Shown here in pieces: positions 1-64,000 of a stretch of 64,000 nucleotides of DNA (positions are counted from its first letter, which is position 1; every line of letters starts with the position of its first letter). Source of the DNA: Fibrobacter sp. UWB13. GTDB taxonomy: Bacteria; Fibrobacterota; Fibrobacteria; Fibrobacterales; Fibrobacteraceae. Under the pieces are notes generated by a model that worked only from the letters and a program-made list of their open reading frames with translations, did not search any database and was not told where the DNA came from. The translations under genes were made by a program, and so were the position numbers. The stretch is from contig NZ_FXAX01000002.1 in assembly GCF_900177805.1 (NCBI RefSeq), positions 558,001 to 622,000 on the forward strand, given 5' to 3'.

Positions 1-972
1 ATCCCAGCCAAAGTTCGCCTGGAGCCCATCGCCAATATGCAACAGGTGCGTCACGCCAAAGAACGCGTCGATGCCGTACGTCCATTCGTGTTCGGGAACA
101 TCGCTATAACGGTTGAACGCATAATCCAAATTCCAGTAGTTGTTCGCCACGTACTTATACGGGAGAAGCGCCACTTCTTTTGCAATCTTGCTATCAGTCA
201 CATCCGAATTGCCATACTGCCCCTTGAGAGCTGCCACCGCCACAAAGAAAATGCAGACAAACACCGTCACCACCGCGAGTGAACGCCACGAGAATCGCCC
301 GCGCAAGTAGTTGAACAAAATCATGAACATGCCAAGGCAAAGCATGTTGATACCGCGGCTCGGGTACGTCGCAAACGAAAGGAGAATCGTAAACACCACC
401 ATGAACCGCGATGCATAGCGCACCCAGCGCACCGGGTTCATCGACTTGAACGACGCTACCGCAAAAAGCCCGACCACCATTGCGCCCGAGGTAAAGAAGT
501 CTGCGTACTTGAGCACATCGTTATCTTTACCCGTAAGCCACTGCGACGGATTGTCCGTCAAAAGCACAAGGTTCCCGGTCACAGAAATCACGCCAAGCAC
601 ACCCACAAAGAAATAGGCGAACGCCGAAAAACTCAAGAAGAAATGACAAACCCAGTTGTACTCGCCGTGAACTTCAAGCTTTTTCTGCAACGGAGGTCCG
701 CCAGCCGATTTCCAGGCAAAGTCCGTCACATAGCAACCGACCAAAAAGCAGAACATGCCGCCGCCCCAAACGAGCCACGTCGAATAATTGAAATCCGACA
801 TCATCGGCAAGAACTGCAAATAAGAAACACCAAGCATCACCATCTGCACCAAGAAGTACAGAGTCGACGGGCGGAAAAAATCTTCCTTGAAAATGGAGAC
901 AAGCACCAAGGCGACGATGCCAAGCGTAAACATCACGCTTGACTCTGGATGAGCAAACAACGCCTCCACCAT
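1..972 (-). CDS. Polytopic membrane protein, probable O-antigen/exopolysaccharide polymerase (partial)
   Basis: The frame is open from an ATG at 972 to the first base of the window, giving 324 codons, so the C-terminus lies outside. The translation is a chain of hydrophobic segments (for example residues 14-24, 33-45, 57-65, 91-108 and 130-145) separated by short polar loops, as in Wzy-type or oligosaccharide repeat-unit polymerases of the inner membrane. It follows a Wzz-like and a Wza-like gene with 19 bp to the upstream stop, which is the context expected for a surface polysaccharide polymerase. No catalytic signature is certain in this diverse family, so the function rests on topology and neighbours. 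An O-antigen ligase-like protein is the main alternative. Confidence 0.6.
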   Translation of the reverse strand, partial: MVEALFAHPESSVMFTLGIVALVLVSIFKEDFFRPSTLYFLVQMVMLGVSYLQFLPMMSDFNYSTWLVWGGGMFCFLVGCYVTDFAWKSAGGPPLQKKLEVHGEYNWVCHFFLSFSAFAYFFVGVLGVISVTGNLVLLTDNPSQWLTGKDNDVLKYADFFTSGAMVVGLFAVASFKSMNPVRWVRYASRFMVVFTILLSFATYPSRGINMLCLGMFMILFNYLRGRFSWRSLAVVTVFVCIFFVAVAALKGQYGNSDVTDSKIAKEVALLPYKYVANNYWNLDYAFNRYSDVPEHEWTYGIDAFFGVTHLLHIGDGLQANFGWD

Positions 973-991
973 AGCCTTAACGCCTCAAGAA

Positions 992-2191
992 TTACTTATG
1001 CCAGAAGCAGACTTTCTTGACAAAGAAATCCCACTCGGCAGCAGTCTTAGAGTTCGTGCGGCTTTCAGAGCGCATATACTCGACAAGGTTGCAGAGGAGT
1101 GTCGCGAAGAAGAACGAGAAGAACACCGTAAACGCAAGGATAAGTCCACGCTTCGGAGAAATCTTCTTGTCGTTTTCCCAAGGCGCTTCAAGTACATGCA
1201 GGTTCGTGAGCATCTTTGCTTCTTCCAAGCGCATCTGTTCGCTCTGCTGACGCAACACCTTGTACATCGCTTCCTGAATACGGATTTCCGCTTCGCGCCT
1301 CATGTATTCCGCATAAAGCTCCGGAGACTTCTTGAGTTCCAGAATACCGATATTGCTGTGCTTGCCCTTGAGCGTCCCGCCGAGAGCGGAGTTCACGCCC
1401 TTTGCACGTTTGGAAAGTTCCTGATAACGCTTGCTGTTTTCGCCACGGTCAAGCTTTTCAAAATTCATCTCGATGCCGACTTCCTCGCGCATCGCCTGCA
1501 ATTCGCTCAAGTACTTGATTGTCGCTTCGAGCTGCACGTTCGGTTCATACACGTTGTTGCTGACCTGGAAATTGACAAAGTCTTTGATCAAGGAATCCAG
1601 CACATGTTCGCAGGAATCAAGTCTCGACTGGAAATATTCCCTGGACTGGCGGGCCTGCTTCGTCTTAAATGCGTTGAATGAGGAATCAGCCTTTTCGAGC
1701 ATGAAGTTTAAAACTTCAACTGCAAGTTTTGCGTCCGTATCCTTGTAATAGAGGGAAAGCATGTCTTCCTTGTTCATCTCGAGCCCGAAGTTCTTGCGGA
1801 ACTCCTTCAGCAAGTCGGCATGGAACTTTCCCTTGAACTCGTAATGCCTGGCAAGGTCAAACTTTTCAATCACCATGTTGTGCAGTTCCCAGGAATTGAA
1901 AATCGTCCACACGGCATTCACATCCTCGTTGTCCATAGTGATACCGAGCAACGAGCTCATACCCGAACCACCCATGAGTCCGCTAAGCGCACCCGCCATA
2001 GGCTGCGTCGATGCAGGCGGAGTGACAATCGCAGCAGCGGCAAACTTGGGCTTAATGACCCACATGACCATTACAAAAGCGACAATCGTCGGGATAAGGA
2101 CCATTGCCACAACAAACTTGAAATGCTTCAAGTCATTATTCAGAATCCGCAAGCAGATTTCAACAAAACCGATAGACTCTTGCTTTTCCAT
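992..2191 (-). CDS. Wzz/GumC-like polysaccharide chain-length determinant (co-polymerase)
   Basis: The 399-residue protein has the classical architecture of polysaccharide co-polymerases: a short cytoplasmic N-terminus, a first membrane segment near residues 26-46, a long periplasmic helical region (about 60-345) with coiled-coil character, and a second membrane segment near 350-370. A glycine- and methionine-rich stretch follows the first membrane segment, as often seen in this family. No cytoplasmic tyrosine kinase domain is fused, so it is the kinase-less type. It would set the chain length of the polymer made by the downstream polymerase and exported by the upstream Wza-like protein. It sits 3 bp after that gene, in one operon. 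Confidence 0.85.
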   Translation of the reverse strand: MEKQESIGFVEICLRILNNDLKHFKFVVAMVLIPTIVAFVMVMWVIKPKFAAAAIVTPPASTQPMAGALSGLMGGSGMSSLLGITMDNEDVNAVWTIFNSWELHNMVIEKFDLARHYEFKGKFHADLLKEFRKNFGLEMNKEDMLSLYYKDTDAKLAVEVLNFMLEKADSSFNAFKTKQARQSREYFQSRLDSCEHVLDSLIKDFVNFQVSNNVYEPNVQLEATIKYLSELQAMREEVGIEMNFEKLDRGENSKRYQELSKRAKGVNSALGGTLKGKHSNIGILELKKSPELYAEYMRREAEIRIQEAMYKVLRQQSEQMRLEEAKMLTNLHVLEAPWENDKKISPKRGLILAFTVFFSFFFATLLCNLVEYMRSESRTNSKTAAEWDFFVKKVCFWHK

Positions 2192-2194
2192 AAA

Positions 2195-3370
2195 TTACTT
2201 GTAGTTGACGTAAATGATGAACGCAGACGAAATCACACTCAAAAGTGATGCCATGAACAAGGTGAAATCCTTGAACGATTCGTAATGGTTCTTGGGAATT
2301 TCAATGACGTCGCCCGGCAAAATCGGGTCCGTCGCCACGTTGATAGAAATCGCTTCCGGCTTTGCACCGCGCCAGACCTTCGCCTGGGTCCAGGAACCCG
2401 TAATCGTATTCACGCCACCCGAAGAGATATAGTCAATGGCATGCCATGTCGGATTGTAAGTGTAACGGCCGATATAGTTTACGGCACCGCCAAGGTACAC
2501 GAACAGTTCCTTGATAAAGAATTCCACTTCCGTATTCGGCTCGACAGTCGTCGTCTTCATTTCGCCAAGCGAAATCCAGCGGGGTTCCTTGTCCGGTTCG
2601 CGAATGCATACAGACTTATAGCCCTGGTTGTGCATCCTATCGGCGCCAGCAAGCTCAAAGTAATCCTGGAGAGTCCTATCCGAACGGTAAGCGACCGTCG
2701 TTCTATACCCCGGGAAAACCAGGGAAACGTTATCGCCCATCGGGACAAACGGCACATAAATCTTGTCTCCCTGCTGTAGCAGAATATCGTTTTCAAAATT
2801 GCCGTTCTTCGCCATGTCATTGAAGTTCACGTGGATGGTATCCTTACCGCGAATAATCTGGACATCTTCCTTATTGGCGTTCGGGAGAAGCCCGCCAACC
2901 GCACGGATAAACATCGAAAGCCTGTTCTGCGGGTCAATCACATGCTGTCCGACCGCAGGAATTGCACCCATGGCGTTCACGCGGAACCTCTTCATGGCTG
3001 CAAGTTGCACAAAGCAGTATTCACGCTTGTAACGCCTGGAAACAAGGTCGAGAATCAGCCTCTGCGCCTCAGCCAAAGTCTTGCCGTTTACATTCACGAC
3101 ACCACACTCTTCGACAGCCACGCCGCCATCCGGATACACCTGGATAGAGAGGTACTTGTCTTCGAGCATCAAGTCCAGAAAGTCGCCCGGACCGAGCACG
3201 TAATTGGAATCCACAGCCATTTCGGCATACATCGGCGTAAGCGATGCGGCGCCACGCGTAGACGTACCTTCGCCGAGAACTAGACCCTTAGACGCAGAAT
3301 TGCCAAACATCGAATCCGAAGCAAAGGCACAAACGCACGCCAATAAAAGACAGACAATAAAAGATCGCAT
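2195..3370 (-). CDS. Wza-like polysaccharide export protein
   Basis: 391 residues. The N-terminus is a signal peptide; LLAC around residues 9-12 could serve as a lipobox, as in Wza, although a plain signal peptidase I site after CAFA is also possible. The phrase YVLGPGDFLDL near residue 60 starts a Poly_export domain, followed by SLBB-like segments (around 95-160 and 210-290). A hydrophobic segment lies at the extreme C-terminus (about 368-388), where Wza has its membrane-spanning helix. The expected role is the outer-membrane export channel for exopolysaccharide or capsule. First gene of the visible operon; a TATAAT box lies 44 bp upstream. Confidence 0.88.
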   Translation of the reverse strand: MRSFIVCLLLACVCAFASDSMFGNSASKGLVLGEGTSTRGAASLTPMYAEMAVDSNYVLGPGDFLDLMLEDKYLSIQVYPDGGVAVEECGVVNVNGKTLAEAQRLILDLVSRRYKREYCFVQLAAMKRFRVNAMGAIPAVGQHVIDPQNRLSMFIRAVGGLLPNANKEDVQIIRGKDTIHVNFNDMAKNGNFENDILLQQGDKIYVPFVPMGDNVSLVFPGYRTTVAYRSDRTLQDYFELAGADRMHNQGYKSVCIREPDKEPRWISLGEMKTTTVEPNTEVEFFIKELFVYLGGAVNYIGRYTYNPTWHAIDYISSGGVNTITGSWTQAKVWRGAKPEAISINVATDPILPGDVIEIPKNHYESFKDFTLFMASLLSVISSAFIIYVNYK

Positions 3371-3413
3371 AATACTTTTCTACAGTTGAGAAAAAGATTG
3401 ACAAGTTACCTAA

Positions 3414-3419
3414 TTATAC
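3414..3419 (-). promoter_or_regulatory. Putative -10 box of the polysaccharide export operon
   Basis: On the minus strand the sequence reads TATAAT here, a perfect -10 hexamer, with a leader of roughly 37 nt to the ATG at 3370. No good TTGACA-like -35 box is present at 16-18 bp. The segment around it is strongly AT-rich. Confidence 0.45.
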
Positions 3420-3450
3420 AAAAATTAAAATGAAGAGTAGAACCAAATCA

Positions 3451-3495
3451 TCAGTTATTGGCCATTAGTCATTGGTTATTTGTCAATGGCTATGG
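3451..3495. repeat. Degenerate short-unit repeat (TTAGTCATTGG-type)
   Basis: Overlapping imperfect copies of words such as TTATTGG, TTAGTCATTGG and GTCAATGG lie just downstream of the ribosomal operon terminator. The same vocabulary recurs at 18041-18106 (other orientation) and 59728-59857. Confidence 0.55.
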
Positions 3496-3498
3496 ATG

Positions 3499-3540
3499 CA
3501 AAAAGGGGACACGGTATAAAAACCATGTCCCTTTTTAAAA
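3499..3540 (-). terminator. Rho-independent terminator of the ribosomal operon
   Basis: An inverted repeat (3501-3515 with 3522-3536) lies just after rplQ. Read on the minus strand the stem contains a U-G wobble where the plus strand would have a C-A mismatch, and a T-run closes it, so it acts on the minus-strand operon. Confidence 0.8.
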
Positions 3541-3561
3541 GCGGTTGACCGTTTTTTGATC

Positions 3562-4035
3562 TTAGTTAGCGGACTTGCCTTCGCCTTCGACCATGTCAAC
3601 AGCAGCGTCAGCCTTGGCAGGTTCAGCAGCCTTCTTAGCCTTAGCAACGATTTCGTCTTCGACGAGACCGATCAAAGCCATTTCAGCAGCGTCGCCGGCG
3701 CGGTTCGGGCCGAGCTTCAGCACGCGAGTGTAACCGCCGTTGCGGTTAGCATAACGCGGACCGATCGTGTTGAACAAATCCTGGAGAACCTTCGGGTCCA
3801 TCACGAAGCGAGCTGCTTCACGACGTGCAGAGAGGTCACCCTTCTTTGCGTAGGTAATCATGCGTTCTACACAGCTGCGCACAAGCTTAGCCTTGTGGAG
3901 AGTGGTACGCACATAGCGCTTGTTCTGATCCGTTTCCATGCCCTTCTCGAGAATAGAAGTCGTGAGGGCGCGGAGGATGGCACGCTTGTGTTGGGCGTTA
4001 ACACCCAGTTTCTTGTTTTTTACACCGTGTCTCAT
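3562..4035 (-). CDS. rplQ: 50S ribosomal protein L17
   Basis: 157 residues. The N-terminus (MRHGVKNKKLGVNAQHKRAI) is the standard L17 start, with the conserved fold up to about residue 125. After that comes an Ala/Lys/Glu-rich tail of some 25-30 residues that is not in the compact E. coli protein. It is the last gene of the operon, 2 bp after rpoA, and a terminator follows directly. L17 sits near the exit tunnel of the large subunit. Confidence 0.97.
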   Translation of the reverse strand: MRHGVKNKKLGVNAQHKRAILRALTTSILEKGMETDQNKRYVRTTLHKAKLVRSCVERMITYAKKGDLSARREAARFVMDPKVLQDLFNTIGPRYANRNGGYTRVLKLGPNRAGDAAEMALIGLVEDEIVAKAKKAAEPAKADAAVDMVEGEGKSAN

Positions 4036-4037
4036 GT

Positions 4038-5012
4038 TTAATCCTTCAAGTAATCATCGACGTCCATGCCAAAAGAGAGGCCCATCGACGTCAACACCTC
4101 GTTAAGTTCAACCAAGGACTTCCTACCGAAGTTCTTGTATTTGAGCATATCGTTTTCCTTGTTGCGAACAAGCTCGCCAATGGTATGGATGTTTGCCATA
4201 CGGAGGCAGTTGCTGGAGCGAACGGAAAGTTCCAGATCGTCCACGCGCATACGGAGGAGGTTAGCGATACGCTGACGTTCTTCATCCATTTCGAGTTCTT
4301 CAGGAGATTCGAGATCGCCTTCGAAGTTGATGAAGATTTCCAAGTGATCCACAAGAAGCTTTGCAGCGTATGCAAGAGCGTCTTCCGGGTCAATGGAACC
4401 GTCTGTTGTAATTTCAAGTTCCAGACGGTTGTAGTCCGTCTTCTGACCAACGCGGGTATCGCTGATGTGCATTGCGACTTTCTGAACCGGGTTGAAGTTC
4501 GCATCCATGGCGATAACGCCAATCGGAGCGTCCTTGTCCTTGAGTTCGTCGGCAACAACATAACCACGACCGCAGGAGATCTTCACGTCCATCGACAAAG
4601 AAGCGTTGCCGTTCAATGTCGCAATGTGAACATCCGGAGTCAGGATAGTGACATTTGGATTGTCCATAAAGTCCTTGGCCGTGACTTCGCCATCACCGGA
4701 CATGTCCAAGTGAAGGGTTTCATCATGATCAGACAGGAGCTTTACACGGATGCTCTTGAGGTTGAGGATAATGTCAGTGACATCTTCCTTAACACCCGGA
4801 ATCGTCGAAAATTCCTTGTCAACGCCTTCGATTTTCACGGAGACAATAGCCGCACCCTGCAGAGAGGAGAGGAGCACGCGACGGAGAGCGTTACCGAGGG
4901 TAATACCCCAGCCACGTTCCAAGGCTTCTACGACAAACTTGGCGTAGCGGCCATCTTCGCCGGTTTCCACTTTCTGGAAGCTGCGCGGCATCTGAAGTGA
5001 TTTCCACATCAT
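4038..5012 (-). CDS. rpoA: DNA-directed RNA polymerase subunit alpha
   Basis: 324 residues with the two standard parts: the N-terminal assembly domain (GWGITLGNALRRVLLSS near residue 35) and the C-terminal domain with its helix-hairpin-helix (SNCLRMANIHTIGELV, about 267-282), joined by an acidic linker. It is the platform for RNA polymerase assembly and contacts UP elements and activators. It follows rpsK by 18 bp. In many bacteria rpsD lies between these two genes, but not here. Confidence 0.98.
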   Translation of the reverse strand: MMWKSLQMPRSFQKVETGEDGRYAKFVVEALERGWGITLGNALRRVLLSSLQGAAIVSVKIEGVDKEFSTIPGVKEDVTDIILNLKSIRVKLLSDHDETLHLDMSGDGEVTAKDFMDNPNVTILTPDVHIATLNGNASLSMDVKISCGRGYVVADELKDKDAPIGVIAMDANFNPVQKVAMHISDTRVGQKTDYNRLELEITTDGSIDPEDALAYAAKLLVDHLEIFINFEGDLESPEELEMDEERQRIANLLRMRVDDLELSVRSSNCLRMANIHTIGELVRNKENDMLKYKNFGRKSLVELNEVLTSMGLSFGMDVDDYLKD

Positions 5013-5030
5013 TGGCGATACCTCTTTGGA

Positions 5031-5471
5031 TTAAATTCTTCTCTTCTTTTTAGGACGGCAACCATTGTGCGGAATGCCCGTCACGTCTCGAATAGAGAGA
5101 ACTTCGAGGCCCGCATTCTTGAGAGCGCGGACGGCAGATTCACGACCGCCACCAGCACCCTTAACGCGAACGTCCACCTTGCGCATGCCGAGATCGAATG
5201 CCTTGTGGGCAGCGGTTTCAGCGGCGAGCTGGGCAGCAAACGGCGTGCTCTTGCGGGAGCCCTTGAAACCGGAGTTACCCGGAGAACCCCAAGCGACAAC
5301 GTTGCCACGAGCGTCGGTGATAGAAACGATTGTATTGTTGAAGGAAGCGAACACGCAGGCGATACCCTGGATGTCAATGCGCTTCTTGCCCTTCTTGATC
5401 TTGACTTCTTCAGCAGCAGCCGGAGCTTCAGCAGCGGCAGCAGCAGTTTCCTTGATTTCTTCTTCAGCCAC
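5031..5471 (-). CDS. rpsK: 30S ribosomal protein S11
   Basis: 146 residues, longer than the usual 125-130 because of an Ala/Glu-rich N-terminal extension of about 20 residues before the conserved core ([17 protein letters not shown]). The C-terminus [10 protein letters not shown] is typical. The start is a GTG at 5471 with an AAGGAG ribosome binding site a few bases upstream. S11 forms part of the platform of the small subunit. It lies 11 bp after rpsM. Confidence 0.97.
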
Positions 5472-5482
5472 GATGATACTCC

Positions 5483-5851
5483 TTACTTCTTCTTGTTAGC
5501 CACAGTCTTCTTGGGGCCCTTACGTGTGCGGGCGTTGGTGCGGGAACGCTGACCGCGGACCGGGAGGCCCTTGCGGTGGCGGATGCCGCGATAGCAGCCA
5601 ATATCCTGCAAACGCTTGATGTTCAAGGTAACTTCTGCGCGGAGCTGACCTTCCACAGAGTATTCATCTTCCAAAAGATGACGAATCTTACCTTGTTCTT
5701 CTTCAGTCAGGTCGTCACACTTCTTGTTCTTGTCAATGCCCAACTGAGCACAGACCTTGTTAGCGGTGAACAGACCGACACCATAGATTGCCGTCAGACC
5801 GTATTCAACAGTCTTGTTTTTCGGTAAATCGACACCAGCGATACGTGCCAT
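5483..5851 (-). CDS. rpsM: 30S ribosomal protein S13
   Basis: 122 residues, normal length. It starts [15 protein letters not shown] and ends with the basic tail that reaches the decoding region ([16 protein letters not shown]). The helix-hairpin-helix core is intact. It lies 9 bp after rpmJ and starts the alpha-operon part of this long cluster. Confidence 0.98.
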
Positions 5852-5860
5852 ACGATCTCC

Positions 5861-5977
5861 TTATCCCTGCTTCTGCTTGTGACGGGGGTTCTTCGAACAG
5901 ATGATGCGCAATACACCCTTACGACGGATGATCTTGCAGTTTTCACATCTGGGTTTGATGGAGGCTTTGATTTTCAT
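5861..5977 (-). CDS. rpmJ: 50S ribosomal protein L36
   Basis: A 38-residue gene read directly from the sequence (ATG at 5977, TAA at 5861). The protein starts [15 protein letters not shown] and keeps the zinc ligands Cys11, Cys14, Cys27 and His33, so it is the zinc-binding form. It lies 27 bp after infA and 9 bp before rpsM, its usual place. Confidence 0.96.
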
Positions 5978-6004
5978 AGGTTTGACCTTCTTTTGTAATA
6001 CCTA

Positions 6005-6223
6005 TTACTTGTAACGGTAAGTAATTCGCCCGCGATTTAAATCGTACGGGGAAATCTCGACCAACACTTTGTCGTCCGGCAAAATTCTGATAAAATGCCG
6101 GCGCATTTTTCCTGAAACATGTGCCAGGATCTCATGACCATTTCCGAGTTGAACACGGAAGAAAGCGTTGGGAAGAGCTTCCAACACAACGCCTTCTACT
6201 TGTATACCTTCTTCTTTAGCCAC
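6005..6223 (-). CDS. infA: Translation initiation factor IF-1
   Basis: 72 residues covering the whole OB-fold, with the typical end [15 protein letters not shown]. The start codon is GTG at 6223, overlapping the TAG stop of secY by one base (TAGTG), which implies translational coupling. In many bacteria adk and map separate secY from infA; here they are absent. IF-1 binds the A site of the 30S subunit during initiation. Confidence 0.97.
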
Positions 6224-7584
6224 TAGGATGCCATCCTGCCGCGAATGCGGCCACGTTTCAAGAAACCTTCATAATTTTTGGTATGCAACTGGGCTTCGAG
6301 CTGACGAAGAGTATCCAGAGCAACACCCACCACGATAAGTACCGAGGTACCCCCAATATAGAAACTCATATTGAGAGCGTCTTTCATGTGCAGGGGAACA
6401 ACGCTGATTAAAGCGAGGTAAAGAGACCCAGGCAATGAAATTCTGGTCAAAACGTGGTCAATGTATTCTGCTGTCTGCTTACCCGGACGGACTCCCGGAA
6501 TAAACCCACCACTTCTCTTGAGGTTTTCGGCAATGTCGTTCGGGTTGTACTGGATTGCCGTGTAGAAGAAGGTGAAGAATATGATGAGGAGGGCATCTAC
6601 TACGCTGTAGGAGATGTGACCCGGAATAAATGCAGAAGCAAAAGCCTGCATCGCAGATACGTTCGGGAACCAAGATGCAACCATGGCCGGAATGAACATG
6701 ATGCAAGATGCGAAGATCACGGGAATCACGTTAGCAGTGTTCACCTTGAAAGGCAAATAGCTAGCCTGACCACCCAAGACCTTGTTTCCGACGGTCCTGC
6801 GAGGACTTTGGAGTGGAATGCGACGGGTCGCCTGCTCGACGAAAACGATAAATCCGACAATGACAACTACCAGCGCCAAGATAAAGACCTCGATCGCAAG
6901 CGGCTGGATGCCTTCATTAAACATTTCGAATTCAGCCATGATGGCCCGCGGAAGGCCACCGACGATACCGGCGAAAATGATAAGAGAAATACCGTTACCC
7001 ACACCGTGCGAGGTAATCTGCTCGCCAACGTACATCAAAAAGATTGTACCTACGGTGAAGGTTAACGTTGCAAGGAGACGAAAGCCGAGGTTACCGAGAC
7101 CGGACGAGAAATTGTCGGAAAGGACCGAAATGCCCGTACCGGCGGCCGTCGTCACCTTGAGGTTAGAAAGCCACATAGAAATACCCCATCCCTGCAAGGC
7201 GGAAAGGACCACCGTGAAGTATCGGGTATACTGGTTCAGCTTAGCGCGACCTTCCTGACCCTCCTTCTGGAGCATCTGGATGGCGGGAATAACCGAGCCC
7301 ATCAACTGGAGGATGATGCTTGCGCTGATGTACGGCATGATACCGAGGGCAAATACAGTTGCTTTCGCAAATGCACCGCCGGTAAACGAATCGTACAGGC
7401 CGAACAAGTTATTCGAATTTTTGAAGTATTCTGCGAGGACCGCAGCGTTAACTCCGGGGATGGTGATGTGTGCGCCAATGCGATAGACAATCAAAAGACC
7501 AAGCGTAAAAAGGATCTTTTTACGCAGGTCTTCAATCTTAAAAGCATTTACGAACGCATCGATGGCTTTCTTGAGTGCTTCCAT
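6223..7584 (-). CDS. secY: Preprotein translocase subunit SecY
   Basis: 453 residues with about ten membrane segments. The region [21 protein letters not shown]-like near residues 70-90 and the C-terminal loop [14 protein letters not shown] (about 365-378) are typical of SecY. It is the channel core for Sec-dependent export, including the lipoproteins of this window. Its ATG overlaps the rplO stop (TAATG) and its stop overlaps the infA start, so the genes are translationally coupled. Confidence 0.98.
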
Positions 7585-8024
7585 TAGATGATCTCAACTT
7601 TGCCGCCAGCAGCTTCAATGGCAGCCTTTGCCTTTTCGCTGATAGCGTTAACCTTTACGTTGATAGCCTTGTCGATAGAACCAAAAGCGAGGACCTTGAC
7701 CGGCAGTTCGACGTTCTTGATGAAGCCCTGGTCGAAGAGGACCTTGGCATCGAAATCAGTAACGCTGACACCAGCGAGGCGCTTCAGGTTCACGATCTGG
7801 AATTCAACACCAGCGTGCTTGAAGCCGCGCTTCGGGATACGACGGTGAATCGGCATCTGGCCGCCTTCGAAAGCGACGCGACCGGCCTTAGCGCTCTTAC
7901 GAGCACCAGCACCCTTCTGACCACGACCGGCAGTCGTGCCCCAGCCAGAGCCCGGACCACGACCAATGCGCTTGCGGCTCTTGCCCTTGGCAGCCTTGCC
8001 AGGATTGAGAGTATTGAGTTCCAT
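7584..8024 (-). CDS. rplO: 50S ribosomal protein L15
   Basis: 146 residues, normal length. The glycine/arginine-rich N-terminal extension (KRIGRGPGSGWGTTAGRGQK) that enters rRNA is followed by the globular domain. It lies 1 bp after rpmD, and its stop overlaps the secY start. Confidence 0.98.
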   Translation of the reverse strand: MELNTLNPGKAAKGKSRKRIGRGPGSGWGTTAGRGQKGAGARKSAKAGRVAFEGGQMPIHRRIPKRGFKHAGVEFQIVNLKRLAGVSVTDFDAKVLFDQGFIKNVELPVKVLAFGSIDKAINVKVNAISEKAKAAIEAAGGKVEII

Positions 8025-8025
8025 C

Positions 8026-8205
8026 TTAGATCTCCTCGACCTTGACCATGTCCTTCACGGCATTGATCATGCCAGCAATGGACGGAGTCAGATTGTGTTC
8101 AACAGTTTGTCCGATCTTGCGGAGGCCGAGTGCAGCCACGTTAGCGCGGTGCACCGGAAGGCGACGGACGATACCCTTGATCAAAGTAATACGAACTTTC
8201 TTCAT
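8026..8205 (-). CDS. rpmD: 50S ribosomal protein L30
   Basis: A 59-residue gene read directly from the sequence (ATG at 8205, TAA at 8026). The protein MKKVRITLIKGIVRRLP... has the L30 signature with two short helices and GLRKIGQTVEHN. It lies 13 bp after rpsE and 1 bp before rplO, its conserved position in the spc block. Confidence 0.96.
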   Translation of the reverse strand: MKKVRITLIKGIVRRLPVHRANVAALGLRKIGQTVEHNLTPSIAGMINAVKDMVKVEEI

Positions 8206-8218
8206 TAGGTATTACTCC

Positions 8219-8713
8219 TTAGGCTTCAAAACCACGCAACTTGGCGCAGTCCTGTTTGTTCTTCTGAGAAAGCAGGCCTTCCAAGCAAGCGCTGACGACA
8301 GTGCTCGGATTGGAGGAACCGTGAATCTTCGTGAGGATGTTGCGGACACCGGCGAGTTCGAGAACTGCACGGGCAGCAGCACCGGCGATAACACCAGTAC
8401 CCGGAGCAGCCGGCATGAGGAGGATGCGGGTAGAACCGCTCTTCACTTCGATGTCGTGCGGGATAGTGCCATCGAGGAGCTGGACTTCCACGATGTTTCT
8501 CTGGGCAGCTTCGGTACCCTTACGGATAGCTTCGGAAACTTCCTTAGCCTTGCCGAGACCGACACCGACCTTGCCGTTCTTGTTGCCGACGACAACGAGA
8601 GCGGAGAAGGACATGCGACGGCCGCCCTTGACGGTCTTAGCGCAACGGTTGATGTGTACAACCTTGTCTTCAAATTCAGAAACTTGAGCTTCGCGTTCCA
8701 AAGTGTACCTCAC
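8219..8713 (-). CDS. rpsE: 30S ribosomal protein S5
   Basis: 164 residues. The double-stranded RNA-binding-like N-domain ([20 protein letters not shown]) and the C-terminal domain ([19 protein letters not shown]) are intact. The start is a GTG at 8713 that overlaps the rplR TAG stop (TAGTG), the same coupling seen at secY-infA. S5 contributes to decoding fidelity. Confidence 0.97.
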
Positions 8714-9084
8714 TAGAATTTGAGTCCGCCTTCACGAGCTCCCTCAGCGAGAGCCTGAACGCGACCGTGATAGATGTAACCGCCGCGGTCGAAGACCACG
8801 GATTCAATGCCCTTGGACTTGGCGAGTTCAGCAATCTGGAGACCGAGCTGCTTAGCCTGTTCGGTCTTCGTCATTTCACCAAACTTACCCTGGAATTCCT
8901 TGGAAGCTGTGGTGACCTGAGCGACAGACTTGTTGTTTTCGTCATCAAAGATCTGGGCAATCATGTGAGACAAGGAACGGCGAACAGCCAAACGAGGGCA
9001 TTCTGCAGTTCCGACAACAGACTTGCGTACGCGTTCGTGGCGTGCGATTCTGGACTGGATTCTTTTTTTAGCAATTGCAGTCAT
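8713..9084 (-). CDS. rplR: 50S ribosomal protein L18
   Basis: 123 residues. It has the basic N-terminus and the core with RSLSHMIAQIFDDENNKSVAQ, ending YIYHGRVQALAEGAREGGLKF, which is standard for L18. L18 binds 5S rRNA. It lies 9 bp after rplF and overlaps rpsE by one base. Confidence 0.97.
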   Translation of the reverse strand: MTAIAKKRIQSRIARHERVRKSVVGTAECPRLAVRRSLSHMIAQIFDDENNKSVAQVTTASKEFQGKFGEMTKTEQAKQLGLQIAELAKSKGIESVVFDRGGYIYHGRVQALAEGAREGGLKF

Positions 9085-9093
9085 AGTTTACCC

Positions 9094-9633
9094 TTATTTA
9101 CCTGTCTTCTTACCCTGCTTGCGACGCACAATTTCGCCAGCGTACTTGATGCCCTTGCCCTTATACGGTTCAGGCTTACGGTACTTGCGAATTTCTGCGG
9201 CAGCCTGGCCAACCTTCTGCTTGTCGATGCCGGAGATCGTAATCTTCAGCGGATCAACAGCCTTCAGTTCAACGCCTTCCGGAGCCTTGAAGATCACCGG
9301 ATGAGAGAAGCCGAGAACCAAGTTGAGGTCCTTGCCCTTCTGTTCGACGCGGTAGCCAACGCCAACGATTTCGAGAGTCTTCTGGAAACCCTTGGTCACG
9401 CCTTCGACCATGTTATTGACGAGAGCGCGAGTGGTGCCGTGCATAGCGCGGGTGAACTTTTCATCATTCGGGCGGGTGAAGGAGAGCTTGTCACCATCGA
9501 GCTTGATGGAGATGAGTTCGTGAACTGTCGTTTCGAGCTTGCCCTTCGGGCCTTCGACCTTGATGTTCTGACCGTTGACGTTAACCTTAACGCCAGCCGG
9601 GATAGTGATAATAGCTTTACCGATACGGGACAT
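9094..9633 (-). CDS. rplF: 50S ribosomal protein L6
   Basis: 179 residues from the ATG at 9633 (MSRIGKAIITIPAG). An in-frame ATG at 9642 would overlap the rpsH stop and leaves almost no space to the AAAGG ribosome binding site, whereas 9633 gives a spacing of about 10 and the canonical L6 N-terminus. Both L6 repeats are present, ending PEPYKGKGIKYAGEIVRRKQGK. Confidence 0.96.
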   Translation of the reverse strand: MSRIGKAIITIPAGVKVNVNGQNIKVEGPKGKLETTVHELISIKLDGDKLSFTRPNDEKFTRAMHGTTRALVNNMVEGVTKGFQKTLEIVGVGYRVEQKGKDLNLVLGFSHPVIFKAPEGVELKAVDPLKITISGIDKQKVGQAAAEIRKYRKPEPYKGKGIKYAGEIVRRKQGKKTGK

Positions 9634-9635
9634 CT

Positions 9636-10031
9636 TTACCATACCTTTGCGATGACTTCGCCACCCACCTTGAGTTCGCGGGCTTCGTGGTCAGTCATGA
9701 CACCTTTAGATGTGGAGATGATAGCATAGCCGAGGCCGTTGCGAACGCGCGGAAGCTTGGCCACGTCAACGTAGTGACGGAGACCCGGCGTAGAAACGCG
9801 CTGGAGGCCCTGGATAGCGGATTCGCCCTTCGTGTAACGGAGGAGGACCTTGAGGATGCCCTGCTTACCGTCATCGACGACGACGAACTTCTTAATGAAA
9901 CCTTTTTCCTGCAACACACGTGCAATATCACGCTTAAGATTGCTGGCAGGAATGTCCACCACGGGGAGCTTTGCCGTAGAGGCATTGCGGATACGGGTGA
10001 GCATATCGGCGATAGTATCTGTCATTGCCAT
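9636..10031 (-). CDS. rpsH: 30S ribosomal protein S8
   Basis: 131 residues, normal length. It starts MAMTDTIADMLTRIRNA and ends with the conserved block GLGYAIISTSKGVMTDHEAR. S8 binds helix 21 of 16S rRNA and is the spc-operon translational repressor in E. coli; whether it regulates here is not visible. It lies 12 bp after rpsN, with a clear GGAG ribosome binding site. Confidence 0.98.
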   Translation of the reverse strand: MAMTDTIADMLTRIRNASTAKLPVVDIPASNLKRDIARVLQEKGFIKKFVVVDDGKQGILKVLLRYTKGESAIQGLQRVSTPGLRHYVDVAKLPRVRNGLGYAIISTSKGVMTDHEARELKVGGEVIAKVW

Positions 10032-10043
10032 TTTATACTCTCC

Positions 10044-10229
10044 TTACCAAGACGACTTTGTGATACCGGGGATTTCGCCGGCGAGTGCCATTTCGCGGAA
10101 GCAAATACGGCAAAGGCCAAAGCGGCGCATAAAGGCGTGCGGCCTACCGCAACGCTTGCAACGGTTGTACCCACGAACGGTATACTTCGGAGTACGCTTG
10201 CATTTTTCAATCATTCTTCTGCTTGCCAT
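10044..10229 (-). CDS. rpsN: 30S ribosomal protein S14, zinc-binding type
   Basis: 61 residues, the short type Z form. The zinc ligands CKRC (24-27) and CRIC (40-43) are present, so it is the zinc-dependent version. It lies between rplE and rpsH, in its standard order, with 9 and 12 bp gaps. Confidence 0.97.
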
Positions 10230-10238
10230 GGTATTACC

Positions 10239-10778
10239 TTACTTCCTGAAGGGGAGTCCAAGTTCTTCGAGGAGGGCACGGCCTTCGTCGTCCGTCTTAG
10301 CGGAGGTGACGAAAGAAATGTCCATACCGAAGGTACGGGAAATCTTGTCAATGTCGATTTCAACAAAGATCGTCTGTTCCTTGATGCCGAGGGTGAAGTT
10401 ACCCATGCCATCAAAGCCACGGCGTGCGAGACCACGGAAGTCGCGGACACGCGGAAGGTCGATGTTGATGAAACGATAGAGGAAGTCCCACATGTTGTCG
10501 CCATGAAGTGTGACCTTAGCACCGATGCCGATACCTTCACGGAGGTGGAAGTTAGCGACAGCCTTCTTAGCGTTAGTGACAATAGCCTTCTGACCGGTGA
10601 TAGCAGTGAGAGTGTCAGCAGCTTCGTCGAGAATCTTGCGGTTCTGGGAAGCGGCGCCCACGCCCATGTTGAGCACGATCTTTTCGAGACGCGGAATCTG
10701 CATCACGTTCTTGTAGGCAAACTTTTGCTGCAAGGCCGGAACGACCTTTTCGAGATAGAATTGCTTCATCTGGTTCAT
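10239..10778 (-). CDS. rplE: 50S ribosomal protein L5
   Basis: 179 residues. [16 protein letters not shown] near residue 25 and the C-terminal [20 protein letters not shown] are the L5 signatures. L5 binds 5S rRNA and contacts the P-site tRNA. It lies 9 bp after rplX and 9 bp before rpsN. Confidence 0.98.
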
Positions 10779-10787
10779 TGCGTTACC

Positions 10788-11087
10788 TTACACAGCCTTT
10801 CCAGTTTTGACACTGGTACGAACGCCCTTCTTACCCTTTTCGCGAACGATGCGGGTACGAACGGGAGTGTTGCCTTCGAGAAGCATCACGTTGGAAATGT
10901 CGATCGGCAATTCCTTTTCAACGATGCCACCAGTCTGATTGGTCTGAGACGGCTTTTCGTGACGCTTGCAGACGTTGACGCCAGAAACGGTCACCTTGCC
11001 ATCCTTGACACTGATCACGGTGCCGGTCTTGCCCTTGTTGGCACCGGAAATCACCTTGACGTTATCATTCTTCTTGATGTTAGCCAT
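10788..11087 (-). CDS. rplX: 50S ribosomal protein L24
   Basis: 99 residues. The KOW motif ([19 protein letters not shown]) lies at the N-terminus, as usual for L24, an assembly-initiating protein near the tunnel exit. Its ATG overlaps the stop of rplN by one base. Confidence 0.97.
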
Positions 11088-11455
11088 TACAGAACCTCAG
11101 GTGCGAGGGAGATGATCTTCATGTATTTCTTGTCGCGGAGCTCACGAGCCACCGGTCCAAAAATACGGGTTCCACGCGGTTCGCCATCCTTGTTGATGAG
11201 AACCACTGCGTTGTCGGAGAAACGAATGAACGTTCCATCCGGACGTGCGATTTCTTTAGCTGTGCGGACGACGACGGCGTCGGCCACGGAACCCTTCTTC
11301 ACCTTGCTCTGGGGGATAGCGTCCTTAACGGCTACCTTGATGACATCACCGATGCTAGCATAGCGACGGTTTGTGCCACCCAAAACACGGATGCAGGCGA
11401 CTTCCTTGGCACCACTGTTATCGGCCACGACGAGTCTGGTTTCTTCTTGAATCAT
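11087..11455 (-). CDS. rplN: 50S ribosomal protein L14
   Basis: 122 residues, the family's usual length and highly conserved: [27 protein letters not shown] at the start and [12 protein letters not shown] near the end. L14 lies at the intersubunit bridge. It follows rpsQ by 20 bp. Confidence 0.98.
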
Positions 11456-11475
11456 ATTCGCCTTACTCCAGGAGT

Positions 11476-11730
11476 TTACTTCTTCTTTTCCACAATGCGG
11501 ACGAGGCGCCAGCGCTTCGTTGCAGAGAGGGGACGAGTTTCCATGATTTCGACCAAGTCGCCTTCTTCGGCTTCATTCTTTTCATCGTGAGCCTTGAGCT
11601 TGCTGGTCGTAGTCATGATCTTGTTGTACATCGGGTGACGCTTGCGGTTTTCGACCACAACCGTAATCGTCTTGTCCATCTTGTCGGAGGAGACGATACC
11701 CTGCTTGACTTTACGAAGGTTTCTTTCCAT
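11476..11730 (-). CDS. rpsQ: 30S ribosomal protein S17
   Basis: 84 residues. The OB-fold motif [20 protein letters not shown] and the block [21 protein letters not shown] are diagnostic. It lies 17 bp after rpmC. Confidence 0.97.
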
Positions 11731-11747
11731 TTCCTGCTCCTGCCGGC

Positions 11748-11939
11748 TTATGCCTTGGCCTTTTCGCTGAGGATGGTCTTGATTCTGGCGATGTCCTTGC
11801 GGGCAGCTTGAATCACAGAGGGTTTTTCCAAATTACCGAGCTTCGCAGTCATGCGGTAATTGAACAAATCGAGATTCAACTGAGCCAGTTTTTCCTTGAG
11901 CTGGTCAACGCCCAGTTCTTTCAATTCACGTGCTTTCAT
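11748..11939 (-). CDS. rpmC: 50S ribosomal protein L29
   Basis: 63 residues from the ATG at 11939 ([18 protein letters not shown]), which overlaps the rplP TAA by one base. A longer upstream frame exists but would run into rplP and lacks L29 similarity. The two-helix fold with [29 protein letters not shown]-type conservation is complete. Confidence 0.95.
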
Positions 11940-12352
11940 TAGATCTCCGATTCTTCGATGATTTTGCACTTAAGGGGGAGCTTCTGAATTGCAACATGGA
12001 GAGCTTCCATGGCAAGTTCACGTTCAACACCACCCATTTCAAAAAGGATGCGACCCGGGAGGATTACGGCTGCCCAGAATTCGACTGCGCCCTTACCCTT
12101 ACCCATACGGGCTTCTGCAGGGTGACGGGTAATCGGCTTATCGGGGAAGACGCGAATCCACACGCGACCACCACGCTTGATCTTACGAGTCATGGCGATA
12201 CGAGCAGCTTCGATCTGGCGAGCGGTGAGCCAGCACTTTTCAAGAGCCTGGATACCGAATTCGCCAAAGGCGATATAGTTGCCACGAGAGGCGACGCCCT
12301 TCATGCGCCCTTTCATTTGCTTACGATGCAATGTTCTTTTCGGACTCAGCAT
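11939..12352 (-). CDS. rplP: 50S ribosomal protein L16
   Basis: 137 residues, normal length. It starts [19 protein letters not shown] and contains [22 protein letters not shown], the conserved loop that reaches the A-site tRNA region. It lies 2 bp after rpsC and overlaps rpmC by one base. Confidence 0.98.
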
Positions 12353-12354
12353 AA

Positions 12355-13014
12355 TTACTTCTCTCTCTTGTTGTCGTTCATGACGTCCTTACCGATCTTT
12401 TCACCGTGCATGATCCACACCTTGATACCGATGGCACCATAAACGGTCTTAGCGATGGCAGTTGCGTAGTCGATGTCAGCACGAAGAGTGTGCAGAGGCA
12501 CGCGGCCTTCGGCATACTTTTCAACGCGGGCAATTTCGGCACCACCGAGGCGGCCACCGCACTGCACCTTGATACCTTCCACACCCATGCGCATAGCGGA
12601 CTGGATAGCACGCTTCATGGCACGGCGGAAAGAAATACGCTTTTCGAGCTGGCGAGCAATGTTTTCAGCCACGAGCTTTGCATCAGTTTCCGGACGCTTG
12701 ATTTCGTGGACTGCAATATAGATTTCTTTACCGGTGAGGAACTGGAGTTCGCCCTTCAAACGTTCCAATTCTTCGCCCTTTTTACCGATAACGATACCCG
12801 GGCGAGCGGTATAGAGGTTAACGTTCACCTTCTTGACGGTACGTTCGATGCCGACCTTGGAGAGGGAGGCATGTTCGAAACGCTTCATCAAGTAGCGACG
12901 GAGCACGATATCTTCATAGAGAAGATCGGCAAACTTGTCTTCGGCATACCACTTGGATTCCCAACCGCGGATAACGCCAAGACGAAGACCATTAGGATGA
13001 GTTTTGTGACCCAT
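12355..13014 (-). CDS. rpsC: 30S ribosomal protein S3
   Basis: 219 residues. It has the N-terminal [13 protein letters not shown], the KH domain with [15 protein letters not shown] and the C-terminal S3 domain ([13 protein letters not shown]). S3 is part of the mRNA entry helicase. It lies 2 bp after rplV. Confidence 0.98.
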
Positions 13015-13016
13015 TG

Positions 13017-13367
13017 TTAATTCTCCTTGTCTGCGACAACAACGGTGATGTGGGAGAGCGGCTTTTCGATACGGAAAGCACGGCCCTGGGAACGCGGGTG
13101 AATGCGCTTCATGATCGTACCACCATCAGCGGTGATGGTCTTGATCACGATTTCTTCGGCGGAAACCGGAGCGGCGGACTTCTGCTTCAAGTTAGCGACA
13201 GCGGACTTGAGAGCATTTTCAACCAGCGGAGCACCCTTGGTCTGCGTACGGAGGATGGAGAGCATCGCGAAGGCTTCGCTGACGGACTTGCCACGAACGA
13301 GGTCGACTACGCGACGGAGCTTGCGAACGCCGTAACGGACGTTTTTAACTTTAGCAACAGCTTGCAT
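13017..13367 (-). CDS. rplV: 50S ribosomal protein L22
   Basis: 116 residues. [21 protein letters not shown] and the hairpin block [21 protein letters not shown] are typical; the hairpin lines the nascent peptide tunnel. It overlaps the rpsS stop by one base. Confidence 0.97.
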
Positions 13368-13648
13368 TATTTCTTGCCTCCAGCAGTTTCAGTCTTGCGG
13401 TGACCGCGGAAAGTACGGGTCATGGAGAATTCGCCGAGCTTATGGCCAACCATGTTTTCGGTGACATAAACCGGAAGGAACTGCTTGCCGTTATAGACGG
13501 AGAACGTGAGTCCGACCATATCCGGGACGATTGTGGAACGACGGGACCAGGTCTTGATAGCCTGTTTCTTGTCGGAACCGGCCATCGCCTGGGCCTTGCT
13601 GAGAACGTGGGAATCCACGAACGCACCTTTCTTAAGGGATCTAGACAT
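13367..13648 (-). CDS. rpsS: 30S ribosomal protein S19
   Basis: 93 residues with the canonical start [18 protein letters not shown] and the block [18 protein letters not shown]19 lies at the head of the small subunit. It sits 3 bp after rplB. Confidence 0.98.
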
Positions 13649-13651
13649 GAA

Positions 13652-14482
13652 TTAGGCCCTCTTCTGACGATGACGTACGATGAACTTATCAGTACGCTTG
13701 TTGTTACGAGTTTTTGCACCCTTAGAGTTCTTACCCCAAGGAGAGCACGGATGACGACCACCAGAGGTACGACCTTCACCACCACCAAGGGGGTGATCGA
13801 CCGGGTTCATAACGACACCACGGACGGCCGGGCGCTTGCCGAGCCAGCGAGAGCGGCCTGCAGAACCCGAGGATTCATTCATGTGATCGATATTGGAAAC
13901 CTGACCAACGGTAGCGAGGCAGTCTTCCGGGATGTAGCGGACTTCGCCACTCGGAAGCTTGACCTGGCAGAGCTTGCCGTCCTTGGCAACCAGTTCTGCA
14001 CCGGCACCAGCGGAACGAGCAATCTGGGCACCCTTGCCCGGCTTCATTTCGATGTTGTGGATAATGGTGTTGAGCGGAATGTCGCGGAGAGGAATTGCGT
14101 TACCTACGCGGAATTCAGCACCTTCACCAGCGTTCAGCACATCGCCAACCTTGATTTCGGCCGGAGCGATGATGTATGCGCGCTTGCCGTTTTCGTACTT
14201 GACGAGAGCGATGCGAGCGGTACGGTTCGGATCGTATTCAATCGTTTCGACAGTGCAGGAGAGACCGGCAAACTGACGCTTGAAGTCAATGATACGATAC
14301 AGTTTCTTGTGACCACCACCACGACGACGGGAGGTAATTTCACCAGCATTGTTACGGCCGGAGCTACGCTTGATACCTTCGGTAAGCGGCTTGTACGGCT
14401 TTACAGCAGAGAGTTCCTTGCGGTCACCAATCTGCTTGTAACGCAGTGTCGGGGTAATCGGGCGATAAGATTTCAGACCCAT
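13652..14482 (-). CDS. rplB: 50S ribosomal protein L2
   Basis: 276 residues, full length. It has [17 protein letters not shown] in the OB-like domain and the peptidyl-transferase-proximal block [20 protein letters not shown] with the conserved His. It lies 2 bp after rplW. Confidence 0.98.
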
Positions 14483-14484
14483 GG

Positions 14485-14787
14485 TTATACTCCTTCAAAC
14501 TCGGCAATCTTTTGCCCGGCCTTCAATGTGATGTAGGCCTTCTTCCAGTTCGGTTTCTTGCCAGCGACCATGCGGACGCGCTTGATCTTGCCGCGGTTGA
14601 TCAAAGTGTTGACCTTAGCGACCTTGACTTCAAAGCGCTTTTCGATAGCGGCCTTGATGTCTTCCTTAGAAGCGTCCATGGCGACCTTGAACACGTACTT
14701 GTGCACGTCGTTACGCTTGTTCACCATGTTCTTCATGGTTTCTTCGGTAACGTGCGGAGCAACGAGGATTTCGCGAATTTCTTTCAT
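14485..14787 (-). CDS. rplW: 50S ribosomal protein L23
   Basis: 100 residues. [13 protein letters not shown] and [16 protein letters not shown] match L23, the docking site for trigger factor and SRP at the tunnel exit. It overlaps rplD by one base. Confidence 0.96.
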
Positions 14788-15407
14788 TAGCGGCCTCCTT
14801 CAAGTTCTGCGAGAGCAGCCTGAGAGATGACAACGTTATTTGCACGAACAACATCGTAAGTGTTGACGTCAGCTACGCGAGCGCAGCGGCACCAAGGAAT
14901 GTTGTTAGAGGAAAGATAGAGGTTCTGATCCTTTTCGCTAACGATGAAGAGAACGTTGCGCTGTTCGATGCCGGACTTGGCGAGAACAGAGAGGAGATCC
15001 TTGGTCTTCGGAGCGCTGAAGCTGAGAGCTTCGAACACGGAGACCTTGCCTTCGCTAGCCTTGTTGGCGAGAGCGGAGTAGAAAGCGATCTTCTTGACCT
15101 TCTTGTTCACCTTTTCGAAGTAGTCATGAGACTTCGGACCGTGTGCCTTAGCACCACGAACCCAAACTGCAGAGGTGTTCTGACCGGAACGAGCGCGGCC
15201 GGTACCCTTCTGCTTCCACGGCTTCTGGCCACCGCCACTGACTTCGCCCTTGGACTTAGTCTGAGCAGTACCCTGACGATTGTTGTTCAGGATAGCCTTG
15301 ATGTGGAGGTACATGCAGACCTTGTTGACTTCCTGGTCGAAGAGAGCCGGGAGCTGGATATCATTCTTAAAATCGCCAGTAGCGGCGAAAAGCTTTGCAC
15401 TAGCCAT
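14787..15407 (-). CDS. rplD: 50S ribosomal protein L4
   Basis: 206 residues. The long basic loop (SGGGQKPWKQKGTGRARSG) that lines the exit tunnel is intact. In E. coli L4 represses the S10 operon; this leader shows hairpins before tuf but no clear homologue of that control element. It overlaps rplC and rplW by one base each. Confidence 0.97.
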   Translation of the reverse strand: MASAKLFAATGDFKNDIQLPALFDQEVNKVCMYLHIKAILNNNRQGTAQTKSKGEVSGGGQKPWKQKGTGRARSGQNTSAVWVRGAKAHGPKSHDYFEKVNKKVKKIAFYSALANKASEGKVSVFEALSFSAPKTKDLLSVLAKSGIEQRNVLFIVSEKDQNLYLSSNNIPWCRCARVADVNTYDVVRANNVVISQAALAELEGGR

Positions 15408-16024
15408 TAGTCTTTCCTCACCACGATGATGCTGTTCTTCGGGCCCGGGACAGCGCCACGGACGAAGATCAGGTTGCGGTCGCCATCAACTTTGACGACC
15501 TGGAGGTGCTTCACGGTCACTTTCTTGTTGCCGTATTGACCAGCCATACGCTTACCCGGGAAAACACGACCCGGATAGGAGTGAGCGGACGTACCACCCG
15601 GTTCGCGCATATTGTGCGTACCATGGGAACGAGGACCGCTATGGAAACCGTGGCGCTTGATAGTGCCAGAGAAACCATGACCCTTGGAGATGCCAGAGAC
15701 GTTCACAGTCTTTGCATCAGCGAAGTCGGCAGCGCCGAATTCCTTGCCAACCGGCCAGGATTCGAGATCAGCGACATCAAATTCAGCGAGGTGTTCACGA
15801 ACAGCCACGTCAGCCTTCTTGAAATGGCCGACTTCTGCCTTATTGGCGCGCTGTTCCTTCTTGAGACCAAAGCCGATCTGGACAGCAGTGTAGCCGTCCT
15901 TCTCTTCTGTCTTATGGCAAACGACCACGCACGGACCGGCTTCGAGAACCGTGACAGGGACGCATTCGCCCTGTTCCGTGAACACTTGGGTCATTCCCAA
16001 TTTCTTTGCGAGAATACCGTTCAT
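15407..16024 (-). CDS. rplC: 50S ribosomal protein L3
   Basis: 205 residues, starting MNGILAKKLGMTQVFTEQG. It contains the internal loop block RHGFHSGPRSHGTHNMREPG, which reaches the peptidyl-transferase centre and carries the conserved glutamine-site region. It lies 5 bp after rpsJ. Confidence 0.98.
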   Translation of the reverse strand: MNGILAKKLGMTQVFTEQGECVPVTVLEAGPCVVVCHKTEEKDGYTAVQIGFGLKKEQRANKAEVGHFKKADVAVREHLAEFDVADLESWPVGKEFGAADFADAKTVNVSGISKGHGFSGTIKRHGFHSGPRSHGTHNMREPGGTSAHSYPGRVFPGKRMAGQYGNKKVTVKHLQVVKVDGDRNLIFVRGAVPGPKNSIIVVRKD

Positions 16025-16029
16025 TGTTA

Positions 16030-16338
16030 TTAGACCTTAATTTCGACTTCAACGCCTGCCGGCAAGTCAAGTTTCATGAGGGAATCTACAGTTTGCGGCG
16101 TAGCATCAAGGATGTCGATAAGACGCTTGTGCGTACGGGATTCGAACTGTTCACGAGAAGTCTTGTCAATATGCGGAGAGCGGAGCACCGTATACTTCTG
16201 GATCTTCGTCGGGAGAGGGATGGGGCCTGCAATACGAGCCCCAGTGTTCTTAGCTGTATTCACGATATCTTGAGCAGAGCGGTCGATCATACGATGATCG
16301 AAGCTCTTCAAGCGAATACGGATGCGTTCACCAGCCAT
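16030..16338 (-). CDS. rpsJ: 30S ribosomal protein S10 (NusE)
   Basis: 102 residues, typical: [20 protein letters not shown] at the start and [11 protein letters not shown] at the end. S10 acts in the ribosome and as NusE in antitermination. It lies 9 bp after tuf, so tuf and the S10 block share a transcript. Confidence 0.98.
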
Positions 16339-16347
16339 GATTATTCC

Positions 16348-17532
16348 TTACTTGATGATTTCGGTAACAGAGCCAGCACCAACAGTACGTCCACCTTCGC
16401 GGATAGCGAAGCGGAGCTGCTTTTCCATGGCGATCGGAGCGATGAGGTTCACGTGGATCGTGACGGTATCACCCGGGGTAACCATTTCGACGCCTTCCGG
16501 GAGCTGAATCGTGCCGGTAACGTCGGTGGTGCGGAAGTAGAACTGAGGACGGTAGCCGTTCATGAACGGCGTGTGGCGGCCACCTTCGTCCTTAGTGAGA
16601 ACGTAGATTTCAGCCTTGAATTCGGTGTGCGGAGTGACAGACTTCGGAGCGGCGAGAACCATGCCACGGACGATGTCCTTCTTTTCAGCGCCACGGAGGA
16701 GGAGACCAACGTTGTCACCTGCCTGAGCGTCGTCGAGAAGCTTGCGGAACATTTCAACACCGGTGATGACGTATTCGGTGGTTTCACCGAGACCGATACG
16801 TTCAACCTTGTCGTTCAAGCGAACGACACCGCGTTCGATACGGCCAGTAGCGACAGTGCCGCGGCCAGTAATCGTGAACACGTCTTCGATCGGCATGAGG
16901 AACGGCTTGTCGGTATCGCGCTGCGGGAGCGGGATGTAGGTGTCGCAAGCGTCCATGAGTTCCATGATCTTGTCCTGGTATTCCGGATCGCCTTCGAGAG
17001 CCTTGAGAGCGGAACCACGGATGATCGGAGTGTTGTCACCGTCAAAGTCATACTTGGAGAGAAGTTCGCGAACTTCCATTTCGACGAGGTCGAGAATTTC
17101 AGCATCGTCAACCATGTCGCACTTGTTCATGAACACGACGATCTTCGGCACGCCAACCTGGTGTGCAAGAAGGATGTGTTCGCGAGTCTGCGGCATCGGG
17201 CCGTCAGTAGCAGCAACGACGAGGATAGCGCCGTCCATCTGAGCAGCACCAGTCACCATGTTCTTCACATAGTCAGCATGCCCCGGGCAGTCGACGTGTG
17301 CGTAGTGGCGATTTGCAGTGGTGTATTCCACGTGGGAGGTGTTGATCGTGATACCACGAGCCTTTTCTTCCGGAGCGTTATCGATTTCGTCGAAACGCTT
17401 TGCAGCGGCAAGACCCTTAGCAGCAAGGGTGGTGCAGATTGCAGCGGTCAAAGTGGTTTTACCGTGGTCAACGTGGCCGATGGTGCCAATGTTGCAGTGC
17501 GGCTTGCTTCTGTCAAAATGTTCTTTTGCCAT
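16348..17532 (-). CDS. tuf: Translation elongation factor Tu
   Basis: 394 residues, full length. The G1 loop GHVDHGKT lies at residues 19-26, DCPGH and NKCDMVD (G3 and G4) follow, and domains 2 and 3 are complete, ending [10 protein letters not shown]. It delivers aminoacyl-tRNA to the ribosome. It heads the S10-spc-alpha operon directly; no rpsL, rpsG or fusA lies upstream. AGAGGA precedes the ATG. Confidence 0.98.
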
Positions 17533-17575
17533 TTTTTCCTCTTCTTCAGCAGAAGGTTTATCGCTTCAAGTTCAA

Positions 17576-17594
17576 GAGAACTACACGAGTTCTC
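17576..17594 (-). other. Perfect hairpin in the tuf 5' leader
   Basis: GAGAACT (17576-17582) and AGTTCTC (17588-17594) form a 7-bp perfect inverted repeat with a 5-nt loop, about 45 bp before the tuf ATG. A second inverted repeat, TTTCGCA/TGCGAAA on the minus strand, lies next to it (about 17603-17636). No U-run follows either, so they look like leader structures rather than terminators. Confidence 0.5.
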
Positions 17595-17643
17595 CGTATT
17601 TTCGCAAAGCATAGGAAGCGGTACTCTGCGAAATTGGAACACA

Positions 17644-17671
17644 AATTTAATAAATGCTAGGTAATTTGCAA
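17644..17671 (-). promoter_or_regulatory. Putative promoter of the tuf/ribosomal operon
   Basis: On the minus strand: TTGCAA (17671-17666), a 16-bp spacer, then TAAATT (17649-17644). Transcription would start near 17637 and give a leader of about 105 nt that holds the two hairpins. Confidence 0.45.
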
Positions 17672-18217
17672 GTATTTTTCTTTTGAAATTGCGCTAAAAA
17701 TGCGGATTTTCGGACTTATCCACAATTTTTCGGGGTGTTTCCGGAGCGTTGAAAACCCGCTCATTTTCTAGGATAAAAATGCCCTTTTTCGCTTAATTTT
17801 CAAAGGTATAGCAATTTATATCAACGATAAAACCAAGTTTCTAACATCTTATCAACATTATTTATAAACCCACCAAAATCGATTTCACAAGGGCACGCAT
17901 TAAAAGTAAAAAGATTTTTACATTAAAAAATTTTACAAAGTTTTACCTTTCCAGACTTCCCAAACCATTGACTTTCAATATTTTGAGATTTCCCGTCCCT
18001 TTCAAAATAACAGAATTCGCGTCTCCAAAATCACCCCTATCGACCACCGACAAATTACCAACAACCACTAACGAATGACCAACAGCTAAAGACCAATTAC
18101 CAAATTCCGAATTGTTTTATATCACGATTATCACGTGAAAAGATTTTTTACAAGACATTATATATAATATTGCTATCTTTAAATAAAGGTGTTTGGGGAT
18201 AATTTCGAGGAACTTCT
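17672..18217. other. AT-rich intergenic region between tuf and the first GH45 gene
   Basis: About 545 bp without a gene, between divergently transcribed units. It holds a perfect DnaA-box word TTATCCACA (17716-17724), a one-mismatch word TTATCAACA (17849-17857), the short-unit repeat at 18041-18106 and a strongly AT-rich stretch containing TATAAT around 18163-18172 that may be the -10 region of the GH45 gene. No conserved -35 box is clear. Confidence 0.5.
18041..18106. repeat. Degenerate short-unit repeat (CCAACAACCACTAA-type)
   Basis: Imperfect tandem words such as CCAACAACC, ACTAACGAATGACC, AGACCAATTACC. On the complementary strand these read GGTAATTGGTC, GGTCATTCGTTAG, GGTTGTTGG, the same vocabulary as at 3451-3495 and 59728-59857. 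Confidence 0.5.
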
Positions 18218-19912
18218 ATGAAATACCCCCTTTTGAGACCCCTGCTTGCGCTTGGGGCACTCGTTTTGGCTTGTTCGTGTTCAGACAAATCGCCCAGCAG
18301 CGGCGATTCTTCCGTTATACCTTGTGAAGACGCCTTGTATATGCCTTCTAAAGGCTACCTGATTTATACCAAGGACAACAAGGTCACTGATCTTTCTGGC
18401 AACCAGATTGGAAAAGCCGTTGGTGTCACAACTAATATTATTGTCCTCAAGGACATGGCTGGTCAAAACCTACTCGGAGACCAACAAACCCTGAACATCA
18501 ATGACCATAGCATCGTAACGCAGCTTATCGGCGACCCGGCAAACTGCAACGTGGGCAAATCCGGTTCCCAGATTTCCACTTGCGAAGACGCCCGCCTGTT
18601 GACCGCAGACAAGAACTACCTCATCTACGCTGACGGCTCAGTGACTGACGAAGCAGGCAATCCAATCGGCACGCTCTCCCCCATCCTGGGCACGACGCTT
18701 TTTAACATGGTGGATTTGTCCGGTACACCGATCATGAATAACATCGATCTCAACCTGTACCAGCAAATTATCCCTGGCGATGGTATCCGCTATAAGATTA
18801 CGGAACCCGCCTACCACTGGAAAGACGAGAAAGGCAATTACGTCATCTATAATAGCACGGTTGTCACCGATCCGTCAGGAAAAGCAGTCGGTGTTATCGA
18901 TTTCTCCACAGGCATCATCTTCAATCTCGAAAGGACTGCGCCGCTTACCGTGGTTGACATCGCAGTGCTGATGCAGCCCAAGTCCATCCTGCAGTTGAAT
19001 TCCAAGTGCGTGGACTATGACGCTCCTGTCGTTTCTTCTTCAAGCGCATACGTACCTCCTGTAAACAGCAGCTCCTCGACATACGTCCCGCCTACCCCGA
19101 ATAGCAGTAGCGCCACCCCGAAGAGCAGCTCCTCCAAGCCAAAGAGCAGCAGTTCTGCACCTCCTCCGAGCAGCAGCTCTGCCGTAGTCACGAACAAGTG
19201 CCCGACAATCAAGACTAAGAGCGGCGGCAAGACAGGCTCCGGCTGGGCAACCCGTTATTGGGACTGCTGCAAGCCCCACTGCTCCTGGCCAGAACACGCA
19301 CACGGCAACTATTCCAAGCAGTGCACCAACAAGGGACAGAACGAAAGCTCCGACTGGAGCGGCGGAAGCGTTTGTAGCGGTGGCGGTCTCATGACCTGCA
19401 CAAGCCAGATTCCGTTTACAATTGATGGCTGTACCGAAATGGGCTTTGCATTCGCAGCTGTGCCTGCAAGCGATGGCGGCGACTGCGGCAAGTGCTACCA
19501 GCTGACCTTTACCGGTAAGGGCAAGTACTCGACCGACGCAAACCACCAGGCAATCAAGAACAAGAAACTCATCATCATGACGACCAACATCGGTGGTGAC
19601 GTTCAGCAGGGCCAGTTCGACATCATGATCCCGGGCGGCGGCGTTGGCATGTTCAACGGATGCTCTTCCATGGGTTGGGGCAACCAGGGCGCTCAATACG
19701 GCGGCCTCCTCTCCAACTGCGAAACCGAAAAGAACTACAAGCCGGCTGCAACTTTGACCTGCCTCAAGGAAAAGTGCAACAGCGTGTTCAGCGGTGATTC
19801 CAAGGCAAAGCAAGGCTGCTTGTTCCTCGCCGAATTCATGCACGGCGCAGGCAACCCCATGCACAACTACGTCGAAGTGGAATGCCCCGAAGTTCTCAAG
19901 TCCAAGTATTAA
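18218..19912 (+). CDS. GH45 endoglucanase lipoprotein
   Basis: 564 residues. A lipoprotein signal peptide ends LVLAC (Cys19). Residues about 35-270 contain three repeats of a roughly 70-residue unit (each with a Y-x-IY, V-D-x-G-x-x-I/V-G pattern) that I do not recognise. A Ser/Pro-rich linker (about 272-328) follows. The C-terminal GH45 domain has TRYWDCC with the nucleophile-side Asp349 and QFDIMIPGGG with the second catalytic Asp468, and many cysteines for disulfides. GH45 enzymes are inverting endo-beta-1,4-glucanases, so this is a surface-anchored cellulase. It has its own GAGGA ribosome binding site and a strong terminator downstream. A close paralogue follows. Confidence 0.93.
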   Translation: MKYPLLRPLLALGALVLACSCSDKSPSSGDSSVIPCEDALYMPSKGYLIYTKDNKVTDLSGNQIGKAVGVTTNIIVLKDMAGQNLLGDQQTLNINDHSIVTQLIGDPANCNVGKSGSQISTCEDARLLTADKNYLIYADGSVTDEAGNPIGTLSPILGTTLFNMVDLSGTPIMNNIDLNLYQQIIPGDGIRYKITEPAYHWKDEKGNYVIYNSTVVTDPSGKAVGVIDFSTGIIFNLERTAPLTVVDIAVLMQPKSILQLNSKCVDYDAPVVSSSSAYVPPVNSSSSTYVPPTPNSSSATPKSSSSKPKSSSSAPPPSSSSAVVTNKCPTIKTKSGGKTGSGWATRYWDCCKPHCSWPEHAHGNYSKQCTNKGQNESSDWSGGSVCSGGGLMTCTSQIPFTIDGCTEMGFAFAAVPASDGGDCGKCYQLTFTGKGKYSTDANHQAIKNKKLIIMTTNIGGDVQQGQFDIMIPGGGVGMFNGCSSMGWGNQGAQYGGLLSNCETEKNYKPAATLTCLKEKCNSVFSGDSKAKQGCLFLAEFMHGAGNPMHNYVEVECPEVLKSKY

Positions 19913-19935
19913 TCAAAAGGTCTAAATCGGAACTA

Positions 19936-19966
19936 AACGCCCCGTAACGGGGCGTTTTTCTTTTTG
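19936..19966 (+). terminator. Rho-independent terminator of the first GH45 gene
   Basis: AACGCCCCG (19936-19944), loop TAA, CGGGGCGTT (19948-19956), a perfect 9-bp GC-rich stem followed by TTTC and TTTTT. Confidence 0.95.
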
Positions 19967-20040
19967 TAAGTCTTTGATAATAAATAAGTTGTGCTTAATT
20001 TCACATAATCCTATTGTATAGTTCTTTTTACTCTTAATTA

Positions 20041-20078
20041 CGAGCATTTTAGAGGAGAAGATTTTATCTTTTAGCTCG
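20041..20078 (+). other. Leader hairpin upstream of the second GH45 gene
   Basis: CGAGC (20041-20045) pairs with GCTCG (20074-20078). Inside it AGAAGAT (20056-20062) pairs with ATCTTTT (20066-20072), including a G-U pair that only works in plus-strand RNA. It lies about 50 nt before the ATG. It may stabilise the leader; it matches no riboswitch that I recognise. Confidence 0.35.
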
Positions 20079-20126
20079 GATGATTGGAATACAGGGTGTG
20101 ATATATTTACAAGGGCTTATTATATC

Positions 20127-21782
20127 ATGAAGAATAAACTGTTTAAAACCCTCACAATTTTCGGACTTTCCTTTATCGCTTGGAACTGCTCCAATGACCC
20201 TGCATCTCCTTCGGGAGCAACCTCTGCCGAATTACCGGCAATCCAGACAAAGCAAATGCTTGAAGTGGATCAGCAAAGCTGGTTGCTCAATACCGGAAGC
20301 CAAGTTTTCTTGATTGTACCTAATGGTACTGGAACGTACGCTGTCACGGATGCATTCAGCAATCCAGTCGGCACGTTCAATACGACAACAAAGTCCATTT
20401 CAGACGCAGCCGGAAACACGACGGTTGTCAACGTCGATCTTTCTTCGCTCCCGATTGTCAATCCGGACAAGACCATCACCTACCCCGATGGCTCCAAGAC
20501 GACTCTCACAGGTGAACCGATTTCTAGCGGTGTAGTAGTGAACAGCTCCTCGGCAACAGCCCCAGGCACCGTTGTTGTAAGCAGCTCTTCCGTCTACAAC
20601 CCGAGCACAAATCCGGTCGTGAATTCCAGCTCCGCCAAGGCTACCCCGGTCGCTTCCTCCTCTTCGCAGAAGGCTCAGCAGCCTGTAGCAAGCTCCTCTT
20701 CGAAGCAGCAGAACAACTCCGGCACCTCCGACAAACAGTGCAACGGTCAGTGCTACGACAGCGCTTCGGGCAAGTGCGTTGCCTATTACGACCAGATGAC
20801 TGGTTCCAAGGGCGAAAAGTACGCCTACGACAATGATTGCAAGGTAAACTGCTACTACGATCCTGAAAATAAGAATTGCCAGAATATGACCGGCTCAACA
20901 CCTTCTCAGCAGCCGAAGTCCAGCTCCAGCGTGAAGTCTTCTTCTTCACAGCAACAGCAGCAGGCAAAATCTTCTTCGTCTCAGCAGCAGCAACAGCCGA
21001 AGTCCTCCAGCAGCCAGCCGAAATCTTCGTCTAGCCAGCAGCAACAGCAAAACAATCCCAACGCATCCGCTGAAGAAGCCAAGTACCTCAATGCAGGCGC
21101 CGGTGGACAGCAGGGCTTTGCCACCCGTTACTGGGACTGCTGCATGCCTCACTGCTCCTGGCCGGAACACGGTGGCGCCGCCAAGACTTGCGATGCCAAG
21201 GGCAAGACCCCGATTAGCAACACTAACGGCAGTATCTGCTCCGGCGGTCAAGGCACCACTTGCACAAGCCAGATTCCTATAATCGTGAGCGACAAGCTCG
21301 CCTACGCATTCGCAGCAACTCCGGGTAACGACGCCACATGCGGCAAGTGCTTCGCCCTCACCTTCACCGGTACCGGCAAGTACGAAACCAAGGCAAACCA
21401 CCAGGCTCTCAAGGGCAAGACTCTCGTCGTGATGGCATCGAACATCGGTTACGACGTGGCTGGCGGCCAGTTCGACATCATGATCCCGGGTGGCGGATTC
21501 GGTGCTTTCAATGGTTGCAGCCAGATGGGCTGGAACATCCCGCAAAACACCACAACGTACGGCGGCCTCCTCTCCGACTGCGAAAAGGAAGTCGGATACA
21601 ATGGCGACCTTTTGACCAAACGCAAGGAATGCCTCACCAAGAAGTGCAACAGCGCTTTTGCTAGCGACACCCAGGCCAAGGAAGGCTGTCTCTTCCTCGC
21701 TACATGGATGGAAGCAGCAGGCAACCCGAACCACACTTATAAAGAAGTTGAATGTCCGGCTGCTTTGAAGGCTCAATTCTAA
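20127..21782 (+). CDS. GH45 endoglucanase lipoprotein with cysteine-rich insert
   Basis: 551 residues. The signal peptide ends AWNC (Cys21), an atypical lipobox. One or two degenerate copies of the N-terminal module of the neighbouring GH45 protein lie at about 40-140. They are followed by polyserine linkers that flank a Cys-rich block (about 205-255, six Cys), then Gln/Ser-rich linkers, then the GH45 domain with TRYWDCC (Asp337) and QFDIMIPGGG (Asp450). The catalytic domain is clearly paralogous to the upstream gene (CCxPHCSWPEH, GMFNGC/GAFNGC, YGGLLS). Expected role: surface endo-beta-1,4-glucanase. Both catalytic Asp residues are kept, so it should be active. The start has only a weak ribosome binding site. 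Confidence 0.92.
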   Translation: MKNKLFKTLTIFGLSFIAWNCSNDPASPSGATSAELPAIQTKQMLEVDQQSWLLNTGSQVFLIVPNGTGTYAVTDAFSNPVGTFNTTTKSISDAAGNTTVVNVDLSSLPIVNPDKTITYPDGSKTTLTGEPISSGVVVNSSSATAPGTVVVSSSSVYNPSTNPVVNSSSAKATPVASSSSQKAQQPVASSSSKQQNNSGTSDKQCNGQCYDSASGKCVAYYDQMTGSKGEKYAYDNDCKVNCYYDPENKNCQNMTGSTPSQQPKSSSSVKSSSSQQQQQAKSSSSQQQQQPKSSSSQPKSSSSQQQQQNNPNASAEEAKYLNAGAGGQQGFATRYWDCCMPHCSWPEHGGAAKTCDAKGKTPISNTNGSICSGGQGTTCTSQIPIIVSDKLAYAFAATPGNDATCGKCFALTFTGTGKYETKANHQALKGKTLVVMASNIGYDVAGGQFDIMIPGGGFGAFNGCSQMGWNIPQNTTTYGGLLSDCEKEVGYNGDLLTKRKECLTKKCNSAFASDTQAKEGCLFLATWMEAAGNPNHTYKEVECPAALKAQF

Positions 21783-21825
21783 TCAAAAACAGCCAGAAGC
21801 GCCATTAGCTATAGTTAAAACTTAT

Positions 21826-21854
21826 AAAAGCACCCTGCCAAAGGGTGCTTTTTT
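21826..21854 (+). terminator. Rho-independent terminator of the second GH45 gene
   Basis: AAAGCACCCT pairs with AGGGTGCTTT around a short loop, followed by TTTTT. It stands about 45 bp after the stop codon. Confidence 0.92.
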
Positions 21855-21947
21855 GACTATGATTACATCGCTAAAATCCAAAAATTTCTCGAAATTATGG
21901 AAACAATTGTTTGCACGATATTTTGGGGTAATTCATAACATTGGAGA

Positions 21948-22295
21948 ATGCGATATGACATTGATGTCATCCGAAAAGCTGAAATAGAACTTTTAGCACA
22001 GATGCAAGGGGCTACTTCGATTACGAAGAAAAAACTCGCTCTCGATAGCGGGATTAGCCGTCAGCACCTCGGTCTCGTCGCAAAAGGCAAACGCAACCTC
22101 TCCGTCAAATCATTTTGCGACCTTGCCGATGCTTTCGGCTGTACAGCCACCGAACTGATGTCCAAGCTCGAAGCTTTAATGTTGGAGCAAATCCAGCTCC
22201 AGACGCCTGCCGCAGCCGACAAGGCTAAGGGCATAAACTATATCAATAAAGCTATTCTGGACAAAAACAATCCGAAAAAACCGCCTAAGCCATAA
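21948..22295 (+). CDS. XRE-family (HTH_3) transcriptional regulator
   Basis: 115 residues. Residues about 25-78 form a Cro/C1-type helix-turn-helix (KKKLALDSGISRQHLGLVAKGKR, then a SVKSFCDLADAFGCTATEL helix pair). The C-terminal 35 residues are Lys/Pro-rich and unstructured. GGAG lies only one base before the ATG, an unusually short spacing, but an in-frame stop at 21936 excludes a longer start. It stands alone between the GH45 terminator and the convergent htpX-like gene. The target is not known. Confidence 0.8.
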   Translation: MRYDIDVIRKAEIELLAQMQGATSITKKKLALDSGISRQHLGLVAKGKRNLSVKSFCDLADAFGCTATELMSKLEALMLEQIQLQTPAAADKAKGINYINKAILDKNNPKKPPKP

Positions 22296-22307
22296 TTATA
22301 GGCATTT

Positions 22308-23360
22308 TTAAAATTGCTCAAGCAGCTGAATGCGCTCAGGTGTATCCGGGTGCGTGCAGAACATGATGTTCGCCTTCGCGACCCAGCCCTTTAATCCCAT
22401 ATTGTTATCGAATTCTTCATCGGGGTGGATCACGTAAAGCTGTGCGATATCGTCGCGCTTTACGCTCATAAGCCCCGGATCCTTGGAAATCTTTCGCAGC
22501 GCAGAAGCTAGCGCCAAGGGATCTCCACAAAGTTCGGCACCGCCGGCATCGGCAACGTATTCACGCTTGCGCGAAATCGCAAGTCGCGTAAGCCAAGTAA
22601 AAACATAGCCGATAGAACTCCAAAGAAACACTAGCAGTAAAATAAAGATAAGGTACACATCGGCTCGCCCACTATTGCGGTCACGCCTGGACGAACGACG
22701 CGGAGTATGGATCATGGCACTCATCAGTTTCAGCGATACCGTCTGAATCGTCGCAAAAATCCCCACGAAAACAATGCACACCACCATGAGGCGCGTATCG
22801 CGATTCTTGATATGCGTAAGCTCGTGACCCACAACCGCCGAAAGCTCCCTATCGTCCAGCTTTTCGATAAGCCCCGTCGTGAGCGTAATCGTAAACGAAG
22901 GAATATCGATGCCGCTTGCAAAGGCGTTCATTCCTGAATCTTCTACAATGTTGATTTGCGGCATCTCGATACCGCCGGCAATGCAAAGGTTTTCGACAAT
23001 GTTATAAACACGCAAGTTCTCTTTGCGCTCGAGAGGCTTTGCATGAGTTGCATGACGTATGATGGCAGTATTCGCACAATAGGCAACAATGAACCACACC
23101 CCTACAATCTGCAAGGTGTAAGGAATCACGACCTTGAAGCAATGCCATATTTCGGGCCAATGCATAGTCCCGTACCTTGTACGTGATGCATGGTCAAGAG
23201 GGCAGCCTCCCTCGACAATATCGCAAAGAACACCGAAGAAATCAAGCCCCAGAATAACCAGAAACACCATCCCCAGTAATATTACCGGGAACATGAAAAG
23301 CAGAATCACCGTATTGCGGTTATTCCGCCAAATCTGGGTTTGGAGACCGACGTATTTCAT
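22308..23360 (-). CDS. htpX: M48-family membrane zinc metalloprotease (HtpX-like)
   Basis: 350 residues. Two membrane segments near the N-terminus (about 18-45 and 78-98), then HELTH at 179-183 with the catalytic Glu, two further membrane segments (about 190-245), and the third zinc ligand in REYVADAGGAEL (about residue 255). The order matches HtpX, a quality-control protease of the cytoplasmic membrane. It lies 9 bp after a lemA-like gene, and LemA-HtpX pairs are widespread. It is somewhat longer than E. coli HtpX because of a loop between the first membrane segments (about 45-75), so the symbol is by similarity of architecture. Confidence 0.85.
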   Translation of the reverse strand: MKYVGLQTQIWRNNRNTVILLFMFPVILLGMVFLVILGLDFFGVLCDIVEGGCPLDHASRTRYGTMHWPEIWHCFKVVIPYTLQIVGVWFIVAYCANTAIIRHATHAKPLERKENLRVYNIVENLCIAGGIEMPQINIVEDSGMNAFASGIDIPSFTITLTTGLIEKLDDRELSAVVGHELTHIKNRDTRLMVVCIVFVGIFATIQTVSLKLMSAMIHTPRRSSRRDRNSGRADVYLIFILLLVFLWSSIGYVFTWLTRLAISRKREYVADAGGAELCGDPLALASALRKISKDPGLMSVKRDDIAQLYVIHPDEEFDNNMGLKGWVAKANIMFCTHPDTPERIQLLEQF

Positions 23361-23369
23361 TGAAGGAAA

Positions 23370-23927
23370 TTAAAACTTCACTTCAGGGGCCTTTTCGAGC
23401 GTAGCCCTATTCTCGACCGCCTCGTACATGGCAGCACGGGTAAAGTGGAACATGCCAGCAATGATGTTGCTCGGGAAGACTTCGCAAGCGTTGTTGTATT
23501 CGCGCGTCGAGGAGTTGAAGAAACGGCGTGCGGCGGCAAGCTTGTTTTCAATGTCCGCAAGTTCCGTCTGCAACTGCAAGAAGTTCTGATTCGCCTTGAG
23601 TTCCGGGTAAGCTTCGAGCGAAACGCGGAGCCCAGCGAGTGCACCGGACAAAGCCTTGTCGGCAGCGACCTTCTCGTCGATAGTCGTCGCACTCATAGCG
23701 GCAGAGCGTGCGGCAGTTACCTTCTCGAGCACGTCCTTTTCGTGCGTGGCATAGCCCTTGACCGTCGAAACGAGCTGCGGAACAAGGTCATAACGCTGCT
23801 TGAGCTGCACATCGATATTCGCAAACGCATTCTCGCGATTGTTGCGGAGCTTCACAAGCCCGTTGTACATGGAAATGAACACAGCGATGACGATGAAAAT
23901 GACTGCGACTACGATAACTACGGTCAT
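23370..23927 (-). CDS. LemA family protein
   Basis: 185 residues from the ATG at 23927, which has GGAG at a good distance; an upstream in-frame ATG at 24002 lacks one. One N-terminal membrane segment (MTVVIVVAVIFIVIAVFISM) is followed by the helical LemA domain with NRENAFANIDVQLKQRYDLVP and AARRFFNSSTREYN, both diagnostic. LemA proteins have an outward-facing helical bundle of uncertain function and frequently accompany an HtpX-type protease, as here. Confidence 0.92.
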   Translation of the reverse strand: MTVVIVVAVIFIVIAVFISMYNGLVKLRNNRENAFANIDVQLKQRYDLVPQLVSTVKGYATHEKDVLEKVTAARSAAMSATTIDEKVAADKALSGALAGLRVSLEAYPELKANQNFLQLQTELADIENKLAAARRFFNSSTREYNNACEVFPSNIIAGMFHFTRAAMYEAVENRATLEKAPEVKF

Positions 23928-23969
23928 AAAATCTCCTTTCTTCTTGTGGAAATAATATACATAAAAACA

Positions 23970-24004
23970 AGAAGAAAAAGAAAGCCCACGGAAGATATCC
24001 ATGG
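23970..24004 (-). terminator. Rho-independent terminator of the Rpn-family gene
   Basis: On the minus strand CCATGGA and TCCGTGG form a 7-bp stem (with one U-G pair) around a 5-nt loop, then a T-rich tail. It lies about 46 bp after the Rpn-family stop codon. Confidence 0.65.
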
Positions 24005-24049
24005 ACTACAAACGAGTACAACACCTCGCCTATGCACAAACGCACTCTG

Positions 24050-25102
24050 CTAGGGCGCAACCCTTGACTTGATAGCAAGAATCTCAGATTCAGAAAGCTC
24101 CGTGAATTCCATAATCTCTTCTATAGGCTTATTCTTGGCAAGCATCTTGGCAGCCATTTCGCAAGCCTTCTTCAGTTTGCCTTCGGCGAGTCCGTCTTTG
24201 CGACCTTCGGACTTGCCTTCTGCAAAGCCCTCAGCATGTCCTTCGGTTTTTCCTTGGGCGAAGCCTTCCGCGCGACCTTCGACGAGACCCGCTTCGTGGC
24301 CCTCTTTCTTGCCTTCGGCAAATCCGATTTCATGTTCTGCCATCAAGTCCGTCACGTTCTTTACCTCGCAGTTGAATAGCTCTTCTGCAAAATTAATCAA
24401 TTTCACAGAATCAAGCAACCTCCTGAACGTTTCGTTCTGCATAATCTTTTCGGGAACGGGTTCCTCATTGATAGTCACCTTGATGGCGCGGAGCCACTGC
24501 GCGGCTTCGGAGCTGTCGTTCGTGGTAATCCCCTTTTCTTCGAGCCTGAAAAACTTCTCTATTTCCACAAAAATCTTCTGGATTTTCGGGAAGAACTTCC
24601 TCCCGTTGCACATCTCGTCGACGTGATGGATGTACTTCTGCGGTTCTTCCGGGAAAAGCGTAAAGTCCAAGAGCCCGAGGAAGTAAATGCGGGGCAGTTC
24701 GTATTTTTCGCTTGTATGCACCTGATTCTCGATGACGCGGGACATGTAATATTCCACACGGTCGCGGTAAAATTCGTCACCCTGCTGCTGCACCTCGACC
24801 AGCACGCGTTCGCCCGCGTTGGTCGTTCCGATAATATCCACGATGCAGTCCTTCTTGGTGAACGCGCCGGGGAACTCCTGCATTTCAAGCGTGATTTCCT
24901 TGATAGCCTCGCCGCCATGCAAGTCGAGCATCGCGTTCACAAGCGAAATGAGGAGCGTGTGGTCCTTTTCTTCGGCGAAGACGATCTTGAAGATGCCGTC
25001 GCTGAGGATGTAGGCGTAGTTGTAGATTTCCTGGTACTTGAGAAGGTTTTTCTTGTCGATTTCCATTGCCCTGAGCAAGGAATAATGTTGAGCACGATTC
25101 AT
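24050..25102 (-). CDS. Rpn/PD-(D/E)XK nuclease-fold family protein with EG-repeat tail
   Basis: 350 residues. DGIFKIVF near residue 35 and the nuclease core IVDIIG (Asp89) ... VEVQQQ (Glu103, Gln105) match the Rpn recombination-promoting nuclease / PD-(D/E)XK family transposase-like group (PF12784). Residues about 255-310 are a run of short repeats of the type AEGxxEGxxEG, then a helical C-terminus. Such proteins are often labelled transposase, but no terminal inverted repeats or target duplications are visible here. Lone gene with its own terminator. An internal start at 25066 is possible. Confidence 0.82.
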   Translation of the reverse strand: MNRAQHYSLLRAMEIDKKNLLKYQEIYNYAYILSDGIFKIVFAEEKDHTLLISLVNAMLDLHGGEAIKEITLEMQEFPGAFTKKDCIVDIIGTTNAGERVLVEVQQQGDEFYRDRVEYYMSRVIENQVHTSEKYELPRIYFLGLLDFTLFPEEPQKYIHHVDEMCNGRKFFPKIQKIFVEIEKFFRLEEKGITTNDSSEAAQWLRAIKVTINEEPVPEKIMQNETFRRLLDSVKLINFAEELFNCEVKNVTDLMAEHEIGFAEGKKEGHEAGLVEGRAEGFAQGKTEGHAEGFAEGKSEGRKDGLAEGKLKKACEMAAKMLAKNKPIEEIMEFTELSESEILAIKSRVAP

Positions 25103-25562
25103 TTGAATTTCCGTATAAGTTTGTTAAAGCCCGCATGCGAAAGCCGCAAAGACAACAGCCATAAACCACGGTCGCCATCGGGCAATCCGCTTGCAAATTT
25201 TTCAATGACATGCGTTTAACGTCCGCCATTAACGACAGACGGTGCTCTACGTTGATCGCCAGGGGGCCAGTTTCCCCATAGGGTGTATGCTGCCTCGAAT
25301 TTTCACGCCTGTCGAGCGGAACAAAGGGAGGTCGGCGTCAAGCAGATAGTGGAACTTCCTGCCCTGAATAGTACTGAGTCGAGAGTCGCAGTTTCAAGCT
25401 TGAAAACTATGACCGAGACTATGATACGGACGCCAACGGCGTCAATTTCTCGGTGTCGGCAGGATTAAAGCAATCTACGGGGAATAATATATACTAGCCG
25501 GATATTGCGCGTCAAGGGGTCGCGTTGCGGAGGAATTTTGAGTGAGTTTACAATGAATTTCG
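25103..25562. other. Intergenic region before the dynamin cluster
   Basis: Together with the operator and leader up to 25712 this is a 610-bp gap. The first 270 bp are GC-richer and show no recognisable protein in any frame. A copy of the double-hairpin repeat follows at 25378-25446, after which composition falls to the AT-rich level of the cluster. It may mark the boundary of an inserted block. Confidence 0.4.
25378..25446 (+). repeat. Double-hairpin repeat, copy A
   Basis: GAGAGTCGCAG, then the perfect palindrome TTTCAAGCTTGAAA (25392-25405), then CTATGACCGAG, then a second hairpin GACGCC-AAC-GGCGTC (25429-25443). The flanks match the copy at 61395; the stems differ. Confidence 0.75.
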
Positions 25563-25564
25563 AA

Positions 25565-25581
25565 GTTCTAAAAACTAGAAC
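25565..25581. promoter_or_regulatory. Candidate operator 1 (GTTCTA-N5-TAGAAC)
   Basis: A perfect 17-bp palindrome, extended by AA/TT on both sides. It lies 132 bp before the first dynamin-like gene. Two relatives with the same half-sites and the same spacing are at 30033-30049 and 50130-50146. Confidence 0.6.
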
Positions 25582-25712
25582 TTTTGCAGTAATGTGAAAG
25601 TTTCAACTCATTCCTATCACGTACATAATATGCGCAAAATCCGTAGAACGTTTCTCTTTCCTTACAGAAATAGAATTATATTGGTAACATATTTAAATAA
25701 AAAAGGTATACC

Positions 25713-26210
25713 ATGCAAAATTCTAGCACACGTGAAGAAATGCGACAGTATTATTCGAATACAACGTCAACTGTTGAAAAAATCCTTACTGATTTAAAAG
25801 AAACCAACAACCGAAACGACGAAGAATTACAAAAAAAAGTTGGCGCCCTCATTGCAAATATCGAGAGCAACAACAATAAGTTTAAAAAGCTTGTCGAAGA
25901 TCTTGAAAAAGATAGTGAATTCGATAAATTCACCATTGCATTTTTAGGGCAGACCAATGCTGGCAAAAGTACGATTATTGAAGCCTTACGCATCCTTTTT
26001 GATGAAGAATCCCGAAAAACAAAAGCAGCTGAAAATCAAAAAGGTAATATTACCGCATTGACCGATTACAACAAACAATATTCTGAACTTATCCATCAGC
26101 TAGAAAATCTAAAATCAAAATATAAAACTCCAGCATCTAGTATAATTATCCCCATTGTTGCACTCCTAATCGGAATTGCAATCGGTATTGGAATTGGAGG
26201 CTTAATATAA
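25713..26210 (+). CDS. Dynamin-like GTPase, N-terminal half with P-loop and membrane segment
   Basis: 165 residues. A helical N-terminus (1-70) leads into a P-loop GQTNAGKST at 79-87. No further GTPase motif follows; instead residues about 139-165 form a glycine-zipper-like membrane segment (IIPIVALLIGIAIGIGIGG) ending at the stop. The next gene starts inside the stop (TAATG) and carries the missing G2-G3 region. So one GTPase domain appears divided over two coupled genes, or a frameshift split one gene. Membrane-anchored nucleotide-binding subunit of a dynamin-like pair is the best reading. First gene of its operon, behind candidate operator 1. Confidence 0.7.
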   Translation: MQNSSTREEMRQYYSNTTSTVEKILTDLKETNNRNDEELQKKVGALIANIESNNNKFKKLVEDLEKDSEFDKFTIAFLGQTNAGKSTIIEALRILFDEESRKTKAAENQKGNITALTDYNKQYSELIHQLENLKSKYKTPASSIIIPIVALLIGIAIGIGIGGLI

Positions 26211-27853
26211 TGAACCTTTTTAAGCCTAGGCAAGTTAAACTCATAAATGCCTTAATAAGGCACATTAAGGCAAAACAGAATCTTGAAAATAGCAGCTATT
26301 TTCAAGTGGACGGCTGTATTATCGGTAATGGTAGCCAGGATTTTACAAAATCCCACACAAGCTATGGATTAAACATTAATGGAGAAAAAGCACAGCTAAT
26401 CGATATCCCTGGCATTGAAGGCAATGAAGAAAAATTTATAGACATAATAAAGAATGCCCTGAAAAAAGCGCACCTTGTTTGTTACGTTGCAAAAGAAGCA
26501 AAAGGTATCGAAGAAACCACCTTGCAAAAAATCAAGGATTACATGCAAAAGAATGTTACCGAAATGGTAGGCATTCACAATATTCCATTACAACCGCAAA
26601 AGGAATATGACGGAGACGATTACGTAGAAGACATTACAAAAAAATTCAACGAAGCCAATAAGAAAAACAGCAATATCGGGGAAAAGCTTCAAAGCGTTGT
26701 TCCCGAAGATATGTATAAGGACACCGTAGGAATTTCTGCATTGCCTGGAATATGCGCTTTGGCTATTCACAATGGCAAAACCTCATTCGCTGCTCCAGAA
26801 AAATTTCCTAACAACACTGCTGTAGCAGAATCGCTGAAATCTTTACGCCGTGAACAAAGGACCTTTTTAAGTCGTGCATCGGATGTTGACCTGTTAAAAG
26901 TGAGCCATTTGAACAAACTCAGAAATGTTATTATTGACAGCTGTAACAATGCACCTGAAAGGATTAAAAAGGCTTCGTTAATCCGTCTATCCAAGCTTCT
27001 TCAAGATGACTATCTAGCCGACATTACCAAACAAAAAACTGCAATTGGAGAATTTCGTAATAAAATCCAAAAAAGAACAAATTCGCTAAGAGATAATATA
27101 GGAAACGCCCGTGATCAGCTAAAAAGGAACATGGAGCATTCTGTAAAAAATACAGTATATGATTTCTTCTATCAGGATATTTTGGAGAAAATTATTTATC
27201 CCCATATTGAACGCCATGTAAAAATTGATGAAGATATCTTGAACAGGGAACTCAAATCTGAGCAATCTAGACTGAACAAAAAGATGTCTGATGATATACA
27301 AAATGCGATAACATCATCTTCAAAAGATTTTGCGGAACGAATTCAAAACTACGTGTCCGACTACCAACGCGGCATGATGCTAGATTTCCAAAATATCTCT
27401 TTGGAGTTGCCAGAATTCAATGCGGAATCTTTTGATTTCAAGCAGCTAGGAAGTGCGGCTATGACAATCGGCAGTTATGCAATCTCTGGCTTTGCAATCG
27501 GAAACGTATTTCCAGGTATAGGAACTCTAGTTGGCACAATAGTCGGTGCATTTGTAGGTTTGGTTGTTTGGGTCGCAGGGTGGTTCACTTCAAAAGAAAC
27601 CAAAATTAGAAAAGCGAAAAGTAACGCCCGCGATAAAATCGAAGAGTGTGCCTATGAAACTTGGAATAAGATGTCTGGCAAAATAAGAGACATCGCCAAC
27701 AAACTCGCTTCGAAAACGGATGAAGTCATAACACTTGCTTACAGGCAAGTCGAATCAGCAAATCAGTCTTACAACTTGATCTCAGATTTGGAATCAAAAA
27801 TCAAAAAACAAGTAAAACATCTTGATGCAGAAATTGAACTGATGAGGGTATAA
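26210..27853 (+). CDS. Dynamin-like GTPase, C-terminal half with G3 motif and stalk
   Basis: 547 residues. Near the N-terminus DIPG (65-68) is a G3 motif, but there is no P-loop before it; the P-loop lies in the preceding gene. VGISALPG (about 175-182) may be the G5 region. The rest is long helices, as in dynamin stalks, with a glycine-rich hydrophobic segment at about 415-460 (SYAISGFAIGNVFPGIGTLV) that would insert in or cross the membrane. The ATG overlaps the stop of the previous gene by one base. Likely partner: the P-loop protein just upstream. Confidence 0.7.
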   Translation: MNLFKPRQVKLINALIRHIKAKQNLENSSYFQVDGCIIGNGSQDFTKSHTSYGLNINGEKAQLIDIPGIEGNEEKFIDIIKNALKKAHLVCYVAKEAKGIEETTLQKIKDYMQKNVTEMVGIHNIPLQPQKEYDGDDYVEDITKKFNEANKKNSNIGEKLQSVVPEDMYKDTVGISALPGICALAIHNGKTSFAAPEKFPNNTAVAESLKSLRREQRTFLSRASDVDLLKVSHLNKLRNVIIDSCNNAPERIKKASLIRLSKLLQDDYLADITKQKTAIGEFRNKIQKRTNSLRDNIGNARDQLKRNMEHSVKNTVYDFFYQDILEKIIYPHIERHVKIDEDILNRELKSEQSRLNKKMSDDIQNAITSSSKDFAERIQNYVSDYQRGMMLDFQNISLELPEFNAESFDFKQLGSAAMTIGSYAISGFAIGNVFPGIGTLVGTIVGAFVGLVVWVAGWFTSKETKIRKAKSNARDKIEECAYETWNKMSGKIRDIANKLASKTDEVITLAYRQVESANQSYNLISDLESKIKKQVKHLDAEIELMRV

Positions 27854-27855
27854 CC

Positions 27856-29643
27856 ATGGAACAAAATTCCTTTAAAACAGAAATCTTAAAATTTGTCGAA
27901 AAACTGGACAAGTTTTCAAATCTCCTTACAGAAGCAAAGAAAAGGACTTTTTCTGAAGAATTGGAGAAATCTTTTGAATCTTCTATAGAAAAAGTAGCAT
28001 CCCTCAAAAACAGCCTTCAGGATGGCAAACTGAGAATTGCCCTTGTCGGAGCTTTTTCCGACGGAAAGACGAGTACTGTCGCTGGTTTTTTGGGACATGC
28101 CGATAGCAACATGAAAATTGCTGAAGAGGAATCTTCTGACGAGGTTATTGAATACAAACCAGAAAATATTGATGAGAATCTTCCACCTTGTTTATTTGTT
28201 GATACTCCAGGGCTTTTTGGACAAAAATACTCAGAAAAAACGGAAAAATTTGTATCTGAAGCCCATATCATCTTGTACATTGTCGCTGCAACTAACCCAC
28301 TAAAAGATAGCCATAAAGAAACAGTTGCATGGCTGATGAATAAATTAAATAAATTCGATAACACCATTTTTGTCATTAACAGAATGGATGATGTATGCGA
28401 TTACACTGATCCTGAAGATTTCGCAGAAAAAGAGAAACAAAAGAAAGAATTTCTCATTGAAAACATTACCCGGTTCTGCGGTCTTAATAAAGATGATGCT
28501 AAAATAAAGAACTTGAACATCGTCTGCATTTCCTCGGACCCAGAAGGCAAAGGTTTGCAAGATTCCAACGGAAAGCAGAATTATTGGTTGACTCCCGAAA
28601 AGAGGGAAAAATACGAAAAGTATTCCCGCATGCAAAACTTGAGGGATACAGTCAATGAAGTTGTCAAGCAAACCTTACCCCAAAAGCTAATCCAAGATAC
28701 CGCTCTCACCGCAATCATTGCCGAAGTGGAAAAAAACTTCAAGGCATTAGATGATGAACAAAGCAAATTAGGCGAAGCAGTCATTCCAGAAACAAAAAAT
28801 ACTGTAGAAATTCTAGAAAGAGATCTTAATAACACAAAAAAGGACTTAAAGCGCGAAATTCGCCCATGCCGTGAAGAGCTTGAATCCCTAGAAAAAAGAA
28901 TTACTACAAAAATCAGAAGCGCATCTGTGGCAACATTGCAAGAGGTCGTTGAAGATGAAATCGGTGACAAAGACAGTGCGCATAAACTTGAAGCACATAT
29001 TCAGGATATTCTGCGAGATCATTTTGAAAACATTGTCAACACCTCCTGTCAAAAAATCAAATCCGATTTCGATTTAGGCAGTGAAAACATCGATTCTTCC
29101 TTAAAGCACTTTGTAAAAGCAGGTGCCGACGGAATGAAGAGTTTTAGCGGCATCGGTAAAGCAACTGTTTTTGCTGGCAGGGATATCTTAGGAAAAGTCG
29201 GCATTGCCATTAAGTTCAAACCATGGGGTGCTGTAAAAGTTGCCGGCATGATTAATAAGGGCGTTCCTATAGCAGGTGCTGCTATTTCCTTGGTTCTCGA
29301 CATTTTCACTATATTTCAAACCAAGGAACAGCAGGAAAAATTTGCAAATGCTCAAAATACATTGATAGAAAATATCCATACAGCATTCAAAGACATTTAT
29401 AAACAGTTTAATGAAGATGGGGTCTTCTTCGATTCTTTTGCACCGCAGATTTATGAAATAGAAAAACAAATCGATGGCGCCCGCACGGCTCTAAAAGAAC
29501 TCGAAAATAACAATACATTTTGTAGTGAAGCAAAAGATAAAATTAAGGCTTTTCTGAAAAACGAGACCTTCAACGACTCTTGTTCAAGCGAATCAAATCC
29601 CAAAGGGCTTCGCGCATGGATTAAAAAAATTATGAAAAGCTAA
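27856..29643 (+). CDS. Dynamin-like GTPase (complete G domain)
   Basis: 595 residues. P-loop GAFSDGKTST at about 65-74, DTPG at 116-119 and NRMDD (G4) at about 175 form a complete G domain without the membrane insertion seen in the split partner. Helical stalk follows, with a hydrophobic glycine-rich segment near 425-475 (AGRDILGKVGIAIKF, VPIAGAAISLVLDIF) that may bind membranes. Bacterial dynamin-like proteins act on membranes, often as pairs encoded side by side, which fits. It starts 2 bp after the previous stop and ends the first operon before a strong bidirectional terminator. Confidence 0.82.
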   Translation: MEQNSFKTEILKFVEKLDKFSNLLTEAKKRTFSEELEKSFESSIEKVASLKNSLQDGKLRIALVGAFSDGKTSTVAGFLGHADSNMKIAEEESSDEVIEYKPENIDENLPPCLFVDTPGLFGQKYSEKTEKFVSEAHIILYIVAATNPLKDSHKETVAWLMNKLNKFDNTIFVINRMDDVCDYTDPEDFAEKEKQKKEFLIENITRFCGLNKDDAKIKNLNIVCISSDPEGKGLQDSNGKQNYWLTPEKREKYEKYSRMQNLRDTVNEVVKQTLPQKLIQDTALTAIIAEVEKNFKALDDEQSKLGEAVIPETKNTVEILERDLNNTKKDLKREIRPCREELESLEKRITTKIRSASVATLQEVVEDEIGDKDSAHKLEAHIQDILRDHFENIVNTSCQKIKSDFDLGSENIDSSLKHFVKAGADGMKSFSGIGKATVFAGRDILGKVGIAIKFKPWGAVKVAGMINKGVPIAGAAISLVLDIFTIFQTKEQQEKFANAQNTLIENIHTAFKDIYKQFNEDGVFFDSFAPQIYEIEKQIDGARTALKELENNNTFCSEAKDKIKAFLKNETFNDSCSSESNPKGLRAWIKKIMKS

Positions 29644-29658
29644 AAACATCATTCGAAC

Positions 29659-29686
29659 AAAGGACTGCTTTAAAAGCAGTCCTTTA
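29659..29686. terminator. Bidirectional terminator between convergent genes
   Basis: AAAGGACTGCTTT and AAAGCAGTCCTTT form a 13-bp perfect palindrome with A-tracts and T-tracts on both sides. It serves the dynamin operon (plus) and the zinc-ribbon gene (minus), whose TAA lies inside it. Confidence 0.92.
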
Positions 29687-29962
29687 TCTCAACAAATAGT
29701 ACTCATCCGCAAGTGCTTGCAAAGCAGTAACTCCTTCTTTCATTTTGATGCTCTTGATGGCATCTAGCACGAAGTCCATGCCGTATTTATCAATGTACGA
29801 AGCAACTAAAAATTTGAGGTCCTTTTGAACTTCCTCAATGGGCGGCGTCAAAGCACTACTGCATGCAGGGCAGTATCTCATGCTTTTGGCAAACGATTCT
29901 GAAACCGCAAATTCGGAATTACATTTTTCGCATCTCACTATAGCTCTTTTAAATCTGGGCAT
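29684..29962 (-). CDS. Small zinc-ribbon protein
   Basis: 92 residues. CEKC (11-14) and CPAC (31-34) form a zinc ribbon; the C-terminal 50 residues are helical (LKFLVASYIDKYGMDFVLDAIKSIK). It has a good AGGAG ribosome binding site and lies divergent to the radical SAM gene, with the candidate operator 2 in the gap. No enzyme motif. A regulatory or scaffolding role in the cluster is possible but not shown. Confidence 0.75.
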   Translation of the reverse strand: MPRFKRAIVRCEKCNSEFAVSESFAKSMRYCPACSSALTPPIEEVQKDLKFLVASYIDKYGMDFVLDAIKSIKMKEGVTALQALADEYYLLR

Positions 29963-30032
29963 TTGTGTCTCCTATTAATTTTAAAAAAATATAGGCAACA
30001 CATATAAAATCTTAAATACTCAAAATATTCAG

Positions 30033-30049
30033 GTTCCAGAAAATGGAAC
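30033..30049. promoter_or_regulatory. Candidate operator 2 (GTTCCA-N5-TGGAAC)
   Basis: A perfect 17-bp palindrome in the 216-bp gap between two divergent genes (29962 and 30179), with the same half-sites and spacing as 25565-25581. An extra half-site-like GTTCCA follows at about 30068. Confidence 0.6.
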
Positions 30050-30178
30050 TTTTATAACATGTACAGTGTTCCAAAACACCAGCTCTGACTGCACAAAAAG
30101 ACAAAAAGAACAAAAAATGTCCCTTTTTGGCAAAAAAATGTTTTATATTACCATCATGTTTGTAAACTTTACTTTTCC

Positions 30179-30811
30179 GTGTTTGGGTTTTCATTGCTAA
30201 AAGTCGACCGAATACAAGAAAAAACAGGCGTTCTTGGACCTGGCATACGAGCCGTGATCTGGTTTCACGGCTGTTTTCGCCATTGCCCTGGCTGCATTGC
30301 CGCAGGGATGAACAAGTCTCAGGATTTTACCGAATACACGGTAGACGAGCTGTTCCAGAAGGTTGCATCGGTTGAAGGCATAGAGGGAATCACCATCTCT
30401 GGCGGCGAACCCTTGATGCAAAACCTAGACGAACTGTACGAGTTCCTGATGTTGGTCAGGCAAAAGACATCCTTGAGCGTAATGCTCTATACGGGGTACC
30501 TGTTGCAAGAGGTCAACGAAGACGAAAACAAGAAGCGACTGCTTGACTTTGTGGACATCCTAGTCGATGGCCCCTACGTCGAGGAACTGGACCATGGACA
30601 ACTATGGAGAGGCTCCGAAAACCAGAGGGTTTATTTTCTCTCTTCGCGGTACTCCGAAGCCCAAGATGGTTTCGCGCAGAAGAAGGGGCGCCCCATAGAA
30701 TGTAAGTTTATAAATGCCTCCGATTTTTCCCTGACGGGAGTTCCGCCTCGCGGGTTCAGGAAATCTCTTTCGAGAAGAATGGCAGAAAAGGGTTTAATTA
30801 TTAACTGGTAA
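30179..30811 (+). CDS. NrdG-like radical SAM activating enzyme
   Basis: 210 residues. CFRHCPGC near residues 33-40 is the C-x3-C-x2-C cluster motif of radical SAM activases, and SGGEPLMQ near 80-87 is the GGEP motif that binds SAM. The size and order match the NrdG/PflA group (single 4Fe-4S, no SPASM tail). No nrdD or glycyl-radical enzyme is in the window, so the substrate is unknown. The start could be GTG at 30179 or TTG at 30194; neither has a strong ribosome binding site. First gene of the long operon to 48985. Confidence 0.85.
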   Translation: MFGFSLLKVDRIQEKTGVLGPGIRAVIWFHGCFRHCPGCIAAGMNKSQDFTEYTVDELFQKVASVEGIEGITISGGEPLMQNLDELYEFLMLVRQKTSLSVMLYTGYLLQEVNEDENKKRLLDFVDILVDGPYVEELDHGQLWRGSENQRVYFLSSRYSEAQDGFAQKKGRPIECKFINASDFSLTGVPPRGFRKSLSRRMAEKGLIINW

Positions 30812-30826
30812 TAAAGAAGGAACAAT

Positions 30827-32326
30827 ATGAGCGGTGTAAAAAAAGCGACAGTAACACAGAACCTGAATAGGACTTTGAAAACCGTTGAGGAGGCACTCGC
30901 ACAGTGCGCATCCATGGCGAACTCGACTGGAAAAATCGGTCAAAGCGAATTCGAGAATAAAAAGAGGAACGCCCAGACGGTACACAACAACGTCATTCGC
31001 AAATTGCCTGAAGAACTGGCACAGTTCCTTCGTAACGAAACTGCCCAGTGGAAATCCCTTTTGCACCGCCACGACGAGAGCTACGACAAAGCTGGAACAT
31101 CTGCAAATCAGGCTAATCAGTATGACGCGACGTTCCAACAGCATTACGATATTGCAAGGCGTGAACTATCGTCGATAAAAAGCAACGTAAATAACATTAA
31201 AAATCAAATTAGCGGTAGAAGCGGCTATCTTAATAGCGAAAATTACCAAGCTTTGGAACTGGGTCGCCAGGCAAGGCAAATTTTGGCAGAATTGCAGCCC
31301 GATGTAGAACTGAGCAGAAAAGCCCAAGATTCAAGGCGTCAGGCATTCAATAAACTCTCGGAATCAGAATCTCTGGCACAAGCAGCCCAGCGCGAATACG
31401 ACCGTTTGGTGAACCTCGCCCGCGACCGACAGGAAAAGAAACGCATCGCCGAAGAAAACGAACGCAATGCAAAAATGCTCGATGCCGACCTGAAGTCTCT
31501 CCGCAAGGAAATCGAGTCTAAAAACTACAAGAAGTTCTCGAACAGCCGCTATTCGGAATCCCTCAAACGCGAACTCGATTCGCTGAAAGACCTAGTCGTG
31601 GGTGGCGCATACGCCGAAGCCATTCCGCGCTCTCAAAAGATTAAGGAAGAACTGATCATCATCTCAGCCGAGATTGATGCGAACGAACAAGCGTGGACTG
31701 CCGCCAAGAACGCAGCCGAAAAAGCTCTTACCGATGCTAAAGCAGAAATGGCTCTTACGAACAGAAATGATGTGGAGCTCTATTCCGGTCTAGACAAATC
31801 CTCCGTAGATAAGTTTTATTCGAACATTGACAAGGCTTCCCGCCTGATTGCATCCGAATCATTCGATGCAGCGACATCACAAATTGCAGATGTCTTGAGC
31901 AATCTCCGTTCAGCTGTCGAAAAGACCGTGGAAAACAAGAGGCTCGCAGAACAGCGTGAAGAAATCGCCCAGTCGATTATGCAGGCGCTCTACGATTGTG
32001 ACTATGACACACCGAGCTACTACCAGAAAGAAGAAGGCAATGAGCTTTCGGACCTATGCGTCGTCGCAGCAGCCCCTGGCGGAGTTGGCGACATGAAGTT
32101 GCGTATCGCCCTGGACGGCAACGTTTCCTTTGAAGTGGCAAACATCCCCGAAGGCCATGAAAAGCTCTGCATCGAGTCCGTCCGGAAAATGCAGGAAAAG
32201 CTCGCCGAAGACGAAATCAACTTTAACGTGACCGACTGGGGTCGCGCAGAAAACCAGAACAAGGTCCACCTGGACGTAAAGCAGAGAACACAGGAAACCC
32301 AGATTACCCGTCAACGCCAGGGATAA
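30827..32326 (+). CDS. Coiled-coil protein of the cluster
   Basis: 499 residues. Most of the chain (about 1-390) is predicted-looking long helices rich in Ala, Glu, Lys, Arg and Ser without Pro. The last 110 residues (after YYQKEEGNELSDLCVVAAAPGG) look globular, with beta-strand character. No enzyme motif, no signal peptide, no membrane segment. It has a clear AAGGA ribosome binding site and sits 3 bp before the AAA+ gene, so it is probably a partner or adaptor of that ATPase. Confidence 0.7.
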   Translation: MSGVKKATVTQNLNRTLKTVEEALAQCASMANSTGKIGQSEFENKKRNAQTVHNNVIRKLPEELAQFLRNETAQWKSLLHRHDESYDKAGTSANQANQYDATFQQHYDIARRELSSIKSNVNNIKNQISGRSGYLNSENYQALELGRQARQILAELQPDVELSRKAQDSRRQAFNKLSESESLAQAAQREYDRLVNLARDRQEKKRIAEENERNAKMLDADLKSLRKEIESKNYKKFSNSRYSESLKRELDSLKDLVVGGAYAEAIPRSQKIKEELIIISAEIDANEQAWTAAKNAAEKALTDAKAEMALTNRNDVELYSGLDKSSVDKFYSNIDKASRLIASESFDAATSQIADVLSNLRSAVEKTVENKRLAEQREEIAQSIMQALYDCDYDTPSYYQKEEGNELSDLCVVAAAPGGVGDMKLRIALDGNVSFEVANIPEGHEKLCIESVRKMQEKLAEDEINFNVTDWGRAENQNKVHLDVKQRTQETQITRQRQG

Positions 32327-32329
32327 ATT

Positions 32330-34918
32330 ATGAATAGCATCTTTTTCAACAAGCGAATTGAAGGTCCGTTCAAGGAGACCTACAAAGGTTACAACCAGTA
32401 TATTTTTACTGGCGATATCGACGACCTGTTTTTGATGGATTCTTCTGAACTGGGAATCAATCGCAAACTTTGCAGGATTGAAGATGCCTTTGCGGAATAT
32501 GGCAAGAAAGAAAAGTACGACATTGTCATTACCGTAAAAGAAGACCAGAATCTTTCTTTTGGCAACAGTCAGCAAGAAGAATTATTCAACAGGCTTGCGA
32601 GCGGGTCTAGCGAAAAACTCGTGGAAGAAGGGAAAAAAGCAAAGGCGTTCACCCCACGCAAAAAAAGAGAAGAACAGTCTAGCGCATCTCAAAGCCAGAC
32701 TAATGAAAATGCAACTAATCCCAACGCCCAAAACTCAAAACGCCAAGTTGAAGAACAAGCGCAAGGCAACGACGGTCTCAACCGCTTGAACAGAATTACA
32801 CGAGTTCTGCAAAATACAAACACCAAGACACTTGTAATTTACCCCAATCCCGAAAAGATGATTGTCGGCGGGAATGTCGATGCCCCGACCATGCAAAAAA
32901 TCGAAGTCATCGTTAAGAAATGGCGCGACATTATCCAAGAAGCCAATCCGGAAACAAGGACGGTACTGATTATCAATCCCCACCGGTTAAAAGAATTCCG
33001 AATGGTGGAACACACCTTATCTTGCTATGACCACAACTGCAAGGAAATAACCATTTCGAATCCGCCAGTCGATGAAATGAAGACATGGCTAAAAAAATAC
33101 CGTAAAGAAAACAACATTCAAGGAACAAAGAACGATAGAGACCGAGTAGTCCTCACGGGTCGAGCCAATGGCGGAAGCTTGCAGAACTTCATCAGTTGGG
33201 TTCAAGGATTCTTCTGGACAAATCCAAATTTGTGCAATTGGAGTGACCTGATTGCGCATGAAAATCAAGATGCAGTCGAATCCGTCGATGGGCTTATAGA
33301 GCGCCTCGACGAAATGATTGGGCTTGATGACGTGAAAAAAGAAATCAAGACCATCAAGGAAAACGCTGAAAAAAATCACGACACCGCAGCAGAAGCATCT
33401 TACCACATGTTCTTTCTGGGCAATCCCGGTACAGGCAAGACAGTCGTCGCAGACATTGTCGCAAGGCTTTTCTGGGCTATGGAATTGCGCACAAGCAAAA
33501 AGGTCGTAAACGTCGCTATTCAAGATATCATAAGCCAATACAACGAAGGCGAAACCATCCAAAAAATGAAGGACAAAGTCCAAGAAGCCATGGGTGGTGT
33601 CCTTTTCATTGACGAAGCATACCTATTCGCCGAAAGCGACTGGGGACGTAAGGCTTTCCAAGTTCTCTTGACCGAAATGGAAAACAACCGCAATAACTTG
33701 ACGGTAATTCTTGCTGGGTACGAGGAACGCTTGCAGGCACTAAAGGATGTGAACCCCGGTATCGACAACCGTATTCGAATTAAACTACATTTCAAGGATT
33801 ATTCAAAGGAAGAAAAACTCAGAATTTTCAAATTGTTCCTAAAAAAGAACAATGAAGAAAAAGAGACCAAGTATCATCTTTCTCCCGAAGCCGAGCAGAA
33901 ATTGCTCCGCGTACTCGATTCCTGTGAAGGAAATGGACGTGGAGTCAGAAATGTATTCGATTACACCTTGCAAAAAGCTGGGAATGCCGAAGAAATTACT
34001 GAAAATCACATCTATGATCCCCACGAAATCCATCCGGATGAAGCCGATAAGGTCATACAGGATATCAATCGAGAATTCATCGGAATGGAAGATCTGAAGG
34101 ACCGCCTCAAGCAATACTTTAAACGTATCCAATGGAATGTCCAACGTAACAAGATTTTGGGAATAACAAAGCCCTCTAATTATGCCTACCGCATCCGCTT
34201 TACAGGTCCTCCGGGTACCGGCAAGACATCAATTGCACGCTACATGGGCCGATTCTTCCACGCCATGGGCATTACTGAAACTGATGGATTCCAGGAATGT
34301 GGTGCAACCTCGCTCAAGGGCGCCTATGTCGGACATGCGCAAAAAGCGGTCAACAACCTGTTCCACGAAAATCGAGGCAAGGTCATTTTCATCGATGAAA
34401 TCTATAGCCTCTACAACCCCGACGCCCATCAGGACGATTCGTTCTCGCGCGAAGTGATTGATACGCTCGTTCGCTGCTTGACTGCCGAAGAATATCAGAG
34501 TACGGTCGTCATTGTCGCAGGCTACAAAGATCGAGTCGACAAGTTCATGGAAGCAAACCCTGGTCTTGCAAGCCGCATCCCCGATGAAATTGAATTCCAA
34601 AACTACTCCGCCAACGACTGCTACAAAATTTTTGTCGCCGAAGCCCAAAAGCATCAGTACGAAGTTTTGGACGGATGTCAAGAAAAGCTGGAAGCTTACT
34701 TCCAAGCCGAAATCGACAAAAATCAGTCCAATTTCGGAAACGCCCGCGACGTGAAGGCAACCTTCGGACTTGTCGAGACTAACGTCATGAACAGAGTTTT
34801 TTCAGACTCTGAAATGTTGTCTTTGGCAAAAACAAAGCCAACAAGGGAACAGTTTACACAAATTATCCCAGAAGACATTCCCGCCGCTGCCCCAATCGCA
34901 AAAAAGAATGAGGATTAA
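32330..34918 (+). CDS. Tandem AAA+ ATPase (CbbX/CfxQ-like, two ATPase modules)
   Basis: 862 residues. First AAA+ module: Walker A GNPGTGKT at about 364-371, Walker B VLFIDEAY at about 424. Second: GPPGTGKT at about 626-633, Walker B VIFIDEIY at about 683. Both resemble the CbbX/SpoVK group. The N-terminal 330 residues have a Ser/Gln/Asn-rich linker (about 100-140) and a region (about 160-330) whose layout resembles a third AAA module that has lost Walker A. Such ATPases remodel protein complexes; substrate unknown. 3 bp after the coiled-coil gene, 2 bp before a vWA gene. Confidence 0.88.
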   Translation: MNSIFFNKRIEGPFKETYKGYNQYIFTGDIDDLFLMDSSELGINRKLCRIEDAFAEYGKKEKYDIVITVKEDQNLSFGNSQQEELFNRLASGSSEKLVEEGKKAKAFTPRKKREEQSSASQSQTNENATNPNAQNSKRQVEEQAQGNDGLNRLNRITRVLQNTNTKTLVIYPNPEKMIVGGNVDAPTMQKIEVIVKKWRDIIQEANPETRTVLIINPHRLKEFRMVEHTLSCYDHNCKEITISNPPVDEMKTWLKKYRKENNIQGTKNDRDRVVLTGRANGGSLQNFISWVQGFFWTNPNLCNWSDLIAHENQDAVESVDGLIERLDEMIGLDDVKKEIKTIKENAEKNHDTAAEASYHMFFLGNPGTGKTVVADIVARLFWAMELRTSKKVVNVAIQDIISQYNEGETIQKMKDKVQEAMGGVLFIDEAYLFAESDWGRKAFQVLLTEMENNRNNLTVILAGYEERLQALKDVNPGIDNRIRIKLHFKDYSKEEKLRIFKLFLKKNNEEKETKYHLSPEAEQKLLRVLDSCEGNGRGVRNVFDYTLQKAGNAEEITENHIYDPHEIHPDEADKVIQDINREFIGMEDLKDRLKQYFKRIQWNVQRNKILGITKPSNYAYRIRFTGPPGTGKTSIARYMGRFFHAMGITETDGFQECGATSLKGAYVGHAQKAVNNLFHENRGKVIFIDEIYSLYNPDAHQDDSFSREVIDTLVRCLTAEEYQSTVVIVAGYKDRVDKFMEANPGLASRIPDEIEFQNYSANDCYKIFVAEAQKHQYEVLDGCQEKLEAYFQAEIDKNQSNFGNARDVKATFGLVETNVMNRVFSDSEMLSLAKTKPTREQFTQIIPEDIPAAAPIAKKNED

Positions 34919-34920
34919 TT

Positions 34921-36579
34921 ATGGAAAATACCTGCTTTAAAATCAAAGCCCTCGATAAACTTCAAGACAACATTACGTCTATCAAAAACGCAAACACGGA
35001 CAATAGAATTTTAAAACGCGTCAGTGAAATCGAGAAAGCGGCTACAACATCGGACAATAAATTGAAAGCAAAAGGCGAAGACCTGTACGAAACTTATTCA
35101 AGCGCCCTTCAACTTAAAGAAAAGGGAGGGGATGTCGACAACATCATCTACACGTTCGTCATTGAAATTCTTGATGGTATTTTACAAAGCAGTCCTTCCG
35201 AACGATATTACTTAGAGAACAATGATGCGTTTTTGATGGAACTTTCTAAAGAAATCGATCTAAAAAGGGAAATCCCTGTTGATGAAACTCCTGAGTTGGA
35301 ATGCTCCTGGAGTGAAAATCTATCAACAGAAGAAACTCTCGAATTCCTAGAACTCATGGATAAAGCCATCAAGGATCGCGACCAACTCATTAAGGAATAC
35401 GGTGACATAATAGCTTTCTTAAACCGTCTCCTGACTGCGAAAGGGGAATTCGATAAAAGACGCCAAATCAAGGAAGACCTCCCACTCTTCACGTTCGTAC
35501 GTACTTGTGCCAAGAAAAAAGATGACGAAATCGCAGCACAAATCATAGAAGAACTGAAGGCAGAATCCAACAGCGAAAATACTGCTAGCGATAATGCTTT
35601 TGCAGATTCCAATATTGAAGAACCTGTTCAGGAAAGTGTCCAGGAATTTGTCGATAGCCTAACTTCAGAAACTCCTGTCGAAAACACAGCCACCGAACCA
35701 ACTGAAACCGCTACAGCTGATGCACCTGAAACTACAGAAGCACCAACAGAGGAACACGACTCCCCCGCTTCCGCAGCATTTACGGAATCTGAAGGCAACC
35801 GCGCCGATGTACTGTTCGTTCTAGATGCAAGTGGCAGCATGCGCCCATGCTTTGACCAACTCAGGACACATATCAAGCGCTTTGTAGAACCGTTCAAGAC
35901 AGCAGGTTTCACATCTCTACGCCTTGGGCTTTTGGCATACAGCGCCAACAAGGACAGAACACACAACAGAATTGTGTACCGCAACATGTTCCTCTGTCCA
36001 AACCGTGCTAGCAATATGGCAACCCTCTATGGCGACCATGAAACCGCAAGCAAAATGTTCTTTACCAACACTTCGAGCATCGAAGGGAATGTAGACAAGT
36101 TCGTCCGCAGGCTGGACGAAATCAAATGCCTTGGCGACGAAGACACTCCATTTGCCATGGACTGTGCCGCTGATTTCCCATTCGAACCCATCAACACGAC
36201 CCGAAGAGTCATTATCCTCTTTACAGATGAAAGAATTGACGATGGCGTATCTAAAATGAAATCGATCGGCGAGAACTATAGCACGCTTGACAAAATTATG
36301 GACAAAATTAGCAAGAAGCATATCTCCCTTTACTTCTACGGTCCATCGAGCCCCGCTACCGAGGTTCTCGAAGATTACCCGCGCGTTGTTTACCAAGATG
36401 TCATCGCTTATCAAGACAGGCATAGCCCCACAGAAACTTGGGACAGTCTGAACATCGGACGTGTTTTGGAAAGCCTTGGCAAGAGCATTTCGAGATCAGC
36501 CCTGTCCGCAACGGAAGAACCCGAGACAGAACGTGCCATCTACCATCAGGATACCTGGTCTGAGGATTCCTGGAATTAA
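34921..36579 (+). CDS. vWA-domain protein
   Basis: 552 residues. A helical N-terminal region (1-210), a Glu/Thr/Ala-rich linker (about 215-290), then a vWA domain with the metal site DASGS at 302-306 and the conserved Thr/Asp positions further on (EDTPFAMDCA near 405). The vWA sequence is closely related to that of the next gene (PCFDQLR, FVEPF, FTSLRLGLLAY). Cytoplasmic, no signal peptide. vWA proteins next to MoxR- or CbbX-like AAA+ ATPases commonly act as adaptors in chaperone complexes. Confidence 0.85.
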   Translation: MENTCFKIKALDKLQDNITSIKNANTDNRILKRVSEIEKAATTSDNKLKAKGEDLYETYSSALQLKEKGGDVDNIIYTFVIEILDGILQSSPSERYYLENNDAFLMELSKEIDLKREIPVDETPELECSWSENLSTEETLEFLELMDKAIKDRDQLIKEYGDIIAFLNRLLTAKGEFDKRRQIKEDLPLFTFVRTCAKKKDDEIAAQIIEELKAESNSENTASDNAFADSNIEEPVQESVQEFVDSLTSETPVENTATEPTETATADAPETTEAPTEEHDSPASAAFTESEGNRADVLFVLDASGSMRPCFDQLRTHIKRFVEPFKTAGFTSLRLGLLAYSANKDRTHNRIVYRNMFLCPNRASNMATLYGDHETASKMFFTNTSSIEGNVDKFVRRLDEIKCLGDEDTPFAMDCAADFPFEPINTTRRVIILFTDERIDDGVSKMKSIGENYSTLDKIMDKISKKHISLYFYGPSSPATEVLEDYPRVVYQDVIAYQDRHSPTETWDSLNIGRVLESLGKSISRSALSATEEPETERAIYHQDTWSEDSWN

Positions 36580-36605
36580 GTTATTATTACAAAAAAGGAT
36601 AAATC

Positions 36606-37943
36606 ATGAGTGAAGAAAAAAGAGCCGACGTAGTATTCGTTGTGGACGCAAGCGACAGTATGAAACCCTGCTTCGACCAGTTGCGCAACAGCATCAAGAA
36701 ATTTGTGGAACCGTTTAGAGAAGAAGGTTTTACATCGCTCCGTCTAGGACTCTTGGCATACAATGCAGGTCCAAGCAACGGCAAATGGGTTTACCGCAAC
36801 ACGTTCATCAACGGCGATGCTCCCGAAAACATGAACATCCTTTACGGTAACGATGAAGATGCGCAGGAATCACTGTTCACACGCTCTGGCGACGGTTTTG
36901 TCGATGTGGAAACATTCTGCAACCGCCTCGATTCCATCAAATGCTGCGCTGATGAAAATACACCGCTCGCTCTCGACTGCGCAAGCGACTTCCCGTTCGA
37001 ACCGATTTGCACAACCAGAAGAATCATCATCGTATTTACCGACGAAAAGCTTGAAGATGGCGTTTTGAAACAAGAAGCCCTTGGCAATAACTGCTCGGAA
37101 ATCGAAAAGGTAATGAACAAGATTACCAACCAGCGCCATGCATCTCTCTATTATTTCGGTCCACAGTGCGAAGGCGTTGAAGTAATGGAAGATTATCCCC
37201 GAGTTATCGTAACTAACGTCAAAGAATACAAGGAACGCGCCGAAGGTGAAGACATCTGGTCAAATATCGACTTCGAAAAAATCCTAGAAAGCATGGGTAA
37301 AAGTATTTCGCACTCGGTATTGGAAGTTGTAGACGAAGGTAATTTTGACAAAGCTGTTTACGGTCAAGACAAGTGGGACCTGGAAGCCTGGGGCAAGGAC
37401 GAAGTCGGTGGAGTTATCGATATTACTGATGTGAAGGAAGGCGCCGTACTGGATGTCTCTGAACCACTAGAATGGGTAAATGCCCAAATGCTGTGGAAAA
37501 CCCCTATCGACCTGGATATCCATGCTTTCTACAGATTAAAAAGTGGATACCATGGACATATCTTTTATAACAATAAAAGGGCTTACGGAATGGAACTGGA
37601 TCACGATGCCGGTGTGGGAGACAAGCTCGATAGCCCTGAAGGCAACCAGGAAAATATTAAATGCAGCTCATTCAACAATATTGAACGCATGCTTATTGCA
37701 ACTAAAATTTACCAAGAGCATGGTTGTTTTTCCGATTACAAAGGCGTCGTTAACGTAACTACAAGCAATCCGAGACAAAAAACAATCCAATGCAAAATGG
37801 AATCAAGAAAACGACTTGACTGGTGCGTTATCGCAATGATTGACAACAGTAACCCACAAAAGCCGCGAGTATTGCCCATCAACCAGGTTGTTGCAAATGA
37901 ACCTAATGTAGATGATTCAGAATGGCTTTCAAAAAGAGCCTAA
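36606..37943 (+). CDS. vWA-TerD fusion protein
   Basis: 445 residues. The N-terminal vWA domain starts at once (metal site DASDS at 14-18) and parallels the preceding protein. The C-terminal part (about 285-420) reads as a TerD-like domain: LMWKTPIDLDIHAF, HIFYNN, then LDHDAGVGD and an ENIKC strand, the arrangement of the calcium-binding TerD fold of tellurite-resistance-type stress proteins. This fusion links the cluster to Ter systems, in which vWA (TerY-like) and TerD proteins occur as separate partners. AAAGGA before the ATG. Confidence 0.82.
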   Translation: MSEEKRADVVFVVDASDSMKPCFDQLRNSIKKFVEPFREEGFTSLRLGLLAYNAGPSNGKWVYRNTFINGDAPENMNILYGNDEDAQESLFTRSGDGFVDVETFCNRLDSIKCCADENTPLALDCASDFPFEPICTTRRIIIVFTDEKLEDGVLKQEALGNNCSEIEKVMNKITNQRHASLYYFGPQCEGVEVMEDYPRVIVTNVKEYKERAEGEDIWSNIDFEKILESMGKSISHSVLEVVDEGNFDKAVYGQDKWDLEAWGKDEVGGVIDITDVKEGAVLDVSEPLEWVNAQMLWKTPIDLDIHAFYRLKSGYHGHIFYNNKRAYGMELDHDAGVGDKLDSPEGNQENIKCSSFNNIERMLIATKIYQEHGCFSDYKGVVNVTTSNPRQKTIQCKMESRKRLDWCVIAMIDNSNPQKPRVLPINQVVANEPNVDDSEWLSKRA

Positions 37944-37978
37944 GCCAATAGCAATAAAAAGTTTTTAACGAGGAAAAA

Positions 37979-39793
37979 ATGGCAGGTACAATTTTTTCTA
38001 AAGATGAAATTATCGAAGGCACGGACAATGGCGAACCTTACAAGTTCCAAGCCCTCAAAGATGGCGTTGAAGGCTCGGGTTCTATTTACGGTCCAGGAAT
38101 TGACCTTCTCCATAATAACGAAAAGGTCTTCTTAAAAAAGTATGTGGATCCCGCTCCACGCTCACTCTGGTTCAACGCGTTCGTAGATTACCAGAAAAAA
38201 ATCCAAAACAAGATTGAACAGTCCAGCAACGCCAAGCAATTGATTGCAGGCATCCACCGTTATTTTCAGGATAATCGTCGCCGTTTCTGGCAGACTATTG
38301 AATATGTTGAAAATAGCAAAGACATGAAGAAGTACCTAGAGTCTGACGACACTACTTGGGAACAGCGCATGATGTTTGCTAAGGTATTCATGTTTGCAAT
38401 GAAGGTCTTGCACGAAGAACTGCGCCTCGTTCACGGAGACCTCAAACCCGCAAACTTGCTTTTGATTCCGCTGAATGGTGGAACTTACAGCGTCAAGCTC
38501 ATTGACTTTGACCGTCCCATTCTCTTGGATGAAAGCGAAGTGCCTTGGAGTTCTGAAGGTTACATCGGTTCAGAAGGATACTTCTCTCCTGAACACAAAA
38601 AACGCCAACGCCCCACCGACAAGTCAGACGTGTTTACCTGCGGCTTGATTCTTTACGAATTACTAGCAAAGGAAGGTCATCCCTTCAACTACGCTACAGT
38701 ATCGGCAGACTATAACGAAAATGCAGCCCCCATGCCACATCTGCTCGGCACGTTTGGCAACGAAGAAAGTGACAGACTCATTGAAGAAACTTTGCACCGC
38801 ATGTTGGAGCCAAATCCTGACGACCGCCCAACAGCAAATGAGGTCTATCAAGTTTTTTTTAGAGCGGGCGGAAGCATCCGCCCTCAGACGCCAAAGGCAG
38901 CTCAAGATCATACAAGAGTCGCTCAACCAGCCTATTCAGCACCTGTTGCATCTGTTTCGGTGGTGACCAACCAGTCTCCAGTTGATGTCCAGGCGTTAAA
39001 AGGCGCTGCCGATGTCGTGTTCCTGTTAGATTCAACAGGTAGCATGACCCCTTGCATTACAGCATTAAAACAGCATATCCATTCGTTTATCGAAGCACTT
39101 GTCCATGGTGATGATGAACGGAATATTTCACCCGTCGAAGACTGGCGTGCACGCATAGTCGGTTTTAGAAATTTTGAAGACTGCAATAAGAGCGAGAAAA
39201 ATGCAAAGCTGTACCGCAAATTTGGTGGCGGCGGCTGGCTCATTTCAAACCCGTTTACCCGTGACGAAAATGAACTGCATAGCCAACTCGACAAGCTCAA
39301 ATCCTTCGGTGGCGGCAAAGCCCCGCAGGAATCTCTTCTCGACGCCTTAATGCTCGTGCTCAAATCAGGGTTTCTCCCCACAGGGCAACAAGACGCAGGC
39401 GAAGCCGATGGTGGCAGGGCATGGCGCACAAACGGTGTCGGTCGCATTGTCATCGTCTTTACCGACGCTGGCTACCACCCCACCATGAGCTACTGCGCCG
39501 AAAAGACGCTATTTGAAGAAGGCGCCCTTTACCCGCTTGACTTGAGAGGTGCAGGCTTGGACGAACTCCAACACGCCATCGAATCGGGATTCTTCAAAGT
39601 TTACGTCTTCGCTCCGAACATCAGCGATTACGATGAGCTAAGCGACCTTAGCAACGTTCTCATCATGCAAAGCGATGACGAAGACGAAGGTCTCGTCAAA
39701 ATGATGAGCGATTCACAAATCGAACGCCTAATCGATGACATCGTCAAAGGCGTGAGCCGTTCTTCCAGTGACTTTAGGGAAATCCCGATTTAG
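37979..39793 (+). CDS. Ser/Thr protein kinase fused to vWA domain
   Basis: 604 residues. A kinase domain covers about 15-305: candidate Lys in VFLKKY (about 51), catalytic loop HGDLKPAN (152-159, Gly in place of the usual Arg), DFD in place of DFG (about 177-179), SDVFTCGLILYELL. A short linker is followed by a vWA domain with DSTGS at 351-355 and YHPTMSY further on. Kinase-vWA fusions of this type belong to TerY-P-like signalling. The odd DFD motif leaves activity open, though the catalytic Asp is kept. Cytoplasmic; GAGGA ribosome binding site. Confidence 0.85.
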   Translation: MAGTIFSKDEIIEGTDNGEPYKFQALKDGVEGSGSIYGPGIDLLHNNEKVFLKKYVDPAPRSLWFNAFVDYQKKIQNKIEQSSNAKQLIAGIHRYFQDNRRRFWQTIEYVENSKDMKKYLESDDTTWEQRMMFAKVFMFAMKVLHEELRLVHGDLKPANLLLIPLNGGTYSVKLIDFDRPILLDESEVPWSSEGYIGSEGYFSPEHKKRQRPTDKSDVFTCGLILYELLAKEGHPFNYATVSADYNENAAPMPHLLGTFGNEESDRLIEETLHRMLEPNPDDRPTANEVYQVFFRAGGSIRPQTPKAAQDHTRVAQPAYSAPVASVSVVTNQSPVDVQALKGAADVVFLLDSTGSMTPCITALKQHIHSFIEALVHGDDERNISPVEDWRARIVGFRNFEDCNKSEKNAKLYRKFGGGGWLISNPFTRDENELHSQLDKLKSFGGGKAPQESLLDALMLVLKSGFLPTGQQDAGEADGGRAWRTNGVGRIVIVFTDAGYHPTMSYCAEKTLFEEGALYPLDLRGAGLDELQHAIESGFFKVYVFAPNISDYDELSDLSNVLIMQSDDEDEGLVKMMSDSQIERLIDDIVKGVSRSSSDFREIPI

Positions 39794-39801
39794 GAGGTAT
39801 C

Positions 39802-40230
39802 ATGGGTTGGCACTGTCCAAAATGCAACTTTATGGTAGAAGATGGCGCATTCCAGTGCATGGCATGCGGCTACCACCAAGAAACACGATTGATCCTGACA
39901 TCGGGTGTCGGGAATAAATGGCGTACATTAATCAGCGCCGAGATTACCCGCAGAACATACAAACGCCTGTACCCCGATACAGAACACCAGTATATCCCAC
40001 GCAACGAAGGCGAGCACCCGTTTTCCGTCATCAAGGATGCCGAAAACAACTGGTTCTTGCAAGCCAACGGAAAAAGCCCCGTCGCCGTCACCCTTAACGG
40101 GAACCTCTGCGACCCTGCCAGGGAATACCTGCTAAACAACGGTGATTCGATTTCAATTGCATCACGAAGTGATTCATCGAGACAAGTTGCACCGCTGACA
40201 GTTTCGTTTATCTTAAAGGACGCTGTTTGA
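39802..40230 (+). CDS. Zinc-ribbon protein with FHA-like domain
   Basis: 142 residues. CPKC (5-8) and CMAC (19-22) make a zinc ribbon. The rest looks like a forkhead-associated (FHA) fold: HPFSVIKDAENNWFLQANGKSPVAVTLNG, then NNGDSISIA, although the canonical Gly-Arg and Ser-His pairs are weak, so phosphothreonine binding is uncertain. It lies just after the kinase gene with GGAGG overlapping that gene's stop, and it is a natural reader for kinase products. Confidence 0.7.
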   Translation: MGWHCPKCNFMVEDGAFQCMACGYHQETRLILTSGVGNKWRTLISAEITRRTYKRLYPDTEHQYIPRNEGEHPFSVIKDAENNWFLQANGKSPVAVTLNGNLCDPAREYLLNNGDSISIASRSDSSRQVAPLTVSFILKDAV

Positions 40231-40266
40231 CAATTATATAATTTAAGGAATTAAAGGTCGGTTGAT

Positions 40267-42375
40267 ATGAACAGAACAGAATTGAATGCCAAATGGGACG
40301 CCTATTGCCAAAACTTTGTCGGGCATGAGCCAGAAGGCTTTTCCCTAGAAAAAGTTGTCTTTGATGCCCAAAAGAAAGATTTCCCAAGCGAAACCTTGAA
40401 AAAGATTTCTATCGAAGACTGGATGGAATCGCTTTCTTTCCGCGGGGAATCCGCCATGTCGTTGCTTGGTCCTATGGAATGCAAGCGCGAAGAAATTCAG
40501 GAATACCTAAGCTTCTTGAAGCAAGGCAAAATCAAGATGGCATTCGATTACGAAGTCGGCAAAAGTGACCCGCTCCATGTCGTTCGTGAAAGCTCCAGCT
40601 TTGCTGGCAGGGAAATCTGGTTCATCGGCGACATTCACGGTGACCTTTTAGCATTCCAGTCCGCCATAGCGTTCATCAATTCTAATTCCAAAAGTAAACC
40701 GATATACGTCCTGCTTGGCGACATCTTCGACCGAAATGACTTCAGCTTGAACGTTGTCTTGGCAGTATTGCGCCTCTTAAAAAACAGCCCCGATTCCGTA
40801 TTCATGATTGCAGGGAACCACGATGACGGCCTTTCGTGGGACGAAAACGGGAGAAAGTTCTCTTCTGTCATTACGCCGCAACAGTACACAGATTACCTGA
40901 ACGCCATTGATGACGACCTCATCAGTTCCTTGATGGCAGAATTTATAAAGGTACTAAAAATCCTCCCGCTGGGACTCGTATTGCCGAACGGACTTTTAGC
41001 AACTCACGGTGGTGTCCCCTCGCGCCCCGACCGCAGCGTAAAAAACATTTGGGAAGGATTGAAGCCACAAGAAATCAAGAAACTTATTGCAGACAAGCGC
41101 TTGGAATTCCAGCGAAACCGCTTTATGGGCGAAGTCTCATCCGGGAGCAAGCTCGCCCCCGAATTCAGCTGGGTCGAAATTATCAACTTCAGCCATGCCG
41201 TAGAATCCGCTTACGGCGCACAAATCTCTGCATTGTTGCGCGGTCACGACCACTGCGACCTCTGTAGGCACGAATGGGCTAAATCCTCGTTCAAAGGCAA
41301 CGAAAACTGCCGTGATTTTGAACGCGTCCAGAATGTCCTCACCATGACCACCATGACCTTGATGGACGACGGAGAAAAGCGAATATCCGGCTTTTTGAAG
41401 CGCGAAGTATCGTGCCCGTCTGTAGCCCATTACATTGATGGAACGCCATTGCCTAAAGTCTATACTCTAGAATTTTCTGCCGAAGAAGTGAAGAACTTCA
41501 GCAACAAAGTCCACCAGTATTTAGGCAAAGAATCTCTTGCGTATGTAGAAAGTCACTTAGAGCGCCTACAGGAAGACTTAGAGGAATGCGAAGAGGATAA
41601 AAAAGATAACGAAGAAAGACTCAACACCAAAAAGCCCCTTTGTGATGAACAGAAAAAAGCTGTCGAAAAAGCCAATTCACAAATGGCAACTTTAGAAAAA
41701 GAACTCAATAATATTATAATCGGAACAGAAAGAGCAAAAGCAGATATTGAAAGTCTAGAAGCAGAACAAAAAGCAACCGTCAACAACCGTAAAGCATTAT
41801 TGGAAAAGATCAACGATAGTGAAAAGATTCTTAAAGAAAAGCAAAAAAACATTGATGAATGCAACAGAGCAATTGCAAAGTATAATGAAGAATTGAAAAA
41901 TGCTGATAAAAAAGATGAATCCTTCTTCGAAAAACTAAAAAAAGCCAAAGAAAAGGTAATAGATTTCTTAGGATTGAGCGATCCTAACAAAAACTATACC
42001 CCAGACGAATTAAAGAATAAATTCAATAAAGTCGAAAGAGACACCTTCCAGCTGCAGTCAACATTAGAAGAAGACAACGAAAAGGCCGAAAAGTTGTCCA
42101 ATCAACTGAAAACCATCGAACTCAAATTGAATGAAAAGAAAAACTTGTTAGCAATACTAAAAAAGCAAAAATCTGACAAAGAACCTGAACTGGAAAAAGC
42201 AAAGGATTCCGTCCGTAAAGAAACGCAAAAATACAACGAACAGCAAAACGAAATCAACCAGTACGAACGTAAAGTCAAGCTGGCCAAAGATGATATCGAA
42301 AGCATACAGCGCGATATAAAGCTTTGCAACACCCAAAAAGAACAATACACCCGCTGGATTTCTACGCAGAATTAA
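40267..42375 (+). CDS. PPP-type protein phosphatase with long C-terminal coiled coil
   Basis: 702 residues. The calcineurin-like/PPP catalytic signature is complete: GDIHGD (about 121-126), GDIFDR (about 150-155), GNHDD (about 183-187), THGG (about 246-249), RGHDH (about 325). From about residue 430 to the end it is one long heptad-like coiled coil rich in Lys and Glu. PPP family enzymes dephosphorylate Ser/Thr; this one would oppose the kinase two genes upstream. The coiled coil suggests a large assembly or a tether. Confidence 0.87.
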   Translation: MNRTELNAKWDAYCQNFVGHEPEGFSLEKVVFDAQKKDFPSETLKKISIEDWMESLSFRGESAMSLLGPMECKREEIQEYLSFLKQGKIKMAFDYEVGKSDPLHVVRESSSFAGREIWFIGDIHGDLLAFQSAIAFINSNSKSKPIYVLLGDIFDRNDFSLNVVLAVLRLLKNSPDSVFMIAGNHDDGLSWDENGRKFSSVITPQQYTDYLNAIDDDLISSLMAEFIKVLKILPLGLVLPNGLLATHGGVPSRPDRSVKNIWEGLKPQEIKKLIADKRLEFQRNRFMGEVSSGSKLAPEFSWVEIINFSHAVESAYGAQISALLRGHDHCDLCRHEWAKSSFKGNENCRDFERVQNVLTMTTMTLMDDGEKRISGFLKREVSCPSVAHYIDGTPLPKVYTLEFSAEEVKNFSNKVHQYLGKESLAYVESHLERLQEDLEECEEDKKDNEERLNTKKPLCDEQKKAVEKANSQMATLEKELNNIIIGTERAKADIESLEAEQKATVNNRKALLEKINDSEKILKEKQKNIDECNRAIAKYNEELKNADKKDESFFEKLKKAKEKVIDFLGLSDPNKNYTPDELKNKFNKVERDTFQLQSTLEEDNEKAEKLSNQLKTIELKLNEKKNLLAILKKQKSDKEPELEKAKDSVRKETQKYNEQQNEINQYERKVKLAKDDIESIQRDIKLCNTQKEQYTRWISTQN

Positions 42376-42387
42376 GGAGATGACGCC

Positions 42388-44259
42388 ATGAGTGAAAATG
42401 AAGTGACTTTGAATCAAGATAGAGCGAAAACATCTCTAGAAAATGCAGAGATCTGCGTCAAGGAATATCTGGGAGAACGCGAACGTCCTGTTGTCTTTTA
42501 TCAGTTTGATGACGCCGCATACTACTACCGCGAAAAGGCGATAAGTGCCGTCAAGAATGCCATCAATACAGCAGCTGAATGTGGCGATGAAATCTCCGAA
42601 GTTCAAGCCTATAAAAACCTTTTTGACGTTATCATTTGCAACCTAGAAACTTCAGAGAAAAAGAAACTTTTCAAGGACTGCTACGAGCCTCTAGTAAACA
42701 TCTTGACAAATGATGTTGCAAAGGGTCTCCTGTATTACCAGCTAGGGCACAGTTCCGAAAAACTGGATATTCCATCCGAAAGCTTTTTCGAAAATGCCGT
42801 CAAGCTCAACAACAAGAACGTCCTTGACGAAGATGTATTCAAGACCAACCCGAAATTCATTTTCGACTGGCTTGAACTTTATTTGACCGATTCTGCGCAA
42901 AAAGACACTGCCGACGAATACGAAAAACTATTGACTGACATTGTCGAAAATACGGAAAGCGCAGGCGAATATTTCTACAAAATGGCAAATCTCTTGAAGG
43001 AAAAATCCCTCGCAGAGCGCGCCGATATCTACTATCGCTTATGCATTCCGCTAGGCTACAAGAACGCCGTCGAAGATTCGACCTTCTTTACTGAAAACTA
43101 CGAAGATGAATTTATCGAATGGTTCAATAACCAGCTCGAAAAGCAGACCGACCTTGTTGCCATCAAAAACCAATGCTTTGTCAGTCTTTGGAAAGCCAAT
43201 GAAAAGAACCTGTTCTCCCGCTCTAAAAAACTATGGGCAGAGAAAATCACCGATAAAGATTTTAAAACAGGTTGCAGAGAATACAGTATCTTTGCCGATG
43301 ATGGTTTTGATTGGGCAGAAAACTGGCTCCTCGCTGAAATCGAAGACAAGAACGTACAAGGCGCCATTTCGGACAATGTCATTGAAAGATGGTTTAATGC
43401 TGAACGAAAGGATGAACAACGCGACATCGCCTTGGGCATGTTGTTTGTAAATGGTCGCTGTGCCCATTTTAAAAATTCTCAAAAGTACTACATTTGCATT
43501 TCCAAATACTATTTGGAGAAAGGAGAATTCATGGCCGCCCTGGCCTCCTTTCTTTGCACCGGCAAAAATGAAATTAGCGTTGCTTTTGATTATTCTGATT
43601 TTGAGCCTGTCCTGCGTAGCGCTGTTAAAAGCCATTATGTAGAACTGATCCAGCAAAAGATTGACGAAAAAATACCGGGAGCCTCCAGGAATCCGCTGCC
43701 CATCAGTACCGATTCTTATGGCAAGTTCACGGAAAAGAAAATCAATGGCTTGAACTCCTTGAAGCAATACATCCAGACAAACCGACTTACCGAAAAACTT
43801 TTCCGCAGCTCCACAGAAAAGCCGAACTGCACTCGCTATTTCCTGTTAAACAAGATGGCAGTTCTTGCAAAAAATTCCGACGATGTCGATTTCAGAGAAC
43901 AAGAAAACTCATTCAGGGAACAGGCAAAATTGGAACTCAAGGACGCCATCAGTGATTTTGACACCATGGCACTATGCGTATGGCTTGAAGAACATATCTA
44001 TTCCGAAAAAGCCGACGACAAGGCTACGGTTACCGTCCTTTGCGACCTGATTCAGAAAATAGAACCAAAAAAGCTCACCGCACCCTATTTGCTGCTAGCC
44101 AACTACTGGACATCCAAAAAAATCGACGATGACATTGTCCCGACAGTTCTATCGTGGATTCTAGATAATAGCAACGAATTGGACTGGTTTAAATCCACTA
44201 CCGATTTAAAGGAACTTATTAAAAAGACTTTTGAAATATTATCTTTGAATAAGAAATGA
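42388..44259 (+). CDS. Helical-repeat protein of unknown function
   Basis: 623 residues. Alternating helices with phrases such as AYYYREKAISAVKNAINTAAECGD and YYKMANLLKEKSLAERADIYYRLCIPLGYKNA-type units resemble TPR or Sel1-like repeats, though no unit is exact. No membrane segment, no signal peptide. It has an AAGGAG ribosome binding site 12 bp after the phosphatase gene. A scaffold for the signalling proteins is plausible; I cannot assign a family. Confidence 0.65.
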   Translation: MSENEVTLNQDRAKTSLENAEICVKEYLGERERPVVFYQFDDAAYYYREKAISAVKNAINTAAECGDEISEVQAYKNLFDVIICNLETSEKKKLFKDCYEPLVNILTNDVAKGLLYYQLGHSSEKLDIPSESFFENAVKLNNKNVLDEDVFKTNPKFIFDWLELYLTDSAQKDTADEYEKLLTDIVENTESAGEYFYKMANLLKEKSLAERADIYYRLCIPLGYKNAVEDSTFFTENYEDEFIEWFNNQLEKQTDLVAIKNQCFVSLWKANEKNLFSRSKKLWAEKITDKDFKTGCREYSIFADDGFDWAENWLLAEIEDKNVQGAISDNVIERWFNAERKDEQRDIALGMLFVNGRCAHFKNSQKYYICISKYYLEKGEFMAALASFLCTGKNEISVAFDYSDFEPVLRSAVKSHYVELIQQKIDEKIPGASRNPLPISTDSYGKFTEKKINGLNSLKQYIQTNRLTEKLFRSSTEKPNCTRYFLLNKMAVLAKNSDDVDFREQENSFREQAKLELKDAISDFDTMALCVWLEEHIYSEKADDKATVTVLCDLIQKIEPKKLTAPYLLLANYWTSKKIDDDIVPTVLSWILDNSNELDWFKSTTDLKELIKKTFEILSLNKK

Positions 44260-44286
44260 TTGAACCGATTGTGAATGGAGCTTTAA

Positions 44287-45249
44287 ATGTTCTGTAATAA
44301 CTGCCACCAGGACCTGAAGGATTTTGGAGAATTGATCGACAAAATCCAAAATTGCCCTCTTTGCGGAGGACCGTTAATCAAGACCCCGCCTAAAGTGGCA
44401 CAAAAAGGCATATCCGAACTGCTCAACATTTTGGTCAATAATGCAGGTGAAAAAATCTACCTGTACGATGACCTTTTAAAAAGCGAACTGGAGAAAATCG
44501 ACTCTCCAGAATTTGAAAATGCCCGTGACAAATTGCTCCTACTTACAATCAAGCATATCCCTTCAAGCATGTACAAAGTCAAGGATTTCTCCATTGGCGA
44601 AAAGCAGGAAGTTCTAGAAACCTGTTCCACCCGACTGATGCAGGATTTGGGATTGCAATTTGAACCGAGTGCGGAAATGCTAAATATTTTGCAGGAACGC
44701 ATTTGGCAAAAGAAGTTACCGCTTTCCCAAAATTCTGGCGAAGGCATTTTCAAGGATCCTCGCGATGGGCGTGTCTACAAGACCGTAAAAATTGGTGATC
44801 AGGTCTGGATGAAGGAAGAACTGAAATATAAGTGTCCATTCCAAAACGAAGACGGCTTGATGTACTCTAAAAAATCACTCCGGTACCTAAACGTGCCCGG
44901 TTGGCGCCTCCCAACAAAAGACGATGTCACAAAGTTGATGGCAATGGCAAAACAAACAGGTTACGGAGACACGTCAAGCACCTTGATGTCACTTAAAGGC
45001 TGGGAAAAATTCAGTGTAACCCCTATAGATAAATTCGGATTTGGAGCGCAACCCTTCAAAGGATGTAATTACGTCCGTTATTGGCTAAAAGACGGCAACG
45101 TTTTCCAGATTTCGATAGGCAGTCTCGGAATAGCAACTGCATTTGAGGCTTATGTGCGCCTGATCAAGGACAACAATGTTGAAGAAACATCAAAGTCCAA
45201 AACAGTAAAGAAACCAGCCGCAAAAAAAGCCGCTGCCTGCAAAAGATAA
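44287..45249 (+). CDS. Zinc-ribbon protein with C-terminal FISUMP domain (copy 1)
   Basis: 320 residues. CNNC (3-6) and CPLC (23-26) form a zinc ribbon. A helical middle (about 35-145) is followed by the Fibrobacter succinogenes major paralogous domain (DPRDGRVYKTVKIGDQVWMKEEL from about 155; GWRLPTKDD; YVRLIKD near the end). FISUMP domains usually sit on secreted or lipoproteins; here there is no signal peptide. A basic tail (KKPAAKKAAACKR) ends it. A tandem paralogue follows 33 bp later with a nearly identical upstream stretch (TGGAGCTTTAAATG). Confidence 0.82.
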   Translation: MFCNNCHQDLKDFGELIDKIQNCPLCGGPLIKTPPKVAQKGISELLNILVNNAGEKIYLYDDLLKSELEKIDSPEFENARDKLLLLTIKHIPSSMYKVKDFSIGEKQEVLETCSTRLMQDLGLQFEPSAEMLNILQERIWQKKLPLSQNSGEGIFKDPRDGRVYKTVKIGDQVWMKEELKYKCPFQNEDGLMYSKKSLRYLNVPGWRLPTKDDVTKLMAMAKQTGYGDTSSTLMSLKGWEKFSVTPIDKFGFGAQPFKGCNYVRYWLKDGNVFQISIGSLGIATAFEAYVRLIKDNNVEETSKSKTVKKPAAKKAAACKR

Positions 45250-45282
45250 CCTTTAAATCACAATTTGAAATTGGAGCTTTAA

Positions 45283-46251
45283 ATGTTCTGTAACAACTGC
45301 CATCAAGACCTTCAACAATTCGGCGCCTTGATTGAAAAATTTCAAAATTGCCCGCTATGCGGTGGGCTACTCATCAAGACCCCACCTAAAGCGGAACAAA
45401 AAGGCATCTCCGAACTGCTTGACATTTTGGTCAATAATGCAGGCGAAAAAATCTACCTTTACGACGATCTTTTAAAAAGCGAACTGGAAAAAATCAATTC
45501 TCCGGAATTCGAAAATGCCAGAGACAGGCTGTCGTTGCTTGTGACAAAGCACATTGCCTCGAGCATGTACAAAGTCAAGGATTTTTCCGATAACGAAAAA
45601 CAGGAAGCTCTTGAAGCTTGCTCCAAGCGACTCTTTTTAGATTTAGGTTTGCGGTTCAGCGTAACCGCAAATATGCTGAATCTATTGCAAGAACGCATTT
45701 GGCAAAAAAAATTTTCGCTCTCCCCGAATTTCTCAAACGGCATTTTCAAAGACCCTCGCGATGGTCAAACCTACAAAACCGTAAAAATCGGTGACCAAGT
45801 CTGGATGAAGGAAGAACTGAAATACAAATGCCTAGGATTTGATCCTCAAACCAACTCCTACTCTTTGGAAGCTCTCAGATACGTTGCAGTAAAAGGCTGG
45901 AGACTTCCAACAAGAGAAGATTTTGTAAAACTAATCGAATATGCAGGAAAATCTGGTTATGGAGACCCTTCAAGCGTTCTGATGTCACAAAATGCAGGGT
46001 GGGAAAAATTCAACGTCACACCAACAGACAATCTCGGTTTCGATGCAAAACCCTATAAAGACAAAGACTATGTCACTTTTTGGAATGAAAAGGATTCTCA
46101 ATCAAGTTCATGGTCAGCAAGTTCATGGGCGTTTTCAAGCTCTAAATCATCTGACAATTGCTTTTGCTGTATTATAACATTGGGAAAAGCTATATCAGGT
46201 AGCTCCAGTTACAACGGCAATTTTAACTACGTCCGTCTTATCAAGGAGTAA
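45283..46251 (+). CDS. Zinc-ribbon protein with C-terminal FISUMP domain (copy 2)
   Basis: 322 residues, a tandem duplicate of the gene before it: CNNC (3-6), CPLC (23-26), matching helical middle (NILVNNAGEKIYLYDDLL-like), then FISUMP (DPRDGQTYKTVKIGDQVWM; GWRLPTREDF). It differs in the C-terminal loop, where a Ser/Trp-rich stretch (SSSWSASSWAFSSSKSS) replaces the basic tail. No signal peptide, so cytoplasmic. The two copies keep the N-terminal half far better than the FISUMP surface loops. Confidence 0.82.
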   Translation: MFCNNCHQDLQQFGALIEKFQNCPLCGGLLIKTPPKAEQKGISELLDILVNNAGEKIYLYDDLLKSELEKINSPEFENARDRLSLLVTKHIASSMYKVKDFSDNEKQEALEACSKRLFLDLGLRFSVTANMLNLLQERIWQKKFSLSPNFSNGIFKDPRDGQTYKTVKIGDQVWMKEELKYKCLGFDPQTNSYSLEALRYVAVKGWRLPTREDFVKLIEYAGKSGYGDPSSVLMSQNAGWEKFNVTPTDNLGFDAKPYKDKDYVTFWNEKDSQSSSWSASSWAFSSSKSSDNCFCCIITLGKAISGSSSYNGNFNYVRLIKE

Positions 46252-46254
46252 AAA

Positions 46255-46455
46255 ATGATTGTCGATTTAAAAGATCTCGAAGACGAAATCAAGATGGTCA
46301 AGGGTCTCGCCAAAGATGCAGGCTCCGATGGTCGCGCTATGCTCCGCAGTGTCAAACAGGCAGAATCGCTACTCAATAAAGCCAAGCTCGCCGAAGCCAA
46401 AGGCGATTTCAAAAAAGAAGACGAACTGATCGAACAGATTCGTTCCCTTCTCTAA
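46255..46455 (+). CDS. Small two-helix protein
   Basis: 66 residues, highly charged and helical (DLKDLEDEIKMVKGLAKDAGSDGRAML, then a second amphipathic helix). AAGGAG ribosome binding site at good spacing; 3 bp after the FISUMP gene. No family recognised. Its size and charge suit a small partner of the neighbouring membrane proteins. Confidence 0.75.
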   Translation: MIVDLKDLEDEIKMVKGLAKDAGSDGRAMLRSVKQAESLLNKAKLAEAKGDFKKEDELIEQIRSLL

Positions 46456-46462
46456 GCTAGTC

Positions 46463-47959
46463 ATGTCGATTAACGATAAACTGTCGAATGCTGCTGCAAA
46501 ACGCTCCCTGCAAGAACTCGTCTCCCGTTATGGGGAGGCGGCTTCTCTTGACTTATCCGCATACGATGGCAAATCAAGCTTGACAGAACAAGCCACAAGA
46601 AGTCTAAAAAGTATCGCAGAAAGTAGGCTCGGCAAAACCGCAGAAGAAGCAAGCCGCAATATACACCAACAAGCGGGCTTCTCAGCAGAAGTCATCGAAA
46701 CAACCACAATCAATAAACAGCGAATCATCGATGGCAAAAACACGCGCAGTTTCCGTTACGACGATCTTGGCAATACAAACGACCAGCTCATCGATGTTGT
46801 CGATGCTGAACAAATGTCAGATGGCACCTGGAAAGAAATTTCCGGGACAGGCTATCAGATGAAATTTCTCGGGAAAAACGGCAGCGAAACTTTTGATAAG
46901 CTATGCAATTCAAAACACGACAAGTATTACGAAAGCGGTACGCCTGTTAAAATACCCAAGGATTTTTACGCTGATTTCTGCACTCAGGCAGACGCCAAAA
47001 TAGATCAAGTCAAGCAGCAAATCAAAACACTAAAAGCAAACGGCGGCGATCCTTCTGTTATCGCCAAAAAACAAGAGCGCCTCAAAAAATACGAATCCAT
47101 CCGCAAAAACACATACAGCAGCGAAACAACTAGCAACGACGCTTTTCTCGCCCGCACAAGTCCAAAGCTCTATACCGCCAAAGCCGTACTTTCCACCGCA
47201 AACCAAGCCGGTCTGGAAGGTGCCAAATACGGGGCTGCTTACGGCGGAGGCATTGCTATCGCCTGCAATATAGGTGCTGTCTTAAAAGGCAAACCCATCG
47301 ACGAAGCGATAAAGGATGTCGCTATACAATCGGCAAAATCTGCCGCACGTTCTTATGCTGTCGCTAGCGGAGCCACTGTCATTGATGCGGGTTTAAAACA
47401 TTACAAAAACGAATTACCCAAGCTCCTGAAAAACGCCAAAGCACCCACAGAAATTGCAGGGTTCGTCATGGATTCTGCAGCGGCATTCTATAACTACTAC
47501 AATGGCAGCATTTCCGGTGTCGATTGCATGAAGCAAATTGCCTGTAATGCATCGCAAGTATTAATAAACTTGACGCCTATAGGTCAAGCCGTCTTTATAG
47601 CACGAACCGTCTACACACTCGTCTCGATAAGTGTCTCTGTAATCAAAGAAGCCATAAACGCCCCACGAATTGCAAGAGAACGCCGCATCCAAATCGAACA
47701 GGAATGTGCAGAACAAATTAAAGCGCTAAAACAGTTCCGCGAAGAATACGAACAACAAGCAAAGACCTGGCTCAAGAAAACAACAGACACATTTGTCACT
47801 GCGTTCAATACAATGGACACTGCACTGCAAATCGGCGATGTCGATGCTTACATTTCTGGCGCCAATCAAATTACCCACGCCATGGGTGCCAAAACACAAT
47901 TCGAAAACTGCGAACAGTTCAACCGTCTGATGAATTCAGATGAAGCCTTCGTCCTTTAA
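46463..47959 (+). CDS. Glycine-rich membrane-associated protein
   Basis: 498 residues. The N-terminal 240 residues are soluble; residues about 245-300 form a Gly/Ala-rich hydrophobic stretch (EGAKYGAAYGGGIAIACNIGAVL, then IQSAKSAARSYAVASGATVID), and about 365-400 another (IGQAVFIARTVYTLVSISVSV). The C-terminus is helical. Such glycine zippers are common in proteins that insert in membranes. No signal peptide. No toxin family is certain. The ribosome binding site is weak, 7 bp after the previous stop, so coupling is likely. Confidence 0.65.
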   Translation: MSINDKLSNAAAKRSLQELVSRYGEAASLDLSAYDGKSSLTEQATRSLKSIAESRLGKTAEEASRNIHQQAGFSAEVIETTTINKQRIIDGKNTRSFRYDDLGNTNDQLIDVVDAEQMSDGTWKEISGTGYQMKFLGKNGSETFDKLCNSKHDKYYESGTPVKIPKDFYADFCTQADAKIDQVKQQIKTLKANGGDPSVIAKKQERLKKYESIRKNTYSSETTSNDAFLARTSPKLYTAKAVLSTANQAGLEGAKYGAAYGGGIAIACNIGAVLKGKPIDEAIKDVAIQSAKSAARSYAVASGATVIDAGLKHYKNELPKLLKNAKAPTEIAGFVMDSAAAFYNYYNGSISGVDCMKQIACNASQVLINLTPIGQAVFIARTVYTLVSISVSVIKEAINAPRIARERRIQIEQECAEQIKALKQFREEYEQQAKTWLKKTTDTFVTAFNTMDTALQIGDVDAYISGANQITHAMGAKTQFENCEQFNRLMNSDEAFVL

Positions 47960-47974
47960 GAAGAGGAATCCAAT

Positions 47975-48985
47975 ATGCCAATACCTATACTTCTTGGAAT
48001 TGCAGCAGCAGGTGCAGGTCTTTTGGGCACCAAAAAAGCTCACGATGCCAGCAAGACAAATACACGTGCCTCTAGCCTGAACCGACGCGCTGAATACTAC
48101 ATCAACAAAGCAAAAACAGGCCTCGAAGCCAAGAGAAGCGAATGCCAAAAGTCGCTAGAAACCCTTGGTTCCACCAAGCTCAATGTTTTAAACAATGGCA
48201 TTTTACCGTTCGTTCATTCCTTCAAAAAAATCCACAATGTCGATTTGCGCAACAGCTCAGGTCTAGAAGAACTCTCCAAATTCCATATTACCAAGCAAGA
48301 ACTTGCCGAAATGGAAAAAATGGGAACCCTTGCCGAAGGCATCAAAAATGGAGCTATTGGCGGTGTTGCAGCCGGTGCGCTAGTAGCTATCGGTGCTTAT
48401 GGGGCCGCTACTACATTTGGAGTCGTCGCCGGTACTGGAACCGCGATTGGAACGCTTTCTGGAGTAGCTGCTACAAATGCAACATTGGCATTTCTCGGTG
48501 GAGGCTCCCTTGCCGCAGGTGGCTTTGGAATGGTCGGTGGAATGGCTGTCTTAGGTAGCGTAGCTATCGGTCCCGCCCTTGCCGTCATAGGGTTCGTCAT
48601 GAACGCCAAAGCACAAGAGAACCTAGAAAAAGCAAGAGCAAACATCGCTGAAGCCGAAAAAGTTATCGAGCAATGCGACACTGCCTCAACATTATGCGAC
48701 GCCATCAAGGATAGGTGTGAACTATTCAATAGCGCTCTGAACAAACTCATGAAACAACTCGATGGAGCTGTGCGCACTGTAAATGACATCGTCAAACGCT
48801 ATACAGAAAAATATGGCAGCGCAGACTTCAACAACTTCTGCGATGCAGAAAAGAAGTCCATCACCGCCGCATGCTCCCTAGCCAAAACAGTCAAGAGCAT
48901 CCTGGACACACCAATTCTAATGGAAAACGGTGCTCTCACTAAGGAATCTGAAAAAATTCTTAAAAGTATTCCTCAAGAATCCTAG
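47975..48985 (+). CDS. Glycine-zipper membrane protein
   Basis: 336 residues. A hydrophobic N-terminus (PIPILLGIAAAGAGLLGTKKA), a helical region, then a long Gly/Ala-rich hydrophobic block at about 128-210 (GAIGGVAAGALVAIGAYGAATTFGVVAGTGTAIG and onward) able to form a membrane hairpin, and helical C-terminus. It is the last gene of the long operon; a terminator follows. AGAGGA ribosome binding site. It resembles the preceding protein in style and may act with it at the membrane. Confidence 0.68.
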   Translation: MPIPILLGIAAAGAGLLGTKKAHDASKTNTRASSLNRRAEYYINKAKTGLEAKRSECQKSLETLGSTKLNVLNNGILPFVHSFKKIHNVDLRNSSGLEELSKFHITKQELAEMEKMGTLAEGIKNGAIGGVAAGALVAIGAYGAATTFGVVAGTGTAIGTLSGVAATNATLAFLGGGSLAAGGFGMVGGMAVLGSVAIGPALAVIGFVMNAKAQENLEKARANIAEAEKVIEQCDTASTLCDAIKDRCELFNSALNKLMKQLDGAVRTVNDIVKRYTEKYGSADFNNFCDAEKKSITAACSLAKTVKSILDTPILMENGALTKESEKILKSIPQES

Positions 48986-49018
48986 AGATTAATCTTAACA
49001 GCAAAACCATATTCATCA

Positions 49019-49043
49019 CTCTTCCCCTGTGGAGGAGTTTTTT
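49019..49043 (+). terminator. Rho-independent terminator of the long cluster operon
   Basis: CTCTTCC (49019-49025) pairs with GGAGGAG (49031-49037), including a U-G pair that holds only in plus-strand RNA, then six T. It stands 34 bp after the last stop codon. Confidence 0.82.
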
Positions 49044-49046
49044 ACT

Positions 49047-49997
49047 TTACCCACAATACACCTTCCCTGCTTTTTCAAACTCTTCCTTGAACCAGAGACG
49101 CAGTTCTCGCGGTTCAAGGATTTCTGCTTCAGCAAGGAACTGCGGGAAATAGATTTTTGCGAGTTTCTCGGAGCATTCGAAAGTGTAATCACCAGCACCA
49201 CGGACTTCTGCACAATCCATTTTCGCGGGTGTCTTGTCGCACGCATTATCCATCGCAATAACTTTAGGGCGATTTGTGACGAGCTTGTTGTAGCGTTCGG
49301 CACCTTTCTCCGTAAAACGCACTTTGACATTTTGTCCGTAACAGAGGAACGGGTCAAAATGCTCGCGGTAAAGGTCTGCCTGATGCGAGAGATCAAAATT
49401 TTCGCAATGATACGCACTGCTTTCTAAGTCGGCAGCGACTCCCCTGATGTGGCAAAGTCGAAGCGAATAGAAACGATTTGGTATAGGCTTATTAGTATCA
49501 CCACCGCATACAACAACATACGCGCGGACTTGCGATGGCGAAAATGCCAAAAAGCAGGGCGAAACGTTTTTCACTTCCCCACGATAATTCAGCGTCACAT
49601 TGACGCGCTTTTCAATGGCATTTAATAGTTTATTCAAATCATCATGAAAGATAAAACACTCGCGTTTCCCTCGCGGGAGATTGACATAACTTTCAAAATA
49701 GTATCGGCAAAGAGCCGCCACCTTGACATTACGGGCAGTCCCCAAATTATTCGCATAATTTGCAAAACTTTCGCCAGTCTTGGAAAGCGAAAACTGGAGC
49801 GGCGGAATATTTTTGTACAAAATATCATCTATCGCTAGCTGGGTGGCATCCGGCACGGGGAATTCCGCATAGCGTGCAAGAATGCGATTACACAAGTCGC
49901 CAATTCCCTTGAGCCCATAATCTTCGACATCGAGCTCCATCTGGCTACGCAACAAATGCGACGAAGCCACCTTAATTTTTTGAGAAACGCTAATCAT
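49047..49997 (-). CDS. WYL-domain transcriptional regulator
   Basis: 316 residues. The centre (about 125-210) is a WYL domain: LNYRGEVKNVSPCFLAFSPSQVRAYVVVCGG, FYSLRLCHIRGV. The C-terminal part (FDPFLCYGQNVKVRFTEKGAERYNKL ... FLAEAEILEPRELRLWFKEEF) is the usual WYL C-terminal extension. The N-terminus (about 1-45) looks like a short strand-helix-helix segment rather than a clear winged helix. WYL regulators such as CapW and BrxR control defence loci. It is the only regulator of the block and faces operator 3. Confidence 0.82.
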   Translation of the reverse strand: MISVSQKIKVASSHLLRSQMELDVEDYGLKGIGDLCNRILARYAEFPVPDATQLAIDDILYKNIPPLQFSLSKTGESFANYANNLGTARNVKVAALCRYYFESYVNLPRGKRECFIFHDDLNKLLNAIEKRVNVTLNYRGEVKNVSPCFLAFSPSQVRAYVVVCGGDTNKPIPNRFYSLRLCHIRGVAADLESSAYHCENFDLSHQADLYREHFDPFLCYGQNVKVRFTEKGAERYNKLVTNRPKVIAMDNACDKTPAKMDCAEVRGAGDYTFECSEKLAKIYFPQFLAEAEILEPRELRLWFKEEFEKAGKVYCG

Positions 49998-50230
49998 ACC
50001 TTAAAGATAATTTTAATAGCGTTACTTTTGTACGTTCACGTTCAAAATTTAAAAGTTCCATTTTTTTTGGCTTGCACCAAAGATTTTGCGCATTTTCAAC
50101 CAATTTCCGCAATATTGCACTTTCCAAAAGTTCCAACTTTCAGAACGCAAAAATATTGCCTATTTGAGCACATAGAAAAATCAGTTAAATTAATGGCAAA
50201 AGAGATAAAAACATCAAAATGGAGACCACT
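49998..50230. promoter_or_regulatory. Divergent promoter region of the WYL gene and the small helical gene
   Basis: AT-rich 233-bp gap containing operator 3 (50130-50146) and several GTTC half-sites (about 50034-50054). No clear -35/-10 pair in either direction. Confidence 0.4.
50130..50146. promoter_or_regulatory. Candidate operator 3 (GTTCCA-N5-CAGAAC, imperfect)
   Basis: Same 17-bp layout and outer GTTC/GAAC half-sites as operators 1 and 2, with a mismatch in the inner bases of the second half. It stands between the divergent WYL gene and the small gene at 50231. Confidence 0.5.
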
Positions 50231-50416
50231 ATGGCTACCACAACAAAAACCAACGACACCGAACTCGATATCGCCTTGAACGAACTCGAAACAGAAATAA
50301 AAGAACTAGAAGCAGCTGCTGAAGATATCGAAAAGACGGCTCAAGAAATTGACAAATACATGAACATGCTTGATGATCTTTTGGAATCTATCCCAGAAGA
50401 ACAAAGTAACAACTAA
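50231..50416 (+). CDS. Small acidic coiled-coil protein
   Basis: 61 residues from the ATG at 50231, which has GGAG at correct spacing (an in-frame ATG at 50219 precedes that site and is less likely). The protein is almost wholly a Glu-rich helix with heptad pattern (LETEIKELEAAAEDIEKTAQEI). No family recognised. It carries operator 3 upstream and faces the WYL regulator, so it may belong to the same regulon. Confidence 0.7.
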   Translation: MATTTKTNDTELDIALNELETEIKELEAAAEDIEKTAQEIDKYMNMLDDLLESIPEEQSNN

Positions 50417-50446
50417 GTTCTACTTTTTTTCTTCTTCCGGCCGTGA

Positions 50447-50481
50447 GCGACAAGTGCTTCATATTAATGAAGCATGGTCGC
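50447..50481. repeat. Long imperfect hairpin after the small acidic gene
   Basis: TGCTTCAT (50455-50462) pairs with ATGAAGCA (50467-50474) inside GCGAC/GTCGC (50447-50451 with 50477-50481). No T-run on either side, so not a classical terminator. It may be a divergent relative of the double-hairpin repeat. Confidence 0.45.
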
Positions 50482-50505
50482 GAGAGTGAGTGCCTCTTAC
50501 ACTTT

Positions 50506-51450
50506 CTATTTACTTTGGGCGCGAACGGCTTCAGGATCAGGTTTCGTATCTTCGAGCAGTCGATCAGCCCATTCGTCCCAGAACTTGCAGCGTTCGCCTT
50601 CGAGCTTCATCTTCGCAAACTTCACCGGTTCCGTTTCAACGGCAAGCGTTACCACGGATTCCTTGTATGCCTGCGGGAGCCCTGCGACATGTGCCATGCG
50701 CTTCTTGAGTTCCGCGACAGTCGCATCAAGAATATCGACTTCAAAACGGCGCTCAATGTAACGACGTGTAATAAACCCAAGCGACATGAAGTAATCGCCT
50801 TGATTGCCTTCGGCAAGGTAATTCTTGTTGCGCAAATTCTTGAGAGCAAGCACAGCCTCTTCGTACGGCGGGAGCTGCGGAGCTTCACCGCGCTTTGCAA
50901 ATTTCTTGTGCAAGAACCAGCCAAGGAATACGAGCAATGCAACGCCAAGCACAGCGAGCATTACATAAAGCCACTGCGGGAGTCTCGGGTCGCTCAGCGG
51001 ATTTTCCACTTCGAGGATATCTGCTTCTTCGCCAGTCGTACGGTTAGAAACCTTGACCGCGACCGGGTCCGTATGCGTCTTGACCGTATCGGTCCCGACA
51101 ACAGCATTCACTTCTTGCGGAGCAATCAAAAAGTCACCGCTCACAAATGTATTGAGCGTTGCAAGCCATGTGAACTTCGCCGTGCCTTTGGGCATGCCTT
51201 CGGTAATTTTTTCATTCTTCATTTCCTTGACTTCAAAGCTGCCAAGGTTACCGACAAAGCTCGGTAAATCGACAATCGCATTTTCAGGCGCCGTGACCTG
51301 GATTTCGTAATTGAACTTATCGCCGATAAAGACCTGTGCGTTATCGACATTCGCCTTGACCGTCAAGTCAAAAGCATTAGCAGAAACAACTAAAAGTAAC
51401 GCAAGCGAAAAAAGGAATTTGAAACTTTTCAATGAAGTAAAACGAGACAT
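50506..51450 (-). CDS. BatD-like membrane protein
   Basis: 314 residues from the ATG at 51450 (GAGG at good spacing; a TTG at 51462 lies upstream). Signal peptide (about 1-27, ending SANA), a periplasmic beta-rich region with FIGDKFNYEIQVTAPENAIVDLP, one membrane segment (about 160-182), then a cytoplasmic helical tail. The order matches BatD/DUF4381-type proteins of the Bat (aerotolerance) group, although the batA/batB vWA partners are not in the window. Function of the family is poorly understood. Confidence 0.68.
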   Translation of the reverse strand: MSRFTSLKSFKFLFSLALLLVVSANAFDLTVKANVDNAQVFIGDKFNYEIQVTAPENAIVDLPSFVGNLGSFEVKEMKNEKITEGMPKGTAKFTWLATLNTFVSGDFLIAPQEVNAVVGTDTVKTHTDPVAVKVSNRTTGEEADILEVENPLSDPRLPQWLYVMLAVLGVALLVFLGWFLHKKFAKRGEAPQLPPYEEAVLALKNLRNKNYLAEGNQGDYFMSLGFITRRYIERRFEVDILDATVAELKKRMAHVAGLPQAYKESVVTLAVETEPVKFAKMKLEGERCKFWDEWADRLLEDTKPDPEAVRAQSK

Positions 51451-51523
51451 CTTAAACCTCAAAAGGGAATATACAAAAAATTCAAATCGTAAACAAACCG
51501 CACACCGCTCTAGATTGCGGCAC

Positions 51524-51556
51524 TCCTTCCTACCGCCTACTTTCTACTGCCTACTA
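51524..51556. repeat. Short-unit repeat (CTACYGCCTACT-type)
   Basis: CCTACCGCCTACT and CTACTGCCTACT stand in tandem. The array runs into the next gene, so it encodes the last codons and stop of the M48-like protease (51544). Confidence 0.5.
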
Positions 51557-52110
51557 TTTATCACTTTCTTCAGCATTCTTTGGCTGCGCAATGCGACGGT
51601 CGGGTGTTCCCTGTAAATCGATGCAAAAAGCTTCGTGTACGGAATTTCGCATTCGGCAAGTTCCTGCATGGCAGCTTTTGCTTTCTGCTTACCCAATTCC
51701 TTAAACGCATACGCATCCGCTTCGAATTCCTGAGTCCAGCAATACCAATTGAAAAGATAACGGAACGGAATCGCTACTAAATGCAGCCACAAAATCGATT
51801 CAAAAAAGCTCACGTTCCAACGGGTGACCATTGCCGCCAAGAACCACACGGCAACCATCAAGAACGCCACCTTCATCAGATTACGCAAAATCGAATGGCG
51901 CAAAACGCGATGACCTTCTTCGTGCTTTTCCACGAACTGGCTTTTCTGCGGTTCCCTGCGGTTTTCCGGAAGCGGCACAATATCGTTTATTAGCGGAATC
52001 AATCGCAATACGGCAAAAACGCCACCACGCAACTGCGTCAACCTGCGTTCTCGAACTTCAATCGCAACACGCAACGCAATTTCAAGACAAAGTAAAATAT
52101 ATAACAACAT
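51544..52110 (-). CDS. Compact M48-type membrane metallopeptidase
   Basis: 188 residues from the ATG at 52110 (a TTG at 52134 would add 8 residues). Two or three hydrophobic segments, HEEGH near residue 63 as zinc-binding HExxH, and EFEADAYAFKEL (about residues 128-139) as the third ligand, in the M48/HtpX pattern. It lacks most of the usual loops and is much shorter than HtpX. The last three codons and stop lie in a short-unit repeat, suggesting that the C-terminus was altered by repeat change. The overlap with the neighbouring DUF4954 operon is none; it is separated by 31 bp. Confidence 0.7.
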   Translation of the reverse strand: MLLYILLCLEIALRVAIEVRERRLTQLRGGVFAVLRLIPLINDIVPLPENRREPQKSQFVEKHEEGHRVLRHSILRNLMKVAFLMVAVWFLAAMVTRWNVSFFESILWLHLVAIPFRYLFNWYCWTQEFEADAYAFKELGKQKAKAAMQELAECEIPYTKLFASIYREHPTVALRSQRMLKKVINSRQ

Positions 52111-52141
52111 AACAGAAATATTTGCGCAGTTCAATCAATGC

Positions 52142-54010
52142 CTAAGCGATAATTTTCACAATAGCATTCAAGCGCTTGATCGATTCTTCAAAGCGGGTCT
52201 TTTCCCACTCCACGAATCCCTTGTCCACCGGATGGGCGCTATCGTAATCGTCAAAAATCTTTCGACCGCGTTCGTTGTCGCGATCCAAGCCATGACTTAC
52301 GCTATCAAACCATTCCTTGTCGAGCTGTCTGTAACGCTTGACCAATTCGTCCATTGTCTCTGGGAGCGTCACGACTCGTGCAAGTTCCTTGTTCGTTTCG
52401 CCAAGCAATTTACGCAATTCGCGTGGAGACTGCTTCGAGAGCGATTCGTCGCCTTCCACAAGCGTAAGCATCAAATCGAGCACGTAACGTTCCAGATATT
52501 CACCATACGTCTTGATGGCATTTTGTCGTACGCGTTCGCGCAAGAAGTTTTCACCAAGACCGTCAATATCAGATTTCGTATAAACGTCCTTGACCTTCAC
52601 CACCTGCAAGCGGTTGTAAGCATCAAACACCAATCGAGCTGTTTCAGGATTGTAAATCGAGTAGAACGTAGAAGGCACAATGCCCTTGCCGCGGATAGCA
52701 TACTTGTACGCATTGCGGTCGAGCGCATACGTATTCTTCGAATAGTTCCAGCCCGGCACAATTTCGTTAAGGCGTGGAGCCACACCCACCAGCTGCGGGT
52801 CGCCCGCATGGATCAGCGAGAACGGGAACTTGAGTCGTTGTGGCAAAGTCGTGAGGCCGCTTGCAATCAAAGTAAACGGAGACTCGCGGAAATTCGACGG
52901 GAACTTGATGTTCACGCCAAGACCAAAGAACATGCCCTGACCCGGCATCACTTCCTGGTCCGGCATACGACCTGTGTGGTTACTACCGACGTTTGCACCA
53001 TAGCCCAAGTTGCCACAGCCTTCCGGCCAAAGCGCCGCAATCAAAAGCGAGTGGTGGTGCATCTGCGTCATCGGTCCCATGTAAGAACTATTGACTTCAC
53101 CTTCTTCGATATGGCAGCACGGCGCAATGATAGATGACTTCACAATAGCCTTGCTCCCCACCTTGCAACGGCTCATCAGCACGGAACTCTGGACCTCGGC
53201 GCCCGTATGCACCTTAACGCCCATCTGCACATTCGTATTTTCGAGAATCACGGAATCGTAGACATGGCTCGATTCTTCAAGCGAACTCATGATGATGGAA
53301 TTGCGAATCTTTGCAGCACCTTCGATGCGGGCATGCGCACCAATCCAGCTATTGCGGATAATGTTCGTATTCGAAACAACTGCGCCCTTCCCCACAATTC
53401 CAAACGGGAGTGCAAGTTCAGACCTGTACGTGCTGAGCATTTCAGCAAAAGAATCCTGGACGCTCTGTTCAGCCTTGTGGAAAAGCTGCAAGTCGACAAG
53501 CTCCGTCGTGAGTTCCGGGAACACCAGCACCTCACGGCCGCCCATCTCGTTACCCACGTTAATCGACGAACCGACCATGTAATTGATCTTGCCACTGCTG
53601 ACGAGCGTGCCCACATTCTGCACAACCGCGCTACTGCGCACAAGCACGTTGCTCAACGTCGAGACCTTGTAAATCAAGGCATTCTCGATAATGCAGTTAT
53701 GCACCATGCAATCATAAATACCTGTAGCGACCGAAACATCGCCCGGCAAGAGGAGTGTGCCAAAAAACTTTGGGAGGCGCACATCGCCCATGAAACTCGA
53801 GCGGAAAATGCGGTTCGGGTCGAAGTCGGGCTCGACCAGCACCTTCGACCAGTCATCACAACTGTTCCCGTTTTTTTCCAAAATCTGGATTTCAAATGCC
53901 GTCATCGGACGGTACTTGCCAGTTGCGGACCTAATTACCTTAAAATTCTCGACCGAAGTAGCCAAAACACTGCTCTTCAGCGCTTTTTTCAATTTCAACA
54001 ATCGCTGCAT
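52142..54010 (-). CDS. DUF4954 family protein (left-handed beta-helix)
   Basis: 622 residues. The sequence from about 80 to 320 shows hexapeptide-like turns (VGTLVSSGKINYMVGSSINVG, IIRNSWIGAHARIEGAAKIRN, SVLMSRCKVGSKAIVKSSIIA) as in acyl- or nucleotidyl-transferase beta-helices. This is the DUF4954 family of Bacteroidetes/Fibrobacterota; its activity is unknown. The C-terminal third is helical. It shares a 28-bp gap with the divergent gene at 54039. Confidence 0.85.
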   Translation of the reverse strand: MQRLLKLKKALKSSVLATSVENFKVIRSATGKYRPMTAFEIQILEKNGNSCDDWSKVLVEPDFDPNRIFRSSFMGDVRLPKFFGTLLLPGDVSVATGIYDCMVHNCIIENALIYKVSTLSNVLVRSSAVVQNVGTLVSSGKINYMVGSSINVGNEMGGREVLVFPELTTELVDLQLFHKAEQSVQDSFAEMLSTYRSELALPFGIVGKGAVVSNTNIIRNSWIGAHARIEGAAKIRNSIIMSSLEESSHVYDSVILENTNVQMGVKVHTGAEVQSSVLMSRCKVGSKAIVKSSIIAPCCHIEEGEVNSSYMGPMTQMHHHSLLIAALWPEGCGNLGYGANVGSNHTGRMPDQEVMPGQGMFFGLGVNIKFPSNFRESPFTLIASGLTTLPQRLKFPFSLIHAGDPQLVGVAPRLNEIVPGWNYSKNTYALDRNAYKYAIRGKGIVPSTFYSIYNPETARLVFDAYNRLQVVKVKDVYTKSDIDGLGENFLRERVRQNAIKTYGEYLERYVLDLMLTLVEGDESLSKQSPRELRKLLGETNKELARVVTLPETMDELVKRYRQLDKEWFDSVSHGLDRDNERGRKIFDDYDSAHPVDKGFVEWEKTRFEESIKRLNAIVKIIA

Positions 54011-54038
54011 GGCTAAAAAATAGACTAAATTAGGGGCG

Positions 54039-54503
54039 ATGATGAAGGACTACCTCTTCAACCTAATAAAAAAACATCAATATAATATCTCCATCTATAC
54101 GGAAGATATTTTTGAGAGACGTTGTCAGGAAGAAATTATCCGCAGCGACGAGGACAACAGTTCCTTCGTGTATGTCGAATTCGACTTCGAAACCATAGAC
54201 AGTGTTCTCGGGAATGAGACCAACTCCCAGCAATTCTGGAACATCTTCCTAGAAGCGCTTTCCAAGAACAAACGCGGAAACGACGTTCTCGGATTCCTCG
54301 AACACGAAAGCGGAATAGGGCTTCTGCTCCTCGATTCTAAAATTGATGGCTGGATGCGCCTTGCAGGTCGCTTTATTCGTACCGCAAGCAAGCACAATTT
54401 CGAGATCATGAACCTCGTGCTTGAGAACAACGTAAAGCCAATCGTCTATCCGAGTTGCATTCAGGATATTCAGGCACAGCAAGCCGCAAAGCAGGAACAA
54501 TGA
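54039..54503 (+). CDS. Protein of unknown function upstream of a glycosyltransferase
   Basis: 154 residues, cytoplasmic, no recognised family. The middle (SGIGLLLLDSKIDGWMRLAGRFIRTASKHN) faintly recalls a GGDEF-like fold without the GGDEF motif. AGGGG before the ATG. Its stop overlaps the next start by four bases (ATGA), so the two proteins are translationally coupled and probably work together. Confidence 0.65.
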   Translation: MMKDYLFNLIKKHQYNISIYTEDIFERRCQEEIIRSDEDNSSFVYVEFDFETIDSVLGNETNSQQFWNIFLEALSKNKRGNDVLGFLEHESGIGLLLLDSKIDGWMRLAGRFIRTASKHNFEIMNLVLENNVKPIVYPSCIQDIQAQQAAKQEQ

Positions 54504-55822
54504 AAGTTCTCGTCATAGGCTCCGTCTATCCAAGATTTCAAGAAGACGCCGAAGTCCCTTGGCTGCGCACTTCTATCGCGCACCTGAAAAAAGCGGGTGC
54601 CGAAATCCAGGTGCTCGCCCCTGCCTACAAAGGACTCAAGAGCCATGACATCGACGGAACGCACGTAAACCGTTTCCGCTACGCATTTGCAAATTGGGAA
54701 ATCCTCACGCATGAGGAAGGCGCCCCAAGCAAGATGGCATCCAAGCCGTGGTTGCAGCTGCTTGCCATTCCCTACATCATCAACGGATTTTTCCAGTGCA
54801 TCAGGATTTGCCGCAAGTGGCACCCTGACGTAATCCACGCACACTGGCCGTTCCCGCATGCTTACATTGCGCTCGGCGCCGCCAAGCTTTTTAAAATTCC
54901 GCTCGTGCTGAACTTTCACGGTGCAGAACTTCTGCTCATCCGCAAAAAGAAGTGGGTCAAGCCTCTCTTGAAATTTGCCATCGGACAGGCACAGGCAATC
55001 TTTGCAAACTCGAGTTTCACCGCCGGTAAAATCAAGGCGCTCCGCAACGTGGATGTCGAATGGAGTCCGTACGGAACCACACTTGAGACGAGAACGGACG
55101 AAGCCTTACAGACTAGAAACGAAAATAACGCTTCGTGTCATCCTGAGCGAAACGTAGTGGAGTCGAAGGATCCAGTCACGATTATTCCTCATGCTGTGAA
55201 CGGCAAGTTCAAAATTCTCTTTGTCGGGCGACACATCGAACGCAAGGGAATCTGCTACCTCATCGAAGCTGCAAAATACTTGCCCAGAGACAAGTTTGAA
55301 ATCCGCATCGTCGGTGTCGGTGACTTGACCGAACAGCTTAAGCAACAAGCGACTTTATTAGACGAGAGAGGTGTCATCCTGAGCGAAGCCCATCGGGGCG
55401 GAGTCGAAGGATCCAGTCAAGGAAATCAACCAGCAGATATAATTTTCACAGGCAAGCTCTCGCCTGAAGATCTCGCAAACGAATACAGGACTGCAAACGT
55501 CTTCACGCTCCCGGCTATCGTCGATCACAAAGGCGACACCGAAGGACTCGGAGTCGTGCTCATCGAAGCTATGGAACTTGGACTGCCGATTGTCGCAAGC
55601 AATGTCGGTGGCATCCCAGATGTCGTTGTCGACGGAGAATCCGGAATTCTCGTTCCTGAAAAAGACCCTGTCGCTCTTGCCGACGCCTTCAAGCGTCTCG
55701 AAGTAGACCCTACATTGATTCAAAAACTTCTCGCCGGCGCCCGCAAACGCATCGACGAATGCTTCACCTGGGACGGCATCATCGAACGCCAGATGGAAGT
55801 CTATAAACGTCTTCAGCAATAA
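54500..55822 (+). CDS. GT4-family glycosyltransferase with two repeat-derived insertions
   Basis: 440 residues from the ATG at 54500 (ATGA overlap with the previous stop). It shows a GT4 fold: KVLVIGSVYPRFQED at the start, HAHWPFPHAY, FVGRHIERKGICYLIEA, then the donor-binding EGLGVVLIEAMELGLPIVAS block (about residues 353-373). Two insertions (residues about 205-235 and 292-312) are encoded by copies of a 43-48 bp repeat read in different frames. Sugar donor and acceptor are unknown; a lipopolysaccharide or exopolysaccharide role is likely. Confidence 0.88.
   Translation: MKVLVIGSVYPRFQEDAEVPWLRTSIAHLKKAGAEIQVLAPAYKGLKSHDIDGTHVNRFRYAFANWEILTHEEGAPSKMASKPWLQLLAIPYIINGFFQCIRICRKWHPDVIHAHWPFPHAYIALGAAKLFKIPLVLNFHGAELLLIRKKKWVKPLLKFAIGQAQAIFANSSFTAGKIKALRNVDVEWSPYGTTLETRTDEALQTRNENNASCHPERNVVESKDPVTIIPHAVNGKFKILFVGRHIERKGICYLIEAAKYLPRDKFEIRIVGVGDLTEQLKQQATLLDERGVILSEAHRGGVEGSSQGNQPADIIFTGKLSPEDLANEYRTANVFTLPAIVDHKGDTEGLGVVLIEAMELGLPIVASNVGGIPDVVVDGESGILVPEKDPVALADAFKRLEVDPTLIQKLLAGARKRIDECFTWDGIIERQMEVYKRLQQ
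55136..55178 (+). repeat. CATCCTGAGCG/GTCGAAGGATC repeat, copy 1 (intragenic)
   Basis: Begins TGTCATCCTGAGCGAA and ends GAGTCGAAGGATCCAGTCA (43 bp), with ATCCTGAG...GAAGGAT near-palindromic ends. It is in frame within the glycosyltransferase gene. Confidence 0.8.
55372..55419 (+). repeat. CATCCTGAGCG/GTCGAAGGATC repeat, copy 2 (intragenic)
   Basis: The same ends as copy 1 with a longer centre (48 bp). It is read in a different frame from copy 1, so the two insertions have unrelated protein sequences. Confidence 0.8.
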
Positions 55823-55823
55823 A

Positions 55824-55850
55824 CAAAAAAAACCGCGAGTTTTCGCGGCA
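55824..55850 (-). terminator. Rho-independent terminator of the small lipoprotein gene
   Basis: On the minus strand CCGCGA and TCGCGG pair around a 4-nt loop, followed by eight T. It lies directly after the convergent glycosyltransferase gene. Confidence 0.9.
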
Positions 55851-55886
55851 TTCATTGTGGTGCATTTAACACCTAAAGCTTAATAA

Positions 55887-56312
55887 TTACTGAACCTTAA
55901 ATCCAGCTTTCTCGAAAGCGAGCCTGTTGTCTGGATTCTTCATGGCTACATTCGTAATCCAGTCGAATTCAGCAATGCCACCCTGCAAACCGGCACGTGC
56001 ACAAAGCTGATCACGAGCCACATTGTAAGCATTAAGAATCTGGATCTTTTCAAAATCCTTGGCATTGTCAATTTTCGCAGACCACATCACGCCAAGTTCC
56101 ACAAGACCATTGCTTGCCTTTGCGTAGACAGTTGCCTTTTCAACAGTGATAAGGGATTTTGCAGGAGCCGTGAACGGAAGCACAGGAACAATCGGCTGCG
56201 ACTGCGGCAACACGACCTGGCTTGAAGCTTTTGCTTCTGGCTTCTTGTCAGAGCAAGAAACAAAAAAAGAGGCGATAGCCAAAAGGGAAATTACTAGAAT
56301 TTTTTTTGACAT
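55887..56312 (-). CDS. Small lipoprotein of unknown function
   Basis: 141 residues. Lipoprotein signal ending FVSC (Cys20), then a Ser/Ala/Pro/Gln-rich stretch and a mixed globular domain (about 55-141) with two Trp and one Cys. No family recognised. It follows tRNA-Met by 21 bp and may share its transcript. Own terminator downstream. Confidence 0.75.
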   Translation of the reverse strand: MSKKILVISLLAIASFFVSCSDKKPEAKASSQVVLPQSQPIVPVLPFTAPAKSLITVEKATVYAKASNGLVELGVMWSAKIDNAKDFEKIQILNAYNVARDQLCARAGLQGGIAEFDWITNVAMKNPDNRLAFEKAGFKVQ

Positions 56313-56333
56313 GCTCGCCTCTTTTTTTTGTAA

Positions 56334-56405
56334 TAGCGGTTCAGGGATTTGAACCCCGGACCAATGGATTATGATTCCAGTGCTCTACCGCTGAGCTAAA
56401 CCGCC
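56334..56405 (-). tRNA. tRNA-Met (CAU anticodon, elongator type)
   Basis: A 72-nt cloverleaf on the minus strand: acceptor GGCGGTT/AACCGCT, D arm GCTC/GAGC, anticodon loop ATCATAA with CAT, T arm CGGGG/CCCTG with loop TTCAAAT. The anticodon-stem base pair is a C-U mismatch. No CCA is encoded. The loop context TCCA/ATCATAATCCA is typical of elongator Met; a lysidine-modified Ile or an initiator is less likely. Confidence 0.9.
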
Positions 56406-56440
56406 ATTGATTGCAAATTTAGTAAATCACTTTTAGAATT

Positions 56441-57190
56441 TCAAGGGGTATTTGAAAAATAAACCCTAGTTTCCATAAAATTTTCGCCCCATTCAATCAC
56501 GCGCCATGCCGGTGCGGCAGAACTCAAACTAAATACCGAAATATTCGGGTTAATCTGCATCTGCGTCGACGGAGTTACATACACAGTCTTGTCTTCAAGC
56601 TGGACCGTCATTTCGCTGTGGTAATGTCCCACAAAAATATGCTTGAGATTCTTAATCTTCGAAAGCGTCGCCTGGACTTCCACGATATTCTTCATGGAAT
56701 ATCTTAAATCCATGAACTTGTGTCCACAAAGGCAAGGCGGATGATGGAGGAACAGCAAAACCTCGTCATCAATCTTTGACGTTTCCTGCTCAAGCCACGA
56801 AAGCTGTTCACTCGAAACTGTACCGTCCGCACTGTCCAAGAAGAAAATGGAACGGCCATCGATATCATAACGGTAATAGCACTTGCCGTTGTGAATTTTT
56901 CCGTTCAAGTCAAAATACTTCCCCATGATTTCAAGATTATCATGGTTTCCCGGAATGATGCAAACTGGAACTTTGCAGTCTTTTATAATATCAGCAATAT
57001 AAGAATAGGCACCCGGCGTTGCGTTATCGGCTAAATCTCCGGAAATCACCAAAAGATCCAAATCTTTCATGGTTGGTGAATTATATGCCGTAAGGAAGTT
57101 CTTGCAGACATCAATATCTTGAACAAGGCTCGCACCATCACCAATGTGAGTATCAGATATCTGACCTATCTTAAGAACTTGTTTTTCCAT
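56441..57190 (-). CDS. Calcineurin-like metallophosphoesterase (CpdA-like)
   Basis: 249 residues from the ATG at 57190 (MEKQVLKIGQISDTHIG); an upstream in-frame start at 57295 would add a basic N-terminus without similarity. Motifs SDTHIG, SGDLAD, GNHDN, HHPP and GHYH are the full metallophosphoesterase set. Closest in layout to 3',5'-cyclic-nucleotide phosphodiesterases such as CpdA; the substrate is not established. Confidence 0.82.
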   Translation of the reverse strand: MEKQVLKIGQISDTHIGDGASLVQDIDVCKNFLTAYNSPTMKDLDLLVISGDLADNATPGAYSYIADIIKDCKVPVCIIPGNHDNLEIMGKYFDLNGKIHNGKCYYRYDIDGRSIFFLDSADGTVSSEQLSWLEQETSKIDDEVLLFLHHPPCLCGHKFMDLRYSMKNIVEVQATLSKIKNLKHIFVGHYHSEMTVQLEDKTVYVTPSTQMQINPNISVFSLSSAAPAWRVIEWGENFMETRVYFSNTP

Positions 57191-57542
57191 ACAACTACGT
57201 AGAATATAGCTTTTGAGACTAGAAAATGAAAACTTTACATGTTTTTTTGTGCTTTTTGTAATAAAGTCCATAGTTTTGTGAACTTTGTCACACAATCTTC
57301 AACATACTTTCGTGACCATTTAGTGAATTAACATTGAAAATTCAGGTTCAACATCTATCAACATTGAAAAAAGTGAATAGATTTTAAATTTTCAACATTA
57401 ATCCACATTTTCTTTATTCTCGTAACTCGTTGATTATCATAGACTTAGAGTTTTGATTTGAAATTTCTATCCACTATTCACTATATTAAATACTAATTAC
57501 TATATATAAATATATCTAGTATTATTTAATATAGGTGGTTGA
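57191..57542. other. AT-rich, origin-like intergenic region
   Basis: About 350 bp without a gene. DnaA-box-like words: CTATCAACA (57355-57363), TAATCCACA (57399-57407), CTATCCACT (57467-57475), plus several TTCAACAT words. It ends in a strongly AT-rich stretch (57476-57535) like a DNA-unwinding element. No dnaA gene is near, so origin function is only suggested. Confidence 0.35.
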
Positions 57543-57899
57543 TTACTTTTCCTTCTTGCTTGCAGGCGTTTCGTTCATGTCGCAATTGCCTTGTAAGATG
57601 GCACCTTCGTTGATGACGAGCTGTTCTGCTTTTACGTTTCCAATAATTTTTGCATTGTCTTCAAGGATGAGCTTGCTCTTGCAGTCAACATTTCCTTTTA
57701 TATTACCAGCAAGAATAGCGGCGTTACATTTAACGTCGCCTTCAATACTTGCAAGTTTTTCGAGAATTAGTTCTCCTTCGACTAAAACCTTTCCCTTGAC
57801 CTTACCCGCAATTCGTATATCTGTCTTTCCGATAATGTCGCCATTAACTTGGACATTTCTTCCAACTTGAGTAAATTCCTGTTCGTTTTTGCTCCCCAT
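57543..57899 (-). CDS. Bactofilin
   Basis: 118 residues, a short bactofilin: TQVGRNVQVNGDIIGKTDIRIAGKVKGKV followed by repeated beta-helix turns (GELILEKLASIEGDVKCNAAILAGNIKGNV). Bactofilins form filaments that scaffold cell-wall enzymes. It sits 9 bp after an M23 peptidase gene, a pairing known from shape-determining loci. Confidence 0.9.
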   Translation of the reverse strand: MGSKNEQEFTQVGRNVQVNGDIIGKTDIRIAGKVKGKVLVEGELILEKLASIEGDVKCNAAILAGNIKGNVDCKSKLILEDNAKIIGNVKAEQLVINEGAILQGNCDMNETPASKKEK

Positions 57900-57908
57900 A
57901 ATTTGCCT

Positions 57909-58709
57909 CTAGTATGTAAATATTGTTTCTGGATCTTGCGGTAAGTTGTTCTTGGTTACAGAGTAATGCAAGTGTGGACCACTCGTATTGCCGGTATCGC
58001 CTACGTAGCCAATGACATCGCCTTTTGTGACGTTCGCTCCTCTTCGGGTTCTGATACTCTTGAGGTGCGAGTAGGATGACTTGTATCCGTTTTGGTGATC
58101 AATGACAACTGTGTTTCCAAGGTCGCCACTATTACCTGCAAATGTGACCTTGCCGCTTCCCGATGCAAAGACCGGGTTCCCCTTGCGTGCAGAAATGTCA
58201 ATTCCCAGGTGCTTGTTTTCGTACGAGAACTTCTTGCTGATGATGCCAACTGCCGGGATTACGTTCGGAATTCGTTCCAGGCGGATTTTTTCGTCAGTCG
58301 TAAGCCAGTTGTGGATACCTTCAAAATCGATTTGGTTTTTCGCAGAAGGCACATGCGCAAAGCGGTTGCGCTCAATGATGCTGTTGATTTTGTTGGAGTC
58401 GTTTTCGAGGAACGTCTCGAAGATATTCTGGATTCTATTTTCCATGATCCATAGCGAATCAAGTCTCGAGAAGAGCTCTTCATAGTTTGCGTTTTGCTTG
58501 ATCAGCTGGGCGTTATGCACGCGCATCTTTTCATAGTTCGCAAGAGTCTTGTTGATTTTTGCGATATGGACAATGAACAAAATAAGAATGATAGCGACTA
58601 GGACAAGCCCGATATGGAACAACCAAAACTGCTTGCTCGATATGCGGTACTTCCTTGCACCGGTCGTGTTTTCCGGAATAATCTGGATAGTGTAATACTT
58701 ACGACTCAC
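57909..58709 (-). CDS. M23-family peptidoglycan endopeptidase (membrane-anchored)
   Basis: 266 residues. A single N-terminal membrane segment (about 30-50), a coiled-coil periplasmic region (about 52-105), then the M23 domain with HLGIDIS (His/Asp) and GPHLHYSV (HLH). All zinc ligands appear present, so it should cleave peptide cross-links. Paired with bactofilin, it probably acts in cell shape. 12 bp after parB. Confidence 0.92.
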   Translation of the reverse strand: MSRKYYTIQIIPENTTGARKYRISSKQFWLFHIGLVLVAIILILFIVHIAKINKTLANYEKMRVHNAQLIKQNANYEELFSRLDSLWIMENRIQNIFETFLENDSNKINSIIERNRFAHVPSAKNQIDFEGIHNWLTTDEKIRLERIPNVIPAVGIISKKFSYENKHLGIDISARKGNPVFASGSGKVTFAGNSGDLGNTVVIDHQNGYKSSYSHLKSIRTRRGANVTKGDVIGYVGDTGNTSGPHLHYSVTKNNLPQDPETIFTY

Positions 58710-58721
58710 GATTCTTTACCG

Positions 58722-59720
58722 TTAGCGGTTGTCCATTATTTCCTGAATTCTTGTCAGGTCATCCATGGAATAATAGTTGATGACGATGGTGCCTTTGGTC
58801 TGGTCCTTGGCGTTCGGGTTGAGTGCAACCTTTGTACCGAAAAATGTTTCGAGCCTGTTTTCGAAATTCTTGAGATCAGCGCTGAGTTCCGGCTTCGGTC
58901 TCGGTTCGCTACCGTGGACTTCCGGCATTTCATCTTCTTCGGGAGCGGCTGCGCCATTTTCAGGTTCGCCTTCTCTTGCCTCTACTTCGTCTTTTGCCTG
59001 GGCGAACGGATCTTCGCCGCGAGCAATAGCTTCGATCTGACGGACGTTCAAGCCTTCTTCGATGACGCGCTTTGCGAGAGCTTCCGGGTCTGCAATTTTT
59101 TCACTGCAGAGAGCACGGGCGGCACCGCCTGCGAGTTTGCCTTCCTGAATCCAGGCCTGCACTTGGTTCGGGAGCTTCAAAAGACGGAGTGCGTTCGTGA
59201 TGGCGGAACGGGACTTGCCGACCGTCTTTGCCAAATCGTCGTGCGTGTAATTGTGGTTGTCAATCAACTGCTGGTAGGACTGTGCTACTTCGATCGGGTT
59301 CAAGTCCACGCGCTGGATGTTCTCGATGAGTGCCCATTCGCTCATGGTCTTGTCGTCGAGATTGTCGTAAACCTGAGCCTTGATGGTTCTGCAGTTGGCA
59401 AGTTTCGATGCACGGGTACGGCGTTCACCGCTGATGATCTGGTAGCGGTCGCCCACCTTGCGGACAGCAATCGGCTGGATAAGGCCGTGCTTTTCGATAG
59501 TTTCAGCAAGTTCGACAAGTTCATCGTCGTCGAAGAACTTACGCGGCTGGAACGGGTTCGGGTCAATCAAGTCGATATTGATTTCGACGATTTTCTGATT
59601 GTCCGGATTTACGTTTTCGTTTGTAGCGGTATTGTTGATAGCGTTATCGACAGAGTTGCCGAGAACATCGTGTGCCTTAAAAATTGCAGAGAGACCGCGA
59701 CCAAGTGCTTGTTTACCCAT
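58722..59720 (-). CDS. parB: Chromosome-partitioning protein ParB
   Basis: 332 residues. N-terminal GRGLSAIF (the ParA-contact segment), GERRTRASK (CTP-binding/arginine patch), the HTH around YTHDDLAKTVGKSRSAITNALRLL, an acidic linker (about 215-260) and a C-terminal dimerisation domain. It binds parS and spreads on DNA; three parS-like sites lie 1.7-3.3 kb away. Between parB and parA there is only a short-unit repeat. Confidence 0.96.
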   Translation of the reverse strand: MGKQALGRGLSAIFKAHDVLGNSVDNAINNTATNENVNPDNQKIVEINIDLIDPNPFQPRKFFDDDELVELAETIEKHGLIQPIAVRKVGDRYQIISGERRTRASKLANCRTIKAQVYDNLDDKTMSEWALIENIQRVDLNPIEVAQSYQQLIDNHNYTHDDLAKTVGKSRSAITNALRLLKLPNQVQAWIQEGKLAGGAARALCSEKIADPEALAKRVIEEGLNVRQIEAIARGEDPFAQAKDEVEAREGEPENGAAAPEEDEMPEVHGSEPRPKPELSADLKNFENRLETFFGTKVALNPNAKDQTKGTIVINYYSMDDLTRIQEIMDNR

Positions 59721-59727
59721 AATAGTT

Positions 59728-59857
59728 TCTAGTTGTTAGTCAATGGTTATTAGTTAAAAGTTAGTAGTTGTTAGTTACTAGTCAATGGTTGTTAGTTAAA
59801 AGTTATGCATCTATGTAGCTGTTAAAACTAATGACTAAAGACCAATGACTATTGACA
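59728..59857. repeat. Degenerate short-unit repeat between parB and parA
   Basis: Many overlapping copies of GTTATTAG, AGTCAATGG, TTAGTTAAAAG, GTTGTTAG. It fills the gap between the two genes. Same word set as 3451-3495 and 18041-18106. Confidence 0.65.
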
Positions 59858-59861
59858 GGGT

Positions 59862-60647
59862 CTACTTTTCCTTATTCAGTATTTCTTCGGCGAGCTTCAT
59901 GTACGACTGCGAACCTGTGCTCTGCACATCGTAAAGGATGACCGGCTTGCCGTGGGACGGAGCTTCGGAGAGTTTCACGTTGCGCGGAATCATCGTCTGG
60001 AAAACGGTATCGCTTAAGTTTTCACGAACTTCTTCAGCGACCTGCTTCGAAAGGCTTAGACGGGAATCGTACATCGTGAGGAGGGCACCTTCGATTTTCA
60101 AGTTGGAGTTCAGATTCTTTTGGACTTCACGAATTGTCTTGAAAAGTTCAGTCATACCCTGTAATGCATAATATTCACACTGCACCGGAATGAGCACGCT
60201 CGTTGCGGCTGTCAGTGTATTAATTGTGAGCAAGTTCAGGCTCGGAGGAGCGTCGATGATAATGAAATCGAACTCCTGCTTGAGAACGTTCATCACGCGT
60301 TCGAGTCTGCGTTCGCGACTCATGACGTTGACAAGTTCAATTTCCATGACGGCAAGGTCAGGTCCAGAAGTGATGACCTTGAGGTATTCAAGCGACGTGT
60401 CCAAAATGGCTGGCTTGATATTTTCGAGCGTGAGATTGTCCGGATTACCAGCCATGTCCAGAATTTCGTGGATATCCATATCCTGGGATTCCATGAAACC
60501 AAGACCTTGAGAGGCATTACCCTGAGGGTCCATGTCTAAAAGAAGGGTCTTCTTTTCAAGGGCTGCAAAACTAGCGGCCAAGTTCACAGCCGTTGTAGTT
60601 TTACCGACGCCACCTTTTTGGTTGCATATGGCGATAATTTTACTCAT
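59862..60647 (-). CDS. parA: Chromosome-partitioning ATPase ParA (Soj)
   Basis: 261 residues. Deviant Walker A KGGVGKTT at 11-18, then LLLDMDPQGNASQGLG and IIIDAPPSLNLLT, the ParA/MinD set. It works with ParB and the parS sites in chromosome segregation. Its ATG overlaps the end of rsmG by 8 bp, so it is translationally coupled. Confidence 0.96.
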   Translation of the reverse strand: MSKIIAICNQKGGVGKTTTAVNLAASFAALEKKTLLLDMDPQGNASQGLGFMESQDMDIHEILDMAGNPDNLTLENIKPAILDTSLEYLKVITSGPDLAVMEIELVNVMSRERRLERVMNVLKQEFDFIIIDAPPSLNLLTINTLTAATSVLIPVQCEYYALQGMTELFKTIREVQKNLNSNLKIEGALLTMYDSRLSLSKQVAEEVRENLSDTVFQTMIPRNVKLSEAPSHGKPVILYDVQSTGSQSYMKLAEEILNKEK

Positions 60648-61293
60648 TATTACCTCGGGTGACTAAAGCGTACACCTGTTCTTCTTCTGGAAGTTCATAC
60701 TTCTGGATATGCACTTTCGGATCGTTTTCCAAATGGGCAATATTGTTGAAGCTCTTCAGCGTGACAAAAGTTCCGCCGTGCTTGAGACCTGCCTGGGCTC
60801 GTTCCCAGTCGTTTTCAAAAGTCGAGAGGGCGCGGCAACTGATAAAGTCAAGGTCGGTCAGGCCGGAAGTTTCAAAGCGCTTGCCGACGATGGTCAAGTT
60901 ATCCAAGTGGAGTTTTTCCTTGACCATCTGCATAAAGTTTACGCGCATGTGGCGTGGTTCGACAGCATAGAACTGAACGTTCGGCATGGCAATCGCAAGC
61001 GGGAAAACTGGGCAACCTGCACCAGCACCCATATCGGCCCAACGGAGTTTGTCACCTTGAGTGGAAATTTCCTTTCCTAAAAACACAAAGGGAACGAGAG
61101 AGTCGGCAATGTGCCTGCTTAAAAACTTTTCAGAATCCTTTGCCGAAATCAAGTTACCATATTCCTTGGTGTCCACTACCAAGTCTGCAAACTGGTAAAG
61201 CTTGTCGAGAGTCTCTTCGGACAGCTGCACACCATGTCCCGAAAGGAACTGGTTCAAAAGATCTTGCTGCGCTTTGTTAGTTTTGTAATTCAA
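60640..61293 (-). CDS. rsmG: 16S rRNA m7G527 methyltransferase
   Basis: 217 residues. MGAGAGCPVFPLAIAMP is the SAM-binding GAGxGxP motif; ISCRALSTF follows in the usual place. rsmG-parA-parB is a frequent origin-proximal order in bacteria. Confidence 0.93.
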   Translation of the reverse strand: MNYKTNKAQQDLLNQFLSGHGVQLSEETLDKLYQFADLVVDTKEYGNLISAKDSEKFLSRHIADSLVPFVFLGKEISTQGDKLRWADMGAGAGCPVFPLAIAMPNVQFYAVEPRHMRVNFMQMVKEKLHLDNLTIVGKRFETSGLTDLDFISCRALSTFENDWERAQAGLKHGGTFVTLKSFNNIAHLENDPKVHIQKYELPEEEQVYALVTRGNNE

Positions 61294-61304
61294 ATTTTTT
61301 TGAC

Positions 61305-61339
61305 GTTATCCTGACCCGCAAGGGGAAGGATCCAGTTAA
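61305..61339 (+). repeat. CATCCTGAG/GAAGGATC repeat, degenerate copy 3
   Basis: GTTATCCTGACCC ... GGAAGGATCCAGTTAA matches the ends of the copies at 55136 and 55372 with a shortened centre. Confidence 0.55.
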
Positions 61340-61373
61340 GTTTTGCTAGAACTTTTGCGTAGTGAAACAAAAA

Positions 61374-61389
61374 TGTTCCACGTGAAACC
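61374..61389. promoter_or_regulatory. parS-like site 1
   Basis: TGTTCCACGTGAAACC; differs from the classical parS palindrome TGTTTCACGTGAAACA at two of 16 positions. It stands 80 bp upstream of the rsmG start, next to repeat copy B. Confidence 0.75.
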
Positions 61390-61394
61390 TTATG

Positions 61395-61468
61395 AGCCGA
61401 GAGTCGCAGAACATACTTGTATGTTCTATGACCGAGGCGATTAAGGTAGGACACGAAGTGTCCAAACA
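61395..61468 (+). repeat. Double-hairpin repeat, copy B
   Basis: GAGAGTCGCAG, stem AACATAC-TT-GTATGTT (61410-61425), CTATGACCGAG, then GGACAC-GAA-GTGTCC (61449-61463) and AAAC. Confidence 0.8.
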
Positions 61469-61591
61469 TTTCTGTTCCGAATTGAAATTTAGTATAACTT
61501 TTTTAGAAAACAATTCACAAACTCCCCTGCCCTATAAAAATCATAAAATATATGTTGATAACATTTTGATAAATGTTGAAAAACTGTTAAA

Positions 61592-61652
61592 GCGAGCGTC
61601 GCGAAAAAAGCTTGCTTGTTTTCATGACCGAGCCGCTGAGTTCGCGCTTGCG
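61592..61652 (+). repeat. Double-hairpin repeat, copy C (partial)
   Basis: GCGAGCGTCGCG, an imperfect stem around 61603-61622, then CATGACCGAG. The GGAC...GTCC hairpin is lacking; GCGC-TT-GCGC (61643-61652) stands nearby instead. Confidence 0.6.
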
Positions 61653-61675
61653 CAAAAACTGAAATTTTTCTTATT

Positions 61676-61705
61676 GTCATTCCCGCCATCGAGCGGGAAT
61701 TTCCC
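61676..61705 (+). repeat. GTCATTCCCGC-type hairpin
   Basis: CCCGC and GCGGG pair (about 61682-61697) within TGTCATTCCCGCC...GCGGGAATTTCCC, a form seen as a dispersed repeat in many bacteria. Confidence 0.45.
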
Positions 61706-61712
61706 TTTTGTT

Positions 61713-61790
61713 GAAACTATAACTTCGTTATAGTCTTACAATCTCATGCTCGGTCATGCCGGTGTGCAAGCACCCCGTCACGACTCCCGC
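61713..61790 (-). repeat. Double-hairpin repeat, copy D
   Basis: Reverse orientation: ACTATAAC-TTC-GTTATAGT (61716-61734), CTCGGTCATG, then a short GC-rich stem (61761-61774), CGTCACGACTC. Confidence 0.65.
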
Positions 61791-61796
61791 TATCGA

Positions 61797-61865
61797 GTTT
61801 GCTCCTTCGGAGCCAACTTGCTGCACCTCGGAAATGTCGGTAAACAAGTTTCCCGCCGCTTCCTC
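61797..61865 (-). repeat. Double-hairpin repeat, copy F
   Basis: Reverse orientation: GCTCC-TTC-GGAGC (61801-61813), later AAAC-AA-GTTT (about 61842-61851) within GGT...TCCC. Confidence 0.6.
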
Positions 61866-61873
61866 GGTTTGCG

Positions 61874-61950
61874 ATTGTTTGGACACTTTGTCCTACCTCT
61901 TGGGGCTCAGTAATGCCCATACAAGTATGGGCGCTACATTCGCCCTGTAG
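61874..61950 (-). repeat. Double-hairpin repeat, copy E
   Basis: Reverse orientation: GGACA-CTT-TGTCC (61881-61893), then CCCATAC-AA-GTATGGG (61916-61931), CGCTACATTCG. It points away from parS-like site 2. Confidence 0.75.
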
Positions 61951-61951
61951 A

Positions 61952-61967
61952 GGTTTCACGTGAAACA
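61952..61967. promoter_or_regulatory. parS-like site 2
   Basis: GGTTTCACGTGAAACA, 15 of 16 bases as in the classical parS palindrome. It lies between repeat copies E (leftward) and G (rightward). Confidence 0.8.
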
Positions 61968-61969
61968 CA

Positions 61970-62056
61970 GCCGAGGTCAGAAAGCGAAAAAATGCTTGCA
62001 TTTTTTTATTTGCTGACCGATGGGTGTTGGACTGTGGCTTTGCTATAGTCCAAACA
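61970..62056 (+). repeat. Double-hairpin repeat, copy G
   Basis: Outer stem GGTCAG/CTGACC, inner AAAAAATGC-TT-GCATTTTTT (61987-62006), then GGACTGTGGC-TTT-GCTATAGTCC (62029-62051) with two G-U pairs in plus-strand RNA, then AAAC. Confidence 0.8.
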
Positions 62057-62084
62057 TAAAAAAATCCTCCCTATTTAGGGAGGA
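62057..62084 (-). terminator. Rho-independent terminator of the lipoprotein gene at 62110
   Basis: On the minus strand CCTCCCT and AGGGAGG pair around a 4-nt loop and are followed by ATTTTTTT. Confidence 0.93.
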
Positions 62085-62109
62085 GGTGAATCTATAAAAG
62101 TCTGAAGTA

Positions 62110-62838
62110 TTATTGTTTGCGACGGTGCATGAAGAAAGTCACGGTCTTATGATCTAGCCCGTCTTCGATATATGTTCTGGTCATCGTGAGCATTCCATTC
62201 TTAATCCCTACTTCGTAACGATTCCAGGCAACCCATTCTCCATCGTAGTAAATATCTTTCTGGTAACAGGTATTGCTGTCGTTCTCATCCATGACTATAA
62301 TCTGGTTTTGATTAGGTCTAAATATAGTATCATTTTTCAAAACGTAAATGCTGGTGTATTTTCTCCCTTCATCGGTGTATGTGCTGGCTAGGGAATCTCC
62401 ATCAAAGTAGATAATGGTGGTGTCGCTGATTCCGTCTTTCGTTGAAATGAGTGTACTGATGTTGCCTTCGCGAATGAATTTGGTTTCTGTGGTGTTGATG
62501 GTGGTTTGGTATGTCCATTCGCCATCTCGGAGATTTGCCTCGTAGGTGCTGTCGAGATGAGTATCGGTCCAGTAGGCTTTATAAATATAGATGGAATTGC
62601 CTCTGTTATTTGCTGTACCCTTATCCCAATATGCGCTGTCTATAAATAAACCGTCTTCGCTGAAGAAAGAAAATTCTGCACTTTGGAGTTCGAGGATTGT
62701 TCGGATACAGTTGGTGTAAGATGGATCAGCTATATTTTGACCATTATTGGTAGTAATGTTATTAGCGGATGTACTGCTAGAATCGTCGCTACAGGCAATG
62801 AAAAGTGCTGCCGCTAAAAGAAGTATTTTAGATTTCAT
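62110..62838 (-). CDS. Lipoprotein of unknown function
   Basis: 242 residues. Lipoprotein signal ending FIAC (Cys16), a Ser/Asn/Thr linker, then beta-rich repeats of about 20-25 residues with Y-x-D-G-E or S-T-x-D-G patterns that recall MORN-like or toxin-antidote-wrap repeats. No enzyme motif. Probably outer-membrane or periplasmic. Own terminator. Confidence 0.7.
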   Translation of the reverse strand: MKSKILLLAAALFIACSDDSSSTSANNITTNNGQNIADPSYTNCIRTILELQSAEFSFFSEDGLFIDSAYWDKGTANNRGNSIYIYKAYWTDTHLDSTYEANLRDGEWTYQTTINTTETKFIREGNISTLISTKDGISDTTIIYFDGDSLASTYTDEGRKYTSIYVLKNDTIFRPNQNQIIVMDENDSNTCYQKDIYYDGEWVAWNRYEVGIKNGMLTMTRTYIEDGLDHKTVTFFMHRRKQ

Positions 62839-62919
62839 GACTCCCCCAAGAAAAATGTGGTAATGAATAAAATAGTTAAGTTGTGTGTAAATCTAATCAA
62901 ATAGAAGGGGATATGCAAG

Positions 62920-62992
62920 TGTTTGGACCGTAACTTTATTGCAGTCTAACATGCTCGCCTATACAAGTATGGACGCTGCATTCGCCGTGTAA
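62920..62992 (-). repeat. Double-hairpin repeat, copy H
   Basis: Reverse orientation: GGACCGTAAC...TTGCAGTC hairpin (62925-62946, imperfect) and CCTATAC-AA-GTATGG (62958-62972), CGCTGCATTCG. Confidence 0.7.
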
Positions 62993-62993
62993 A

Positions 62994-63009
62994 GGTTTCA
63001 CGTGAAACA
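62994..63009. promoter_or_regulatory. parS-like site 3
   Basis: GGTTTCACGTGAAACA, identical to site 2, again between a leftward (H) and a rightward (I) repeat copy. Confidence 0.8.
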
Positions 63010-63010
63010 T

Positions 63011-63090
63011 GCGATAGTGAGTGTCGCAAAAATATGCTTGCATATTTTTATGACCGAGCATGAGCATGTAGGACTCGAAGAGTCCAAACA
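63011..63090 (+). repeat. Double-hairpin repeat, copy I
   Basis: GAGTGTCGC, stem AAAAATATGC-TT-GCATATTTTT (63028-63049), ATGACCGAG, then GGACTC-GAA-GAGTCC (63071-63085), AAAC. Confidence 0.85.
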
Positions 63091-63097
63091 CAATCAA

Positions 63098-63179
63098 GGA
63101 TACCAAGCAAAAACATACTTGTATGTTCTTATTTGGTATCCGCAGAGTGTAGGACTATGATGAAATCATAGTCCAAACA
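63098..63179 (+). repeat. Double-hairpin repeat, copy J
   Basis: Outer stem GGATACCAA/TTGGTATCC, inner AACATAC-TT-GTATGTT (63112-63127), then GGACTATGAT-GAA-ATCATAGTCC (63152-63174), AAAC. Confidence 0.85.
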
Positions 63180-63184
63180 ATATA

Positions 63185-63928
63185 TTAGTGAGATATGGTT
63201 TGTTCTCTTGTATGAGGAAATCTTTCCATAGGTATCGGAAGCGTAATCATCTTTAAGAACCATCCGATGTTGTGTTGCTTGTTGGTAATTTCAAAAGATA
63301 CACCTGCTGTTACATGAGCTAAGAAAATTCCAAATTGTATCCCCACTTCTTCGATGAAACCGAATTCTTTGATTGAATAATGAGATTTGTTTTCTTTTTC
63401 TTCGGATCTGAGGAACCATTCTATAGCATGACTTTCGGCTATTGCAACTCCAGAGAGATTGTTTCCATATAATATGTACTTTGTTGTTCCGGATGCAAGC
63501 CACATGCCTCCCATTGCTATTTTCTGTAAAGTGCTTTCATTTGGGGCTGCCATTCCGAGAATGCCAAATCCTAAAAATGATACAGCGCTTCCGATTGATA
63601 AATCGTTGATTTTCTTTTCGCCTTCAGTCCTTTCGAACCTGCGGTCGAATCGTAAAAATGTATAGTCTGCAAGTAGCCTATCAATACCAAAAAGCTTGCT
63701 CCCCAAGTTTTGTGCGCTCATGCAAATTACATCCACTTCAATTCGTTTGGTGGATGTATATCCTATCCCTCCCAAGAATAATACATTGAAGGGGTTGTAT
63801 TTGTTTTCGTAGATGTTGCTGAGTTCTACAGAAAAAGCAGAATCCTGCACTGGATCTTCCAATGCGGATATGTTTGCAAAAGCAAAAGATATGGATATAA
63901 GGAATATGAAAAGTATCTTTTTGATCAT
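63185..63928 (-). CDS. Secreted or membrane protein of unknown function
   Basis: 247 residues. Signal peptide (about 1-18), then a mostly hydrophobic C-terminal half with several possible membrane or beta segments (SAVSFLGFGILGMAA; MWLASGTTKYILYG; FGIFLAHVTAGVSFE). No family recognised. Its ATG overlaps the stop of the upstream glyoxalase-like gene by four bases, so they are coupled. Confidence 0.6.
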   Translation of the reverse strand: MIKKILFIFLISISFAFANISALEDPVQDSAFSVELSNIYENKYNPFNVLFLGGIGYTSTKRIEVDVICMSAQNLGSKLFGIDRLLADYTFLRFDRRFERTEGEKKINDLSIGSAVSFLGFGILGMAAPNESTLQKIAMGGMWLASGTTKYILYGNNLSGVAIAESHAIEWFLRSEEKENKSHYSIKEFGFIEEVGIQFGIFLAHVTAGVSFEITNKQHNIGWFLKMITLPIPMERFPHTREQTISH

Positions 63929-64000
63929 ATAGTAATCTCTATTCTGTTGCCTTCGGGGTCGAGGACGACGCTTTCGTAATACCCGTCGCCGGTAGTTCGA
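63925..64000 (-). CDS. Glyoxalase/VOC-family protein (C-terminal fragment)
   Basis: Only 24 codons lie in the window before TGA at 63925. They read GDGYYESVVLDPEGNRIEIT, the usual final strand of VOC (glyoxalase/bleomycin-resistance) proteins, including the metal-ligand Glu. Start and function outside the window. Overlaps the next ATG (ATGA). Confidence 0.7.
   Translation of the reverse strand, partial: RTTGDGYYESVVLDPEGNRIEITI

What the first reader, a model, noticed from the sequence alone, without database searches (positions are those of the whole stretch)
25713..27853. One dynamin GTPase domain split over two overlapping genes
The P-loop GQTNAGKST is in the first gene, followed by a glycine-zipper membrane segment and the stop; the G3 motif DIPG is at residues 65-68 of the next gene, which starts within that stop (TAATG). 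The third gene has all motifs in one chain, so the split is specific. Either the two halves assemble into one GTPase at the membrane, or a -1 frameshift joins or broke them.
Basis: partly seen in the sequence, partly recalled or inferred. Interest (0 to 1): 0.75.

Follow-up and report, generated by a model that had tools for sequence, protein, structure and literature searches.

The report
Split membrane-anchored dynamin of Eleos defence
Two neighbouring bacterial genes each encode half of one dynamin-type GTPase, a conserved and already published arrangement (LeoC and LeoB of the LeoABC/Eleos system) in which the chain appears to be cut exactly where a membrane anchor was added.

Summary
The genes are LeoC (25713-26210), LeoB (26210-27853) and LeoA (27856-29643), the dynamin-like LeoABC operon listed in PADLOC as an anti-phage system (Eleos). 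The split of one G domain between leoC and leoB, with a membrane anchor ending LeoC, was published for E. coli in 2014, so it is not new.

Comparison of 55 loci supports two subunits. Split pairs occur in several phyla. The LeoB frame relative to LeoC is -1, +1 or same, which excludes a conserved programmed frameshift. All 31 split LeoC proteins end in a predicted tail anchor. None of 24 fused relatives has a membrane segment between P-loop and switch I. A smaller later set (2 split, 8 distinct fused) agreed. The few evolutionary transitions limit this as statistics.

The break lies in the alpha1-switch I loop. Fused relatives carry there a short loop, or a predicted coiled-coil hairpin with an amphipathic tip. 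Most likely LeoC is anchored on the cytoplasmic face and LeoB completes its G domain. A single transmembrane helix in one chain would put the second half outside the cytoplasm, which would explain the cut. Assembly and activity are not demonstrated. Switch I lies in LeoB, not LeoC as published.

The parts
25713..26210 (+). leoC: N-terminal part of the G domain (beta1, P-loop, alpha1), connecting helix, C-terminal tail anchor
   Evidence: PADLOC LeoC E=1.2e-42; 30 split homologues
25947..25973 (+). P-loop / G1 GQTNAGKST (LeoC residues 79-87)
   Evidence: sequence; G[QEA]T[NG]AGKS in all split LeoC
26121..26207 (+). predicted transmembrane tail anchor of LeoC (about residues 137-165), Lys-rich before it, uncharged after it
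   Evidence: KD-19 peak 2.77; charge bias
26208..26212 (+). TAATG stop/start overlap of leoC and leoB
   Evidence: sequence
26210..27853 (+). leoB: LeoB-side helix, switch I, G3 and the rest of the G domain, helical stalk and glycine-rich paddle-like segment
   Evidence: PADLOC LeoB E=9.9e-188
26309..26347 (+). switch I / G2 candidate DGCIIGNGSQDFT (LeoB residues 34-46)
   Evidence: D[FY]T plus D.PGIE in 55 of 55 homologues
26402..26413 (+). G3 DIPG (LeoB residues 65-68)
   Evidence: sequence; DxPG invariant in A1
27446..27586 (+). hydrophobic glycine-rich segment of LeoB in the position of a dynamin-like paddle
   Evidence: sequence; role inferred from PMC4159319
27856..29643 (+). leoA: partner dynamin-like protein with all motifs in one chain
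   Evidence: PADLOC LeoA E=7.3e-214; Pfam DLP_helical E=1.6e-51

Best explanation
This is a LeoC-LeoB-LeoA (Eleos) operon. LeoC is most likely a tail-anchored protein of the inner membrane whose cytoplasmic part supplies beta1, the P-loop and alpha1. LeoB is a soluble protein that supplies switch I, switch II, the rest of the G domain and the stalk and paddle. Translated next to each other, the two probably assemble into one composite dynamin G domain held at the membrane, helped by a helical interface between the continuation of LeoC alpha1 and the N-terminal helix of LeoB, and they work with LeoA in anti-phage or membrane-stress defence. The break sits in the alpha1-switch I loop. A single transmembrane helix there in one chain would place the second half outside the cytoplasm, so ending the chain after the helix lets both halves stay inside. 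Shown here: homology, conserved split, tail anchor in every split pair and in no fused one, variable reading frame, location of the break. Predicted: the helical arm and the composite fold, from natural fused relatives. Inferred: assembly of the halves, GTPase activity, defence role, the topological reason for the split.
For: Family profiles LeoC/LeoB/LeoA. Published two-gene dynamin in E. coli with the LeoC anchor (PMC4159319), annotated leoC/leoB/leoA in RefSeq. 31 split loci in Fibrobacterota, Kiritimatiellota, Spirochaetota and Pseudomonadota. Variable frame offset. C-terminal hydropathy peak at least 1.78 in 31/31 split LeoC against at most 1.15 in 24/24 fused; later set of 2 split and 8 distinct fused agrees. 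K/R excess before the anchor in 31/31. In the short fused form only 18 residues separate P-loop and switch I. AF2 model of the natural fusion L034, mean pLDDT 83.5, has alpha1 continuing as helix 107-143 and a returning helix 188-223; its G domain (97-428) matches one-chain GTPases (Era, EF-Tu) at Z about 15, rmsd about 3 A, and the whole matches Cj-DLP2 5oxf_C, Z 15.5 over 468 residues. LeoA directly downstream in most split loci.
Against: No complex of LeoC with LeoB was modelled (single chains only) and none is solved; PMC4159319 reports that LeoB and LeoC could not be obtained in sufficient amounts. PMC4159319 found LeoA mainly in the periplasm, which fits badly with a cytoplasmic LeoC-LeoB. 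The tree needs only about three split/fused changes, so the perfect correlation rests on few independent events. The L034 model is weak (pLDDT about 50) at the middle of the insert. Transmembrane calls are hydropathy only. The defence role was not tested here.
Confidence: 0.8

Rival explanations
1. A programmed -1 frameshift near the leoC stop makes a fused LeoC-LeoB protein as well.
For: In the window LeoB is in the -1 frame and the ORFs overlap by one base.
Against: Across 31 split pairs the frame is -1, +1 or same, and the LeoB ORF start lies from 87 bases before to 58 bases after the end of leoC. A fusion would carry a single transmembrane helix inside the G domain and separate its halves across the membrane; no natural fusion has one.
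Confidence: 0.03
2. A recent frameshift, deletion or sequencing error broke one gene in this genome.
For: One-chain LeoBC relatives exist, also in the same family (L007/L046).
Against: The split is shared with close and distant relatives, LeoB and LeoC have their own profiles, and the LeoC end is a conserved anchor, not random read-out.
Confidence: 0.01
3. The halves are separate proteins that do not form one G domain: LeoC is a membrane P-loop adaptor and LeoB a nucleotide-free dynamin stalk, with LeoA the only GTPase.
For: No biochemistry for LeoB or LeoC was found. The N/TKxD motif is weakly kept in the window's LeoB.
Against: P-loop, switch I and DxPG motifs stay conserved in split pairs as in fused ones, and the two halves are complementary to the fused chain.
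Confidence: 0.13
4. The system acts mainly in membrane-vesicle release rather than phage defence.
For: [quoted passage not shown] coli H10407 released about half the vesicle cargo (PMC4159319).
Against: PADLOC lists the family as defence and a later survey describes Eleos as a dynamin-like defence system (PMC11811056). The two roles need not exclude each other.
Confidence: 0.2

Closest known systems
LeoC-LeoB-LeoA of Escherichia coli (PMC4159319)
   Same: Same gene order, same split of the G domain, same C-terminal anchor on LeoC, LeoA downstream
   Different: Low sequence identity (about 28% for the closest Escherichia LeoB); LeoC is shorter here (165 aa against 206); leoC/leoB overlap by one base here but are separated by about 10 bases in an E. 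coli strain (L159)
One-chain LeoBC of Eleos (PADLOC PDLC03841)
   Same: Homologous along the whole chain, often followed by LeoA
   Different: P-loop and switch I in one chain, no membrane segment between them; spacing of 18 to 324 residues at the junction
Campylobacter jejuni Cj-DLP1/Cj-DLP2 pair (PMC6104087; 5owv, 5oxf)
   Same: Paired bacterial dynamins inactive unless both are present; best whole-length structural match of the fused model
   Different: Neither G domain is split
G-alpha proteins
   Same: A helical insertion between alpha1 and switch I, the same place as the arm here; weak sub-threshold Pfam match and Foldseek matches
   Different: Different superfamily branch, no split, no tail anchor; taken as an analogy, partly from own knowledge

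Membership tests
LeoABC / Eleos | LeoC, LeoB and LeoA homologues adjacent in that order | tested here: met
   PADLOC E=1e-42, 1e-187, 7e-214; genes overlapping or 2 bases apart
LeoABC / Eleos | split G domain with C-terminal anchor on LeoC | tested here: met
   compared with PMC4159319
LeoABC / Eleos | protects against phage | not testable with these tools
   library annotation only
Dynamin superfamily | G1, G2 and G3 motifs | tested here: met
   G1 in LeoC, G2 and G3 in LeoB
Dynamin superfamily | G4 (N/T)KxD | tested here: inconclusive
   degenerate, N124 invariant among the six aligned sequences
Dynamin superfamily | G domain followed by helical stalk with hydrophobic tip | tested here: met
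   model of fused relative L034 and match to Cj-DLP2; not modelled for the window proteins themselves
Tail-anchored membrane proteins | single C-terminal hydrophobic helix, no N-terminal signal, positive residues before the helix | tested here: met
   (hydropathy and charge only)
Programmed -1 frameshift genes | conserved frame relation at the junction | tested here: not met
   frames vary, 18/8/5

The most novel reading that the evidence does not exclude
The alpha1-switch I loop of LeoB/LeoC proteins is a dedicated membrane-docking arm of the G domain: a coiled-coil hairpin with an amphipathic tip in many fused forms, cut and replaced by a tail anchor in split forms. The GTPase could then be assembled or switched only where the anchored half and the soluble half meet on the membrane.
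Probability: 0.3. Interest if true: 0.6.

Novelty: new member of a known kind. Interest (0 to 1): 0.4.

Why it matters
A GTPase whose active site is built from two gene products, one held in the membrane, would be an unusual way to control a dynamin. The 2014 paper could only speculate why the gene is split. The comparison here gives a concrete, testable reason (membrane topology) and shows where the break lies in the fold, and it points to a possible second membrane-contact site in the fused defence proteins.

Tried and rejected
Frameshift and sequencing error were rejected by the variable frame and conserved split. The first genome-contig scan, with LeoB alone, found nothing; an alignment query worked. 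Order-wide genome searches from four other genomes gave only three further strong loci, L081-L083. No match among phage records and nine on plasmids, of which the four loci read were fused. Whether the split arose once or twice is undecided: the quick tree needs three changes, but one clade is not rejected (p-AU 0.5). Aromatic clustering at the arm tip is mostly not significant per protein by shuffling; only its position repeats. No LeoC-LeoB complex could be modelled with the single-chain predictor. The original Eleos paper was not found in the paper library.

Full report
OBSERVATION. The three ORFs are as described. LeoC, 25713-26210, 165 aa, holds GQTNAGKST at residues 79-87 and ends in a hydrophobic glycine-rich segment. 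LeoB, 26210-27853, 547 aa, starts within TAATG and has DIPG at residues 65-68 but no P-loop. LeoA, 27856-29643, 595 aa, has both P-loop and DTPG. PADLOC profiles name them LeoC (1.2e-42), LeoB (9.9e-188) and LeoA (7.3e-214), and the one-chain LeoBC profile matches LeoC over its positions 11-98 and LeoB over 100-579.

WHAT IS KNOWN. Michie et al. 2014 (PMC4159319) described the same arrangement in E. coli: leoC and leoB upstream of leoA, a single dynamin-like gene split in two, resequenced to exclude error, with a predicted membrane anchor at the end of LeoC, and the split conserved in other bacteria. They could only speculate about the reason and could not obtain LeoB and LeoC in sufficient amounts. 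RefSeq annotates leoC, leoB and leoA in E. coli. PADLOC lists the family as defence, and a later survey calls Eleos a dynamin-like defence system (PMC11811056). So the finding as stated is known; the window is a distant member.

SPLIT AGAINST FUSED. [quoted passage not shown] After removing truncated loci, 31 are split and 24 fused. Split pairs come from Fibrobacterota, Kiritimatiellota, Spirochaetota and Pseudomonadota. In short fused proteins only 18 residues separate the P-loop from DGxIIGxG (GETNAGKSTIIETFRILFDSNRPLASDGNIVGNG in L046), so the break lies in the loop between alpha1 and switch I. LeoC keeps beta1, P-loop and alpha1; LeoB keeps switch I and everything after it. This also holds in the E. 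coli strain examined (L159), where the DFTKGNT motif is in LeoB; the 2014 paper placed switch I in LeoC. This reassignment rests on alignment to fused relatives.

ANCHOR AND FRAME. Every split LeoC has a hydrophobic peak (Kyte-Doolittle, 19 residues) of 1.78 or more, within 7 residues of the C-terminus in 30 of 31; no fused protein exceeds 1.15 in the stretch between P-loop and switch I. A further set fetched afterwards agreed: two split E. coli loci with anchors and eight distinct fused proteins without (L155 and L157 have the same sequence in this stretch and are counted once). K/R residues are more frequent before than after the anchor in 31 of 31, which by the positive-inside rule puts the GTPase part in the cytoplasm. 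The frame of LeoB relative to LeoC is -1 in 18, +1 in 8 and the same in 5, so no frameshift is conserved. Fisher's test on the main table gives 4e-16, but the tree needs only about three changes of state, so this number overstates the independent evidence. One origin of the split is not rejected (p-AU 0.5). L034 is a fused protein without a membrane segment placed within the split clade, perhaps a secondary fusion.

STRUCTURE. AlphaFold2 of L034, a natural fusion, gave mean pLDDT 83.5. Alpha1 runs on as one helix to residue 143, a helix 188-223 returns, and strands with switch I and G3 follow; the middle of the insert is poorly predicted. The G domain, taken across the junction (model residues 97-428), matches one-chain GTPases at Z about 15 and rmsd about 3 A, and the whole chain matches Cj-DLP2 (5oxf_C, Z 15.5, 468 residues, rmsd 6.3). 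Foldseek ranks BDLP, SynDLP, Cj-DLP and LeoA first. L054, a fused protein with a 161-residue insert, is predicted with helices 118-173 and 188-245 joined by a turn around NFWQKLMRIFKKLD, read here as an antiparallel hairpin. In 12 of 13 long inserts an aromatic, amphipathic stretch lies at 0.52-0.58 of the insert length, where split proteins have the anchor. Aromatic enrichment is mostly not significant per protein, so a membrane role is only a suggestion.

MECHANISM. The most economical reading is that LeoC is a tail-anchored half GTPase and LeoB the soluble other half, assembling at the inner membrane and working with LeoA, as Cj-DLP1 and Cj-DLP2 need each other (PMC6104087). A single transmembrane helix inside a continuous chain would put the second half on the other side; ending the chain after the helix avoids this. 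It fits that no fused protein has a membrane segment at this place. The reported periplasmic LeoA (PMC4159319) does not fit easily and is unresolved. Assembly, GTPase activity and defence are not shown here.

VERDICT. Observation confirmed; two-subunit interpretation supported; frameshift and error rejected; system already known. New here, as far as the papers read show, are the position of the break, the association of split with tail anchor, and the link to the helical arm in fused relatives.

Noticed in passing
L002 (minus strand), about 1501-4473: In a relative of the same genus the LeoB ORF is about 990 aa: a polytopic membrane region (at least seven hydrophobic segments) precedes switch I, next to a normal tail-anchored LeoC.
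   Followed up: partly
window 30179-39793: Downstream cluster: radical SAM protein, a 499-aa protein without a Pfam match, double AAA+ ATPase, two VWA proteins and a protein kinase; looks like a further conflict or stress system.
   Followed up: no
L068 3933-6449: A fused LeoBC with predicted transmembrane segments before the P-loop, an alternative way of anchoring.
   Followed up: no
L158 1-5497: In E. coli O68:H12 the leo genes lie between an integrase gene and tRNA-Phe, suggesting a mobile island.
   Followed up: no
L034 941-3121: One-chain protein placed among split relatives in the tree, with the anchor missing: a possible natural re-fusion, from a single metagenome contig.
   Followed up: partly
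window 24050-25102: PD-(D/E)XK family transposase-like gene just upstream on the opposite strand.
   Followed up: no
fused loci L048, L049, L052, L054, L063-L066, L069, L072: The strict LeoA P-loop pattern found no LeoA downstream of long-insert fused proteins, although plasmid relatives L154-L156 have an annotated LeoA there; the pattern is probably too narrow.
   Followed up: no
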